Shown piece by piece: positions 1 to 64,000 of a DNA stretch of 64,000 nucleotides; position 1 is the stretch's first letter; the number at the start of each line of letters is the position of its first letter. The notes below the pieces were generated by a model. The model was not told the origin of the DNA. It ran no database searches and was given only the letters and a program-made list of their open reading frames with translations. A program made the translations under genes and the position numbers. Where the stretch lies: positions 559,126 to 623,125 of the forward strand of contig BGKB01000009.1 of NCBI GenBank assembly GCA_003116975.1. Direction: 5' to 3'. Source of the stretch: Aurantiochytrium sp. KH105. Taxonomy: Eukaryota; Sar; Bigyra; Thraustochytrida; Thraustochytriidae.

Positions 1-4193
<4,193 letters not shown>

Positions 4194-4425
4194 ATCACAT
4201 CATGAACAGCTCCACACTCGAAATTACGTGGCAGTAAATACAACAAAAATAGGCTTAGTCCCCAAAAATGAATCAATTTCACGTTCAAAGTACGAGGACG
4301 GGTTCGTGTCTCCCAATCATTTTTACCGAGGGCCGAAATGACAGTTTGCGAAGGCAATGATTTATATAGAGGACGTCTCAGCTCGCACTCTCGACCACTC
4401 GCATGGCGTTCGCTTGCGATCACGA

Positions 4426-5486
4426 TCACTCGGGAAAATTGTAAAAGAGAAAAGGAATAAGAGAAGAGAAGAGAAGAGAAGAGAAGAGAAGAGGATAAAT
4501 CACGTTATTTCTTGCATTTTTGCGACATTCGTAAGGTTCAGCCAGGGCACAACCAGCCAGCCCCTGCAGCGGACCAGGCCGGAGCAGGCTATGCGCTCGA
4601 GGGAGATAAAGAGATGAAACAGAAAGTTCGTTGACAAACGCAGAAGACCTTACAAATACCAGACAAAAGTGGTTTGAGGAGATGCAAGAAAGGCTCTCAG
4701 TCAGGATTTGGTGATTCTTATAGAAGCTAAAGTCGTTGCCTACAATATCGGGCGTAAGGAGTGGACGTAATCTTTCCTGCACGTTGACTCGCACCTGTGC
4801 ATAGTGAATACGATGTGCCATGTGGTCACGAAGACGCTGCGCTCGAAGTCGACACCATACTTGCTGCACAGCGTTCTTTTGGCCAAAAAAGCAATCTTCG
4901 CCAGTAGGCTTTGAGACGCACCTGGCCACATGCTGATGAGAAGCTTGTGAGTCGTTGCCTGTATCCTGCAAGCACCACGCGCAGAAATGACACGGGCACG
5001 CGCCGCACTTAAGAGCGCAGCAGACGTCGAAGTCAACGAAGGCTACGGAGCATCGGGGGCAAGACAGGGTCAGAATCTCATTCTGGATTGTGCGAATGTG
5101 ATTCTGCGTCGCTGGATCCAGCCCATGCTCGCGAAGCGCTGCATCAAGGCGGAGCTGAAGCTGACGCTCTTGCTCAAATGCGGCGTCTCGCTCAAAATGC
5201 TTGCGCACAATGTCGAGCAGAGCTGCAAAATCTTTGTCTGGAACTGCAGCTGCAATCGTGCGTCCAGAGATGAGAAGCTCACAGTCTGGAGTGACGCAGC
5301 ACATGTTCCCATCTCGTAGGACGTTGACGTGCGCCGCAGACTCCTTCGTCTTTAGCGACACACGCTCGGACAGGACCACACCTCCTCGCCGTAGTCATCG
5401 TCGACGCTGGTCCTCACCTCAAACCGGCCACGAGATGAAGAACCTGCGGCTGTCGCAGTGTCGGAACTTCTCCCGTACAGACCCAT
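4426..5486 (-). CDS. Cys-rich zinc-ribbon (IBR-like) protein, probable frameshift
   Basis: Function unknown. The open frame 5379 to 4426 encodes a protein with CCVTPDC near its start, a helical charged stretch, then a dense cluster (CPRC-x12-CG-x-CPCHFCAWCLQ, followed by HQH and C) resembling IBR/RING-type zinc ribbons of ubiquitin-ligase-like proteins. That frame has no ATG at its start. A plausible ATG at 5486 opens another frame (MGLYGRSSD...FEVRTSVDDDYGEE) that stops after 44 codons. The two would join smoothly if two bases of a GTGTG run near 5376 were absent. So either there is a 2-bp indel (biological or sequencing error) or unrecognised splicing. The last 100 or so residues run into simple repeat and are doubtful. 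It is divergent from the bS21m gene, 304 bp away start to start. Confidence 0.45.
4463..4492. repeat. (AGAGA)n short tandem repeat
   Basis: About six copies of an AGAGA-type unit in the convergent region between MetAP2 copy 2 and the zinc-ribbon gene. If the zinc-ribbon frame is read to its far stop, this tract encodes an improbable Leu/Phe/Ser tail. Confidence 0.7.
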
Positions 5487-5790
5487 TCGTCGTATGTACC
5501 GACCCGACTTCAAGTTGAGAGCAGCAATCGGGCCCTTTTATTCTCTCTATTAGGTCTCTTCGGTGGAAAGAGACCCGCGCGCCGCGGCCACTGCAGCGGC
5601 CAGCGATGGCGAGCACGCCGCGGAGGAGGCAAACAAGACGCGCCGCCTCACGTGCGTGCACGCGGGCGCCCGGGCGAGAGGCCGCGCAGGCAGGCAGGCG
5701 GGCAGAGCGCGAAGGGCTCCTGGCGAAGGGGTTCCGCGCGCGCGGGTGCAGCAGCAGCAGCAGCAGAAGCAGCGGAGCGCTTGCGACGCG

Positions 5791-6291
5791 ATGATGTTCG
5801 CGGCAGCAGCGGCGGCCGGACGGCGACTCGGCAGCGCGGCGCGCGGGGCGGCGGCCGTGGGCAGCGAGGTGAGGGCACCTTGCCAGGCGCATCAGGCGCA
5901 GATGTGGCAGCAGCAGCAGCGCTTCATGTCGCGGAATATTGAGGATACCGTCGCGACTGGCGTCCGGGTGCGCGGCAGTGTGGACCAGGCCATTGGCCGT
6001 CTCACGCGCATGCTGCGCAACGAGAACATGCTCATGGCGCACAAATCTCAGTTTAGGGTAAGTTTGTTGAAATCGTGCGCGCAATGCGCGCTAGGCATGT
6101 GTTTTGTGCTTTTGATGATGATGGTGCTGACATCCATGGTTGATTTTTTTTTGACATTGTTCTACACGCAGCATGAAAAGCCCGCCGTGCGAAGGTTCCG
6201 CGAGAAGAAGGAGGCGAAGCGTAGAGCCGAGAAGCAGGAAATCAAGCGCCTTGTTCGCGAGGCGCTCAAGATGAAGGAGCTTGGGTACTAA
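5791..6291 (+). CDS. MRPS21: mitochondrial ribosomal protein bS21, one intron
   Basis: Component of the small subunit of the mitochondrial ribosome. ATG at 5791. The N-terminus is Ala/Arg-rich with almost no acidic residues up to about residue 48, as in a mitochondrial presequence. The bS21 core follows (NENM, then RRFREKKEAKRR and a basic C-terminus). A GT-AG intron, 6058-6171 (GTAAGT donor, pyrimidine-rich end, CAG acceptor), interrupts the core between Arg89 and His90; splicing it gives 128 aa with a continuous bS21 motif. The intron is 114 nt, a multiple of three, and has no in-frame stop. The divergent neighbour starts at 5486. Confidence 0.85.
   Translation: MMFAAAAAAGRRLGSAARGAAAVGSEVRAPCQAHQAQMWQQQQRFMSRNIEDTVATGVRVRGSVDQAIGRLTRMLRNENMLMAHKSQFRVSLLKSCAQCALGMCFVLLMMMVLTSMVDFFLTLFYTQHEKPAVRRFREKKEAKRRAEKQEIKRLVREALKMKELGY
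6058..6171 (+). other. GT-AG intron in bS21m gene
   Basis: Donor GTAAGT at 6058, T-rich tract near 6142-6152, acceptor CAG ending at 6171. Removing it restores the conserved bS21 sequence. Left in, it adds 38 mostly hydrophobic residues without a stop. Confidence 0.85.
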
Positions 6292-7777
6292 AAAATTAAA
6301 ATCTGGGAAATTTGGCCATATACACGCTGATTGACTTGATTCGACGGTCGCGGTATGGATTGTTTATTTGGCATCATTCTCAATCGCAAACTCGTCGTCA
6401 ATGTGCGCAAGTAAATGTCCTGCCTTCGAGAATGAAAAAGTACAAAGGAGATCCCGAGATTTTAAAATAGAAAAAAAGGAGCAAAAGGAGTGGTCAGAAA
6501 GTAAAGGTTCGAGAGCATCGAGTGAGTCCTCTTTTTCATTTCTTTGCAAACGAAGATCCAGGTCGATCCCCTCGCTTTGCGAATTTCTTTCTTCTTGCCT
6601 TTGCCACTGATCAAGGTTTCTCTGGAAGTCTGTCTGCATCTCTTGCAAGCAAGCTTGTAATTATATTTTAACTTCAGCGTCAATTCTTCAAAACAAGTAT
6701 CGCCTCGTTTCCGACCTAGCTCATTGCATTGCGTCTGCCTTCGTCTTGGACAAATGTGCACGACTGTTTCTTATTGACCTTACTTTGCAGTCGTGTGCGT
6801 GACTGGTGGACGGATGCTTTTGCGTTTTTGTTCTTTGCTTTGTGTATTTTCATTTGAGAATGAGTCATGCGATTGCAGAGCTTTTTGGAAAAGAGATGTA
6901 TACGCTGTCACTGGCCAGAATCGGCCATCCTACTTTTCTCTCCCCTCGTCAGATGGAACATGATGATCAACCAAGCTTTGCCCCAATAAAAAAAACATCA
7001 GTCAATGTCAAAAATCGAACAAAGAAAGAAACAACCCCGTTGCATGTGAGACCATGGTGGAAGCGCAGCCGGTCATCCGTACCGTCGTCGCGACGTGAGG
7101 TATGAGGCCGCGCTTGCCCTGCGCGCGGCCTGGAGATACCTCGTGACTGGGTGATTGTCTGGCCATCTCCCCCTCTTGGACCATCAAGGTTGGCGAGTGA
7201 GGCACACTGCTTGTGCATACATCCAATAGATGCACTTGCAAATAACCGACTTTGCGGCGCTTGCTGAAGCTGCGCAAGTCGGATCGCCTTGAGACCGGCG
7301 ACAACCTTTTGGGAGAGCGCCAAGGCCTTGGCTGTAAAGTCTTGCAATCTCTGATTGCTTCCGTCATGCTTGTCGCGCATGCAGCCCGCGTCCCGTTTTA
7401 AAAAAAATATATACGAGATGGTGGCCGCCCTGGCGGCACCTCTGCAAGGCCGCGCACAAGTCGCTCTCTCGCATCCGAGCGGTGGAGCCCCAGACATATG
7501 AACAAGGACCCCTCGATTGCAGTCAAAGGCGTGCCTGTCAGAAGTTGCTGATGAGGGCGAGGGATTCATGAATTTGCTCGATCCTAGCGGCCTGCGGAGA
7601 AAGCATGCGCACCAGTTGTGTCCACATATGCCCTCTCACACTACGAGGCAGTGCACGTGCAAAGGCCATCCTCGCGGCGGCGGCAGGGGCGAAAGGAAAA
7701 GCGCAGACCACCAGGCAGGCAGACAGACGTGCCAGCCGACGCAGGCGCCAAAGGTGGCCATGGCATTCGCGTCACCG
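6292..7777. other. intergenic region, 3' flanks of bS21m and poly-Q genes
   Basis: No gene I can support. It is less GC-rich than its neighbours. On the minus strand 7382-7220 reads as a plausible helical stretch after an ATG, but it has no recognisable domain and sits inside a frame that runs into low-quality sequence. Confidence 0.4.
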
Positions 7778-9331
7778 TCATTGAGATTGGTTGGTAGACG
7801 AGGATCCTGGCTGCTGCTGCTGCGGCTGCTGCTGCTGCGGCTGCTGCTGCTGCGGCTGCTGCTGCTGCGGCTGCTGCTGCTGCGGCTGCTGCTGCTGCGC
7901 GTTTGCAAATGGCATGCTCATTCCACCGGACTGCAGCAGCTGTTGCTGCTGCTGTTGCTGAAGCATGAGTTGCGGCGAAAAGCCTGCCGGAAAGGGCAGG
8001 TTGGACGCGCTGGCCTGCTGGCTATCATGGCCTGTGCGCTGCCCGAGAGAAGACTGCGAGCCTCCAGCAGCACTTGCCCCTTGCTGGGGCGTCGGCCCGC
8101 CTCCTCCACCTCCTCCTTGGAAGGCGTTGAGGAGCATCGAGGAGGAAGCATTTGGTGGCGCAGAGGCCCCGGAGGCTGTCGAGGATGAGGAGGCAGAACG
8201 CTGAGGCTGCGGCTGTTGTTGCTGTTGCTGCTGGAACTGTTGGAATAGAGGGTGCATGAAAATAGGCTGTTGCTGCGGTGGTTGTTGTTGTTGTTGTTGC
8301 TGCTGCTGCTGCTGCTGCTGTTGTTGTTGTAAGTATTGTGATTGCGCCTGCGCGTCGCTGTTTGTCATCATCTGATAAGGGGAAGCTTGGAAGGAAGCAT
8401 TGGCGCCTGGCATTGCTGGGGAGTTTGTAGCGCTAGCATCCCCGTTGCGCGTCGTGGGCTGATGCTGCTGCGGTGGCTGTTGTTGTTGCTGTTGTTGTTG
8501 CTGATGCTGGGAAGTAGACTGGTCAGAAACCTGAGGTTGCTGCTGTTGGAGCAACATTTGAGCATACTGTTGCCATGGGACCTGGGGCACCTGAGGCGAC
8601 ATCTGCTGGCCGCTCTGGCCTAACTGAGACTGGAGCTGGAAAGGAGCGACCGAGACAAATTGAGTTGGCTGCTGCTGCTGCTGCTGCTGCTGCGGCTGCT
8701 GCTGCTGGATGTACTGTTGTAATAGTTGAGCTTGCTGAGGCTGCAAAATGTACTGCTGTCCGAACGGAGCGTTTTGCTGCTGTAATTGTGGAATGAAGGC
8801 CTGCTGCGAAGACACGGACTGCCCTTCAGGCTGGAGCTGCTGCTGTTGCTGTTGCTGCTGGCCTGGAGGCACCGATTGAACGGCAGACGACTGAGAATGG
8901 TCCACGCCGTAGATGATGGGCGGCGCATTGTAAGAGTTCTGCTGAAGGACTTGGGCGAGTTGGTAGCGAAGGGCAGACTCTTGCGCGATGGAGTTGCGCG
9001 GATTGAGCGGGCATGTGCTATGACTTGTGCGAGCGTGGCTCTCAGAGCCACAGCGACACCTGGACGCAGCCCTTCGGCCCCTTTTCCGCTGTGCCTGACT
9101 CTGCATTGTCTGAGCGTGGTGGGCGTGCGTCTGTGTGTGCGTCTGTGCGTGCGATTCTTTTACGTCCGTGGTGGTCGGGTGTCGCCTTCGCTTCCGTGAG
9201 CTCTCTGCGCTATCTAGTTTGGGACCCTTTCGCGCGGTCGTCCCCGAGGACGACGACGAGGACGAGGAGGACGAGGACGAGGACGCTGACGCGGAGTCGC
9301 GGTCGTCCTTGCCGCCTTGGCCCAAGGGCAT
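7778..9331 (-). CDS. poly-Gln protein with CxC-H-H-C zinc knuckle and NLS
   Basis: Probable transcriptional or RNA-level regulator; exact function unknown. 517 aa from ATG 9331. Order: a Ser run (about 16-29), a basic NLS-like RKRRRH (46-51), a His/Thr/Gln stretch, basic RKRGRR (82-87), then a compact knuckle C92-x-C94-x4-H99-x4-H104-x2-C107 followed by PLNPRN. From about 150 on it is dominated by Gln, with long pure runs, a seven-Gly run near 400, and at the C-terminus six or so QQQQP units encoded by 15-bp repeats (about 7800-7897). Gln-rich low-complexity regions often act as activation or condensate-forming domains. More than 5 kb without a gene lies upstream of its start. Confidence 0.7.
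   Translation of the reverse strand: MPLGQGGKDDRDSASASSSSSSSSSSSSSGTTARKGPKLDSAESSRKRRRHPTTTDVKESHAQTHTQTHAHHAQTMQSQAQRKRGRRAASRCRCGSESHARTSHSTCPLNPRNSIAQESALRYQLAQVLQQNSYNAPPIIYGVDHSQSSAVQSVPPGQQQQQQQQLQPEGQSVSSQQAFIPQLQQQNAPFGQQYILQPQQAQLLQQYIQQQQPQQQQQQQQPTQFVSVAPFQLQSQLGQSGQQMSPQVPQVPWQQYAQMLLQQQQPQVSDQSTSQHQQQQQQQQQPPQQHQPTTRNGDASATNSPAMPGANASFQASPYQMMTNSDAQAQSQYLQQQQQQQQQQQQQQQQPPQQQPIFMHPLFQQFQQQQQQQPQPQRSASSSSTASGASAPPNASSSMLLNAFQGGGGGGGPTPQQGASAAGGSQSSLGQRTGHDSQQASASNLPFPAGFSPQLMLQQQQQQQLLQSGGMSMPFANAQQQQPQQQQPQQQQPQQQQPQQQQPQQQQPGSSSTNQSQ
7800..7897. repeat. 15-bp coding minisatellite (QQQQP)n
   Basis: About six to seven near-perfect 15-bp units at the 3' end of the poly-Gln gene; likely length-polymorphic. 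Confidence 0.8.
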
Positions 9332-9572
9332 AGTCTGTCTGTCTGTCTGTTTGCCTGTCTGTCTTTTCGCCTGTCTACACGCCGGGGCGGGCCTGGCGAG
9401 CGGCTGCCGTCACCGAGCCTGCCTGCCTGCCTGCTTGCTTGCGAGCTCGCAACGAACGAGCACAAGCTCGCTCGCTCGCGAGTCGGGCGAGACAGCAAGC
9501 GAGCGTGTCTGCCGCCGGCGGGCGGCCCAGCGGCGCCTCGCAGCGGCCCAGCGCTGCGCCTCGCTCGCTAGC

Positions 9573-9668
9573 AAGCTTGCTTGCTTGCTTGCTCGCTCGC
9601 CGCTGCTCCTCCGAGCTCGGCCTTGCCTTGCCTTGCCTTGCCTTGCTTCGCCTCGCCTCGCCTCGCCT
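9573..9668. repeat. GCTT / CCTTG / CCTCG tandem tract
   Basis: Runs of GCTTGCTT..., then CCTTG units, then CCTCG units. The same unit types recur elsewhere in the window (22600s, 33981-34080, 35460s, 55020s). Confidence 0.7.
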
Positions 9669-12600
9669 GCTCCCTGCAGTGGTTTCTATCTCCGTTTTTT
9701 CCCTCCCAGGCGCAGATGAGCTGTGAAGGCTGGAAGGGCGCGTTCTTGCGGGTCTCTCAGGGCCAACGCGGTCTCGGGCCTCGGGTGTGGGGCCGGCTGT
9801 TGCGCCTCCGCCGGCGGGGCCCCGCCGCGGGAGCTGCTGCTGCGGCGGCGGCGGCGGCTCTGCGCGGGGCCGCGGGCGCGCCGGGACGCGGCGAGGGTGC
9901 CGAGGCGCCGGGGCGCGGGCGCGGCGCGGGGCCGGCGCGGGCGCGCGGGAGGCGCCGCCGCGCCTCGGGCGGCGCGCGGGGCGGGCGCCGGCGCAAGAAC
10001 ACAAAAGCAAAAGCCTGCTCGGCCCCGCAGCCCGGAACACAGCGCTGAGGTTTCACTCTCTGTAGCGAGCTCTGTGCCGCTGCTTGCTGGCTGGCTTGCT
10101 CTGCTTGTGCCTGCGCGGCCGAGCAGCACAGAAGGGAGGGAATGAAAGAAAGAAAAAAAGGAGGAGCGAAGGGGCGATGAGAGAAAGGAGCAGGAAAGGA
10201 GGGCAGGCGGAGAAGGCGGGAGAAGGCGAGAGAGGCGGGAGAAGGCGAGAGAGGCGGGCGCGGCGCGTGGGAGCTCAGCCCTCGCGGCGGCGAGACGCGC
10301 GGCGCGGCGCGGCGCGGCGCGGGCGCGGCGGCGCTGCGAAGGCGCGCAGCGAGGGGAAGAGAGAGAGAAAGAGAGAGAGAGAAAGAAAGGAAGGCGCCGA
10401 GCGGGCCGGTGAAGAGGGACGGAGGAGGAGGACCTCGACAATCTCGCTGGTCGTCGTCGCTCGCTTGCCTGTCTATCTATCTGTCTGTTTGTATGGCTTT
10501 GCTTGCCCACGTCGAGGGAGGCGCGGGGAAAGAGGGCGCGACGGCGCGCCGCGCGGCGGACACCGCGAGAGTCTCCGCTGTCTGCCTGGCTGCCTGGCTG
10601 TCTGCCTGTCTTGGGTTGTCTGTCTTTGCCGCGGTGAGTGAAGGCCGCCTGCTCGTTTTCACGGACGCTTTGCTCCGTTCCAGGCCCGGAATCACTCGCG
10701 CTCGAGCCGCAAGCCCGCCGTGCGCGCGGCGCGGGCTGCGACCGCGGGCCGCGGGCCCCGCGCGCCCACGCGCCGGCCGGCCGCGGCGGCGCCTGGCTGG
10801 CTGGCCGCCAGCTGCCGCGGTACCAGCCGCGGAGAGCGCTCGCTCCCTGCGCGGGTCGAGCGATGCGCAAAAGGTTTTGCTGCCTTTGTTAACCCGCCCG
10901 CGTATTCTATTCGATCTCCTTTCCCTCCTGTGCGCAGGCTACCGATCGATAGTACTCTATACGTATGTATTTGCTACACTCTGCTTTGCGCTTTGCTTTG
11001 CTTTGCTTGCTTTCTGCCTTACTTCTTTCGCGCTCGACTGCGTGCCGCCTGCTTTCCGCAGCCGCCGCCTACTGTGTGCCGCCCCCCCACCGCCGCCGAC
11101 GGAGAGCCCGTGCTCTCCATCCGGATCGCGCGGGCGCTGCGGCGGCCGACCAGTGGCGTAGCGCAGGCGCGCAGCCGCGCAGCCGCGTGGATGTGCGGCG
11201 GCGGCGGCCGGCCAGTCGCGGCAGCGGTGGCAGAAGCTTGAGCCGCTTTGGCCTTGGCTTTGTGTCCGGGCTGCTCGACATGCCTCCCTCTCCTCTCTCC
11301 ACTGCGCTCGGCCCTCACCGCAGCGGCCCCCACCGAGCGCTGATGCGGGCAAGCCTCAAGCTGCCTTTTCGCCGCCCTCCGCACCTCAGTCGCCTCACGC
11401 GCCCTTCCTTTTCCTTTCTTCCTTTCCTTCTTTTCCTTTCCTTCATTCCTTCGCTCTGCCGCCTGGCTCGCCGCGGCTCACGTCAATTTCGCGCCGCAGA
11501 GTGTGCGGGCGGACGCGCGGGCCTCACCCTCGCGCCGCTTGACGGAGGCCTACGAAAACCCCGGCGCGAACACCTCCATCGCGAGCCCGCGTGCCTGGTT
11601 GGCCTTTCTTTTCTTTGCCCACCTGCCAGCACCGCCAAAGGGGGCGAGGCAGGAAATAAATTAACATAGACAAAATGATACAAAGAAACAAAGCAAAAGG
11701 AAAAGAAATAAGGCAAAAAAACCAAAGAATCCAGAACTTGACTGTGAGGGAGCCAGCCCCTCTGCTCACTTCTGCTCACTTGCTTGCTCTCGCTTACTTG
11801 CTTGCTCTTGCTTACTTCTGGCCGGCACTCCGACTTTGCGACACACCGCCTCACGCACCGCTTGCGACTGGCGGCATTACGAGCGTGCGTGCGGGGCCCT
11901 GGCCAACGGGAAAGCTGCCAGCCAGCTGATGGCCAGCCAGCCCATGGCCACGGCCAGCTGCTGGGTGTTGTTGAATCGGTCAGCCTCGCGACGCTGCAGC
12001 TGTGTTCGCCTGCGGAGGTCAGCTCGAAGAAAGCAAGCCGCAGCGTGCACACAGCCCGGGACCAGTGCGGGCCCGCGCTTGGCCTGCGCTGCCCGGGCGC
12101 ACTGCTCCGCGCTGCCGCAGCTGCCGCAGCTGCCGCAGCTGCCGCAGCAGCGCCTCGGACGTTGGGCGGCAGAAGCATCTGGCTGGGTGCGGAGACGGAG
12201 GAGGGCACCGCGATCGGCTGCGGGCTAAATGAGGGAGGCGTGCGGCCTGTCAGTGGGGCGAGGCCACGCCGGACGAAACGGCGGCGCCGGAGCCGGAGCG
12301 CGCGGAGGCAGGGTCGGCAGCGCCCGCGCGGGGAATAGGGATCCCCGGGGGGGAAGGGGGAAGGTGGAGGTCGGAAGATGGCTGGCGATCAAGGGCTGCT
12401 GGAGATCGGTGTACGTGGGTTGGCCGGTCGGTACGTCTGGCTAACTGGTGGGTAGCTGGCAGGCCAGGGAAGGTTGGCCATGGTGGGTGGCAGGCCAGGG
12501 GCGGGCTCGGGCCAGCTACCCGCAGTGAGATACTTGCCTCCCGCACCACATATGAGGAGCTGCAGGGTGGGTGGGGGAAATGGGCGGGTGTGTGTGGCAC

Positions 12601-13300
12601 CTTTTCACGAAATCGTGAGCTGTGGGTGAGGGGGAAAAAGTCGACGGGCTTCCACTGGGAGTAGACGCTTCAAGCTTCATCAATGGGCGCAGTTCCTGCA
12701 GTAAAGGCCAGAAGAACGCGAGGTTGAGGCCTAGCAACGCCAATAATCTCCTGCCCTCCTTCCTACTAGTGCCTAAGGCCACCGCCCTGGTTGCTCTGCA
12801 GCTGCTTGCAGTGCCTTTCACAGACGCTTGAACGGCCACGTGTGGCGGTGGCCGCCAGCGAGCCTGGCTGTTGTCCTGCGACCAACCAACCAACCAATTC
12901 ACGAAACGAACAGCTGGTCTGTCCTTTCTACCTATGACAATGGTGCGAACATCAATGTGCTCAGGGCCGTTCGTGTCGCCTTGCGTTCCAGCCTGCTGCA
13001 GCTGCTGCGAACGAAACGAGCGAAGAAGAAATGAGTGGTTCATGGCGCCGAGACGTATGTCCATCTCCTTTTTTATTGAGGATATTTGCCTGCCTAGCCA
13101 GCCAGCCACCAGGACCAAGCAGCCAGCCCTGCCATCGTTTGTGGCTGCAGCCAGCTGGCTGGTGCTGGTGCGACTTTCGCGCCTGTCGCCCCTGTAGCAA
13201 AGAAGAATCCAGCGACTGCTAGCGAGCGCAAAGATGCAAAGATGCGATGCAAAGCTATGCTGCATGCGATGCTGTCCGTCAGGCTCTCGGTCGGTCTGGG

Positions 13301-13470
<170 letters not shown>

Positions 13471-14143
13471 CCTACACTTCCTGCACCAGGATCTGCCTGC
13501 CTGCCCGCCTCAGCATGCTGCTGCTGGAGGAAAATTTCCACAGCGCCCCGATAAGTCCGCGGGGCTGAGGGAGAAGTCCCGCCGCGTCGATGTGGTGCGC
13601 GGTGGGCAGCTCCACTGTCAGACGGGCAGGGAGTTCTCCTCACGACCACATCAACCGCCAAGGTGCGACTGGGGGGTCGAAAAACTGAGATACCACCTGC
13701 TACATGTTCCTAGAATCACTCTCCCTCCGAGGAGCCTGCGTTCCTCCCTACCGCGAGAGGCAACGATCGCGCGTCGATTTTGCGTACGTTCGAATCGCGC
13801 CGGTTCGTTTTGAGGAGAAAAACCCTCGCCAGCCCGCGACGCGACTGGCACGAGTCGGCGTGGTCTCGCTCCTCCCCCCCCCGCGAGTTGAGTCCACTGC
13901 CTCACGAAGATCTTTCCTCTTGCCCTCCCCGCGTGACCCGGCCGCGCGCGCGAGTCCAAAGCAGGACGGAGGCGGTGGACCGCAGCAAACGCTCGCTCGC
14001 TCGCTCGCTCGCTCGCTCGTTTCACGCGCGCGCGCCCGCTCCGAAAGACAGACAGACAGACGAGCGAAACCGGTGAGAACGTGTTCTGAGATTGCACGAC
14101 CGGAGATGTTTTCTGTGATGCGAAATGCCCGCGCCGTGCGGCC

Positions 14144-14197
14144 GCTGCGCTGGTTGTGGCCGCTGCGCTGGTTGTGGCCGCCGCTGCGCTGGTTGTA
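14144..14197. repeat. 18-bp tandem repeat, three units
   Basis: Three copies of a GCGCTGGTTGTGGCC-type unit, the third with a CCG insertion. Confidence 0.7.
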
Positions 14198-14981
14198 AGC
14201 CTTGGCACAGGTGCAAGGATACTCGGGACAGTCCTGACACAGGCGCTAGTAGCGTCAAGTGCCTCGCTCAGTCGATGGCAGAAGCGGCCAGCTTCCCCTG
14301 GACGGGGTGGCTGGCGGCTCGTTGCTGAAAACTCACTCACCCACCCAACCAAGAAACGTGGTCACGGCCCTCGTGGCGCAAAGGCCTCGCGAAGTTTCGC
14401 AGAGGGCTGCAATTCTGGCGCGGCGCCGCGCGGCCAATCAACTGCAAATTTGGATAAAGAGGAAGGGAGGTGAGACGCAACGCAACGAAACGAAATGAAA
14501 TGGAAACCACGAGCGAGCAATACAAGCACGACCCCAAAAGGAGCGCAGGCAGCAATGAAAACCGAGTGCGGGATGGAAGGGAAGCAAGCAGCCAGCAGCT
14601 CAAAATCCTTCCAAGCTAAACAGCTTTCGCGGAGATGCAAGCAGCTTACTGCTTCCCCCCGCGGGCCAAATCCAAAGACCAGCCCTCGGCGCTTCGCAGG
14701 CCCACGGCGGGTTGCCGGGACTGCGCGAATTACAATCCAGTGGTGGCCGGCGACGCCCTCGCCGCCGGGCCAGCAAGCAGCCACAGCGGCGGGCGGCCAG
14801 GCCACGGCTCGCATACCGAGCCAGCCGTGGCAGGCCGAGACGGGAGAAGCTGAGCCCCCCGCAGCCTCGTTTTGCTCTCAAGGCGGTGTGCCACCAGCCA
14901 GGGGTCAATGGTTCGTTCGTGTGTTCGTTTGGAGGAAAGAAAGCTTGCTTACTTGCTTGCTAGCTAGGTTTAGAAATTCTG

Positions 14982-17348
14982 CTAGGTTCGAGCTTGGGGC
15001 GGCAGCGACGAAGACGCTTGGAGGCGACCGACGCGGGCCGCAGCGCTGCGCACGAGGTCCGCGTACCGCGCCACGAGCGACTGCGCGAGGGCACCGTCGC
15101 CATCCGACACGGCCTGGTCGATGCCCGGAAAAACCTTGGCGTCGTACCCGAGGTACAGGCCCGGCGCCTGCAAGACGTGCTTGAACCAAGGGCGCTGCGG
15201 AAGGCCCTCGGGAGCGAGAAAGAGGCGCTCGTGCGCGCCGAGGAGATCGTTGTCCAGCGGCGCGGTTACCGCGCTCTTCCGGTACGCGCGCACTGCATCG
15301 CGCAAGGCCGAGAGGTTCAGGCTGCCCGCTTTCGGCAGCTCGCCAAGGTGATCAACGTAGCGTGAGAGCGCCGCGCCGTGGTCTGCAAGGGAGATCGGGA
15401 GCACCGCCGACGAAGAAAACCGCACCGCCAAGACGCCAATGAGCCGCGTCAACGCCACATGATGCGCAAACGTCGGGTCCGCCTCCTTCTCAATCCACGT
15501 GTAGCTGTCGTATGTGCTATGGTACACGCCGTACGTGAACGAGTTCGACGCACCGAATCGCAAGTCCATCGAAGCAATGCCCAGATGGTCCAGAAATACA
15601 GTGTAGTCTGAGCCGGAACCCAGCGTCCCGAGACTTGCGTCCCAATCGTCCAAAAGCGGTCGTCCCGTCGCGGGATTCACGACGACTGCGGCGGCATGCA
15701 AAATCGCGCGTCCCACCGAAGGCGACGCCGACGCGTAAAAGGTGTCGCCCGATACCCCCACGTCTGTGTTGATGTACAGGGCTGCTCGCTTCAGCAAACC
15801 TCCTGCGTTCGCCTCGCCCCAACCCGTGGAACCCAGCAGTCCAAACTCCTCCCCAGACCACGACGCAAGCACAATCGTGCGCTTGGGTTGCCAGCCATCG
15901 CGCACCAGCTTTCCCAGCGCCCGCGCCACTTCGAGCAGCACCGCAGAGCCAGAGTTCGGGTCAGCAGCGCCAAACACCCACGCATCCCGATGATTTCCAA
16001 TCACAATCGGTTGGTCCTTATCCGCCTCGAGCGAACCTGGAATCTCCGCAATGACGTTCCAAATCGGTTTCACCTCGCGCGTGTTATTCACCTCGACCGT
16101 GGCCTCCCATCCAGACGAAGGACCCAGCCGATACGTCAAGTTCAGACCGCCTTGAAAGCCGTGCGGGGCCTCTGGCCCGCCCAGACGCTCCAGCAGTGGC
16201 GTCGCGTCCTCGTAGCTGATGGGAATGGCCGGAATCGACGGAATCAAGTCGTCGCGCTCGAGACCGCACCGCGACTTGCTGTCGAATCCGCTTGCCGCGC
16301 GAGCAGGGTCTCCTGCGCACAGAGAATTGAATTGCGCCGATCCGCGCTGCACGCTCGAGGCCGGCCGCCATGGGCCATCCGGGTACACCTTGCCCTTGCC
16401 AAAGCCATCATCCTCGGGATCGCTAAAGATGAGCACCGCGCTTGCGTTAAAAGCCTGAGCGTTCATAATCTTGAGTCCGCGGAAACACTGTCCATAGCGA
16501 ACGAGAACAATCTTGCCAGCCACGCGAATTCCACGCTTCTCAAGCTCCTCAAAGTCTTCGGGCCGACCATAGTTTGCATACACCATCTCGCCTCGCGCCT
16601 GACCTGTTGCTGCGTACGCGAGAAAAGTCAGATTGCGAAAACGCGAACCCGACGTTGGGTCCTCTTCGAGGATTGCTTCCTCCAATGCTGGACTCCATCG
16701 CTGCGAGGCATCGTCACTGGAAACGACCTCAATGTGTCGCTCAATCGGATACGAGAGAAGGGCATTCATTGGCACGATCTTGGCTCCTTCGAGACCAAAT
16801 TCCTGCATCTTGTCCCGCGTGAACTCAGCCATTTCCAGGTCTCCACGCGTTCCTGCCATGTGCTCCGTGCTTGCGTAGTGACGTAGCCACTTTCGCGCCA
16901 AGTCTGCCGAAGGCACACTCATAACGCTTTCTTCGATGCTCGCCCTCTCCATCGAACTCGCCCCTTCGCATCCTTTTGCATGCCCGCGCAGCTTTCCGCT
17001 ATTCTCTTGCATCATCTCATGCGCATTCTCTTGCATCATCTCATGCGCATTCTCTTGCATCGTCTCATGCGCATTCTCTTGCATCGTCTCATGCGCATTC
17101 TCTTGCATCGTCTCATGCGCATTCTCTTGCATCATCTCATGCGCATTCTCTTGCATCATCTCATGCGCATTCTCTTGCATCATCTCTCGCAGATTCAGAG
17201 ACACCTCGCTCATCGGAACGCATGCAGCGCTCAAGCTCGCAAGGAATGCCACAAGAAAGATCGCCAGCCTTCCAATCGCTGCGCCATATCTGCGCGTCGT
17301 TGTCCCCGTCCTCCTCCTCGTCGTCGTCGTCGTCTTCGTTGTCGCCAT
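14982..17348 (-). CDS. M28B peptidase, glutamate carboxypeptidase II / TfR family
   Basis: Membrane-anchored zinc peptidase. ATG at 17348, 788 aa. A short basic cytosolic tail precedes a single hydrophobic anchor (about 24-44), giving a type II topology as in GCPII. Next comes a repeat spacer of eight 8-residue units (about 56-119), a protease-associated domain, the di-zinc catalytic domain, and a C-terminal dimerisation domain. Expected zinc ligands and catalytic residues are present: H453 and D463 (NHRDAWVFGAADPNSG), E500/E501 (SGEEFGLLGS), D529 (INTDVG) and H610 (YHSTY). The residue aligned by eye with human GCPII Lys699, which holds the substrate's C-terminal glutamate, is Gly, though the neighbouring Tyr remains. 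That suggests a substrate other than acetyl-aspartyl-glutamate or folyl-polyglutamate. It is divergent from the E1 gene. Confidence 0.93.
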   Translation of the reverse strand: MATTKTTTTTRRRTGTTTRRYGAAIGRLAIFLVAFLASLSAACVPMSEVSLNLREMMQENAHEMMQENAHEMMQENAHETMQENAHETMQENAHETMQENAHEMMQENAHEMMQENSGKLRGHAKGCEGASSMERASIEESVMSVPSADLARKWLRHYASTEHMAGTRGDLEMAEFTRDKMQEFGLEGAKIVPMNALLSYPIERHIEVVSSDDASQRWSPALEEAILEEDPTSGSRFRNLTFLAYAATGQARGEMVYANYGRPEDFEELEKRGIRVAGKIVLVRYGQCFRGLKIMNAQAFNASAVLIFSDPEDDGFGKGKVYPDGPWRPASSVQRGSAQFNSLCAGDPARAASGFDSKSRCGLERDDLIPSIPAIPISYEDATPLLERLGGPEAPHGFQGGLNLTYRLGPSSGWEATVEVNNTREVKPIWNVIAEIPGSLEADKDQPIVIGNHRDAWVFGAADPNSGSAVLLEVARALGKLVRDGWQPKRTIVLASWSGEEFGLLGSTGWGEANAGGLLKRAALYINTDVGVSGDTFYASASPSVGRAILHAAAVVVNPATGRPLLDDWDASLGTLGSGSDYTVFLDHLGIASMDLRFGASNSFTYGVYHSTYDSYTWIEKEADPTFAHHVALTRLIGVLAVRFSSSAVLPISLADHGAALSRYVDHLGELPKAGSLNLSALRDAVRAYRKSAVTAPLDNDLLGAHERLFLAPEGLPQRPWFKHVLQAPGLYLGYDAKVFPGIDQAVSDGDGALAQSLVARYADLVRSAAARVGRLQASSSLPPQART
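16992..17183. repeat. 24-bp coding minisatellite, eight units
   Basis: Eight tandem 24-bp units inside the M28B gene encode MMQENAHE or TMQENAHE. Units differ almost only at one ATG/ACG position, which suggests recent expansion. Confidence 0.95.
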
Positions 17349-18789
17349 CGTTCGCGTTGGTCGTCTGTGATTGAACGAAGGACCCGAGGAAACCTCGACT
17401 TCACTTTCCTAACTGACGGTGCAAGGCCGGTGGGGTTGGCTGGCCTATCTTGGCCTGGCCTGGCGGCGCTTCCCGGGCAGGAGACGCGCCGCAGTGCAAG
17501 ATGCGCCTCGACTCGAGATCCCGTGCGCCCAATTGCCTTTTGCCTCGTCGACCGCCTGCCGCTATTTGGTGTTTGGTTCCGCCCAAAGAGAGAAAAGATA
17601 TTCCTTCTGTCAATGCTCATGACTGTCTGTGAGTGAGAAAGTCAAAATCGCAGTTGCAAGTCTCACGCTGTCGGGTCGGCAACACAAGGTCTTTCCGCCG
17701 AAAGTCGAGTGACGCAAAGCTCACAGTTTCGGCCGATTCTCAGCCGGTCAGGACTTGGTTCACAAAAAGCATTTTCTCCCTTGGTTTCGATTGCAGTCGG
17801 CACGGCTAATGCAGCAGCGGAGTAGGCAGCGATCGTCACAAACCTGGTTGTTGCATCTTATGTCACAGCCTGAGAAAGTTTATTTCTTTGCCGCCCTCGC
17901 GTCACTGGCAGCAAACACCAAAAAGCTGGCTTCATTTTATTTATAGAACTTGACATGGTGGAGAGCGGTCAAACAAGGCCAGTCCATTTTCCTGTAATCA
18001 TGAAATGCATTGATTTCACCTTTGGTTTGGGCTTTTTGCAGATCCTGATTGGCACCTGCTGCTGGTCGATGTCTTGGCCATTGCTTCACTGTCCCAACAA
18101 CTTGAAATCATCAAGAAAGAATAGTAGGTTCCGTCAAGGTTCCCTCATCGATCCGGCTATACCCCTATTCTCCTTGTTGCATTTTTTCTCGTTTTTTTTT
18201 TTTTTTTTTTTCTAACAATTTTTTTTTCTAACAAGAAGCGGGACGCGCGCACAAGTAGTCAGGCTGTTTATCCCACTTGCAGACTGCGTATAGTGCACTT
18301 GTGGACAAGTCGGGAATCCAGCCTGGGAGGGTGTTGAAATGGTACCGCTCCGCTTCGGCGATTGATCCTCCGGGCAGACCTGAGCGAAGAACGAGCTCGT
18401 GCGGTGCCTGCCCGCACGCCCGCGCGTCCGCCCGCTAGCCTGCGCGCACGACCGCCCGCACGCCCCGCCTATACGCACGCGCGCACGCACGTACGCACGC
18501 TCGCCGGCGCGCGTCCCTGCCCAGCGCGCGCGCGCGCACACACACGCGCGTACGACGAGGCCGACAAGCAAAACGTGAGCGAGCGCCCGGGACCTCGTGT
18601 ACAGCCGCCGCAAGCGAGCCCGAGCCCGTGGCCGCGGGCCAGCGCGAGGAAGCTTCTCGATATACCCCTCTTACCCCTCTCCCCAACCCGTCCTTTTTCT
18701 CCACGCGCGCGAGAGCGGGAGACGCAGGGTCATCCGGAAACGTGTTCGCCGTCCAAGGCGTCCAGAGAAGGAGAGAAAGCTAAGCCAAG
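17349..18789. other. divergent intergenic region, GCPII-family and E1 genes
   Basis: No gene supported. It holds a T-run (about 18189-18211), a Cys-free AT-richer centre, and a CpG-rich leader with CACG/GCAC alternation (about 18460-18560) just upstream of the E1 start. It probably contains both promoters. Confidence 0.5.
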
Positions 18790-21700
18790 ATGAGCGGCGC
18801 CAAGAACGCCTTTGCAGACCTGGAGGGCGATGCGTACGCCATGGATAGATACTCGCGGCAGATCGGCGCCTACGGCGTGGAGGCCATGTCGAAGCTGATC
18901 AAAATGAAGGTTCTCATCGTCGGCCTCCGCGGCGTGGGCGTCGAGATTGCCAAGAATCTCATCCTGGCAGGACCTGGCGCCGTCACCGTGGCGGACGCCA
19001 ACGAGGTCGAGATGCGCGATCTAGGATCCAACTTTTTCCTTACGGAAGAGCACGTGGGCAAGACCACCCGAGCAAAGGCCTGCGCGCCCCAACTCCAGGC
19101 GCTCAACCGTCTCGTGGACGTCAAGGCCCACAATGGTGCCATCACCAAAGATCTCGTGCGTGCACATTCCGCCATCGTTCTTTGCGAACCGACGCGCGAA
19201 GAGGCCCTCAAGTGGAACTCGTACGCACGGTTGCACAACGTCGCCTTTTACGCCACTGGCGTGCACGGCCTCTTTGGCTACGCCTTTGCAGACCTCGGCA
19301 GCGAGTTCACCATCAAGGATCGCTCCGGCGAGAACACCGTGAGCCGCATCATTGATGAGATCGACGTCGAAGCCACGGGCACTCCCGGCGAAATGCTCGT
19401 ACACCTCCTGCCGCCCCCGGATGGTCAGCGTCACAACATGGAGGACAACGACCATGAAGGTTGGGTTACCTTTGACGAGGTCGAGGGACCCCTCGGCCAG
19501 ATCCTCAACAACAAGGGCCCCTTTCGCGCCCACCACTACCAAAAGGAACGCGTCGATGCTAAGACCGGCAAGACGATCAAGGTTTTTGATGCCTTTACAC
19601 TTCGCGTCGTTGTCGACCCCAAGGGCAAGGCCACTCTGCCTGCGTACTCGCGCGGCGGCGGCCAGCTCCTTCAGAACAAGGTCCCCGTCACCGAGTCGCA
19701 TCGTCCTCTCGACCAGAACATTGAGCAGCCCATCGCGCCCGGCGATTACTCGCTCATGTTTACGGATGGCGCCAAGTTCGGTCGCGCCGAACAGCTCCAC
19801 GTTGCCCTTCAAGGACTCTGGGAATGGCAAGATCAAGAGGGCCACTGGCCCAAACCGAATGACGTCAACGATATTGACGCTGTGATTGAGACTGCTGTCA
19901 AGCGCAACGAGGACCTCCTGTCCAAGCTCAAGGCTGCCATGGAGGAAGACGATCACGACGGGCACCCGCCCGTCCTTGCGCTCGAAGAGACCGACGAGGA
20001 GGTCATCAAGATGGCCGTTCAACATGCCGATTGCTCATTCCAGCCGCTCTGCGCCTTCTTTGGAGGCGTCGTCGCCCAGGAGGTCGTCAAGATCAGCGGC
20101 AAGTTCACACCACTCCAGCAGTGGGTGCACCTTGATTGCTTTGAGGTTCTCCCGGAAAAGTTCACCGACCCGCCCATCGAGGTCTCGGCGGCTGACCGCG
20201 CTCCCTGCGGCTCGCGCTATGACGATCTCATCGCCATCATCGGCAAACCGCTCCACGACGAGCTCCTGCGAAAGTCCACCTTTATGGTGGGTTGCGGCGC
20301 CCTCGGCTGCGAGCTGCTGAAAAACTTTGCCCTCCTGGGCGTGGCTTGCGATCCCGATGGCGCAGGCACCATCACCGTCACGGACAATGATCGCATCGAG
20401 GTCTCGAACCTTTCGCGCCAGTTCCTCTTTCGTGAGCACAATGTGGGCCAGCCCAAGTCTGCTGCCGCCGGCGAGGCGGTCGCGGACATGAACCCGGCTG
20501 TAAATATTGTCGCCAAACAGGATCTCGTGGCCCCGGATACGGAGCACATTTTTGACGACGACTTTTGGGATGCCCAGGACTTCATCACCAACGCCCTCGA
20601 CAATGTCAAGGCGCGCATGTACGTGGACAGCCAGTGTGTGTTTTATAACAAGCCCCTTCTCGAGAGCGGAACTCTCGGCACCAAGTGCAACAGCCAGACC
20701 ATTGTCCCCAAGCTCACGTGCTCGTACGCGGACGGTCCCAAGGATGAGGCCGGCGACGCCATTCCCATGTGCACCTTGCGCAACTTCCCCAGCACCATTG
20801 AGCATGTCGCAGAGTGGGCGCGGGCTCGCTTTGAGGACCAGTTTACCACCGCCGCCACGGAAGCCTCCAACTTTTGCAAGTCCCCGGACGAGTGGCTTGA
20901 CGCGCTGCGTGCCAAGACGGTCGACATCAAGGAGACTGGCAAGCGTCTCTCTTCGATCGAAATGGAGATGAAGCCTCTCCGCAGCATTGTGCACGTCCTC
21001 TCGCAGGCGGCCTCGCCTGATCTGTGCTTTGCAACCTGTGTCAAGGAGAGTTACATGCTCTTCCACAGCCTTTTCCGCGACCCCATTGTTTCCCTCATCC
21101 GCACCTACCCGGAGGACGCCACGGACCGCAAGGGCAACCCTTTTTGGTCGGGCACCAAGCGCTTTCCCCGTGTCTTGGACTTTGATGCCGACGACGAGAC
21201 CCACCTTGGCTTTATCACGGCGGCCAGCATCATCTTTGCCGTCAATTACGGCTTGCAGCCCGCCGACCAGCCGCTCCCGGCCGACCACTTTTGGCGCGAT
21301 CCGGAACACGTCAAGAAGATCGTCGCCACCTTTAAGCCGCCTCCCATTACGGAGGAAAAGGTTGACATGAGCGGCGGCGGCGAAGAGGAGGAGGACAACG
21401 AGGGCATGGAAGTCGACGATGACGCCGCCATTCGCGAGTTCGAGTCCCTCCTCGAGGAGCTCGGCGAACTCTCGGACAAGACCGACGACATCTCCGTGGA
21501 GCCGGCCGAGTTTGAAAAGGACGACGACTCGAATGGTCACATTGACTGGATCTCGGCGGCAGCCAACTTGCGCGCCATCAACTACCGCATCAAGACGGCC
21601 CCTCGTCACAAGATCAAGCTCATCGCCGGCAAGATTATTCCGGCGCTTGCCACCACCACGGCGGCCGTCACAGGCCTCGTCATGATCGAGATGCTCAAGG

Positions 21701-22215
21701 TTGTCCAGCCTGGCAAGCAGCTCGAGGCCTACAAGGATTCGTCCAACAATCTCGGCATCAATGCTTACTTTTTCAGTGAGCCGAGCCCGCCTGAAAAGGC
21801 CCAGGACGAGTACGATCCGATTGAGATGGCCGAAGTCAAGTGCGTGCCCTCTGGATTCACCAAATGGGACCGTACCATCATTCGCAGCTCCAAGGGGTCT
21901 CTCACGGTGTCCGAGTTTGTCGATGCCTTCCACGCCGAGACGGGCGTCACCTGCACGGACATTATGCACCCGCAGGCAAATCGTCCGGGCGTTCAGGGCT
22001 CCGGCAAGTTTATTTGGGCTGCCACTACTTTTGACAAGACGCTTCGGGCAGCCTTTGCCGCCCGCGCCGATATGCCTCTCGAAGAGGTGATCCTCGAGGT
22101 TCACGGTGAGGAGGCCCTCCCCTCGAACCGCAAGTACACCCGTCTCGAAGTGTCCTGCGAGAACGACGAGGGCGACACCGTCAAGGTCCCCGAGGTCGTC
22201 TACTACTTTGCCTAA
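18790..22215 (+). CDS. UBA1: ubiquitin-activating enzyme E1
   Basis: Activates ubiquitin with ATP and hands it to E2 enzymes. 1141 aa from ATG 18790, somewhat longer than the roughly 1020-1060 usual. The inactive adenylation half comes first (GLRGVGVEIAKNLILAGPGAV), then the first catalytic-cysteine half-domain, then the active adenylation half with GCGALGCELLKNFALLG and the TDNDRIEVSNLSRQFLFR ATP-site block. The catalytic cysteine is C661 in IPMCTLRNFP, matching the human IPICTLKNFP block. An acidic insertion (GGGEEEEDNEG and following, about residues 860-915) is an addition relative to human. It closes with a ubiquitin-fold domain ending in VVYYFA. No intron is needed. Confidence 0.97.
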   Translation: MSGAKNAFADLEGDAYAMDRYSRQIGAYGVEAMSKLIKMKVLIVGLRGVGVEIAKNLILAGPGAVTVADANEVEMRDLGSNFFLTEEHVGKTTRAKACAPQLQALNRLVDVKAHNGAITKDLVRAHSAIVLCEPTREEALKWNSYARLHNVAFYATGVHGLFGYAFADLGSEFTIKDRSGENTVSRIIDEIDVEATGTPGEMLVHLLPPPDGQRHNMEDNDHEGWVTFDEVEGPLGQILNNKGPFRAHHYQKERVDAKTGKTIKVFDAFTLRVVVDPKGKATLPAYSRGGGQLLQNKVPVTESHRPLDQNIEQPIAPGDYSLMFTDGAKFGRAEQLHVALQGLWEWQDQEGHWPKPNDVNDIDAVIETAVKRNEDLLSKLKAAMEEDDHDGHPPVLALEETDEEVIKMAVQHADCSFQPLCAFFGGVVAQEVVKISGKFTPLQQWVHLDCFEVLPEKFTDPPIEVSAADRAPCGSRYDDLIAIIGKPLHDELLRKSTFMVGCGALGCELLKNFALLGVACDPDGAGTITVTDNDRIEVSNLSRQFLFREHNVGQPKSAAAGEAVADMNPAVNIVAKQDLVAPDTEHIFDDDFWDAQDFITNALDNVKARMYVDSQCVFYNKPLLESGTLGTKCNSQTIVPKLTCSYADGPKDEAGDAIPMCTLRNFPSTIEHVAEWARARFEDQFTTAATEASNFCKSPDEWLDALRAKTVDIKETGKRLSSIEMEMKPLRSIVHVLSQAASPDLCFATCVKESYMLFHSLFRDPIVSLIRTYPEDATDRKGNPFWSGTKRFPRVLDFDADDETHLGFITAASIIFAVNYGLQPADQPLPADHFWRDPEHVKKIVATFKPPPITEEKVDMSGGGEEEEDNEGMEVDDDAAIREFESLLEELGELSDKTDDISVEPAEFEKDDDSNGHIDWISAAANLRAINYRIKTAPRHKIKLIAGKIIPALATTTAAVTGLVMIEMLKVVQPGKQLEAYKDSSNNLGINAYFFSEPSPPEKAQDEYDPIEMAEVKCVPSGFTKWDRTIIRSSKGSLTVSEFVDAFHAETGVTCTDIMHPQANRPGVQGSGKFIWAATTFDKTLRAAFAARADMPLEEVILEVHGEEALPSNRKYTRLEVSCENDEGDTVKVPEVVYYFA

Positions 22216-22716
22216 ATACGTTTCTTTTTTTCTTCATTTCCTCCTTTTCGTGCTTTTCTCCGAGTCCTCCGATTCGTCTTCGCGGTGGTTCTCCCGTTCT
22301 CTTGCTCCGAGAAAACCGGTCTATCGAAGCAAAATAGACCGGTTTGCTTAACTGCGAATTTCAAAATTGCTCGTTCCTTCTGCACCGGCAAACGCACAAC
22401 AACAAGTTGCGCCACGGACTCCACGGGCGAGAGTGGCTTGGCGGCGCGTGTGAAGCCGTGGAGAGCGTCCGGGCTGCGGCCTTTCACCGCGTGCAGGGTC
22501 AACGCGAAAACGCAGGCTCGCCGAGAGTTGGTTTGGTAGCCTTGTTGTGCTGTCAGGGGATTGATTGATCCGGACCGCGGCGATCAAAGTAGCGGGCCCT
22601 TGCAGGCTTGCTTGCTTGCTTGCAAGCTTGCTTGCTTGCTTGCTTGTCGGTCACGCGAGTCGTAACGACGCTAGTTCGATCCAACGTCGACGTTGACGAT
22701 CAAAGATTTCAAGAAC
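22216..22716. other. intergenic region between E1 and FANCI genes
   Basis: No gene. It contains the hairpin at 22313-22345 and GCTT/CTTG tetranucleotide runs (22606-22648) in the promoter or leader of the FANCI gene. Confidence 0.5.
22313..22345. other. 11-bp perfect inverted repeat in E1 3' flank
   Basis: The arm AAACCGGTCTA (22313-22323) pairs perfectly with TAGACCGGTTT (22335-22345) around an 11-nt loop, about 100 nt after the UBA1 stop codon. Possible 3' UTR hairpin. Confidence 0.7.
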
Positions 22717-25700
22717 ATGGGCGGCAGAGACATCTTCGAGGAGGTTCTCCAGGCACGAGGCGGCCTCGCCGTTGGGTCGCAGCTGAGCCTGACGCAAGCC
22801 GACGGCGATCTGGTCTCACTCAAGGAACGCCTTGGAGAGGTGACGGCCGAGGATATCAAGACGACGCTGCACGCACACACGGAGGATCCAAGTTTGCACA
22901 ATTTCATCAAGATCATCTTTCGAGGGTCTCCCGTCAGCGAGGATGCAGCGCTGGAACGACGCCTTGTCGTGTACCACGAGGTTTTTGCGCTCGCCGAGGC
23001 CGGAAGCCAGTTGCGCCGCGAGCTAGTCTTTAATTTTTTGCTCGTGGAGGTTGCCAACTTGCCACCGAATGTACTGGCGTCGCTGGTGGAAAAGGCGCTC
23101 GCCAGCATTGATGGCGATCGGACCATTGTCACCAATGCTGAAAACCGGTGGTCCCCATTCGAATTCCTACCAGCACTACTCGTTCGGACGTTTGACCTGC
23201 CGCCTGCTGGCGTAGACCCTCGCGGACTGTGCAGCGAAGACTACTCGCAAATTTCAGGCAGGGAGTATGCTTTGCACATTATCCACGAGGTCTGCCGGAG
23301 ACCTTGGCCCGTTAACGCTGCGACCATGATTGTCGCCACTCTGCAAGAGATGGCAGCTCACTTTTCCGAGGATACTGTCGCAGAAATTGTGCGCAAAGGC
23401 ATGCATCAAATCAAGCGCACAACATATGCAGATCTCCCGCGCCTGGCGCATCGCCTCTTGCTGATGCTCACCTCAACATCAGTCAAGCCCGCACGGCAAG
23501 TCGAGGCTGTCGACGAGCTCATTGCTGTTCTCGAGGATCTGAACGCGCGGTACAGGCCTAGTGACGACGATGACGACGATGACGACGGGCTCAAAAGGTC
23601 CTCTTCCTTGCGTATACCTGGTCTTGACGACCGTTGCGAGGTCATCCCGCCCACCGAGGCTGAAAATGATCAACAAGAAGAAGAAGAAGAAGAAACGTCG
23701 AGAGTATTGAGCGAGGAACAACGCGAGGCGTTCAAGAGTCTGCTACAGGCCGAAGGTGCCGTCGTGAGCCACTTTTGCATGACGGTCGCTAAACACCTCA
23801 GTCTTGGCCGTACCTTTGTCAAGTCGTGTATGCATTCACAAAATGGCGTGGTGCAGCTCACTCCTCTGCGCGTCGCGTTTTTGCTCGGCCTTGCAAAAAT
23901 CAAGCGTCTTGAAGCGCCTGTTGTGAGCGTTCTCGTTGCTCGCGTCCATGCGGCGAGCAGTAGCGTCGTCCGCGCAGCCGCCTCGCCATGGCTTGCGGCG
24001 TGGCACCGCGCAGGCCAGGAGGCGTACAACGATGATGCGCACGGGGATGCCGAGTTTTGGCGTGCTCACAGCGACGGCATGTTTGAGGTGTTTGATGCTG
24101 TCATTGACTTTAGCGTGCGGGGCGGCTGGGATGCCGTTGTGCAAAGCCTGGCTCTGGTCGGCGTGCAGCTCATCGACAAGGCAAACAAATACCGGCCAGC
24201 GCAGCGAGTCGCGCGCGATGTCCGGCAGGCTGGACACGAGACTCTCTTTCCAGTACGCGAACGCGTCGTGCTCGAAAGCCGAGATCCGACCCTCGTACTG
24301 GGGGAACTTGGCGTGCGTATTTTGTCGCAAAGCTTTGCGAAACACAGCATTGTTCAGCGCGAGGTGCTCGAGTGCATCAAGATGAGACTGGCGAGTGCGG
24401 CCGGGTCTGTTGCTGACCAAGGCGTTGTACAGGTTGTTCGCTTGCTTGCTCTGCTCGTAGATCAGGTTCCCGAGCTGATCCTTCGCGAAATGAATAGTCT
24501 CAAGGATATGCTTGCCGGCTTGCCGCGTGTTTCGCCTCGTACGGCTGCCGGAATTCTCCTGGCTGTCCAGCCTCTGTTCGAAATTCGTGCGGACATGGTG
24601 GATTTCTGTGTCCTGGTGTTTCGCAAGGCGCTCTTCCAACGCGATCTGCAACCTCGGCTCGTGGCTGTGCATGGTTTGCTTGTCTTGCTGCGTTGCTGCC
24701 CGCTGGAGCAGCAGACCGAAATTATCAATTGCGTGCGTCGCTGCCTGGGCCACCAAATGCAGGTCCGCGCGGCCCTGTACGCTGGTCTGGGCGCTGCCAA
24801 AGTAGACGCTTCGCTCAAACCCTTGGTGCAGGAAATGCTGTGCGCTCATCTCGAATCCATGCTAGCAAGGCCACTTTCAGACGACGATGCTGCGGGAGAC
24901 GAAGGCGGCGAAGCGCAAGATGAATCTGCAAGTGACGCAACGCAACCCAAGATGAAACAGGATGCCGCCGCTGACGAAGCCGATGCGCCAACGCAGCCGA
25001 AGCGGGGCAGCAGTGAAGACAATACTCAAAGTTCTGCGTGTTTCCCGATTATGATTACGGAGCGATGCGTGGATCGTACGTCGGGCGCCGTGCTGGATCC
25101 AGTGCATACCCTTCTCGAAACGCTGGTCATGACGGGGGCAACGCGCTCTGTGGATGAAGTGTATGAGCGTGTCTGCGTGTATTCTGGGGAGTGGGCGGGT
25201 TCGATCGTCGACACTTCTCGGCAACTCGCGGTTCAGGTTTGCGAGGTGCTGTTGCATTACAGATACGACGAACGCCTGTGGATCGTCATGTGCAAGCTCA
25301 TGGACGCAGGCGCGAGCTCTCCGTCGAGTAAGAAGCGCAACAAGCATAGTGCGGGAGACGAGGGCGACGCGGATGCAGAGCCAGAGGACGAGAATTCGCA
25401 CGAAGCGCAAGTTGATCTTCCACTGGCGTCGCGCGTCGCCGAGGCGCTGCGCGTGGACCAGGTACTGGACCTCATCGAGCGCGATAACCAGGTGTCTCCC
25501 GTGCGACGCTTTGCGCAATCGTCGCTCGCGGCAGGACTGCGTCGAATTCGTGAAACTCGCAAGATTTCCGCCCAGGAGGCCCAAGAGCGTGTTGCAGGAA
25601 CGGCTGTCGAAGTGTGTTATGACGCCGCGCGACTTGGTGCTGGTGACGTACCCGCATCAACACAAGCGCTCGTGCGTCGTGCGGGCCGCGCCTTGGCGCC

Positions 25701-27495
25701 TTGTTTGTGCAGCGTGGAGATGCGCAAGGAGAACGTGAGCGTGTTTTTGGGTTTCCAAGAGAGTCTCGAGATGGCTCTTGAGCTGGGCGACGAAGAGGGT
25801 TTTCTGCGCGAGACCCTTTTGCGCGATCCCACGGGCGAGGACGCGGGCGAGGATGGCGCCGGTCGAGACACGCATGGGCGCTCTACTGTGGATGCTGCCT
25901 TGGACATTGTGCGCTCGGAAGTACTCGACCGTTTGCTCGGCACGGCGAATATGCCGCGTCTGCAGGCGGGGCTTTCTATGCTGGCAGCGCTCTTGCCGCT
26001 GAGTCACGATCTTACGGAGCACGTGGGCTGGATTCGCGTCAATCTGATTGAGCGCGAATTCCGAAAGGCAAAATTCTGCGAGGCAGCAATGCAGGTTCAC
26101 CTCGTCGCGGAGCAGCTTGCGTCATCGGATCGGCATGATCTCATGGGAACCGCAAGTCTGGCTTGGGAGCTGCTGCGTAAGCTTGGCAAGCGCGAGGACC
26201 TCGCGGAAGAGGAGGAAGAAGAGAAGGACAGTGATGCCGAGAGCGATGGCGAGCAGGGCGAAGAAACGGCCAATGTGTCGCGTCTGCAAGGTCAAGACGA
26301 CAATGATGATCTCGGTGATCAAGATGAAGATGACGACGCGAGCGAAGATGAAGACAATGAAATGAGCTGCGATGAGGATGAGGACGAGGACGAGGACGAG
26401 GGCGAAGTGGAGCATGGTTCGCATGGGGATGGAAACGACAACAACGATGACGACGACAACGACAATGAAGAGATGAAGCGTTCGGAAAAGAAAAAGTATA
26501 ACAACAACAACAACAACAACAACAAGAAGGACAGGAAAGAAAAGAAGAAGAAGAAGAAGAAGAAGAAAGCACAATCTGTGAGTGCTCAAACGACGCAGCC
26601 TTCAGCGACACAGGCAAAGGTGGTCCAGGTGGAGTACATGATTGTATCTGAGCGTACGATGGGAGCTGCCGTGCAATGCGTCTTGTCGCATCTTTTGGCA
26701 GCTCTTGAAGAGTGCGAGTGGGCGGCCAGTCAAATGAAGGAAGATCCCATTACCGTACCAGCAGCAACGAACTTTCGTCATCGTGAGCTTGCACAAGCGC
26801 GTCGTCGGCGGCGCGAGCAAACGAAACTTTTGCACGAGAAGTTACGGCAGATCCAGGTGGGGTGGGCGCCACTCAATCGTGCCGAACTTCCAGATCACAA
26901 GTGCTACGATGTACTTTTCAAGGCTCAGACACGCATGTACAAGCTTCTCGGTGCGCAGCTGGGCGTGCGCGTTTCGCAAAAGGATGCGAGCGCGCCCCTC
27001 GATTTGCGCAGGCTGCTGCGGCGCACGCGAATGAACTCGGAGTTGACGTACAAGACGCTGCGGCACCGCGGCGGGGCTACGTCTACATCGGCAGCTCACA
27101 TCGCCAAGGAGGCGAAGCAAATGCCAATGTTGGTATTCCAGATTGAGCAATACGACGTGCAATTGGTGCGACTTGCTCGTCTTCAACGTTCGAACGCGTC
27201 AGTCAGCTTGACGGATTTCGTGTACAACATAAACGCGTGGGACTTTCAGATTCGTGTAACAGACAAATCGAAGAAGCGTTCGCGTGCCGCCAAGAGCGAG
27301 AGTCAGCGATCGCGAAGTGACAAGGAGAACACACAGCAATCGTCTTCATCTGGTGCGACGGAAGCAAGCGCCCAAGGTACCAAGCGTATTAAGCGCAAGG
27401 CTAAAAAGGCCTCTTCTTCTTCTTCAGCTGCTGCAGAAGGCGCGGGCACACAAGGGAGCTCGGCATCATCTGCAGCGTCGTCCGCTGCGGCGTAG
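22717..27495 (+). CDS. FANCI: Fanconi anaemia group I protein (FANCI)
   Basis: Partner of FANCD2 in the DNA clamp that repairs interstrand crosslinks; nuclear. 1592 aa from the ATG at 22717, against 1328 in human. Helical-solenoid similarity runs the whole length: an N-terminal block around SGREYALHIIHEVC; LTPLRVAFLLGLAKIKR; LGVRILSQSFAKHSIVQREVL; FRKALFQRDLQPRLVAVHG; and a C-terminal MPMLVFQIEQYDVQLVRLA matching human PNLIFAIEQYEKFLIHL. Extra length comes from acidic and Lys/Asn-rich insertions (about residues 1165-1290), an Asp run near 285, and a basic Ser-rich tail with KR-rich NLS motifs. At the position of the human monoubiquitinated Lys523 the residue is Leu648. No introns are needed. 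Confidence 0.9.
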   Translation: MGGRDIFEEVLQARGGLAVGSQLSLTQADGDLVSLKERLGEVTAEDIKTTLHAHTEDPSLHNFIKIIFRGSPVSEDAALERRLVVYHEVFALAEAGSQLRRELVFNFLLVEVANLPPNVLASLVEKALASIDGDRTIVTNAENRWSPFEFLPALLVRTFDLPPAGVDPRGLCSEDYSQISGREYALHIIHEVCRRPWPVNAATMIVATLQEMAAHFSEDTVAEIVRKGMHQIKRTTYADLPRLAHRLLLMLTSTSVKPARQVEAVDELIAVLEDLNARYRPSDDDDDDDDGLKRSSSLRIPGLDDRCEVIPPTEAENDQQEEEEEETSRVLSEEQREAFKSLLQAEGAVVSHFCMTVAKHLSLGRTFVKSCMHSQNGVVQLTPLRVAFLLGLAKIKRLEAPVVSVLVARVHAASSSVVRAAASPWLAAWHRAGQEAYNDDAHGDAEFWRAHSDGMFEVFDAVIDFSVRGGWDAVVQSLALVGVQLIDKANKYRPAQRVARDVRQAGHETLFPVRERVVLESRDPTLVLGELGVRILSQSFAKHSIVQREVLECIKMRLASAAGSVADQGVVQVVRLLALLVDQVPELILREMNSLKDMLAGLPRVSPRTAAGILLAVQPLFEIRADMVDFCVLVFRKALFQRDLQPRLVAVHGLLVLLRCCPLEQQTEIINCVRRCLGHQMQVRAALYAGLGAAKVDASLKPLVQEMLCAHLESMLARPLSDDDAAGDEGGEAQDESASDATQPKMKQDAAADEADAPTQPKRGSSEDNTQSSACFPIMITERCVDRTSGAVLDPVHTLLETLVMTGATRSVDEVYERVCVYSGEWAGSIVDTSRQLAVQVCEVLLHYRYDERLWIVMCKLMDAGASSPSSKKRNKHSAGDEGDADAEPEDENSHEAQVDLPLASRVAEALRVDQVLDLIERDNQVSPVRRFAQSSLAAGLRRIRETRKISAQEAQERVAGTAVEVCYDAARLGAGDVPASTQALVRRAGRALAPCLCSVEMRKENVSVFLGFQESLEMALELGDEEGFLRETLLRDPTGEDAGEDGAGRDTHGRSTVDAALDIVRSEVLDRLLGTANMPRLQAGLSMLAALLPLSHDLTEHVGWIRVNLIEREFRKAKFCEAAMQVHLVAEQLASSDRHDLMGTASLAWELLRKLGKREDLAEEEEEEKDSDAESDGEQGEETANVSRLQGQDDNDDLGDQDEDDDASEDEDNEMSCDEDEDEDEDEGEVEHGSHGDGNDNNDDDDNDNEEMKRSEKKKYNNNNNNNNKKDRKEKKKKKKKKKAQSVSAQTTQPSATQAKVVQVEYMIVSERTMGAAVQCVLSHLLAALEECEWAASQMKEDPITVPAATNFRHRELAQARRRRREQTKLLHEKLRQIQVGWAPLNRAELPDHKCYDVLFKAQTRMYKLLGAQLGVRVSQKDASAPLDLRRLLRRTRMNSELTYKTLRHRGGATSTSAAHIAKEAKQMPMLVFQIEQYDVQLVRLARLQRSNASVSLTDFVYNINAWDFQIRVTDKSKKRSRAAKSESQRSRSDKENTQQSSSSGATEASAQGTKRIKRKAKKASSSSSAAAEGAGTQGSSASSAASSAAA

Positions 27496-27586
27496 CATTA
27501 TTTTTTTTCCCAGTTAAGGTAGAGATGAGCAAGAGATGATTTGCATACTTTCATTTTGTGTTCAACAAATACAGTGTCAGAGGTTC
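27496..27586. other. short convergent spacer
   Basis: Only 91 bp separate the stop codons of FANCI and the convergent SANT/TAZ-like gene. It includes an eight-T run (27503-27510), which suggests overlapping 3' ends. Confidence 0.6.
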
Positions 27587-29497
27587 TCAGGCAAGACGAG
27601 GACTCTTGGCCTGCGGACGGGCCTCAAAAGCATGGTGTCCGTCGCTGTCAGCTGCGTCAAAATCAGGACCAGGGCTGAAAACGGATTCGTTTGCTTTGCG
27701 CTTGTGAACGATTCCCAAATGTGATCGTTGTTGATGCTGCGCCGCAGAAGCAAAAAAGTCGTCAGTTACGAAGTGGCCCATGGGCGAGGGCGGCGAATCA
27801 CCCGGATGCGAAAGCGCAAAGGGTGAATGTCCCGCGTCCGTGGGCTGGTTGGATCCATCGTCAAGCGACCGGGTAGAAGGTGGACCATTGAGACTGAGAG
27901 GCGCCAGACCTCCGGGTAGCTGGCGCGTCGGCGAGAGCATCGGGGAGGATGCCGAGGACTGTGCCCGCGAGTTGGGGCTCACGGGAGAAGAAGATCGCGA
28001 GGACGGCGTCGAGGTCTCTGAGAAATTGCGGCATCTTGTGTTGAGATTATGCAAGTTGAGTCGCATGTACGAGGGCGACTTGGGCTGCGTGTGGACATGG
28101 AGCGGATAGACGTGCTGTTGGGCCTCGTGTTGTGGCTCTTGTCGACGCTCCAGACCTCTATCATCATCATTGTCATCGTCGCGTGGTGTTAATTTCAGAA
28201 GCTGCGCAAGCGCGCGAGAGGTCCCGGATGCACTCGACGAGGGCGAGCGCTGGAACGCGTTGTGCGGACCAGCATCGTCCGATTTGAGATCGCCGAGAGC
28301 TGTGGGGTAGTCGAAGTCATAGGGATTGTTGTTGCTGGTGGTGCTTGTGTTGTTTCCATGCGATGAGGCTCGACCGCCAGCGAGCAGATCGAGCGGGTCT
28401 GGGTAAACTTGACTCAAGTGTAAAATGTTGTGGGTGGTGGAGATCGGAGGCGGCGGAGGCTGCGAGTGCTGCATGGAATAGGATAGCGGGCGCTCTTCGC
28501 CATAACTTTCGTTGGCACGATCATAGTCGGAGACCTCGGTGCCGTTGCTGTCTGCCTGGAACATGGACGAGAATTGACTGTGAATGCTATGCGGCCCAGA
28601 CCTCGTCGATGCCCGAGGCGTGGACCCAGCAGGGTTGTAAAGATTGACCCCAACGCGGTCATTTTCTTCATGGATGCCAAAGTTACCAAAGTCCGAGGCG
28701 TGGAGAGAGCTCGAGAGACCGCTGTATGTATGGCGAGGGCTGTTGAGCGGCGCGTGGGCCTGACTGTAGGGGGAGTGCGCGCCAGCAAGATGGTGCGTGC
28801 TATTTTGCGCTACCTTGCTGTAGAAGCGGCGTCGAACCTCGAGAAGAAGGCTCCGCGCGTCAAAGGGGGCTTTGACCGATGGCAGTCGCTGGTCGCAGGA
28901 TCCGCACGACGCGTAGTCGCACTTTGCGAGTCCGCGTTGGACGCGAAGTCGATGCATTTGCAGACATCGCGTACAAGCGTTGTGGCTGGAGCATACCCAA
29001 CGGTGCTCGAGAAGCTTGTCGAGAAGACGAATGTCACGCTCCGCAGGGGCGATTTGCAGTCCCTTATCAACCAGAGGGCCAAGGTTGGACCGGCGTAGCT
29101 TGAGATGATGGCGCACGGCATCATGGGAGCGCTTTTGGTTCGTCTTTTCGTTGAATCGATCCGTAATGAGGTGCATGAAGCTTTTTCCGCGAATATTTTG
29201 CTTGCGCTGCTGATGGCAAAAGGCGCTGAGGACTTGGCTGTCATTCCATATGAGACCAACGAGAATGCGTCGTTCTTCGGCACTAAAGCGTCCAGTGCGA
29301 CCGCCACCTGACGAGCAGGATGCTTCGGGAGAACTGACGCATGGAGACGTCGGGGAGTTTGGCGCTGACGAGGGCATCCCCGGGAGATTGTGTGTGTCTA
29401 CGCAGTCGTTGTGCTCGTTCGGGGTGGCAACGTCGGCGGCAAGGACACTAACACTATGCGGGGAGAGGCTTATGGCCCCAGCGGCAGTTTGGTTCAT
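27587..29497 (-). CDS. SANT-like plus TAZ-like putative transcription factor, member 2
   Basis: Not a family I can name. 636 aa from the first in-frame ATG (29497). After a Ser/Pro-rich start, residues about 68-137 form a basic helical block that begins GRFSAEERRILVGLI and ends KRSHDAVRHHLKLRR, like a Myb/SANT DNA-binding fold. Residues about 160-201 carry H-x3-C-x5-C-x2-C-x14-C-x4-C-x2-C. The H-x3-C...C-x2-C part resembles one HCCC zinc site of TAZ domains. The remaining 430 residues are Ser/Pro/His/Asn-rich and probably disordered. The same two blocks with identical Cys spacing occur in the gene at 40594-42330. A DNA-binding regulator is inferred; a distant TAZ co-activator relation is possible. 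Confidence 0.75.
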   Translation of the reverse strand: MNQTAAGAISLSPHSVSVLAADVATPNEHNDCVDTHNLPGMPSSAPNSPTSPCVSSPEASCSSGGGRTGRFSAEERRILVGLIWNDSQVLSAFCHQQRKQNIRGKSFMHLITDRFNEKTNQKRSHDAVRHHLKLRRSNLGPLVDKGLQIAPAERDIRLLDKLLEHRWVCSSHNACTRCLQMHRLRVQRGLAKCDYASCGSCDQRLPSVKAPFDARSLLLEVRRRFYSKVAQNSTHHLAGAHSPYSQAHAPLNSPRHTYSGLSSSLHASDFGNFGIHEENDRVGVNLYNPAGSTPRASTRSGPHSIHSQFSSMFQADSNGTEVSDYDRANESYGEERPLSYSMQHSQPPPPPISTTHNILHLSQVYPDPLDLLAGGRASSHGNNTSTTSNNNPYDFDYPTALGDLKSDDAGPHNAFQRSPSSSASGTSRALAQLLKLTPRDDDNDDDRGLERRQEPQHEAQQHVYPLHVHTQPKSPSYMRLNLHNLNTRCRNFSETSTPSSRSSSPVSPNSRAQSSASSPMLSPTRQLPGGLAPLSLNGPPSTRSLDDGSNQPTDAGHSPFALSHPGDSPPSPMGHFVTDDFFASAAQHQQRSHLGIVHKRKANESVFSPGPDFDAADSDGHHAFEARPQAKSPRLA

Positions 29498-29776
29498 GTC
29501 GGTGGGCGGGATCGCGGAGGTCTGACTCTGAATTGACAAACGGGCGAAAAGGTCGATGCTGCTTTTACCTACGCCGTCCAGGAGTTTCTTCGGTATACAG
29601 ATTTACCAAGCCTGGCCTTTGGCAAGTTGCAAGCCTGGAGAAAGGTTGTCCGCGATCCGCGCGGCCAACTGACTGACTCTGGTCTGCCGACGTTGCTGGC
29701 GCATACGAGCCCTGGCGGGAGATGAATTGCGCACGCGCACAAGGTTGCGACTGGCTGAGGTCAGGTGTACTCTGGA

Positions 29777-30014
29777 TGATGAGGCCAGCCTTGCTTGTAA
29801 ACGAAGGTCCGCGCGAGATTCGCTGGCGAGCAAGCTCTTATCCTGGATTGGATTGTCTCGAGCTGCCTTGCCGGGCAAGGCGGGACGCTGTGCAGTCTTT
29901 CTAGGGGTAGCACAAGAAGAAAAGCGCGAAGGGCTTTTGAAAGAGGGACGCGAGAGGAGATGGGGGGGGGGGGGGCGGAGAAAGAAAGGCAATAGCAGAA
30001 AAGAGGAACAAGGG
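29777..30014. repeat. left copy of gap-flanking duplication
   Basis: This 238-bp block recurs almost exactly at 30127-30363 on the other side of the N run, with only single-base and G-run differences. It most likely represents overlapping contig ends that were not merged. Confidence 0.9.
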
Positions 30015-30126
30015 NNNNNNNNNNNNNNNNNNNNNNNNNNNNNNNNNNNNNNNNNNNNNNNNNNNNNNNNNNNNNNNNNNNNNNNNNNNNNNNNNNNNNN
30101 NNNNNNNNNNNNNNNNNNNNNNNNNN
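30015..30126. other. assembly gap (112 N)
   Basis: Run of undetermined bases at a G-homopolymer-rich site. Confidence 1.
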
Positions 30127-30363
30127 TGATGAGGCCAGCCTTGCTTGTAAACGAAGGTCCGCGCGAGATTCGCTGGCGAGCAAGCTCTTATCCTGGATTG
30201 GATTGTCTCGAGCTGCCTTGCCGGGCAAGGCGGGACGCTGTGCAGTCTTTCTAGGGGTAGCACAAGAAGAAAAGCGGGAAGGGCTTTTGAAAGAGGGACG
30301 GGAGAGGAGGGGGGGGGGGGGGGGCGGAGAAAGAAAGGCAATAGCAGAAAAGAGGAACAAGGG
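30127..30363. repeat. right copy of gap-flanking duplication
   Basis: Near-identical to 29777-30014. It ends in the same AGAGGAACAAGGG, followed by long G-runs (30365-30377, 30397-30405). Confidence 0.9.
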
Positions 30364-32147
30364 AGGGGGGGGGGGGGAGGTTGGTTTTTGGTTTGGGGGG
30401 GGGGTAGGTGGAATGGGCTATCTATTCGATCCACAATATATTATTCGTATGTAGTCTCCGCCTCGCAAGCGCTTTTTGACAAACGCAATCAAGTCCAGAC
30501 GACCGCTCGCAGTGTGCGTGCGCGCATGCGCGCGCGTGCGCCAAAGCACGACCGCCTCGCGGTATTCGCTTCGACTGGCTGGAGCGCTCTCAAGTTGAGG
30601 CCGTTTTTATGTTTTTCTTACAAAACAAATAGTGCAAAGAATACTAAAGAATATGAAGTAATACTGAGTCTTATAATTGGCAATTCACCAGATCGGACCA
30701 TCTCGTGGTGGGGTCAACGTGGAGACCCACCCGAGGGTGCGCCAAGAGCAGACGGAGGCTTTTTGCCACTGTTACTTGCCTGGAATGGCAGGAGGAGACG
30801 CTGGCGGGCGACGTATGTAGGCGTAGGTGGCGCCCCCGCGAGCGGTAGCGCATGCATAACGTGCAGGCAAAACGCATGGAGCCCCAAGTCCAAGCAGCAT
30901 CTCACAAGCGAAGAGAGCGGCTCCCTGGAGCTTGATTTCGCTACCCGGGGCAGATAGACTTGCCCGCGTAGCGGACAGTACATGGCCAGGGGCCGCACAG
31001 GCTGCAACGTGTGTGTTTGTGAAGAGAAGTGGTTCCCAGGCAAGAGTTTTCGCGCCCCGTGGGGCCAGGTTTCAGGGCTGTCATTTTCGAAGGCGGTTCG
31101 CTAGCCCGAGCACGAGCACGCCCCGGGAAGGGCATTTATTTTCCTCTTTCCCTCGGAGTCATCATGGGTACCCATGGGAACAAGGTCGCTCAAGCTTGGT
31201 ACTTGTTGAGGCGATCTAGTCGTACCTATATTGTAGTGGGTTTGTCTCAGGGAGAAAGGGGAAAGAACGTATGGTTTTCAGGTTAAATTTTGTGAAGATT
31301 CAAACGCCTCCATTTTGATTTACAAATTCTTTTGTTCACCTTGCCTTGGCAACACAGCTGACGGGCCGGTAAGAGTATTTTTGATCGACGCTGCGGACAT
31401 GTTGCTCAAATATTGCCCATAGGTCAAGCAAGGCCTGCGAGTTTGCATCCTTCACGCAGCATCTTCTTGCGTGCGTGCGCGCATGCTCGCGACTGTGATG
31501 CACCGGGGGTTGGCGGGCACGCACGTGTTTTAAAGCTACGTGTGGTCAACAGGCATCGACGTGGGCGGAATTCTGCGTCTCAAGCTCGATCTGTAGCCGA
31601 TGCCAGGCAAGACGGCATGTGCCATACAAAAACGTGTGTTGTATTTGACCGTGGGCAGTTTTGAAAGCAACATAGATTTCGTGGTTTGACGAGGCTGACA
31701 CGCACCGAGCGAGCTATGCGATTTTTTGCGGGTACTTTGCCTTTTGTGAAGAAAGGAGGAGAATCTCTTTCCAGTGCGTTGCAAGTGGTATGAGGAAGGA
31801 AGCGCTACATAACGAACTGATCCGCCAATGCTTGCAAGGAGAAATCGAATAAGTTGCGGTGCTTGCTATGGTATATTTTTATTTACCCTCGGGAGATCCA
31901 TAACGTATTTGGCAGCATGCCATGTGAACCTGGTTTTCTCGGAAAGGGATGTGGGATCGTAAGTGCGTTGCAGGGATTTGGTTTTGGCGCTTGCAGCGCG
32001 CATGTCATTTATCTTTCTTTCAATTTGTCGCCTTGAAAGCTCGGAAGAGATGAACATGTAGCTTGGGGAAAGAATGATGAAAGTCGCCATGATGCAGGGC
32101 TAGCTAGCTTCCGTGGCGAAGCGACGTCTTGTGCGACGTTGTGAGGA

Positions 32148-32759
32148 TTAGTAGCCCTCGTTGGAGGTGGTTATGGTATAGTCTGGGTATGCTTTAGCAA
32201 GAACCTCTTTGGACGTTTCGTGCATGGGTTCATCCTGCCAGGGAAAGCCATAGGAGTAGCCAAAGATTTCGATCTTTTTTGTCTCTGACGAATGTGTGAT
32301 GCGGCCACCGCCCATGACTCTAAAGTACATGCCTGGAGTGGGGTTTTGCTGCAAGAGTTCGATGGTGGGCTGGGCCGCGTCTTTGTGGTAGGCTGCGAAT
32401 TTTCGGCCTCGGACGAGAAACTTCGTTTCGTCATCCTTGGTGAGCTTGATGAGCACATACTTTTGTCTCGCGTCTTCGTCGATTCCGGCTTCCTGGATGG
32501 TGTCGAAGACGGTTGAGATCGACGGCGCGTCCGCGGCGGTATCAGGCTTTGCGGCTTCGGCGTCCGTTTCTTGCGCCGCGGCAGCTTGGCCGCCCTCGCG
32601 CATGGCTGCCGCCTGTGCGCGCTCCTCCTCGGTTGTGTCTGGGAAGGCGCTCATGGTCTTGAAGGGAGAGGAGGACGAGGTGAGTTTCCGCGTGGAGGCG
32701 TCAGCTGCGCACACGTTCGTCCAGCAAGAGCGTGCTACGCGGGTCGCGCGGCGCAGCAT
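32148..32759 (-). CDS. PHPT1: 14-kDa phosphohistidine phosphatase (PHPT1/janus family)
   Basis: Removes phosphate from phosphohistidine (and phospholysine) on proteins. 203 aa from ATG 32759. The C-terminal 115 residues match PHPT1 along its length: YVLIKL, the K-F-A-A-Y-H block with catalytic His125 (human H53), MGGGRITHSSETKKIEIFGYS, and a C-terminus reading YPDYTITTSNEGY against human YPDYEVTWANDGY. The extra N-terminus is Arg/Ser-rich and almost free of acids up to residue 40, like a mitochondrial presequence. A second ATG at 32654 (Met36) would give a shorter form without it. An Ala/Glu-rich linker joins the two parts. Confidence 0.92.
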   Translation of the reverse strand: MLRRATRVARSCWTNVCAADASTRKLTSSSSPFKTMSAFPDTTEEERAQAAAMREGGQAAAAQETDAEAAKPDTAADAPSISTVFDTIQEAGIDEDARQKYVLIKLTKDDETKFLVRGRKFAAYHKDAAQPTIELLQQNPTPGMYFRVMGGGRITHSSETKKIEIFGYSYGFPWQDEPMHETSKEVLAKAYPDYTITTSNEGY

Positions 32760-33980
32760 GCGTCGTCGTCGTCGTCGTTGTATCCAAATTGTTCACTTGA
32801 TCGCTCGACAGCTTGACTGTGAGTCGATAGTAATACTATGTACTATACGAGCCGCACTAGTGGCAGGCAGACTAAAAGTCCAGGACACTTTGGCCGCCGT
32901 GCTGAGCAGCCAGACAAGACGATCCATCCGCCGCGCGTGAGTCCGTGAGCAAGAAGAGCCTATTCGCGCGGTTGTTTCCGCTTGCGCAGACTCATACCCT
33001 CGAAACTGAGGAATGCAGAAAGAAGAATTGAAGGAACCTGACTGTGAATGGAAAAGGCACGCCTGGCGCACAACAGTGCACACCGTGCATTCTTTCGTGC
33101 GTTCCCATCGCTCGAGGACTCCTTGCGCGTACCCCTCCTCGCCTACGCGGTGCGGCGCGCGCGTGAAAGTCCCGCCACAGTTCCCGCACCTTCAAACCAA
33201 CCACTGAACTCGGTTCCAGGTCGGACGCAGGCCACTGCGAGAAGATTTTCAATCATTTCTAAAAAAATGTTTTCTCCGATAAAAATCCTTTTCTTTTCTT
33301 TCTTTCCGTTGCTACTTATGACAGACAGTGAGGCCTGGGAGACCTGAGAGAGGTCGAAAGACGGCTGAAAACGTATTCGGGATTCCTTTTCTTTATCTTT
33401 TTCAGGGGTCGTTTCTTGAGTTCAGACTTTGCGATGAAACCCTACTGGCGGGTGCGACACATGGCAAGACAAACAAAGAGCTCCCGCTCAGCTGGCTGCT
33501 GCAGCTGTCTGACTGCTGGCCGTACTGCTCGCTCTGTCTGCCAGCTGTAGCATGCCAGCAGCCCCAGCTGTTCTGCACGTCATGCAGCCCAGACGGCGGT
33601 AACGTCTTCTTCGCAAAGTCGGATACCGACATCGTATACGTTCTCTGGGTCGCAGGCGCAGGTTCGCTCCTGAAGAGCGTGCGCTTTGCGCTGCCAATTC
33701 AGTTTGGATTCATTCTTTTTCTTACCTACCTTCTTCTTCTCCCGCATAGTAAAATACCTCTTTTTTTTCCTTCTCGTATCCCACCGAAAAACAAAAGTTT
33801 TTTCTTTTCTTTCCCTTGGCCAGTGAAAACTTTTCTCCATTTTCTCACCTCCCCCCACCGCGCCCACCAACTTTGTGAGGAAGCGCGCAACAGCCGCCTG
33901 CCCGGTGAGGCAGGCAGGCAGGCAGCTGCAGGCTGCAGGCTGCAGCAGGCAGGCAAGCCGCAAGTCATCACAGGCGCTGG

Positions 33981-34080
33981 CCTTGCCTTGCCTTGCCTTG
34001 CCTTGCCTTGCCTTGCCTTGCCTTGCTTTGCCTTGCCTTGCCTTGCCTTGCCTTGCCTTGCCTTGCCTTGCCTTGCCTTG
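33981..34080. repeat. (CCTTG)n pentanucleotide repeat, 20 units
   Basis: One hundred bases of CCTTG with a single CTTTG variant near 34026. Confidence 0.95.
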
Positions 34081-36861
34081 AGACCTGCGCCGCGTCGCAA
34101 CGCTGGGCGCGTCTCGTGCTGGACGCGGCGTCGGATCGACCAGTGGCGGCGGCCGAGAGTCCCTGCCGTGCCGGGCACGGCTGTGGGTCAAGTGGACCCA
34201 GCTGCGGGTCCGAAAATCTCGCGCGACCGCGACCATGCACCGCCTTCCTGCCTCTGTGCAGCCATCGACCCAGGCCAGGCCAGGCCAGGCCGGCCGGGCC
34301 AGGACGAGAGCCGCAGTCGGCAGCGGCTGGCAGAGGCCAGAGCGCGGTGGCTGGCCGCCAGGGATCCCCAGGTTCGCCGCCTGACCGCCTGAGGCTGCGG
34401 CGCTGGTCGGTGCCCGGCTCACTCCTCCGACCGATCGTTCGTGCGTGCGTGCGTGCGCGTCAAGGGCGTCAGGGACAGCAGCGCGTGCGCGCCGCGGCGG
34501 CAGCGGCTTGCGGGAAGCTCGGTACGAAGCTGCGGGCGACTTGGGACAGGCACGGTGGCCGCCCTCCTTCGCTGCAGCAGCCCCTCCTCCGCTCCTTCGC
34601 TCCCTCCTCTCCTCTCCTCTCCGCCTCGCTCCGCCTCGCTCCGCTCCCCTGCCCTCGCCTCCGGAGTCGTCCATCCCAGCCCCGCCCCCGCCATGGCCGC
34701 GCGCCAGGCCCCGCGCCGCCTCGCGGGCCGCGCCTCCCGGGCCGTGCCGCGGCGGCGCGGGGACGCCGTCCGGCGGGGGCTGGCGCTCGTTCGTCGCTCT
34801 CCCTCGCTCCCTCCCTCCTCTATCTCGGCGTCGCCGCTCCAGCGTCGCCGCTCCAGGCCTGGCGTCCCTGCCAGCCGCTGGCGACTGCCCGTGTCGTTTC
34901 GCCGCCGCCGGCTGCGGCTTGCGGTGTTGCTGCTGCGCTTGGCTGCTGGTACGCGCGTCCGTGCGACAGTGTCACGGCGCTCTGCTGCGCTCTCTCGCTC
35001 TGCGCTGTCGTTCGTTCCTTGGTTCCTTCGTTCAGACCGGCCGCAGGAATGGATTTCCACTCATCCCTACGGGCGGGTCGCAACAGCGAGAAGCGGGCCT
35101 CGCCTCGCGCAGCGAAGCTGAGCTGCGCTGCGCTGCAGGCGTGGTGGATCTGATCATTCGCGACAATAAACAGCTTGCTCGTTCCGTTTGGTTCTGATCG
35201 GGCCTCCCCATCGAGGAGGGTTTTCTATTTCGAGACCCCGTATCGTCAGGTGGGTTGCGGTCGGCCAGAGGCTGCAGCATGCGGCAGCGGGCGGGTAAGA
35301 GATAGCAGATAGCGATGGCCCCGACGTGGCTTGGAGCCGTCTGTGCGTTGCCGCGCACGTCGGCGCNTTTTGCGCGTCAGCAGGCGTGGCCGGGCGAGGC
35401 CTCGCTGCGCGCGGCGTCGCAGGCCGAGTCCCGACTGGCGTTCGGGCTCGTCTCGGGACTTGCCTTGCCTTGCCTTGCTTGCTTGCTTGCCTTGGCGCCA
35501 GCGCGGTCGGAGGCAGCGACAACCGACCGCCTCGTCTCGTCGCGGCTGAGCTCAGCGAGCTGTTTGCGTGCTCGGCGGGCGCAGCGGCAGCCAGCAGCAG
35601 CGAGCCGCCCGCCCTGTGTCTGCCCCTCGCGTCGCGTCGCAGCAGCAGCAGCAGCAGCAGCTTCGCATCGCGCGCTTCGCTTCGCAGCGCTTCCCGGGAG
35701 ACAGGCAGGCAGAAAGAAAGAAAGAAAGAAACCGGTGGCGGCGGCGAAGACTCCGCGGGGCTACTCACTCGCCGAGGCCGATGCGGATCGCGGCGCCCAC
35801 ACCGTGACATGCATGCATGCGAGCGTGCGTGCGCGAGTCGCTGTCGTTGATGCGCGCGTATGCATGCGTATAGGACCTGTACTAGAGTATGTCTGTGCGC
35901 GTAACAGTCAGACAGATAGACAGATAGCGGCCACGGCGGAGATCGAGCGGGCATGGATAACAGTCGGAGAGGCGGGGCCTGGAGCGCGGGACACGGGGAG
36001 AGAGAGGGGGGCCTGGACGCGCCGCTTCTGCTGCTGCAGCTGGCTGCGAGCGTGCGGCCAAGGCGGGCTGGGCCGGCCAGGGCAGGGCCGGGCGAACGAG
36101 CGAGCGAGCGCCGCGCTCGGAACCGGGGGACCTGGCGCTCGCTCGCGTGGCGCAAGCGGCGGCGCAGAGAGCACGCAAGCACGCAAGCGCTTCCCGGGAC
36201 ACGCAGCTGTGGGCGCCCGGTCTGCCTGCTGGACTGAAAACATTTTTTTCTTTTCGTTTTCATTTGTTTTTAGGTATTTTTATTATTATTATAATTTTTT
36301 TGTTCGTTTTCAATTTCCTTTTCCCATTTCGACAGCGAGCTGCGGCCGATGCTGCGATCGCAGGCAGATTTAGATGCGCAGGAAGCCACGCCAAGGCCCG
36401 GCCAGGGACCACGCAGGTTTCCTCGCCGCCTGCGGCCTGCCGACGACGGCAAGGCCTCGGTCCTGTCGCTGCAGTGCCGTCAGTCGGTCGGTTGGTCGGT
36501 CGATGGTCGGTCGGTCGGACGACCGGCCGCCGCTCCTTCCTTGCCGACGGTCGCAGTCGGTGCCTGGCCGAACAGAGCAGAGCGTCTCGCCGACAGCGAC
36601 AAGTTTTCACCGCCCGAGGTGTTAACGACACGGTCTTGCGTTTCTTGCCGAGCGTTGAACGATCGATCGTCGATACCTGACTGACGCTGGCCTCTGTCGA
36701 TTCCAGGGAAGGAGGTTGAACGATGATCAGCCAGCTGCAGGTGGTAAAGTATGAACTTGAACTTGACCGGTGCAGAATTGTGGAGGCGCGACGAGCGGGA
36801 CCTGTCTCTCTCGCTGTTGAAATAAATTCTCGCTATTGAAATAAATTCCCGCGTCTCATCT

Positions 36862-36915
36862 TTGTTTGTTTGCTTGTTCGTTTGATTGATTGTTTGTTTG
36901 TATGTTTGTTTGTTT
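36862..36915. repeat. (GTTT)n-type tract
   Basis: Imperfect GTTT/GATT repeats. Confidence 0.6.
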
Positions 36916-37441
36916 ACTAGGCCTATGGCAGGCTCAGCAGCAGAGCGCTGAGCGTGCTTCCTCGGGAGAAACAAAAGAAAGTCTCGTTCGACGCCTGCAG
37001 CTGCAGCTGCATGCCTGTCTCGCTCGCTGGTGGCTGAAAAAATGATGGCTGGGTTGCAGCTCGGGTGAGCGATCTTCCCGCCCAAGTCTGGCTGCTGCCT
37101 AGCCGATCGTGCTGAATGCATCTGGGAACTCGGTGGAAGGCACGACTTCGCCGCGCACGATGGCTTGCGTCGCTCGTCTTCGGACCAGCTTGGTTTTCCA
37201 ACGCCAACCTCGTTCGAACGGACCGGCAGGCCGCCTGACACTGACATGCCAGAGAATGAATCGAGGCCCGAGGTATCATGCCAGGCGCGCCTCGCGGTTC
37301 TTCTTGCGTGCGAACGAATGTTCGCGCAGTTTGTTTTGTTTGTTTGGTCGGCAGTGCCGGGCGGCACCCTCCCGCCTCCCACCTTGCCTCCAAGTGCGCA
37401 GCCGCGGTGGCTGCTCGCTTATTGACTTTCAGACCTCTGCA

Positions 37442-37475
37442 TCATTCATTCATTCATTCATTCATTCATTCATTT
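37442..37475. repeat. (CATT)n microsatellite
   Basis: About eight perfect tetranucleotide units. Confidence 0.9.
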
Positions 37476-39298
37476 TTCGCCAGTGTGGCCGTCCGGCCGC
37501 GGACCAATTCCTGGGGCTCGCAGTGCACGCGCGCGCACTGGCCAGGCGGCTAGTTCGCCTGGCCGCTAGTTTGTGCTGCGGCCGTCCCCGCCACTTTGAT
37601 TCCATCGCTGCTTCACCACCCCCTGGCAAACGCCGCCGCCGTCGTCCGCGGCGCGTCGCGCTGCACTGGTGCGCTCAAAGGTGGTGGGCGGTGGTGCCTG
37701 GCTGTCAGGTTCGACGGCGGCGTGCGAGCTCTGGCCGCTGTTTTTGGTCCGTCGCTGAGACAATTGCCATACACGTTCGGTCAGTCGTTTGGCTGGAACC
37801 CGAGTCCATTCCTCCCACTCCACGCGGTGGCGACAGCAGCTGCTGCTGCTGCTGCAGCAACCCCGCCTCCGCCGCCGCCGCATGCCGGCCCGCCCTCTTG
37901 TGGTCGCTCGCGGCTGGCTGGCTGGCTTGGACTCGGGTGCTTGCATTCGCGACACGTGGCTGGCAGCTGGCCGGCCGGCCGGCCGCAGCCGCGGGCGGCG
38001 GTATCCGACCGGAGGAGCGCAGCGCGGCACTGCATGGGTAGCTCGTCGTGGTCGATGACATTCATTTTTCGCAGGGCGCGTCACGATCAGCCTCGCTGTC
38101 GATCATCGCACTTACTCCAGTCATACATCCGCCATACAGACAAACAGACATTCATCACGCCGGCAGACTTGGCACTTCGGCGCCTTCCTCCCCCTGCACC
38201 CCGCCGAGAAGGACGGAGCGGCCGCCGTCCGAGGCGACGCGGCCCCGGAGGGAGGGAGGGAGGAAGGAAGGGTCCGCTGCAGTGAGCACGCACGCACGCA
38301 CGCACGCACGCGCGTCGCAGCCGCAGTCGCAGCGGCAGCGGCGGCGGCAGCGGCGGCGGCGGCGGCCAGCCCCCGCGGCACGGCGAGAGTCGCCGGCGCG
38401 AGCACGGCTCGAGAGCGCTGGAAGGACCTGCCTCTGGCGGCTGGCCGCGTTTTAGAGCTTGGAGCGCAAGGTAATTCCCATGGCGCACACCGCGAGCGCG
38501 CAGAGGCGGGGCCCCGCGGCGGGCGGCCTTCGAGGCAGCGAGAAAAACGGAGCTCGTTCTCGTCGCGTCACATGCTGCTGCTGCTGCTGCTGCAGCTGCG
38601 ATGCTGGCCCCGGCAGGCTCGGCGCTGCTACAGCGGCGGCTGCTGCAGTGCTGCTCCCACCCGCCTCTTGCCGCGCGGAAAAGAGGGGCCTTCGCGGTAC
38701 AAGCGAGAGGACGCACGTGTGCGTGCATGTGCTGAGCATGAAAGTTTGAAAGAAAAGGAAGGCAGCGAGGTGTGTGGGAGAGTGAGTGAGTGCGTGTGTG
38801 CACGCTGCTGTTGGTCGCAGGTGGTGCTGCGCCGGCACGGGCGCTTCGCTTTGCCCAGGCGATGCGAGCGACAGGCCGGCCGCTGCACGTGCGCAGGCAG
38901 CCACCGCGGTGGGTGCCCGTCCTCCTGCCTGGCGCGCGCGCGTCCTCGCTTCGCGCGTCCTCGGCCGCAACCGAGCCCGCGAGCAAGGAAGTCGAACGCG
39001 CTGACTCGACATGTCTCAAGTTGGCAAACTTTCTCGCTTCGCATTTCTCAACTAGCCTCCCCCTTCCCCTCCCTGGTCGGCCGCCTCGGCGCACGTCCCA
39101 GGTAGCCCTGGCCGTCGCGTGGCGCTCCCCATCGCGGTCCGGCCCAGCCCGTGCCGGCCGGCGATGGCGGCGCAGTCGCGGGTCGGCCTGCGCCGCTCGC
39201 CGCCTCCTTTCGCGCGGGGACATGTCGGCACGCGGCCTCGCGAGAATCCGCGCGCGACCGCGACTCGCGTCAACCATGGCAACACATCACCGTCGCGC

Positions 39299-39349
39299 AG
39301 CTAGCTAGCTAGCTAGCTAGCTGCAGCAGCAGCAGCAGCAGCAGCAGAG
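39299..39349. repeat. (CTAG)n followed by (CAG)n
   Basis: About six GCTA units followed directly by about eight CAG units. Confidence 0.85.
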
Positions 39350-40593
39350 GCCGGCCGCGTTCGCGGGAGAGGCGCCACGCGGTGGCGCAGCGGCGGCGAG
39401 GATTCTGGATAGCGTGCTCGTCGGAGGCGAAGACGCGACACCGTCGGCACGAGTGTGGCGCTCCGGTCCGGCCGCGCCTGCGAGCGAGCGTGCGTGCTGT
39501 ATCGTGATGTATGTCTCGTATATAACTCGGGCGGTCGGCCGGGTTCGCCCGGGAGAGGAACATACGTGGGGCGGAGGAGGAGGAGGAGGGAGGGAGGAGG
39601 GCGGTCGCAGGCGGTACATCGGGAGTGTCGTCCCCTGGCCGGTCGATCGGTTCAGCTGCGGAGAGGGAAGGAAGGCGCGGGGAGGAGGCGGAGATGCGAG
39701 AGGAAGGTGGCCGAGGGCGGAGAGGACGGCGGGGGGGCGGCGGGGTCGCGCGGCGGAGTTCGGGAGGTCTTGCCTTCGTTCGCGAGGGCGAGGCAGGCTT
39801 GGTTTCGAACTTTGTTGTTGTCTAGTGCTCGTGTCGGAGGGCGCTTCTTCTTTTTTATGATTGGCAGGTTTAAGTTCGTTCTTTTTTTTCTTTCTTTTTT
39901 TCTTTCTTTCTTTTCATTTCTTTTTCTTTTCATTTCATAAAATTATTTTCTTTTCTTTTCTTTTCTTTTTCTTTTTGTTTTGTTTCGTTTTATTTTCGTT
40001 AGTTTTGTGAGGGGGCGTCCGACAAGAGGCGAGGGCTGAATTGCGGTTTTCTTGGAAAGAAACGAAGAAGGAAACCGGGAATCGGAGGAAGGAAGGCAAG
40101 GGAGGGCAGGTGGGGGAAGGAGGGAGAGCCTTTTTGCGACAGCGCCCTGAGAAGTCGTTTCAGCGCGCACGGGCCTCGCAAGTTCAGGTTCGCTCAGCGC
40201 CAAAAGTTCCCTCTTCCCTCCCTGCGATTCGACGACTCTCGCCTCTCGGAGGAGAAAAGAAGTAAAGTAAATAAAGAAAAGAATAGAAAAGAAAGAAAGA
40301 AAGAAAGAAAAAGGAAAGTAAAAGGAAGGGACGCCTGGCGGGTATGGACGATGAAAGAAAGGAAAGGGTGGGAGAGAAAAAGGAATCCGACGGGAAAAGG
40401 AGGAAGGAGCGAACGACGAAAAGAATAGAGAATGAAAAAAGAGAAAGAAAGAATGAGAGAAAGAAAGAGGGAACAGAGGACCGACCGGGACTCGCTTCGC
40501 AGGCGCGCCTCGCCAAACCCGCAACCTCGCAAGCCGCGCCGAGTCCAGAAGCACAAGCACAAGCACGCTTGACCCGAGCCCGACCTCGCGAAG

Positions 40594-42330
40594 ATGGCGC
40601 AGCACCAGACGCAGACGCAGACGCAGGCGCAGCAGCAGCAGCAGCAGAGGGACCTGCTGGGCGCGCTGGGACTCGAGGCGTCGACGCCGCTCCACGCGCA
40701 GCTGCAAATGATGATGCAGCACCAGCAACAGCAACAGCAGCACCAGCACCAGCAGCAGCCCGCGCTCGCGGTCCTGCTTGAGCAGCTGGCACGGGCCCAG
40801 CAGCAGCAGCACCAGCAGCAGCTGAACAGCGGCAAGGCGGACGACGAAGACAAGACCACCACGACCACCTCGACGTCCCTCAAGCGCCCGCTCGAGCGCA
40901 GCGACGCCGTCCTCGAAAAGAAAAAAGTCAAGACCGAGGGAGACAGCAACAGCGACGAGGACCTCAAAAAGACGGGCGCCAAGGACGAAGACGCGGCGGC
41001 CGCCACCAGCCAAAAGCCCCAGAGCGCCAGCCGCCAGCCCAGCCACAACAGCGCGAGCGAGTCCAGCCACGGCATGAGCGGGAGCGAAGACGACGATGAT
41101 GAGGACGACGAGGAAGATGACGAAGAGGAAGCCGGTCAAAAGAGCCGCGGCGGACGCATGAAGGGCCGCTTCTCCCAGAGCGAGCGCCGTCTTCTCTTCA
41201 GCATCATCCGCGAGGACCCTGAGCTCCTCCGCTCCTTCCTGCACCAGCTCAAGCGCAGAATCTGGGACGGCAAATCATGGATGCACGAGATCGGCACCCG
41301 GTTCAACAAGCGCGCAAAGAAGAAGCGCTCCCACGACGCCGTGCGCCACCATCTCAAGCTCCGCCGCCCGCAGCCCACCGACTCGCGCGCCGTTGTCTCC
41401 GCCGAAGAGCAAGAGGTCACGGACTTCCTCCACCTCCTCGAGCACTCGAGCACCTGCTCGCGCCGCGACGCATGCGCTCGCTGCCTCCAGCTCTCGCGCC
41501 TGCGCGTCCGCCGCGGACTCGCGCGCTGCGGATACCCGGGATGCGATAAGTGCGACCCCACGCTGCCCCACGTCCTCGATGACTTTGACGTGCGCTCTCT
41601 CCTTCGCTACACACAGCAGCACGAGCAGCATCGCCACTTTCACCATCAGCAGCAGCAGCGCCACCACCGGCTGCAGCTCTCCACGCTCAACATCACCAAC
41701 CCGGCCCTCGCCGCTTCGATCCGCAAGGCCGACGAGGAAAAGGAAAGACTGCAAAAGCAGCGCCAGGAGCTCGCCAAGCAGCAACAGCAAGTCTTCGATA
41801 CCCTCGGTCCCGCACCGGAGCGCAGGAACTCTACCGGAAGCACCTGCTCTACCACCTCCGTCGCAAGCAACAACCACCCCTCCGCTTCGATGCTGCTCGC
41901 GCAGCAACAGGCCCTCCTCATGCCCAAGTTCCAGCAGCACCAGCAGCAGCTTCAGCTGCCAATTCCCGGTGCCAACACCAACATGGCGGACCTCATCAAG
42001 TTCATCGGCGCCTCCAATGCGGCTCTCCCCGTTGCCACCCCACCGCAACAGCAAAACGAGAGTTCTCACACCGCCACACTTATGCGTCTTCTCCAGGAGC
42101 AGCGCGATCGCCAGGCCATGCTCAGCGCGCTTCTCGCCGATGCGAACGCCACGCGTGCTGCCATGCCCATGACCCCGGTCGGCAGCTTCCCGGGTCTCAA
42201 TTTTGCCGCGTCCAGCAACAACAACTCCGTCAACCCGGATCCCAAGGTCCGCCCGACACCACGCGCATTCTCCGATTTTGAAGTCTCCCTTGCCGAGACC
42301 CTCGCGCAGGCGAGCAGGAAGCAAAACTAA
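40594..42330 (+). CDS. SANT-like plus TAZ-like putative transcription factor, member 1
   Basis: 578 aa from ATG 40594. Residues 1-77 are rich in Gln/His. A basic NLS-like KKKVK (109-113) and an acidic run (about 164-180) precede the conserved core. The SANT-like block (about 191-258) starts GRFSQSERRLLFSII and ends KRSHDAVRHHLKLRR, the same 15-residue motif as in member 2. The zinc-binding-type block (about 280-320) has H-x3-C-x5-C-x2-C-x14-C-x4-C-x2-C with exactly the spacing of member 2. The C-terminal half is Gln/Asn/Ser-rich. Gln-rich flanks, NLS and DNA-binding-like core suggest a transcription regulator, but no target or named family can be given. It is preceded by 7.8 kb without a gene. 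Confidence 0.75.
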   Translation: MAQHQTQTQTQAQQQQQQRDLLGALGLEASTPLHAQLQMMMQHQQQQQQHQHQQQPALAVLLEQLARAQQQQHQQQLNSGKADDEDKTTTTTSTSLKRPLERSDAVLEKKKVKTEGDSNSDEDLKKTGAKDEDAAAATSQKPQSASRQPSHNSASESSHGMSGSEDDDDEDDEEDDEEEAGQKSRGGRMKGRFSQSERRLLFSIIREDPELLRSFLHQLKRRIWDGKSWMHEIGTRFNKRAKKKRSHDAVRHHLKLRRPQPTDSRAVVSAEEQEVTDFLHLLEHSSTCSRRDACARCLQLSRLRVRRGLARCGYPGCDKCDPTLPHVLDDFDVRSLLRYTQQHEQHRHFHHQQQQRHHRLQLSTLNITNPALAASIRKADEEKERLQKQRQELAKQQQQVFDTLGPAPERRNSTGSTCSTTSVASNNHPSASMLLAQQQALLMPKFQQHQQQLQLPIPGANTNMADLIKFIGASNAALPVATPPQQQNESSHTATLMRLLQEQRDRQAMLSALLADANATRAAMPMTPVGSFPGLNFAASSNNNSVNPDPKVRPTPRAFSDFEVSLAETLAQASRKQN

Positions 42331-43093
42331 ATGCCCCTGCTCCTCTGCCGAAATGCACCAACCAGCCAATGACAACTCAAATGGACCGAGTGGCACTGCC
42401 TATACCATGCCTTGGTATGTCATGTCGCCATCCATACATTTACCCAACCTTTTTGACTCGTATATACAAACAACCACATCCGATTCTGTGCCTGCCCTTT
42501 ACTTACGCTTCAACTCCTTGTGCTTGAGTCTATCGCTCGTCTGCTCCGTCGTGCGCTCTTGCCCACGCTTGGCTGTTTCTGCCTGCTTTGCACGATTCCT
42601 TTCCAAGCTCGAAAAGCTCATCACAACAACCACCCCGAAAGTTGCTTCAGAAAAAGTTAGTTAGAGATGGTATACTCCTTCTTCTTGTCTCAGCTGCTCA
42701 AACTATACTCTGCTCTTTCACTGTGCCCGCATACCAGATATGGAGATCCTCAAAAGATGTCGAGACAACCAACAAAGACACTCCATTTTGCAAGCTAAAC
42801 GACTCCCATCTCGCTTCGAATTTCCGCTCTCTTTTCCCCCTTCGGAAAGAAAAACATCAAAATAAGGACAGCATGGCGCAGCCAATACCAAGTGTCTCGC
42901 GCCAGGGCGCAGATTGCGGTATCGAGCTAATGCATCGCCACTTCGAAGCCATCATAGGAACCGTTCCGGGAACGTCGCCTCGGGTCATCTCCGCTATCGA
43001 TCCGTCTCAGTCTTTTGCAAGGTCAATCGACACAGTCGCAATCCCATAACGAGAGCCACCACACACAGAGCAGTCAATCAAAAAACAGCTACA
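42331..43093. other. intergenic region upstream of first MIF gene
   Basis: No gene seen. AT-richer than the upstream region; contains the 3' flank of the regulator gene and the promoter and leader of the MIF gene. Confidence 0.5.
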
Positions 43094-43453
43094 ATGCCTT
43101 TTCTTCGCGTTCTCACCAATGTAGCTTTCTCTGCGCAGGACAAGATGAAATTTGCGAATGCATTGACCAAGGTCTCCGCGGAAGCCCTCGCCAAACCTGT
43201 TCCCACTGTCATGATCAGCATCGAGACGAATGCCGATGGTCTCGTCTTTGCAGGGACTCCTGACCCTTGTGCCATGGTACACATCCAAGGCGTTGGCTGC
43301 GAGTTTTCCAAAGCTCTTGAACCCGTCGTGCTTGCCATAACAGACCACACCAAAATCCCAGAGCCTCGCATCTTTCTAAACCACATCGACTTTCAGCCCA
43401 GCGAATGGGCCATGGGCCGTCGCACCATTGCCGAGATTCGTGCCAAAGCTTGA
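43094..43453 (+). CDS. MIF: MIF-family tautomerase, copy 1
   Basis: 119 aa, full length for macrophage migration inhibitory factor and D-dopachrome tautomerase. Met is followed by Pro, which becomes the catalytic N-terminal base after Met removal. A family-type Lys lies in the LAKP segment (MIF Lys32 position), and the DPCAMVHIQGVG strand and a C-terminal FLNHIDFQPSEWAMGRRT block follow the trimer-forming fold. The family tautomerises phenylpyruvate-like model substrates; natural substrates in protists are unknown. It is the first element of the MIF-dynamin cluster, with dynamin A starting 534 bp downstream on the same strand. Confidence 0.92.
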   Translation: MPFLRVLTNVAFSAQDKMKFANALTKVSAEALAKPVPTVMISIETNADGLVFAGTPDPCAMVHIQGVGCEFSKALEPVVLAITDHTKIPEPRIFLNHIDFQPSEWAMGRRTIAEIRAKA

Positions 43454-43987
43454 CTGACAGTGAGTAGATGATTGCATGGGCTTGCTGCTTCAAAGTCATA
43501 CGCGTTGTCTTCGCCCCATCGCCCTCTTAGTCCTCCCGGCATCTTGCATACGATTTAACATGCATTGGCGAATCGAGTATACCTCGCATTTGAGAGCTGG
43601 CTCCCAAAGGAGAACAGAGTTGCGTTACATGCTAACGCTGACCGCGCCGGGATCTGCTATCGCATTATCCGCCTTGTGTACCTGCTTCAACAAGACAGAT
43701 CAAAGTTTTTATCATAGATAGTATGAAGGTAAGGATGCGGGGGTTACTTTACAACTTACAGCGTCTCACACTTACCCCAAATTAGTGAAATGTTCTTCGC
43801 AATCATTGTATTCCCTGAAGATCTATAAAGAAGTTCTTAAGTACCCCACTTGCCCGGCACGTGCACGACAAGAAAAAGCATTTCTGCTCAGGAAAACCAA
43901 TTCTTCAACTAGAAGAACTGTCGGCTTCGACACGAGAGAGTGTATACCGATCGACAACAAGGAGGCCTGCCTGCCTCCACGGGAAAG
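43454..43987. other. upstream region of dynamin A
   Basis: No gene. Sequence from about 43725 to the dynamin start is homologous to 46655-46927 upstream of dynamin B, so the promoter was duplicated together with the gene. Confidence 0.6.
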
Positions 43988-46126
43988 ATGGCCGACGCCG
44001 CGAGCGAGAGCAGCTGGACGCGCGTGGACAGGACCGCCTTCGAGGTTCTTGCTATTGACGGAAGCGCCAGGGTCACAGACGCAGACGTCCGAGCCGCGTA
44101 CGATGAGCAAGCAAGCAAGGTGACCGACGATCAGCAGCGCCAGCGCCTTCGCGAGGCGTTCCAGACGATCAAGACAGAAGCTTCTCGTGAAGGCTATCGT
44201 CTCGCGCTTTCAGTCTTTGACAATCAAAGCCACGATGGCTTCTTTGATGACGCACAAGTCGGACCCCGAGTAGATCCCGTACATAACAGAGGTATTGCTG
44301 GCATCCTCTGTGCCCCAGACGCGCCATATGCTAGGCTGCTCCAGGCAGCTATGCAGGTCCAAGGCAGCTTCGAGCTCGAGCTTCCTCAGATTGTCGTCTG
44401 CGGCACTGAGAGCCAAGGAAAGTCCTCAACTCTTGAGCGCATCGCCATGCGAGACATCTTTCCACGCGACCGCAGATTCTGCACGCGGCTGCCGATACGT
44501 CTCATGCTACGCACGAGTCGGCATCAGAACCAGGTCACCATTCGTGTCAAGGACCTCAACACGAACGAGATTACGCGCGAGACCGAGCCGCAAATCTGTG
44601 TGACGGGAGACCAGACCGACGAACCATTTTCTTCACAGGTCTCGGAGCTCATTCGCGAGTTCATCAGCGACGAGCATCCCGACGATAAAGGCCGTAAGGT
44701 GATCGTTGACCGCGAAGTTCAGATCGAGATCCGAGCTCCGTCGGTGCCGACAATTGACCTGGTCGATCTCCCTGGCATAGTGGCAGCACCCGAACATGCC
44801 AGGCAGGCCACGACGTGCATTACACAACGCATGCTGGCTCAAGAGCACGTTTTGGTGCTAGCTGTGGTCTCTGCGCGATCTGAAGCGCTCAACAGCAACG
44901 GCATCTGGCCTTTGCTGCACGAAGCCAACAAGCCATCGATTGTGGTATTGACTCGGGTCGATTTGGAGGGAGGTGAAGAGGATCTCCGCGCGCGACTTGA
45001 GCGCGACCCAGCGGTCCTGCCTGATGATGTTCGGATCGACTTTGTCGTTCCTGTGGCAAACCGCGATACGCGAAAGCACATCGACATGGATAGTCTACGA
45101 GACTCGTATACTCGAGAAGAGACCGCGCTGCGGGCCGCATGCGAGATGGAAGGCATGGAGTATGATGTGACGAAGCATGGCATGCCTGGTGTTCTGCACG
45201 CCCTGAACGAGATGATCCGCGCGTACATGCGCGACGAGTGGGTGGATGCAGAGCTTCGGCGGTGTAGAGAGTCCCTCAAGGTACGCTTCAGCGATCTCTG
45301 GGATCTCGGTACCACACCTGGAGCCATCAAGCCGGAAGCGATCGTGTCTGAGATTAAGAAAGGTCTCGATGCACTCATGGATATGCCAACATCAGAGTTG
45401 CTCGAGGACATGCAGCTCCCTATCTGCTTCAAGTTTATATTGGATTTTCCGAAGAGCGCACCTCTCGTGCGCAGAGCATACCTCATCAAAAATCATGAGG
45501 AGGAGGTCAAAAACCACATCGTAGCTCTCACGTACTCTGCGTGGGAGAACTTCAAGGCACTCGTGATGCGCAAGGTGCTCGATGAATCTAGAATCCCGCT
45601 CAAAATTGGGCGTTTCCCCTTCATCAGAGAGCATATCAAAAGTACCCTGGAAGACAACTTTCGCGCGGCGAGCGACTCAATTATCGAGGAAGCATTTCTC
45701 CGTACAATTTCGCAGCTGAAGGATGCTCTCACGACCAGAAGTGATCAAGTTGATACTGACGAGATTTGGTCGCAAGTGTACGAGTCTGTGAGCACGAGTC
45801 TTATTTGCAGATTTTCAACCGAGGCTTTGTCTGATAGACTCTACGATACCATCGACCTTGATCTCAGTGAGGAGCCCGGCGTCGCCGCAAGGCGTGCGCA
45901 TATCGAGGAGCAGATCGATGCAATTTACCGCACCGTGCAAGTGCTTCATGAGCTGCGTGGCCTCGACGATATTCCCAACGATTTTCAAGGCGCGAAACAC
46001 CTTATCAAGGGCGGTGTCACCGACGAAATATTGGTATTGCTTGAAGCCAGAACTATCCACACGAGCTTCCTCTTTGGCACCATCAAGACTGTCTTGCAAG
46101 AGGCAGGTATTGAATGTACTGCTTAA
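43988..46126 (+). CDS. dynamin-like GTPase A with HPD-less J-like N-terminus
   Basis: Large GTPase of the dynamin superfamily, which remodels membranes or assembles on targets. 712 aa from ATG 43988. Residues about 17-75 look like a J domain (FEVLAI start, helix with DVRAAYDEQ, helix with LREAFQTIK, final REGYRLAL) but TDDQ stands where HPD should be. GTPase motifs: G1 GTESQGKSS (139-147), a Thr in the switch region (CTRLP, T166), G3 DLPG (260-263), G4 TRVD (322-325). The remainder (about 400-712) is a helical stalk and GED-like region. No PH, Pro-rich or transmembrane segment is seen, so the architecture is closer to Mx-type dynamins. Residues 1-467 are nearly identical to dynamin B. Confidence 0.88.
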   Translation: MADAASESSWTRVDRTAFEVLAIDGSARVTDADVRAAYDEQASKVTDDQQRQRLREAFQTIKTEASREGYRLALSVFDNQSHDGFFDDAQVGPRVDPVHNRGIAGILCAPDAPYARLLQAAMQVQGSFELELPQIVVCGTESQGKSSTLERIAMRDIFPRDRRFCTRLPIRLMLRTSRHQNQVTIRVKDLNTNEITRETEPQICVTGDQTDEPFSSQVSELIREFISDEHPDDKGRKVIVDREVQIEIRAPSVPTIDLVDLPGIVAAPEHARQATTCITQRMLAQEHVLVLAVVSARSEALNSNGIWPLLHEANKPSIVVLTRVDLEGGEEDLRARLERDPAVLPDDVRIDFVVPVANRDTRKHIDMDSLRDSYTREETALRAACEMEGMEYDVTKHGMPGVLHALNEMIRAYMRDEWVDAELRRCRESLKVRFSDLWDLGTTPGAIKPEAIVSEIKKGLDALMDMPTSELLEDMQLPICFKFILDFPKSAPLVRRAYLIKNHEEEVKNHIVALTYSAWENFKALVMRKVLDESRIPLKIGRFPFIREHIKSTLEDNFRAASDSIIEEAFLRTISQLKDALTTRSDQVDTDEIWSQVYESVSTSLICRFSTEALSDRLYDTIDLDLSEEPGVAARRAHIEEQIDAIYRTVQVLHELRGLDDIPNDFQGAKHLIKGGVTDEILVLLEARTIHTSFLFGTIKTVLQEAGIECTA

Positions 46127-46550
46127 CCCCTCTTCCGATGCTGATGACTGGTGGATCGAAGCAACAAGATAAATTGCCTTCAGCTACAAGACTTTATCAA
46201 CTCATCGTCAAGTTTGCTCCGCGCCAAAGTCCACACGCGATTAAGGATGGTCACCTTTTGAAACCAAAAGTCAATTTTCTCTCATTCACCGATCGCTCTC
46301 GCATCCCTTTCCTCGTTAATAGGGACGAACTTCATCCTCTTTATTCATTTCTCAACATTGTTGACCTCCCCTCATTACTCCCACCTAGAGCAGTGCGCAG
46401 AGAGCAAGACGTGCTTTGAATTTCTGCTGGTCGCGTCCGCGTTCCTGAAACCTCAGTCTCGCGGGCATACGTCTGTGCTCTCGCTCTCGCACGCACATGC
46501 AGACGCACACGTACACGCACGCTCGCGCGCAAGCAGCTACAACTTCGAGG
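46127..46550. other. 3' flank of dynamin A
   Basis: No gene. Similar to 49651-50230, which lies between the orphan dynamin 3' piece and the intact second MIF gene. This supports duplication of a dynamin-spacer-MIF unit. Confidence 0.6.
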
Positions 46551-46625
46551 ATGCCTTACATCGAGGTCACATGCGGCGTGGAGTGTGGAGCTGGACATGG
46601 TGACCAAGACGCAGGCTACCTCCGA
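46551..46625 (+). pseudogene. MIF gene remnant (5' piece only)
   Basis: Begins ATGCCTTACATC like the MIF gene at 50231 and follows it for the first ten or so codons (MPYIEVTCGVE). It then has indels that shift the frame, keeps a recognisable ACCAAGACG...GCTACCTCCGA stretch, and stops resembling MIF. It lies at the same place relative to dynamin A as the intact MIF does to the dynamin 3' piece at 49405-49650. Confidence 0.8.
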
Positions 46626-46927
46626 CGTAAGCCCACCCCGATGCTTCCGTGAAACGAAGGTACGGGGGTTATGTTACACCTTGTGACGTAGCATACTTCC
46701 CTAACATAGAACATAGGGAAATGTTTTGGTTGCACATGAATTATACCACACTGGCATTCTTAGAAAATCTCGAAAGAAGTTCTATAGTGTCCCATTCTTC
46801 TCCACGGCACGTGCCACATGCACGACAAAAGGAAAACCAATTCTTCAACTCGAAGAACTGTCGGCTTCGACACGAGAGAGTGTATACCGATCGACAACAA
46901 GAAGGCCTGCCTGCCTCCACGGGAAAG
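46626..46927. other. upstream region of dynamin B
   Basis: Homologous to the region upstream of dynamin A. The dynamin frame stays open here with ATGs at 46721 and 46736, but the start shared with dynamin A (46928) is preferred. Confidence 0.5.
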
Positions 46928-49405
46928 ATGGCCGACGCCGCGAGCGAGAGCAGCTGGACGCGCGTGGACAGGACCGCCTTCGAGGTTCTTGCTATTGACG
47001 GAAGCGCCAGGGTCACAGACCCAGACGTCCGAGCCGCGTACGTTAAGCAAGCAAGCAAGGTGACCGACGATCAGCAGCGCCAGCGCCTTCGCGAGGCGTT
47101 CCAGACGATCAAGACAGAAGCTTCTCGTGAAGGCTATCGTCTCGCGCTTTCAGTCTTTGACAATCAAAGCCAAGATGGATTCTTTGATGACGCACAAGTC
47201 GGACCCCGAGTAGATCCCGTACATAACAGAGGTATTGCTGGCATCCTCTGTGCCCCAGACGCGCCATATGCTAGGCTGCTCCAGGCAGCTATGCAGGTCC
47301 AAGGTAGCTTCGAGCTCGAGCTTCCTCAGATTGTCGTCTGCGGCACTGAGAGCCAAGGAAAGTCCTCGACTCTTGAGCGCATCGCCATGCGAGACATCTT
47401 TCCACGCGACCGCAGATTCTGCACGCGGCTGCCGATACGTCTCATGCTACGCACGAGTCGGCATCAGAACCAGGTCACCATTCGTGTCAAGGACCTCAAC
47501 ACGAACGAGATTACGCGCGAGACCGAGCCGCAAATCTGTGTGACGGGAGACCAGACCGACGAACCATTTTCTTCACAGGTCTCGGAGCTCATTCGCGAGT
47601 TCATCAGCGACGAGCATCCCGACGATAAAGGCCGTAAGGTGATCGTTGACCGCGAAGTTCAGATCGAGATCCGAGCTCCGTCGGTGCCGACAATTGACCT
47701 GGTCGATCTCCCTGGCATAGTGGCAGCACCCGAACATGCCAGGCAGGCCACGACGTGCATTACACAACGCATGCTGGCTCAAGAGCACGTTTTGGTGCTA
47801 GCTGTGGTCTCTGCGCGATCTGAAGCGCTCAACAGCAACGGCATCTGGCCTTTGCTGCACGAAGCCAACAAGCCATCGATTGTGGTATTGACTCGGGTCG
47901 ATTTGGAGGGTGGCGAAGAGAATCTCCGCGCGCGACTTGAGCGCGACCCAGCGGTCATGCCTGATGATGTACGGATCGACTTTGTCGTTCCTGTGGCAAA
48001 CCGCGATACGCGAAAGCACATCGACATGGATAGTCTACGAGACTCGTATACTCGAGAAGAGACCGCGCTGCGGGCCGCATGCGAGATGGAAGGCATGGAG
48101 TATGATGTGACGAAGCATGGCATGCCTGGTGTTCTGCACGCCCTGAACGAGATGATCCGCGCGTACATGCGCGACGAGTGGGTGGATGCAGAGCTTCGGC
48201 GGTGTAGAGAGTCCCTCAAGGTACGCTTCAGCGATCTCTGGGATCTCGGTACCACACCTGGAGCCATCAAGCCGGAAGCGATCGTGTCTGAGATTAAGAA
48301 AGGTCTCGATGCACTCATGGATATGCCAACGCCAAGGCTGCTGAGGAAAGTCGAGTCCTCCACCAAACTGAGGTTCTTGCTCGGGTTTCCGGAAAGTGCT
48401 CCCCTCCTGCGAAGGGCACATCTTCTCAGAGATTACACGGAGAAACTTAAACATCACGTTATAGCTCTCACAGACTTCGCGTGGGAAAAATTCATGCAGC
48501 TGGTGGTGCGCGAGGTGCTCGACAGGTCAGAGCTTCCGCTCAAGATTGGTCGCTTCTCCATCGTTCGAGAGCGCATCAGAGTCACTATGGAAGAATCTTT
48601 TCATGCTGCACGAAACGTGATTATCGAGCAAGCTTATAAACGCGCTTCCGGTCAGCTTCATGATGCCCTTACAACAAAGTATGACCAGATTGATCCGCAC
48701 CAAATTTGGTCCTTGATATACGAGTCAGTGATCGTAGGCCTCCTTTTCTCGTTCTCGGCTGCAGCTTTAACCGAAAATCTCTACTCTTACTTTGAGTTGG
48801 AGCTCAGGGAAGAGCCTGAGATGGCTTCAAAGCGTTCAAACATCGTGACGCAAATCGATGCCATTTATCGCACCGTGCGGGTAGTGCAGGAGCTTCAGGA
48901 CCTTGAATACATTCCGGACGATTTTAGTCGGGCAAAATACCTCATCTCGGGAGGTGTCACTGACAACGTGCAGGCGATGATTGACGACCAGACTTTTCCA
49001 AAGGACTTTCTGTACGGGACAACTGCGTTGATCTTAAACCAGATCAGCAGTCACGAGGGTGAAAATGATTCCAACGTCGACGAGGAAAACAAAGTGGAAG
49101 CTGGCGAGGCTGCCTCGGTCCCAGAAAAGCTCTGCAACCATACAGAAAAGGATGAAAAGGACGCCGGTAACAAGAAGCAGGTAGTCACCAAGGACGCCGG
49201 TAACAAGCAGCAGATAGTCACCAAGGACGCCGGTAACAAGCAGCAGGTAGTCACCAAGGAAGTCAAAATTGCGAAGGTTTTTATGTGTGCAGCAAGGGCG
49301 GTTGCCACGAAGATTGTGAAGAGGAAGAAGAATAGAAACAAGAACTTTCTCAAAAAATTGACACATCATGCAAATTCAAAAATTTACGAGAAAGTCGGTT
49401 CTTAG
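46928..49405 (+). CDS. dynamin-like GTPase B, different stalk and basic tail
   Basis: 825 aa from ATG 46928. Residues 1-467 differ from dynamin A at only about six positions and carry the same J-like segment and GTPase motifs (GTESQGKSS, DLPG, TRVD). After MDMPT (about 48330) the two proteins change abruptly to roughly alignable but strongly diverged stalks. B then adds a C-terminal extension: an acidic Glu/Asn/Asp stretch, three 11-residue units (DAGNK[K/Q]Q[V/I]VTK, 49160-49258), and a very basic tail (VKRKKNRNKNFLKK), possibly for membrane or nucleic-acid contact. The stop codon sits exactly where a leftover A-type GED sequence resumes. Sharp divergence after near-identity implies gene conversion or recombination. 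Confidence 0.87.
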   Translation: MADAASESSWTRVDRTAFEVLAIDGSARVTDPDVRAAYVKQASKVTDDQQRQRLREAFQTIKTEASREGYRLALSVFDNQSQDGFFDDAQVGPRVDPVHNRGIAGILCAPDAPYARLLQAAMQVQGSFELELPQIVVCGTESQGKSSTLERIAMRDIFPRDRRFCTRLPIRLMLRTSRHQNQVTIRVKDLNTNEITRETEPQICVTGDQTDEPFSSQVSELIREFISDEHPDDKGRKVIVDREVQIEIRAPSVPTIDLVDLPGIVAAPEHARQATTCITQRMLAQEHVLVLAVVSARSEALNSNGIWPLLHEANKPSIVVLTRVDLEGGEENLRARLERDPAVMPDDVRIDFVVPVANRDTRKHIDMDSLRDSYTREETALRAACEMEGMEYDVTKHGMPGVLHALNEMIRAYMRDEWVDAELRRCRESLKVRFSDLWDLGTTPGAIKPEAIVSEIKKGLDALMDMPTPRLLRKVESSTKLRFLLGFPESAPLLRRAHLLRDYTEKLKHHVIALTDFAWEKFMQLVVREVLDRSELPLKIGRFSIVRERIRVTMEESFHAARNVIIEQAYKRASGQLHDALTTKYDQIDPHQIWSLIYESVIVGLLFSFSAAALTENLYSYFELELREEPEMASKRSNIVTQIDAIYRTVRVVQELQDLEYIPDDFSRAKYLISGGVTDNVQAMIDDQTFPKDFLYGTTALILNQISSHEGENDSNVDEENKVEAGEAASVPEKLCNHTEKDEKDAGNKKQVVTKDAGNKQQIVTKDAGNKQQVVTKEVKIAKVFMCAARAVATKIVKRKKNRNKNFLKKLTHHANSKIYEKVGS
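49160..49258. repeat. 33-bp coding repeat, three units
   Basis: Three tandem 33-bp units in the dynamin B tail, differing at only a few bases. Confidence 0.9.
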
Positions 49406-49650
49406 AGCAAATCGATGCCATTTACCGCACCGTGCAAGTGCTTCAAGAGCTGCGTGGCCTCGACGATCTCCCCGACGATTTTCAAGGTGCGAAAGGTCTC
49501 ATTAAGGGTGGTGTCACCGACGAAATATTGGTACTGCTTGAAGCCAGAATTCTTCACGCTAGTTTCCTCTTTGGCACCATCGAGACTGTCTTGCAAGAGG
49601 CAGGTATCGAATTTACTGGCCCCCTATTTTGGGATGATGGCAGTTGGTAG
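49405..49650 (+). pseudogene. orphan 3' end of an A-type dynamin gene
   Basis: From the stop codon of dynamin B the sequence reads EQIDAIYRTVQVLQELRGL and onward, closely matching the last 70 or so residues of dynamin A (from about 45910 to 46115), then runs about eight codons further to a stop at 49650. No start or upstream domains of its own. It is the remainder of the gene end that dynamin B's present C-terminus displaced. Confidence 0.88.
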
Positions 49651-50230
49651 ACCGCACGAACACATGCAAATTCCTTCATCTAGCTAGGGCTCCATCGACT
49701 CATCGACATGTTTGCTTCGCGTAGAAGTCTACACGTCTCACTCAAGATGTTCACGTAACAAAACCGAAATTCAATATGTTCTCCTTCACCGATCGTTCCT
49801 GTATCCCTTTTCTCGTTTATAGGAACGAAGTGCGTCCTCTATTCTTCATTTCTCAACGATGTCGCCCTCCCCTCGTTACTGACGCCCTGATTGAATTAGA
49901 TCCCGCGCAGAGAGCGAGACATGCTTTCAAAGATCTGCAAGTTTAGCCTGTGCACGCGCGAGTTGACTCTTCAGAGTTCTCCTCAAGCTCGGGTGAAGCG
50001 TCCGTGTTCCCGAAACAAGACTTCAAAAGAAAGCGGCGCCTGTGTGAGAGCGAGCAAACCTGCTATCCTCTCGTCAGCCAAACTGCGATCTTTTTTCTGC
50101 GAACGCTAGCACGCTCATACCAGAGCTCTCGCTTCCGCACGCACGCACGTGCTCTCGCGCTCGCACACGTACACGCGCACGCACACTCACACGCACGCTC
50201 GCGCAAGCAAGCAAGCAAGCAACTTCAAGG
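49651..50230. other. spacer upstream of second MIF gene
   Basis: No gene. Homologous to 46127-46550. Ends in CACG/CGCA and GCAA repeats just before the MIF start. Confidence 0.6.
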
Positions 50231-50593
50231 ATGCCTTACATCAAGGTTACGTGCAGCGTGGAGCTGGACAAGGCGACCAAGACGGAGGTTGCCATGGCCG
50301 TCACCAAGGCTACCTCCGAGGGCTTTGGCAAGCCCACCTCGGCCGTCATGGTCAGCGTCGACACCTCAGAGTGCCTCATGTTTGCGGAGTCCATGGATCC
50401 CTGCGCCGTCGTCAATGTCCAGGGTATCGGCGGCGAGCTTTCTCAGGTCCTCAAGCTTCTCTCGGCCGCCGTGCACGAGCACACCAAGATTCCTGAAAAC
50501 CGCATCTTTGTCAACATGGTTAGTTTTGAGGCCACCTTTTGGGGTAGAGGACAGCTCACCATTGCAGAGCATCGTGCAGCTGCGGCGCCGTAA
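50231..50593 (+). CDS. MIF: MIF-family tautomerase, copy 2
   Basis: 120 aa, intact. Met-Pro start giving the catalytic N-terminal proline, GFGKP with the family Lys, MDPCAVVNVQGIGG strand, and a C-terminal RIFVNMVSFEATFWGRGQLTIAE block aligned with copy 1. Its first codons and leader are closely related to the broken MIF remnant at 46551, more than to copy 1, so it belongs to the duplicated dynamin-MIF unit. Confidence 0.92.
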   Translation: MPYIKVTCSVELDKATKTEVAMAVTKATSEGFGKPTSAVMVSVDTSECLMFAESMDPCAVVNVQGIGGELSQVLKLLSAAVHEHTKIPENRIFVNMVSFEATFWGRGQLTIAEHRAAAAP

Positions 50594-51181
50594 GAAGTCC
50601 CCAATCATTGCAAAGCAATCTCAGTTTCTATTCTTTCACAGCGAAGTTCTGCGCGATTGTCCCATCCCGCGTTTTCCAGCAGCGATCGGCTCGAAAATGT
50701 AGCACAACCATCTTGTACTCTCGGAACAATCACGTTTCGTTTGCATCGTCGGAGCTCCAGATCCGTGTATTTATCGCTCAAACGATGAATGTTTACATTT
50801 CAGTCTTGCGAATCAGTGTGCTGCAGGTAGCATGATCAACCCATCTTCCTTGCCGACCTTGCAGTCAGCTCCTCTCTCGCATCTCTCGGCGGTGCGCAGA
50901 GGTCTTCTTCTCGATTTGCATTGTACAGAGAACCGGCCTGCCTCCCTCTCATGAGTTGGACGTATACATCAGACTTGCCCGCTCGAGCACTCGCACTGCC
51001 CTCGCGTATGCCCTTGCTCTTCTCGAAGATTTCCCAACGCACGCGTCGGCATCGCTGTGCCCTCTCCAGCTGCTGGCTGATCCGGCGACCACCGAGCTAT
51101 CTCATCTCTCTCTGCTCAGAACATGAAGCAGAGAGCACACTCCGAATCGGAGGACCACAGAACCCCAATAAGAACGAGCTC
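50594..51181. other. intergenic region, MIF copy 2 to HscB
   Basis: No gene supported. The HscB frame stays open from about 50921 but without an ATG before 51182 that would fit a presequence (an ATG at 51008 in frame is preceded and followed by non-conserved sequence). Confidence 0.45.
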
Positions 51182-51302
51182 ATGATGTTGCGCGCAAGCT
51201 GGACGGCGGCACGGCGCGCCGCGACGGCGGCGAGCCCCAGCCCGCTGGGCGGGTCCGCGCCGCGCACAGGCGCTCTCGTCGCCGCGACGCGCTCCGCGCC
51301 GA

Positions 51303-51333
<31 letters not shown>

Positions 51334-52000
51334 CCTGGGCGGCCATGGAGGCGCTGCGCTTCGGGCAAACTTCGCGACGACTTCAGCGTCGACCGCCGAG
51401 GAGAAGAAGAAGCCGTGCTGGAACTGCAGCGCAGCGGTAGGCTCTGCGGAGCTATTCTGCGACAAGTGTGAGCACCTGCTAGCCCCTGACGAGGAGGCGA
51501 GTCACTTTGAGGTTCTCGGACTCGAGGAGTCCTTTGACGTCGACATCAAAAAGCTGGAAAAGGACTTTTGGTCGCTGCAAAAGAAACTCCATCCGGACCG
51601 CTTTGGGTACAGACACGAGACAGAGCAGGACTTCTCGGCAGAGCACTCGTCGCGAGTCAATGATGCCTACAAGGTGCTGAAAAGCCCCATCGATCGGGCA
51701 ATTTACATGCTCGAGAAGCGCGGTGTCACTGCACTAAGCGAGGGCGGATCATCCGACGTAGACCCGGCAGTCCTCATGAACGTAATGGAGACACGCGAGG
51801 AGCTTGCAGATGCCGAGACAAGCGAAGAGCTTTCACGTCTCGAAACCGTCGCGCGCGATGATGAGGATCGCCTTATTGCTCAAATTTCCGACGCCTTTGC
51901 GCGCGATGACCTCGAAACAGCTACACGTGCCGCCATCGAGCTGCGATATGCGACCAAGCTGCGTGAAGAGGTGGAGGCAAAGAGAGTTTCTCAAATGTGA
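51182..52000 (+). CDS. HSCB: iron-sulfur cluster co-chaperone HscB/Jac1
   Basis: Mitochondrial J-protein that delivers the Fe-S scaffold protein to Hsp70 and stimulates its ATPase. ATG at 51182 (a second follows at once), 272 aa. Residues 1-70 are rich in Ala/Arg/Ser without acids, a mitochondrial presequence. A metazoan-type zinc finger follows (C79, C82, C93, C96; CWNC and CDKC), then a J domain with LHPDRFG (HPD at 137-139) and HSSRVNDAYKVL, then the C-terminal three-helix scaffold-binding domain (MNVMETREELADAE and following). It is convergent with mitochondrial Hsp70, its expected partner. Confidence 0.95.
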
Positions 52001-52350
52001 GGCAATTGCCATGAATTTTGGGGACAAAAGTTTTTCTCTTTTCCGGACTTACGAATTGTATTTTGTTTACTTCTCAGGCTTCTAAACTTTGAATGGCTGA
52101 CGGCGTGATTGACGCACAACATTCATCCAGACTCTATGCTCATCAAGAGATGGAGCCAAGGAGAGTTTCGCAAATGTTCTAAAAGCAATCGCCATGAATT
52201 TGAGAGAGACAAAGTTTTTTCTTTTCCGGACGTACAAATTGAATTTTGGGTGACTATCTTTATTTACAACTCACACATCAGGCTCTTGAACTTTGAATGG
52301 CTGATGGCATGATCGACGAAACAACATTCATTTGGACAACATGCTCATCT
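51971..52350. repeat. imperfect tandem duplication of HscB 3' end
   Basis: The block 51971-52148, covering the last ten codons and 3' flank of HscB, recurs in diverged form at about 52150-52350 (GGAGCCAAGGAGAGTTTCGC, ...GCCATGAATT, ...CTTTTCCGGAC, ...CTTTGAATGGCTGA). Confidence 0.8.
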
Positions 52351-52631
52351 CATGCTGATACAGTTTTTGGAAAGAGAAGAGCTATTACTTTTTCCTCTCA
52401 TGTCCACTGTACATTGCTCGAGCTCGCGGTCCGAGTATGAGCCGCGTTCTGACAAAAGCTTCCTTTTCCAAGTCTCTCTTCGCCAGGTCGGTGAATCAAA
52501 ATTGGAAGAATACTGCCTGGCTCGCGCGACAAAGAGCGGTACGAAACAAGTGAGTTTGGCAAGAACAATAGCAAAAAGAAGCGGGACGGACACGGGTTCG
52601 ACTATCTGGAAAAAAAAAATAAGGCTGCTAT

Positions 52632-54713
52632 TTACTTCTTCTTGTCATCATCCTTCTTCTCCTCGTACTCGGCGTCCTTGACATTCTCCTTGGACTGGTC
52701 CTGCTGGGCGTCCTGGGACTGGCCAGCGCCGCCCTGGCCGTAGATGGCCGAGCCGATCTTCATGGAAGCCTGCTGGAGAGTGTCCTTCTTGGCGCGAAGG
52801 TCATCGAGAACCTTGGGGTCAGCCTCGAGAGCGGCGCGCATCTCCTTGATGGCGGTCTCGACGGCCTCCTTATCCTCGGCGGAGAGCTTGTCGCCGTGCT
52901 CGGAGAGGGTCTTCTCGGTCGAGTAGCAGAGAGCATCGGCATCGTTGGTGATGTCAATGGTCTCCTTGCGCTCCTTATCGGCGGAGGCGTTGGCCTCGGC
53001 GTCCTTGACCATCTGCTCGATCTCGTCGTCGGAAAGACCGCCCGAGCTCTGGATGGTGATCTGCTGCTCCTTGCCGGTGGCCTTGTCCTTGGCCGAGACG
53101 TTGCAGATGCCGTTGGCGTCGATGTCGAAGGTGACCTCGATCTGGGGGATGCCGCGGGGAGCGGGGGGGATGCCGACGAGCTCGAAGTTTCCGAGGAGCT
53201 TGTTGTCGACAGCCATCTCGCGCTCGCCCTGGAGGACCTTGATGCTGACCTGCGACTGGTTGTCGGCGGCGGTGGAGAAGACCTGCGACTTCTTGGTGGG
53301 GATGGTGGTGTTGCGGTTGATGAGACGGGTGAAGACGCCGCCGAGGGTCTCAATACCGAGCGAGAGCGGGGTCACATCGAGGAGGAGAATGTCCTTGACG
53401 TCACCGCGCAGGACACCACCCTGGATGGCGGCGCCGAGAGCGACGACCTCATCGGGGTTGACGTTCTTGGAGGGCTTCTTGGAGAAGACAGTCTCGACAG
53501 TGTCCTGGACCTTGGGCATGCGAGTCATGCCACCAACAAGGATGACCTCGTCGATCTCGCTGGTGGACACGCCGGCATCGCTCATGGCCTTCTTGCAGGG
53601 GCTGACGGTGCGCTCGACGAGCTTGGAAACGAGGTTCTCGAACTGGGAACGGGTGATCTTGACGTTCAAGTGCTTGGGGCCCGAGGCGTCGGCCGTGATG
53701 AAGGGCAGGTTGACGTCGGTCTGCTTGAGGGCATCGAGCTCGCGCTTGGCCTTCTCGGCGGCCTCGCGGAGACGCTGGGTCGCGAGGCTGTCGGAGCTGA
53801 GGTCAATGCCGGTGTCCTTCTTGAAGGCGTCGCTAATGTGCTGCATGAGGGCCTCGTCGAAGTCCTCGCCACCGAGAACAGTGTCACCGTTGGTGGCCTT
53901 GACCTCAAAGACACCGCCGGAGATCTCGAGGATGGAGACATCAAAGGTACCGCCACCGAGATCGTAGACGGCGATGAGGGCGTCATCGGACTTGTCGCAG
54001 CCGTAGGCAAGGGCGGCGGCGGTGGGCTCGTTGATGATGCGCAGGACGTCGAGGCCGGCGATCTTGCCAGCGTCCTTGGTGGCCTGGCGCTGCGAATCGT
54101 TAAAGTAGGCGGGCACGGTGATGACGGCCTGCTTGGGGGGGCTACCGAGGAAGGCCTGGGCGGTCTCCTTCATCTTGTTGAGGACCTTGCTGCCAATCTG
54201 GGAGGGAGAGTACTCCTTGCCGGAGCTGCCGGCAACCCAGGCGTCGCCGTTCTTGGCCTTGACGATCTTGTAGGGGACCATGTCAATGACCTTCTGGACC
54301 TCGGGGCCATCGAACGACTGGCCGATGAGACGCTTGGTGGCGTAAAAGGTGTTCTCCGGGTTGGTGACGGCCTGGCGCTTGGCGGGCATGCCGACGAGCT
54401 CCTCGCCGTCCTCGAGGATGGCCACGATGGAGGGCGTGGTGCGGGCACCCTCAGAGTTCTCGAGCACGCGGGCGTTCTTGCCGTCCATGGTGGCGACGCA
54501 CGAGTTGGTCGTACCGAGATCGATGCCGATCACGTCGCCGGTCACCTTGCCGGCGAATCCGCGCTGGGGGGCCATCTGCCACGCGCCGGGCTGCATGGCC
54601 AGCGTCTGCGCGGCGCCGGCGTCGCGCTTGCCGAGCGACCGGGCGCCCATGTGCAGTCCGCGGGCGCCGCCGGCGCTGCGCGCGGCGCGCCGGGCGAGCA
54701 TGTTGCCCAGCAT
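52632..54713 (-). CDS. HSPA9: mitochondrial Hsp70 (mortalin/Ssc1)
   Basis: ATP-driven chaperone of the mitochondrial matrix, for protein import, folding and Fe-S cluster transfer. 693 aa from ATG 54713. A basic, acid-poor presequence spans about residues 1-55 ([12 protein letters not shown]...RGFAG). The nucleotide-binding domain has [42 protein letters not shown], the [12 protein letters not shown] phosphate-binding motif and [13 protein letters not shown]. The substrate-binding domain has [15 protein letters not shown] and [12 protein letters not shown]; the helical lid ends in an acidic and Lys-rich tail. Length and presequence fit the mitochondrial class; no ER retention or cytosolic EEVD end. 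Confidence 0.97.
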
Positions 54714-55217
54714 CTCTCTACCTCGCTCTCTGCCTCGCTCGCGCGGGTCCTCGCTCGCTCGCTCGCTCGCGTCCTCTCGCTCGCGTCCTCTCGCTCGGCG
54801 ACGCAGGCACGCTCGCTCCGTTCGGGGTCTACGCGCCTCTACGCGCCGCGCCGCGCCGCCGCACTTGCGCGCGCATTCTCCACTTGCGCGCGCATTCCCC
54901 ACTTGCGCCGCCGCCATAGTCCACTTCGCCGCTGCCTCCGAGCCGCCCCGCCAAGTCCACAATCCCCGCCGCTGCTTCACAGGGAAACACGATTCAAAAA
55001 AACAAAAAAAAATCCAAAAACTCGCCTCGCCTCGCCTCGCCTCGCCTCGCCTCGCTCCTCCCTCTCGCCCCAGCCCTCCGCGCGCGCCCTCCCCGCCGCA
55101 GCGCAGCGCAGCGCAGCGCCAGGCAAGCAGGCGGGCGGGCAGGCAGGCAGGCAGGCAGGCAGGCGGCGAGGCGGGGCGAGGCGAGGCGGGGCGGGGCCGC
55201 CCCTGCGAGGCGCAGCA

Positions 55218-55230
55218 GAAGCTTCGAGAA
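55218..55230. promoter_or_regulatory. perfect three-unit heat-shock element
   Basis: GAAGCTTCGAGAA fits GAAnnTTCnnGAA exactly, 505 bp upstream of the mitochondrial Hsp70 start codon. Heat-shock factor binds such inverted GAA arrays. It may be functional or chance in GC-rich DNA. Confidence 0.5.
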
Positions 55231-55801
55231 GAACCGCGGCTCCGGCGCCTGGCGGAACGCGCAGGAACGGCGCCGGCAATGGCTGGCTGCGAGAGCGCCG
55301 CGACCCGGGGGTTGACGGCATGTGAATTAACACGGGGCCGGCAGAGGCGGGAATTTCGGTCGAGAGAGACACCGACTGCACGGGACCGCGCGCCGGGGTT
55401 TCGCGAATACTCTGAAAAGGCGTGCGCGGATGCGCATGAAATCCACCCTGCGGAGGTGGAGAAGGACCGCGAGGACGCGCAGCAGCAGTGCAGAGGGAGA
55501 GAGATGTTGTTTTTTCGAGAAGCTGCGCTGCGTGGGTCTTCGCATGCACGGCGGATGTCCGGTCCCAGGGCGGCTCAGCGCGTGCGAGTATGGTGGTGTG
55601 GCTGGCCAGGGAGGGAAATGGAGGGTGCTCACACGCAGGCAGGCTTGCGGGTTGCCGAGATGACAGCGCCAAAAGTGATGCCAGAATCCAAGAAAAGAAA
55701 AGAAGAGGAACGAAGGAAAGAGCCTCATCAGAAGGGAATGAAAGAATGAAGGAAAGAAAAGCCCGCCACTTTCGCCGTGGCTGGCAGCTGGCTGCAGCGA
55801 T

Positions 55802-55861
55802 GAGACGAGACGAGACGAGACGAGACGAGACGAGACGAGACGAGACGAGACGAGACGAGAG
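55802..55861. repeat. (GAGAC)n pentanucleotide repeat
   Basis: About 12 perfect units. Confidence 0.95.
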
Positions 55862-56352
55862 GTCTTCTGGCTACGAGCGAGCGTGGGGAACAGATTGCGC
55901 CGACACTGGTGACCGGCGCCAACTAGCTCATGTTCAGAGCGTTTTCTTTTTCCGGAAAAAAAGTCGCTCCTGCTCCTGCTCAGGCTGCTGTTTTCTCGTG
56001 CTCGTGCTCCTGCTCGCGCTCGTGCGTGCTGCTCGTGTGCTCGGCTTGGTTGCTTGCGCGAGTCAGTCAGTCAGTCATTTGGGACACCGCCTTTCCTCCT
56101 TCGGCGCTGCCCTGCCCGCCATGGAATAAAAAAGACTTCCTTGTACACACGGACGCACACACCTCGTTCTCCATGGGAGCGGAGGGGTCCGCGAACGTCG
56201 TAGCGCGGGATCAAAAGAAAGGGATCATCGGCGCTGCGCGCAGGGAGAGAGAAGAAGAGCGAGCAAGGCCGCATCGCATCGCATCGCACCGCATCGCCCG
56301 CGCGGGGACTTGACCTCGTGGCCTCGCGCGGGAGGACCGAGGACACAGCAAG

Positions 56353-57126
56353 ATGGTCTACTACGTGTACTCGAGCGAGTACGAGATGGAACCCGGGCGC
56401 GAGTTCTTGCAGTCGCTGCAGGTCGCGGAGAGCGGCCTGCAGGGCCTCGGCGCCTCGAAGCAGAACTCACAAGACGTCTCAGAACCTGAGCGCGCGAAAA
56501 CGCGACCTGGCAGAAATCGGAGGCAGCCGCCGCCCTCGTCGCGATTGGGCCGACACGGCGAGCTGCCACCTGCAACGAATCGCCGCAACGGCGCGAGGCC
56601 TCGGACAAGCAGTCCCTCACGGTCATCGCGAAAGAGGATAGATCGGGCCGCTCACGGTGAGCACAAGCATCGCGCGCGCTCTCCGTCGCCATCGAGGAGG
56701 CCTCTTTCCCCAGCGTACATCCCAGCCGCCACGAGCTATCAGGAACTGAGCATCTCCGAACGTAGACTGGGCAACGAAGCCATTAAGAGCATCCTCGACC
56801 GCGGCAAGACGCACAACGGGCTCATTGCGCGCGCGCAGGCCAGCGTTGACACCTCGGAGCCCAAAACGCGCAGCATCAACCGCTGGCACAATGCCTTACG
56901 CCTTCGGGATCCGATGCCCGAGCTCGAGCTCCCCAAAGACGTCAAGATGCATTCCAGCTGGACCCAGCTTGCAGAGATGAAGTGGCGCAAAGACTGGCAC
57001 GAGCGTCTGCTCAAGTCGACAAAGTCCAACATTGACGTGCATCTGCCCAAGCACGTGAAAATATACCAACGCCGCAAGAAGGAGGAGTTGAGAAAGCTCG
57101 TCGAGGGCGACCGTATCATTGCATGA
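56353..57126 (+). CDS. hypothetical protein, Arg/Ser-rich middle
   Basis: 257 aa from ATG 56353; not recognised. The first 30 residues look folded (MVYYVYSSEYEMEPGREFL). Residues about 35-125 are Arg/Ser/Pro-rich with SPSPSRRP-type RS motifs and are likely disordered. From about 130 to the end it is helical and charged, with Trp-containing segments (INRWHNALRLRDPMPEL, SSWTQLAEMKWRKDWHERLL) that look like a conserved domain, ending in a coiled-coil-like KKEELRKL. It could be a nuclear, RNA-processing or cytoskeletal protein; nothing in the sequence decides. The ATG follows a CACAGCAAG context similar to that of other genes here. Confidence 0.65.
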   Translation: MVYYVYSSEYEMEPGREFLQSLQVAESGLQGLGASKQNSQDVSEPERAKTRPGRNRRQPPPSSRLGRHGELPPATNRRNGARPRTSSPSRSSRKRIDRAAHGEHKHRARSPSPSRRPLSPAYIPAATSYQELSISERRLGNEAIKSILDRGKTHNGLIARAQASVDTSEPKTRSINRWHNALRLRDPMPELELPKDVKMHSSWTQLAEMKWRKDWHERLLKSTKSNIDVHLPKHVKIYQRRKKEELRKLVEGDRIIA

Positions 57127-58310
57127 TGCGAGTCGCGCGCTGTACTCACTGTATTGGGCTTTTGAACTTTCGAATAACAAAAGTATGCTGTCACATTATT
57201 GATTGTTTTTTGGAAAATGGATGAAGATGTGTCTTGGAGAACTCGGACCAATGGGACCGGCATGGTCCCAGAGCTAACTCAAAGAGCCAAGAGCAAAAGC
57301 TTTTGGGGGAATTGTTTCGTTCAAATGTGCCATGAATCCAAGAATTGAATCCAAAAATACGAAAACGAAGAAGAAGAAGAAGAACAAGTAAAAGTAAATC
57401 AAGAAGATGATAAGTGCGGGAAATGCAAATGATGTGCGTAGACAGCACTGCCACGGAAGTGGTGAGATCAACTTGGCACCCATGGAAAGTCTCACGCAGG
57501 TTTTCCATGGGTGCAAATAGAAAAAGAAGAAGAAGGATGTGTGAGGAAATGGAAATGACGTGAGCAGACAGCAGCGCCCTTCTGTGGCGAAGTCAACTTG
57601 GCACCCATGGCAAGTTTACTGTAGACTTGCTGTGCTAACAACCATCCAAACTCAGCAGCCACTAGTTCGTGCGACATTTAGGTAAGTCCAACATCGCTCA
57701 GAGCACAAACTAGCACGGCCAAAGATTTGTGATCATCAAGCTCTTCACTACATCCTCGAGACGACACTTAAGGTTGAGAGAAACATCGATCTTCACCACC
57801 AGACAAATTCGTCTCAGCAGAAGCAAAAACTCCACAGGCATTTCTCGCATACTTGGGCAATCCATTTGATTCCATAGATTCCATAAGAAGGAGTGAAAGA
57901 ATAAAGGAGAGACCCGCGCTTTTGCCTGAGAAAAGAGTTTCAGAAACTAATAAAGGAGAGACTCGCGCTTTGCCTTTTTAGAAAATGATAAGAACCTACT
58001 TTCGACAGACTGCAGCGCGAGGGGACAAATAAGGGCCAAGAAGAATTCTCGTGTTGTTTTTTACATTTTTGCTCAAGGATAAAGGGAAGAAAAGGAGGAT
58101 AAAAGGGCCGAGGAATAGCTGCGAAGAAATCCTACGGCCGGTTCTCCCAGCTGGAGCTACCGCCATTGCGACCAAAATATCACCGCGCGTCTCTGTGTGT
58201 AGCGCGCCGCTGCTTGCCAAAGGAATGCATTTTACGCTGACTGATCAAAACATGCCGCGGCAAGACTTTTTCCTATTTTTCTTCTTTGTCAGTTTTTTTT
58301 TCCTTTTGCT
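57127..58310. other. intergenic region with diverged direct and inverted repeats
   Basis: No gene. Lower GC. It contains two related units of about 100 bp (about 57370-57490 and 57520-57617), both with GAAGAAGAAG, a GGAAATG block and CAACTTGGCACCCATGG; a perfect 13-bp inverted repeat (57476-57488 with 57502-57514); and a pair of 25-27-bp direct repeats (57901-57927, 57950-57974). Confidence 0.6.
57476..57514. repeat. perfect 13-bp inverted repeat, 13-nt loop
   Basis: GCACCCATGGAAA (57476-57488) pairs with TTTCCATGGGTGC (57502-57514). Probable hairpin. Confidence 0.8.
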
Positions 58311-59651
58311 TCAGCAGACAATGCATCCCTCCTGCTCAGCAGCGTCCTTGGAGGCAGGGGAAGAAGCAGCGGCGGCTCGCACAAGATGCGACTTTGGCCG
58401 ATTCTTCCGTCGGGCGCTGGCACGAGAAATGCCCTTGTTCGGAGATATGGTGCTTTCACGATCACCACACTCGGAGGACGCCGATGCATTCGGCCCCTGC
58501 GAGTCGGCGTTCTGTAGTCTTGGAGAACAGGGCGAGCCCGCGGGTGTCGCGGTCGTCGTCGCCGCCGCCGCTGCTGCTGCAAGCTGCGCGGGAGAGCGGT
58601 CGAAGGATGCGCTCGTCGTATACACTGGCTTGGACCCAGGCTTGGCGGGACGATTCTTACAAACCGCCACAGCTCCAACCTTGAACTTTGGCCACAGTTT
58701 CTTTTTGGAAAATTTGGTGTGAAACTCGTAATCCGGCGTACAGTCCTCGCCTGCACGCGACAAGATCGACTTCATTCCACCCGGATGTTTGTGCAGATAG
58801 CGCGTAACATCGTAGACCTGGCCGTGCGCAATGATCCAGCAATCGTCCACGGAAGCGTGCAGGCGAACCTGTTCCAGCGTGTACGTGCCGACGGCTGGCC
58901 GAACGGCGAGACAATCGTCCCGTTGACAGCGTCTGCACACGGGCGGGGCCCCTCCGCCTGCCGAGAAACTGCCAACGTGCCGGTCGCGCACAGTCTCCCC
59001 CGAGACGCGAACTTTCGGCGTTGCTTCTGCCAGCTCCTTGACGCGCGCCTGTCCTGGCGCCAGGACCATGTCTTCAATGTCTACCTGGATATCGTGCACT
59101 GCAATCGTCCGCGCCGTATGCGAGGTGAGCGGCGAGGAAGGCGTCGACATTGAAGACGATGGTGGTGGAGACGACGATTTCGGGGACGATTCTTCAGCCT
59201 TTGCAACCGACGTTGTGCTCTGCATTTTTGCTTTGGCGTGATCATTTGCAGCGCTAAACGACTGCGATCCGTCCGAGTTGGCCGCTCGCGCGCTCCCGCT
59301 AAGGGAGAACGCGCGCCTTCGCGAGCGGTTGCCGGGGTCCACCTCGGACAGTTCTGGGCCTTGCTCAAACACCGTGAGCCCGCACGCGCAGTACTCGAAG
59401 CGCGTCGAGGACAAGGTGCGTCGCCTTCTGCCAAGAGGCTTTTCCTCGTCCGCGGCCCCGCCGACGGCAGCGCCTTCCTCCGCAAGGCTCTTCGCGTGCG
59501 CGTCGCGCGCATCCCAGCCGCGGTGCCGGCTGCACGCATGTTTCTGCTGCTGCCGCTGCCGCCACGGATCGGAGCCGCTTCGCCGCAGCTCCACGGGGCC
59601 CGCGCCGTCGCGCCTCGCCGCGGCCGCCGCCGCCGCCGGGGCGCTCTCCAT
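58311..59651 (-). CDS. cytochrome b5-domain protein with CaaX box
   Basis: 446 aa from the first in-frame ATG (59651). Residues about 265-325 are a cytochrome b5 heme domain (YTLEQVRLHASVDDCWIIAHG, then KHPGG). Axial His candidates are H289 (HPGG) and H311 (YEFHTKFS), 22 apart against 24 in microsomal b5. Before it lie a Ser-rich region and small Cys clusters (YCACG; CRRCQRDDC). After it come low-complexity Ala/Thr and a basic RASARRKNRPKS. The protein ends C-I-V-C, a CaaX box of the type usually farnesylated, so membrane attachment by a lipid rather than the usual b5 C-terminal helix is inferred. Electron-transfer partner unknown. Confidence 0.85.
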   Translation of the reverse strand: MESAPAAAAAAARRDGAGPVELRRSGSDPWRQRQQQKHACSRHRGWDARDAHAKSLAEEGAAVGGAADEEKPLGRRRRTLSSTRFEYCACGLTVFEQGPELSEVDPGNRSRRRAFSLSGSARAANSDGSQSFSAANDHAKAKMQSTTSVAKAEESSPKSSSPPPSSSMSTPSSPLTSHTARTIAVHDIQVDIEDMVLAPGQARVKELAEATPKVRVSGETVRDRHVGSFSAGGGAPPVCRRCQRDDCLAVRPAVGTYTLEQVRLHASVDDCWIIAHGQVYDVTRYLHKHPGGMKSILSRAGEDCTPDYEFHTKFSKKKLWPKFKVGAVAVCKNRPAKPGSKPVYTTSASFDRSPAQLAAAAAAATTTATPAGSPCSPRLQNADSQGPNASASSECGDRESTISPNKGISRASARRKNRPKSHLVRAAAASSPASKDAAEQEGCIVC

Positions 59652-60277
59652 CGCGCTCGCTCGCACGCCCGCCCGCCCGTCCGCGCGCGCGCGCTCGCCC
59701 GCTCCCTCGCTGTGTTTTCCTTCTGCCCGCCCGCTGTAGTCGTCCTCGCCGTGCTCGAGCTGCTGCTGCTTGTCCTCCACCTTGTCGGCCTTGTCCTACT
59801 TTTCCTCCTTTGCGCCTTTGCGCAGGCACACCTCCTCGAGCCGTAGCTGGGCGAGCCGCGCGTGGTCCCAAGTTCCGGGCGCTCGAAAGCGCAGCAGAGC
59901 TTGCGCTGGGCTGCAGACTGCTTTGCCAGGGAGGCACTGCATGCGCGGCATCGCGCGGACGCCGCCGAGACCGTCGCGACCGCAGCTCTGCGGACGGGGA
60001 AGAGTGATGGTATTGACTTGACCAAAAGCCTGCATGCCGGAGAGGGGGGGTGGGGAATGTTTGCTCCGGATTCGCTTATGCGTGGACAAGCTGGAGGGCA
60101 AGCAAGCATGGTTTGGGGAAAGAAGAGACCATCTCTGTCTGCGGCAGGCAAGCAGCTCGCTTGCGCTGGAATGCGCCAGAATCAGAATCACTTGGTTGTT
60201 GCTTGTTGGGTTGTGTCCAAACCATGGCAAGGGAGAAACTGGAAAAAAAGGGTCTCTCTTCTCGTGGGATTTGTTTG
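59652..60277. other. intergenic region upstream of b5-domain gene
   Basis: No gene. The frame of the b5 protein remains open to about 59780 but has no further ATG. Ends at the stop codon of the next minus-strand gene. Confidence 0.5.
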
Positions 60278-61246
60278 CTAAATGGTAAGAGAGGAGGGTC
60301 TGCGCCATACGAAGGAAAGCTGGCCTGTGCGACGACGTTTAGATTGTCGCTGCTTTGGCCGGCGCTCGCGTGGTGCCGCACGCGCGAGCTGTGTCTCGAG
60401 GCGCTCGAGCAGATCTCGATCTGACTCGTGAGGCAGCCAATCTGAATCCTCCTTGTCAGCCAGAGACAGTGTCAGGCTAGGCTGCTGTGCCCCTAGCTTC
60501 CGACGCTTGTTTTGACGGACGGTCGTATTGCTTGTCGCTCTCGCTCTCGTCCCCGCTGTCGGTGCACGTGTTTCCGCTTTCTGTGCAATCTGATCTTCCC
60601 GTGCACGCTTTCTGGCGTCTGCTTCAGGCGCACGAGTCGAACGCAAGGCAGGAGGAAGCGGTGCCTCCTCGTGCATCTCGGCAAAGAGAACACGACCCAC
60701 GTTGCTCTCCTGCTTTTGCAAAGAGAGACCTTGGTTACAATCAGCATCTTCATTGCTAGCGTGGCTTCGGTTTTCATTATTCTGCGAGTGGTCTTTGTCA
60801 ATGTGGGTCAGCCCGGTCTTCAGAGAGTCTGCGATGGAACTCGTTCCAGCGCCCTCCAAGTTAGACTCTTTTTCATGGTCGTTGAGCTCACGGGTCTCGT
60901 CCTCGGCAGCCTCTGCCAACGCGAGGAGAAGAGCTTCGCCAGACGAGACGGAGGAGCTCGAGCACTCTTGGCTGCTTGATGACAATGAAGACGATGATGA
61001 AGAAACGACATCGTCGCTGCTCGAGGCATTGCCCGAGGCACTGCTCGTAAGTCTCCGCGAGCGTCTGAGCCGACGTGGAGTGATTCGAGGTCGTCTTGCG
61101 ACTTCATGCGTCGGGTCATACGCACCGCGAGGCGTACATAGGTCGCCTCCGTCGTCTGCCGCATGCAATCGCAAGCTCATGCGCAAGGCTCGCCGCCTCC
61201 TCGTTTCGCGAGGTGGCGTAAGGGGCCCAGTCCCTGACGTCTCCAT
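60278..61246 (-). CDS. hypothetical basic, Ser-rich nuclear-type protein
   Basis: 322 aa from the first in-frame ATG (61246). Not recognised. Begins METSGTGPLTPPRETRRRR, with further TPR and TP sites (possible CDK sites), a basic RRPRITPRRLRRSRR segment, a long Ser run (about 85-105), an acidic/Asn-rich middle, and near the C-terminus KRRKLG and KQRQSKRRRTG, both NLS-like, flanking a helical DSDWLPHESDRDLLERLETQL block that may be the only folded part. Composition suggests a chromatin or cell-cycle-regulated nuclear protein; that is inference. Confidence 0.5.
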   Translation of the reverse strand: METSGTGPLTPPRETRRRRALRMSLRLHAADDGGDLCTPRGAYDPTHEVARRPRITPRRLRRSRRLTSSASGNASSSDDVVSSSSSSLSSSSQECSSSSVSSGEALLLALAEAAEDETRELNDHEKESNLEGAGTSSIADSLKTGLTHIDKDHSQNNENRSHASNEDADCNQGLSLQKQESNVGRVLFAEMHEEAPLPPALRSTRAPEADARKRAREDQIAQKAETRAPTAGTRARATSNTTVRQNKRRKLGAQQPSLTLSLADKEDSDWLPHESDRDLLERLETQLARAAPRERRPKQRQSKRRRTGQLSFVWRRPSSLTI

Positions 61247-62097
61247 GGTTCCACGAATGGAGGGATCACGGATCTGGGACGCGATGACCCTTGCGTGCAA
61301 ACCTTGACAGACACTAAAGGCTGGGGTCCCCTTGCGAGCGAGACGAGGCAACCGCGCGCGCGCGCGCGCGCGCCCTTTCCGTTTCCGTGCACGCCCGTAT
61401 GCAACGAGCTGTGCCCTGCTCCGCTCCGTCTCGGCGTCAATGGTTTGAATTTTTGAACACGTGCTGCACCCGCTCTCCTTCGCCTATGTGTTCTCGTGAG
61501 TGAGTGCGCAACCCAGGAGTCACTCCATTAAAATGCGTTGTCGTAGTTACAAAGGTTCTCACCGGATAGCTGCTTAGGACGTGCGCGCGGAATGAAAGAG
61601 TCGAAACGAAAACTGCGCGCTTACGAACGATAGCGAGCGAGGGAGCGAGCGAGCTCTGACACGAAGTGCGTGCGTATGATCAAAGCTCTCTGTTTGTTTG
61701 TTTATTTTTCAAGCCCGGTCAGCTAGCTTGCTCGCGAGATGGTGGAAAAGAGCCGAAAGGGTGCGTGCGGTACCGAGAGCGCTGGACCCCGTTACCGCGC
61801 GCGCATTTCTCGGCCCGCGGAGTCAATTTTTTCTCGTCTCGCTTGGGCTGCGCTGACGGGGGGGTCCACTTGTAGACAGCCACTTTCCCTTGTACGTAAA
61901 CGCACTATACGAGTTTGCTAGAAAGTTAGCAAGGCCAGAAAAAAAGCAAAGAGGCCATTTGTTCGTCCATCCGTCCATCCAGTACTGGTGAGTGAAGGCC
62001 GGCAAACACGGAGCGAACAAGGCTAGCTCTTTGCGTGCCGCTCTTTGCGTGCGCACACGCGCGCACGCGCGCACGTACATACGCGGAGTGAGTCGTT
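61247..62097. other. divergent intergenic region
   Basis: No gene supported. Contains a (GC)n run (about 61352-61373) and a CACG/GCGC alternating stretch (about 62050-62085) just before the next gene. Confidence 0.5.
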
Positions 62098-62859
62098 ATG
62101 GCGGCGACGCGGCGGTCGGTGCGTCTGGTGGAGGGCGGCCGACACGCCGCGGGCAGTGGCCAGCGTCTGCCAAGACGAAACTTTTGGGGACCAAGTGTGC
62201 ACGACAAGGACGATGGTCTGCGCGATGAGGATGAGCAGGGATGGGAAATGCGCGGAGCCCAGGGGTCGGGCCCACGCGAGGAACAGCCTCAACACAACCA
62301 TTACCGCCAGCAGGAGAAATTTCATTATCATGAGCAGCAGCAGCAGCAACAGGGGCATAAACAGGACCAGAGTTTGAATGGAGCTTCGTCATCGTTTGTA
62401 AATCGACAGCAAGAGCATCGTCGGCAGCGAGGTCTACAACGCCAGCAGACGTGGCGATACCAAAACGTCTCCGAGGTGACAAGTGCACGATTGCAGACGC
62501 CCAGGTCCGTGCAGTCGCAAGTACACCACCGCGCAGTGCAAAAGGTTGTTCGCGTGAGGGCGCGACGGCCACGACCATATAGCTCCTTCGAAAAGTTTGC
62601 CGCCATCAAAATCGGCGAGCGTCCCGCGGACCCTTATGTGAGCCCTGCCGAGAAACGTCGGCGCGACGAGAACGCCGCGCGACAGCGTTGGATTGGCAAG
62701 GCTTTCATCGTGACCGACCACAAGGCTGCCGTTGCGAGGAGAGAACGTCTCTCCGCGGCTGGCTGTGTCACGGCCTCTGGGCCTTATTTGGATTCGCCGC
62801 CTTGCTCGCGTCCGGAGGACAAGACCAAGTTCGTCGGGCCCCGCAACTTTATTTACTAA
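62098..62859 (+). CDS. Gln/Arg-rich protein, weak CFAP96-like C-terminus
   Basis: 253 aa from ATG 62098. The middle (about 70-130) is Gln/His/Arg-rich and disordered. The C-terminal 90 residues are better ordered: RPRPYSSFEKFAAIKIGERP, ADPYVSPAEKRRRDENAAR, WIGKAFIVTDHK, and a final KTKFVGPRNFIY. The order 'basic RRRD helix, then GKAF..., then Gly/Pro-rich end', together with ADPYV, recalls cilia- and flagella-associated protein 96, but the match is short and by memory only. If right, it would fit an organism with flagellated cells. Function otherwise unknown. Confidence 0.5.
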   Translation: MAATRRSVRLVEGGRHAAGSGQRLPRRNFWGPSVHDKDDGLRDEDEQGWEMRGAQGSGPREEQPQHNHYRQQEKFHYHEQQQQQQGHKQDQSLNGASSSFVNRQQEHRRQRGLQRQQTWRYQNVSEVTSARLQTPRSVQSQVHHRAVQKVVRVRARRPRPYSSFEKFAAIKIGERPADPYVSPAEKRRRDENAARQRWIGKAFIVTDHKAAVARRERLSAAGCVTASGPYLDSPPCSRPEDKTKFVGPRNFIY

Positions 62860-64000
62860 TCCCGCGCGAGCACGGCCCGTTTGGCTGCAAAGTCAAATCA
62901 CTCCAAGATATTGATGAGATGCATTGCGTTGCATTTTAAAATGTGAAGCTCGACCAGCGATCAAGCCCGCGGCACCAGCAATCCTGACTGACTCGATGAT
63001 GATCCTCAAATTGTTTTCCATTCTTGAATGATTTTTTCGTTTCGCTCCGCTCCGACCTTGACTGTTAAACGAACTGCATGTTCGGCTGGTGAAGTTTCGA
63101 GTCGAGATACTGGCTGCGAAAACCAAGCAGCCATGCTCGATGGCTTGACTGCTTGATTGCTTGACTGCCTGCACGATCGCTTGCTAATCGGCAGTGCGCC
63201 ATGGAAAGAAGACGGCGCTCGCGCATTCCAGGCGCCGCTCTCCCATGTCCATTTCACCCTCCGCCGAGACTTTTAGCGAGCGGCAGTTCTGCATTTACGG
63301 CCGGCGTCATCCACGTCGCGCTCCCCCGCTCTCCCCATCCAGCCCCCGTCGCTCCCCGAATCCTGACTGGCGCACGACCGTTCTTCGCCTCGTCAATCTT
63401 CAAGTTGTTCACAGGCTGCTCCGCTGCATTGTCCGGCCGCAGTCTCGCCCGGCGGTCCCGCGAGACCGAGACGAGCCTCGGCGGCGGTCGCCAGCCAGGC
63501 CCTCCGCGCGCTCGGCCGCTGGCAGAACGTCGAGCCTCAGCTCATGATCGCATCCCGATGAGCGCATCGCGATGAGCGCATCGCGTGCGGTGCGTGCGTG
63601 CGAGCGTAATTGTGCGCGTGTGTACCGGCCGGGGGAACCCGGCGTAGTAGGCTGAGCCAAACGCCCTCCGCGGGTTCCCTTCCTCCCTCCCTCCCGGCCG
63701 CCGCCGCGCGCAGGGTCCTGCTCTGCTCCGCTCTGCGCTGCTCCGCTCTGCGCTGCGCTGCGCTGCTCTGCGCTGTACTGCGCGGCCGCGTGGCGCGGCG
63801 TGGCGCGAGAGCGCGGCGTGGCGGCGTGGCGGCGTGCTGGCGCGAGGGGGCGACGCGGCGCGGCGTGGCGGCCGCCGGGGCCATGTGTTCTAACTTCACG
63901 ATCGCCCGGCACTCGGAGCCGCTGCCGCGGCCAGGCTCGAAGGGGACTCGACGCGCGCGACGGACGGGCGCTGGCTGCGCGTCCTGGCTGGGCTGCTGCG
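62860..64000. other. window end, no gene seen
   Basis: No supported coding sequence. From about 63720 there is a CTGCGCTG/CTCCGCT repeat-rich, very GC-rich stretch running to the end of the window, resembling the leader regions of other genes here. Confidence 0.4.

Follow-up and report, generated by a model that had tools for sequence, protein, structure and literature searches.

The 64,000-nt stretch of DNA analysed here (the window) comes from Aurantiochytrium sp. KH105 (GCA_003116975.1, contig BGKB01000009.1, positions 559,126-623,125 of the forward strand) and carries an array of MIF-family and dynamin genes, which, as the original prediction had it, all lie on the plus strand in the order MIF1, dynamin A (dynA), MIF2 remnant, dynamin B (dynB), orphan 3′ end of an A-type dynamin and MIF2 (Table 1). 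The window's haplotype is designated below as C9 and the contig with the second haplotype as C165. The C165 array differs in composition and consists of MIF1, dyn1 (a dynamin of 1375 amino acids that carries 14 DUF4116 repeats), dyn2 (a dynamin of A type) and MIF2. Segmental duplication, considered as another explanation for the relation between C9 and C165, was rejected since the flanks of the two arrays are collinear on both sides (92.4% and 93.5%) and many other genes are paired too; the two may be homeologues of a hybrid. DUF4116 was registered in 10 places of the genome, all of them within C165 dyn1, the protein product of which contains 14 such stretches. Three C-terminal types of dynamin, one of them a putative solenoid of DUF4116 repeats, are seen in one diploid assembly.

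Table 1. Features of the C9 array, in coordinates of the window.
Feature	Positions	Strand	Evidence or counterpart
MIF1, intact gene of the MIF family (119 aa, Pro2)	43094-43453	+	Pfam MIF 43.3 bits
Start of repeated unit and dynA upstream region	43739-43987	+	C165 alignment from 11828
Homogenised tract in dynA: 97 bp leader and codons 1-467	43891-45390	+	counterpart 46831-48330 in dynB
dynA, 712 aa, GTPase half and A-type C-terminal half	43988-46126	+	Dynamin_N 72.7 bits
Spacer 1, dynA to MIF2 remnant	46127-46550	+	matches spacer 2 (blastn)
MIF2-type remnant, 33 codons then stop	46551-46652	+	alignment: 7-nt insertion near its start
dynB upstream region, divergent from its counterparts at dynA, C165 dyn1 and C165 dyn2	46664-46927	+	C165 alignment from 6955
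dynB, 825 aa, GTPase half, B-type C-terminal half and basic tail	46928-49405	+	Dynamin_N 71.5 bits
Orphan 3′ end of A-type dynamin, corresponding to the end of C165 dyn2	49405-49650	+	90.7% identity to C165 dyn2
Spacer 2, orphan end to MIF2	49651-50230	+	92.2% to C165 spacer
MIF2, intact gene of the MIF family (120 aa, Pro2)	50231-50593	+	Pfam MIF 39.8 bits

Both intact MIF genes exceed the Pfam cut-off of 22. A catalytic proline after the initial methionine and an active-site lysine are hallmarks of the MIF/tautomerase superfamily, and P2 and K34 are invariant across MIF1, MIF2 and the MIF1 of C165; the CxxC motif, typical of animal MIF and not defining for the whole family, is absent from the MIF1 and MIF2 proteins. 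Between haplotypes the MIF genes are near-invariant (14 nt and 3 aa differences for MIF1, 5 nt and no aa differences for MIF2) and the dynamins are variable.

The Dynamin_N domain of dynA and dynB lies well above the Pfam cut-off of 27, and the GTPase motifs G1-G3 are present in all eight paralogues, as is a G4 motif of the form TRVD, in which Arg occupies the place of the usual Lys. A sequence test with E values allowed up to 10 detected neither the middle domain (Dynamin_M) nor GED in dynA, dynB or their C-terminal halves; L049, a Drp-type protein of the same genome, has both. The C-terminal halves also gave no match when compared, as profiles, with aligned Drp-type proteins L049, L051 and L052. 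Among PDB entries the GTPase half fits best to Drp1, Vps1 and dynamin (60 bits; 60 for Drp1) and weakly to Mx2 (23.5 bits), and the profile of the family scores 54.7 bits with dynamin A and 23.5 bits with Mx2. The initial label "Mx-like", if meant as descent, therefore finds no support in sequence, and the designation "J-like" was not confirmed: the N-termini of three paralogues give no DnaJ match, and the N-terminal segment of the C35 paralogue is devoid of the HPD motif and resembles Pfam RPT (E 3.7e-5; 23.9 bits, below the cut-off of 28.2). The AlphaFold2 model obtained with the two window dynamins, with a mean pLDDT of 37.8, is too low in quality for use. PADLOC, with its profile library of prokaryotic systems, assigned none of the four proteins submitted to a known defence system (a single match, E 0.026), and NCBIfam was no more informative; a faint HscB match of dynB (E 0.37) was recorded there. 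Search for relatives revealed only stretches following the peptide patterns and no confirmed relatives: three stretches in viral contigs for the dynamin GTPase half, 24 in viral and 44 in prokaryotic genome contigs for the alignment of seven family proteins, 11 in viral contigs for the DUF4116 part, and 97 and 70 in scans of both collections for the MIF alignment. The scanned collections contain few eukaryotes and may omit records close to the window's own genome, and the scans require short conserved peptides, so they carry no information on the adjacency of MIF and dynamin genes in related protists.

The similarity of the two spacers, on which the supposed duplication hinged, is evident both from blastn and from end-to-end alignment. 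Blastn aligned 45908-46420 with 49405-49930 (77.6% over 531 columns, E 9.7e-112; the dynamin ends are included in this stretch) and 46475-46615 with 50149-50288 (80.3% over 147 columns, E 3.2e-29), and identity over the full length of spacers 1 and 2 is 63.5% (395 columns aligned, 214 gapped). Spacer 1 is similarly distant from the C165 spacer (62.2%), while spacer 2 matches the latter at 92.2% over 552 columns, and from these identities it follows that duplication of the unit is older than the split of haplotypes. Regions upstream of dynA and dynB are alike too (70.0% over 280 columns), with two mismatches in the last 97 bp before ATG; the dynA region has 87.2% and 85.4% identity with those of C165 dyn1 and dyn2, the dynB region 70.2% and 73.5%. 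The orphan end extends its likeness to C165 dyn2 over 246 columns and shows 87.2% to dynA over 219. These spacer and orphan-end comparisons identify dynA and C165 dyn2 as paralogues, and an allelic origin of the difference between their A-type C-terminal halves was rejected. The proposed unit of promoter, dynamin, spacer and MIF thus stands in its first three parts; its MIF part is limited to a MIF2-type start, and MIF1, which shares 43% of amino acids with MIF2, remains outside the unit.

Two halves of the dynamin genes appear to have different histories. In each haplotype both dynamins are near-identical in the 5′ half, up to approximately codon 468. Over codons 1-430 (1290 sites), all 62 sites with two-against-two distribution pair dynA with dynB and C165 dyn1 with dyn2, and over codons 467-700 (702 sites) dynA goes with C165 dyn2 at 76 of 97 such sites. 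The trees agree with these counts: dynA and dynB separate from the rest in the 5′-half tree with support of 100/100 and dyn1 and dyn2 with 97.7/99, and the 3′-half tree unites dynA with C165 dyn2 (100/100), placing the B-type (91.8/88) and C-type (84/80) ends among other loci. Synonymous divergence (dS) over codons 1-430 is 0.00-0.05 within haplotypes and 0.14-0.20 between them; in the C-terminal half it reaches about 2 within haplotypes. The C-terminal halves within a haplotype are as divergent as those of separate loci. In permutation tests (5000 permutations each) the runs of agreement for dynA/dynB and dyn1/dyn2 exceeded every permutation, and p was 0.025 for dynA/dyn2. The dynA/dynB tract has 12 mismatches in its coding part ahead of the break at 45391/48331, and the final breaks nearly coincide in the two haplotypes (codons 468 and 469). 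In C9 diverged sequence adjoins the tract at both ends (70.0% upstream; 49.6% aa identity between dynB and dynA over codons 467-700 downstream). In C165 the tract opens at the unit border, 257 bp upstream of ATG, and includes a divergent patch at nt 1274-1312. As judged from the tree, the 5′-half likeness within haplotypes is younger than the split; since 5′ halves group by haplotype and A-type C-terminal halves group across haplotypes, the split was followed by homogenisation of old duplicates in their GTPase half.

We consider it likely that two conserved MIF genes here enclose an array of dynamins that varies with haplotype and was shaped by duplication, 5′ conversion and replacement of C-terminal modules. 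The proposed duplication and recombination of units is well supported and gained precision from comparison with the second haplotype. The sequence of events starts with duplication, before the haplotypes split, of a unit comprising promoter, dynamin, spacer and MIF2 start, and gene conversion would then have made the leader and the GTPase half uniform up to approximately codon 468. Modular replacement of the C-terminal ends is the probable second process. According to this scheme dynB would occupy the place of a former A-type gene, as C165 dyn2 still does. Codons ~468-640 of the former gene may have been exchanged for a B-type end and its basic tail, with the A end surviving as the orphan; C165 dyn1 would combine this engine with a C-type end bearing the 14 DUF4116 repeats. 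The rest of the genome yielded no donor for ends of the B or C type, and the DNA of the dynB tail (49021-49404) occurs in one place only.

A serious competing account, to which we give somewhat less than an even chance, is ordinary birth-and-death of tandem duplicates, where conversion is incidental, constraint and a length sufficient for pairing keep the GTPase half alike, and the C-terminal halves drift, their variation having no function of its own. It is favoured by dN/dS values, which stay below 1 wherever a segment and pair gave a usable value (maximum 0.67; 0.17-0.41 in the C-terminal half, where none of the 15 pairs compared showed excess of amino-acid over silent changes) except for 1.23 in codons 1-121 of dynA/dynB, which arises from very few changes, and the MIF2 remnant and the orphan end do resemble debris. 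However, clustering of the B- and C-type ends among other loci, apart from the A type, and the near-coincident final breaks of the two haplotypes suggest module exchange beyond drift alone. Recent haplotype-specific partial duplications, in which older 3′ ends acquired a new 5′ half, would also produce near-identical 5′ halves, and for C165, where the tract begins at the unit border, this fits as well as conversion does; as a general explanation we regard it as improbable, since the C9 tract has diverged sequence on both sides, which is what conversion predicts. That MIF and dynamin form a functional pair kept together by selection, for instance as a defence cluster, looks very unlikely: MIF1 and MIF2 are intact on either side of the array in both haplotypes, but a MIF gene adjoins only one of the three genomic loci where this dynamin family occurs, none of the 26 dynamin places found in the genome lies at the other MIF locus (C11/C50), and MIF genes hardly change while the dynamins do. 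Most likely, the MIF genes are neighbours of the array, MIF2 having been caught up in the duplication. Least of all do we expect an assembly or polishing artefact, easily as near-identical tracts are misassembled, since the region is free of N (in the window confined to 30015-30126 and 35367), each haplotype has two dynamins, the flanks are collinear, and dynA/dynB as well as dyn1/dyn2 differ at scattered sites.

With regard to function, we suggest with low confidence that the GTPase half may serve as a constant engine and the C-terminal half as a changeable targeting part, with a possible role in cell-autonomous defence or self/non-self recognition and an Mx-like way of working. If the C-terminal halves do target, this would be a separate case of the mammalian Mx pattern in a distant eukaryote. 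The whole-module differences lie between two haplotypes of one individual, and this protist array is a concrete candidate for a locus of variable defence or recognition; that it indeed is such an innate-defence or recognition locus, with an engine kept uniform by conversion and interchangeable recognition ends, of an origin separate from Mx but subject to the same rule of evolution, is a still more doubtful proposition. Even without a function in defence, the array offers a clean natural case of conversion that is restricted to half the gene.

Searches of open-licence papers brought up neither a MIF-dynamin cluster nor a fusion of DUF4116 with dynamin. Recent clade-specific duplications are known for the eukaryotic MIF family (PMC6826473), to which MIF1 and MIF2 conform as single-domain proteins with Pro at position 2, being unusual only in their place beside dynamins. 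DUF4116 (PF13475) repeats have been modelled as an alpha-solenoid (PMC8078820); C165 dyn1 has 14 of them, but fused to a dynamin GTPase and, in this genome, in this allele only. The dynamin superfamily of eukaryotes comprises several lineages, some common to giant viruses (PMC11789081), and the likeness consists in the Dynamin_N GTPase and in several lineages within one eukaryote, whereas no relative was found in the viral contigs searched. A close parallel is provided by the mammalian antiviral dynamins MxA and MxB, in which conversion is confined to the GTPase end, the rest keeping its own history (PMC4687636). Conversion at this end is likely in the array too, the converted part being shorter in mammalian Mx than the window tract. 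Unlike Mx, the array dynamins have no Dynamin_M or GED match, their GTPase scores nearer to Drp1/Vps1, and they possess three types of C-terminal end, one with DUF4116 repeats.

The assembly searched (76,034,492 bases in 367 contigs, from one individual) looks diploid with both haplotypes retained, since many of the searched genes occur as pairs, one on each of two contigs; counts of family members from genome searches are lower bounds. Its size, together with a canonical dynamin that carries both middle domain and GED, marks the genome as probably eukaryotic. Matches to the model of a PfaA-type fatty-acid synthase, divided among several genes, would agree with a thraustochytrid, though weakly: the best two places reach 930 bits, below the cut-off of 1010, and the model also matches, below cut-off, 11 of 14 control prokaryotes. 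The originally predicted order of the MIF-dynamin cluster on contig C9, which carries the window (MIF1, dynA, a MIF2 remnant, dynB, an orphan A-type dynamin 3′ end, and MIF2, all on the plus strand), was borne out. On contig C165 of the other haplotype, bases 1-20000 are collinear with the window on either side of the array, two more collinear pieces at ~82% lying further left, and between these flanks the C165 array is unlike that of C9. Its first dynamin, dyn1, combines the same GTPase half as the other array dynamins with a third C-terminal kind and 14 stretches of DUF4116, for which the genome search gave at least 10 places, 10 of 10 within dyn1. An alpha-solenoid model has been published for DUF4116 (PMC8078820).

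Coordinates of collinear segments, C165 array genes, and neighboring features
Feature	C165	Window	Strand	Remark
Left flank	3174-8624	39875-45402		92.4% identity
Right flank	14003-19982	49405-55449		93.5% identity
MIF1	6334-6693
dyn1	7210-11337			1375 aa
dyn2	12083-14248			721 aa
MIF2	14814-15176
Glutamine/histidine-rich frame		40594-42330	+	578 aa
HscB co-chaperone frame (candidate)		50921-52000	+	named by eye
Direct repeat, 41 bp		52074-52114 and 52278-52318		85% identity
Mitochondrial Hsp70 frame (candidate)		52632-54980	-	named by eye

The two halves of the array dynamins appear to have two different histories, as judged from comparison of the four genes with the remaining loci of their family (allelic pairs C21/C68 and C35/C161). 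Within codons 1-430, 62 two-against-two sites group dynA with dynB against dyn1 with dyn2 and 0 back either alternative, and within codons 467-700 such sites number 10 for dynA+dynB, 11 for dynA+dyn1, and 76 for dynA+dyn2. Silent divergence inside one haplotype is 0.00-0.05 in codons 1-430 and ~2 in the C-terminal half; for the same codons 1-430, it amounts to 0.14-0.20 between haplotypes and to 0.05-0.10 in the two allelic pairs. DynA and dynB differ by 12 mismatches over 1403 coding bases up to an abrupt break at 45391/48331 (codon 468), while dyn1 and dyn2 pass through 9 mismatches, a divergent patch at nt 1274-1312, and 2 mismatches to a break at nt 1406 (codon 469). Maximum-likelihood trees of the 5′ and 3′ halves conflict with strong support, the latter placing B and C ends among the family's other loci (support 91.8/88 and 84/80). 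Permutation of 534 polymorphic sites gave agreement runs of 39 (A/B) and 44 (1/2), equalled in 0 of 5000 shuffles each, with p of 0.025 for A/2 and 0.07-0.12 for the remaining three pairs; since the test assumes exchangeable sites, it demonstrates unevenness and not, alone, conversion. The C-terminal half yielded no indication that amino-acid change had been selected for. That a constant engine is provided here with changeable targeting ends, for defence or recognition, is a reasonable but tentative guess, and plain birth and death of array dynamins is at least as likely.

As for the order of events, the predicted duplication of a promoter-dynamin-spacer-MIF unit stands, its MIF part being reduced to the start of MIF2, which is all that the repeated unit includes. 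Spacer 2, following the orphan end, is 92.2% identical to the C165 spacer, and spacer 1, following dynA, is far from both (63.5 and 62.2%, respectively), which indicates at the sequence level that unit duplication predates the haplotype split. With 90.7% identity, the orphan end matches the dyn2 end more closely than that of dynA (87.2%), and it adjoins spacer 2 and MIF2 in the same placement as dyn2, suggesting that the former MIF2-adjacent gene was A-type. On C9, its codons ~468 to 640 would have been replaced, by what we infer to be a single event, with a B-type end bearing a basic tail (net charge +17 over the last 80 residues of dynB), the DNA of which was found at one place genome-wide. 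The dynB stop codon spans the junction, as its final base, 49405, is where homology of the orphan end begins. Partial duplication would account for the homogenised tract of C165, where the 5′ end of the tract coincides with the unit border, as well as gene conversion does; in C9, diverged sequence flanks the tract on both sides (upstream 70.0%), for which reason gene conversion is favoured there.

Alleles of C9 and C165 differ by 5 nt and 0 aa in MIF2 and by 14 nt and 3 aa in MIF1. At least six MIF places were found, four at the array locus and others on contigs C11 and C50; none of at least 26 dynamin places found lies on the latter contigs, and none of the MIF places found is near the two other loci of the array dynamin family. 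The MIFs are read here as probable conserved neighbors of the dynamin array. Upstream of MIF1 is a glutamine/histidine-rich frame, whose C165 copy has 573 aa and differs in repeat-tract lengths. Just past MIF2, both haplotypes contain the HscB-like frame and the adjoining Hsp70-like one, which resemble two proteins that are functional partners, with the direct repeat (204 bp start to start) placed between them.

Compared with solved structures, the GTPase half is closest to Drp1, Vps1, and dynamin (Drp1 60 bits), Mx being weak (23.5 bits), and a 7-member family profile ranks them likewise (dynamin A 54.7, Mx2 23.5). The designation "J-like" was not confirmed: the N-termini of 3 paralogues gave no DnaJ match, and that of one paralogue resembles RPT below cut-off. 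Neither Dynamin_M nor GED was found in dynA and dynB at E up to 10; the genome's Drp-type protein (L049) carries both middle domain and GED. GTPase motif G4 is TRVD in 8 of 8 sequences (dynA, dynB, and six paralogues and alleles), with arginine in the position usually occupied by lysine. The structure model of the dynamins was of too low quality for use. A second dynamin-type family, perhaps another fast-changing dynamin locus, is located at C219:47310 and C162:144064 (proteins L064 and L065) and at C270:1149 and C270:5050 (L066 and L067). L064 and L065, seemingly of one allelic position, are 60% identical versus 92% for the neighboring L051/L052 proteins, and L066 and L067 are tandem copies with 89% identity.

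According to a 2025 survey, most supergroups of eukaryotes possess Mx-like dynamins, and four lineages of dynamin are shared with giant viruses (PMC11789081). The homogenised tract of C9 and C165 spans the whole GTPase half and is thereby longer than the part converted at the GTPase end of mammalian Mx genes (PMC4687636).
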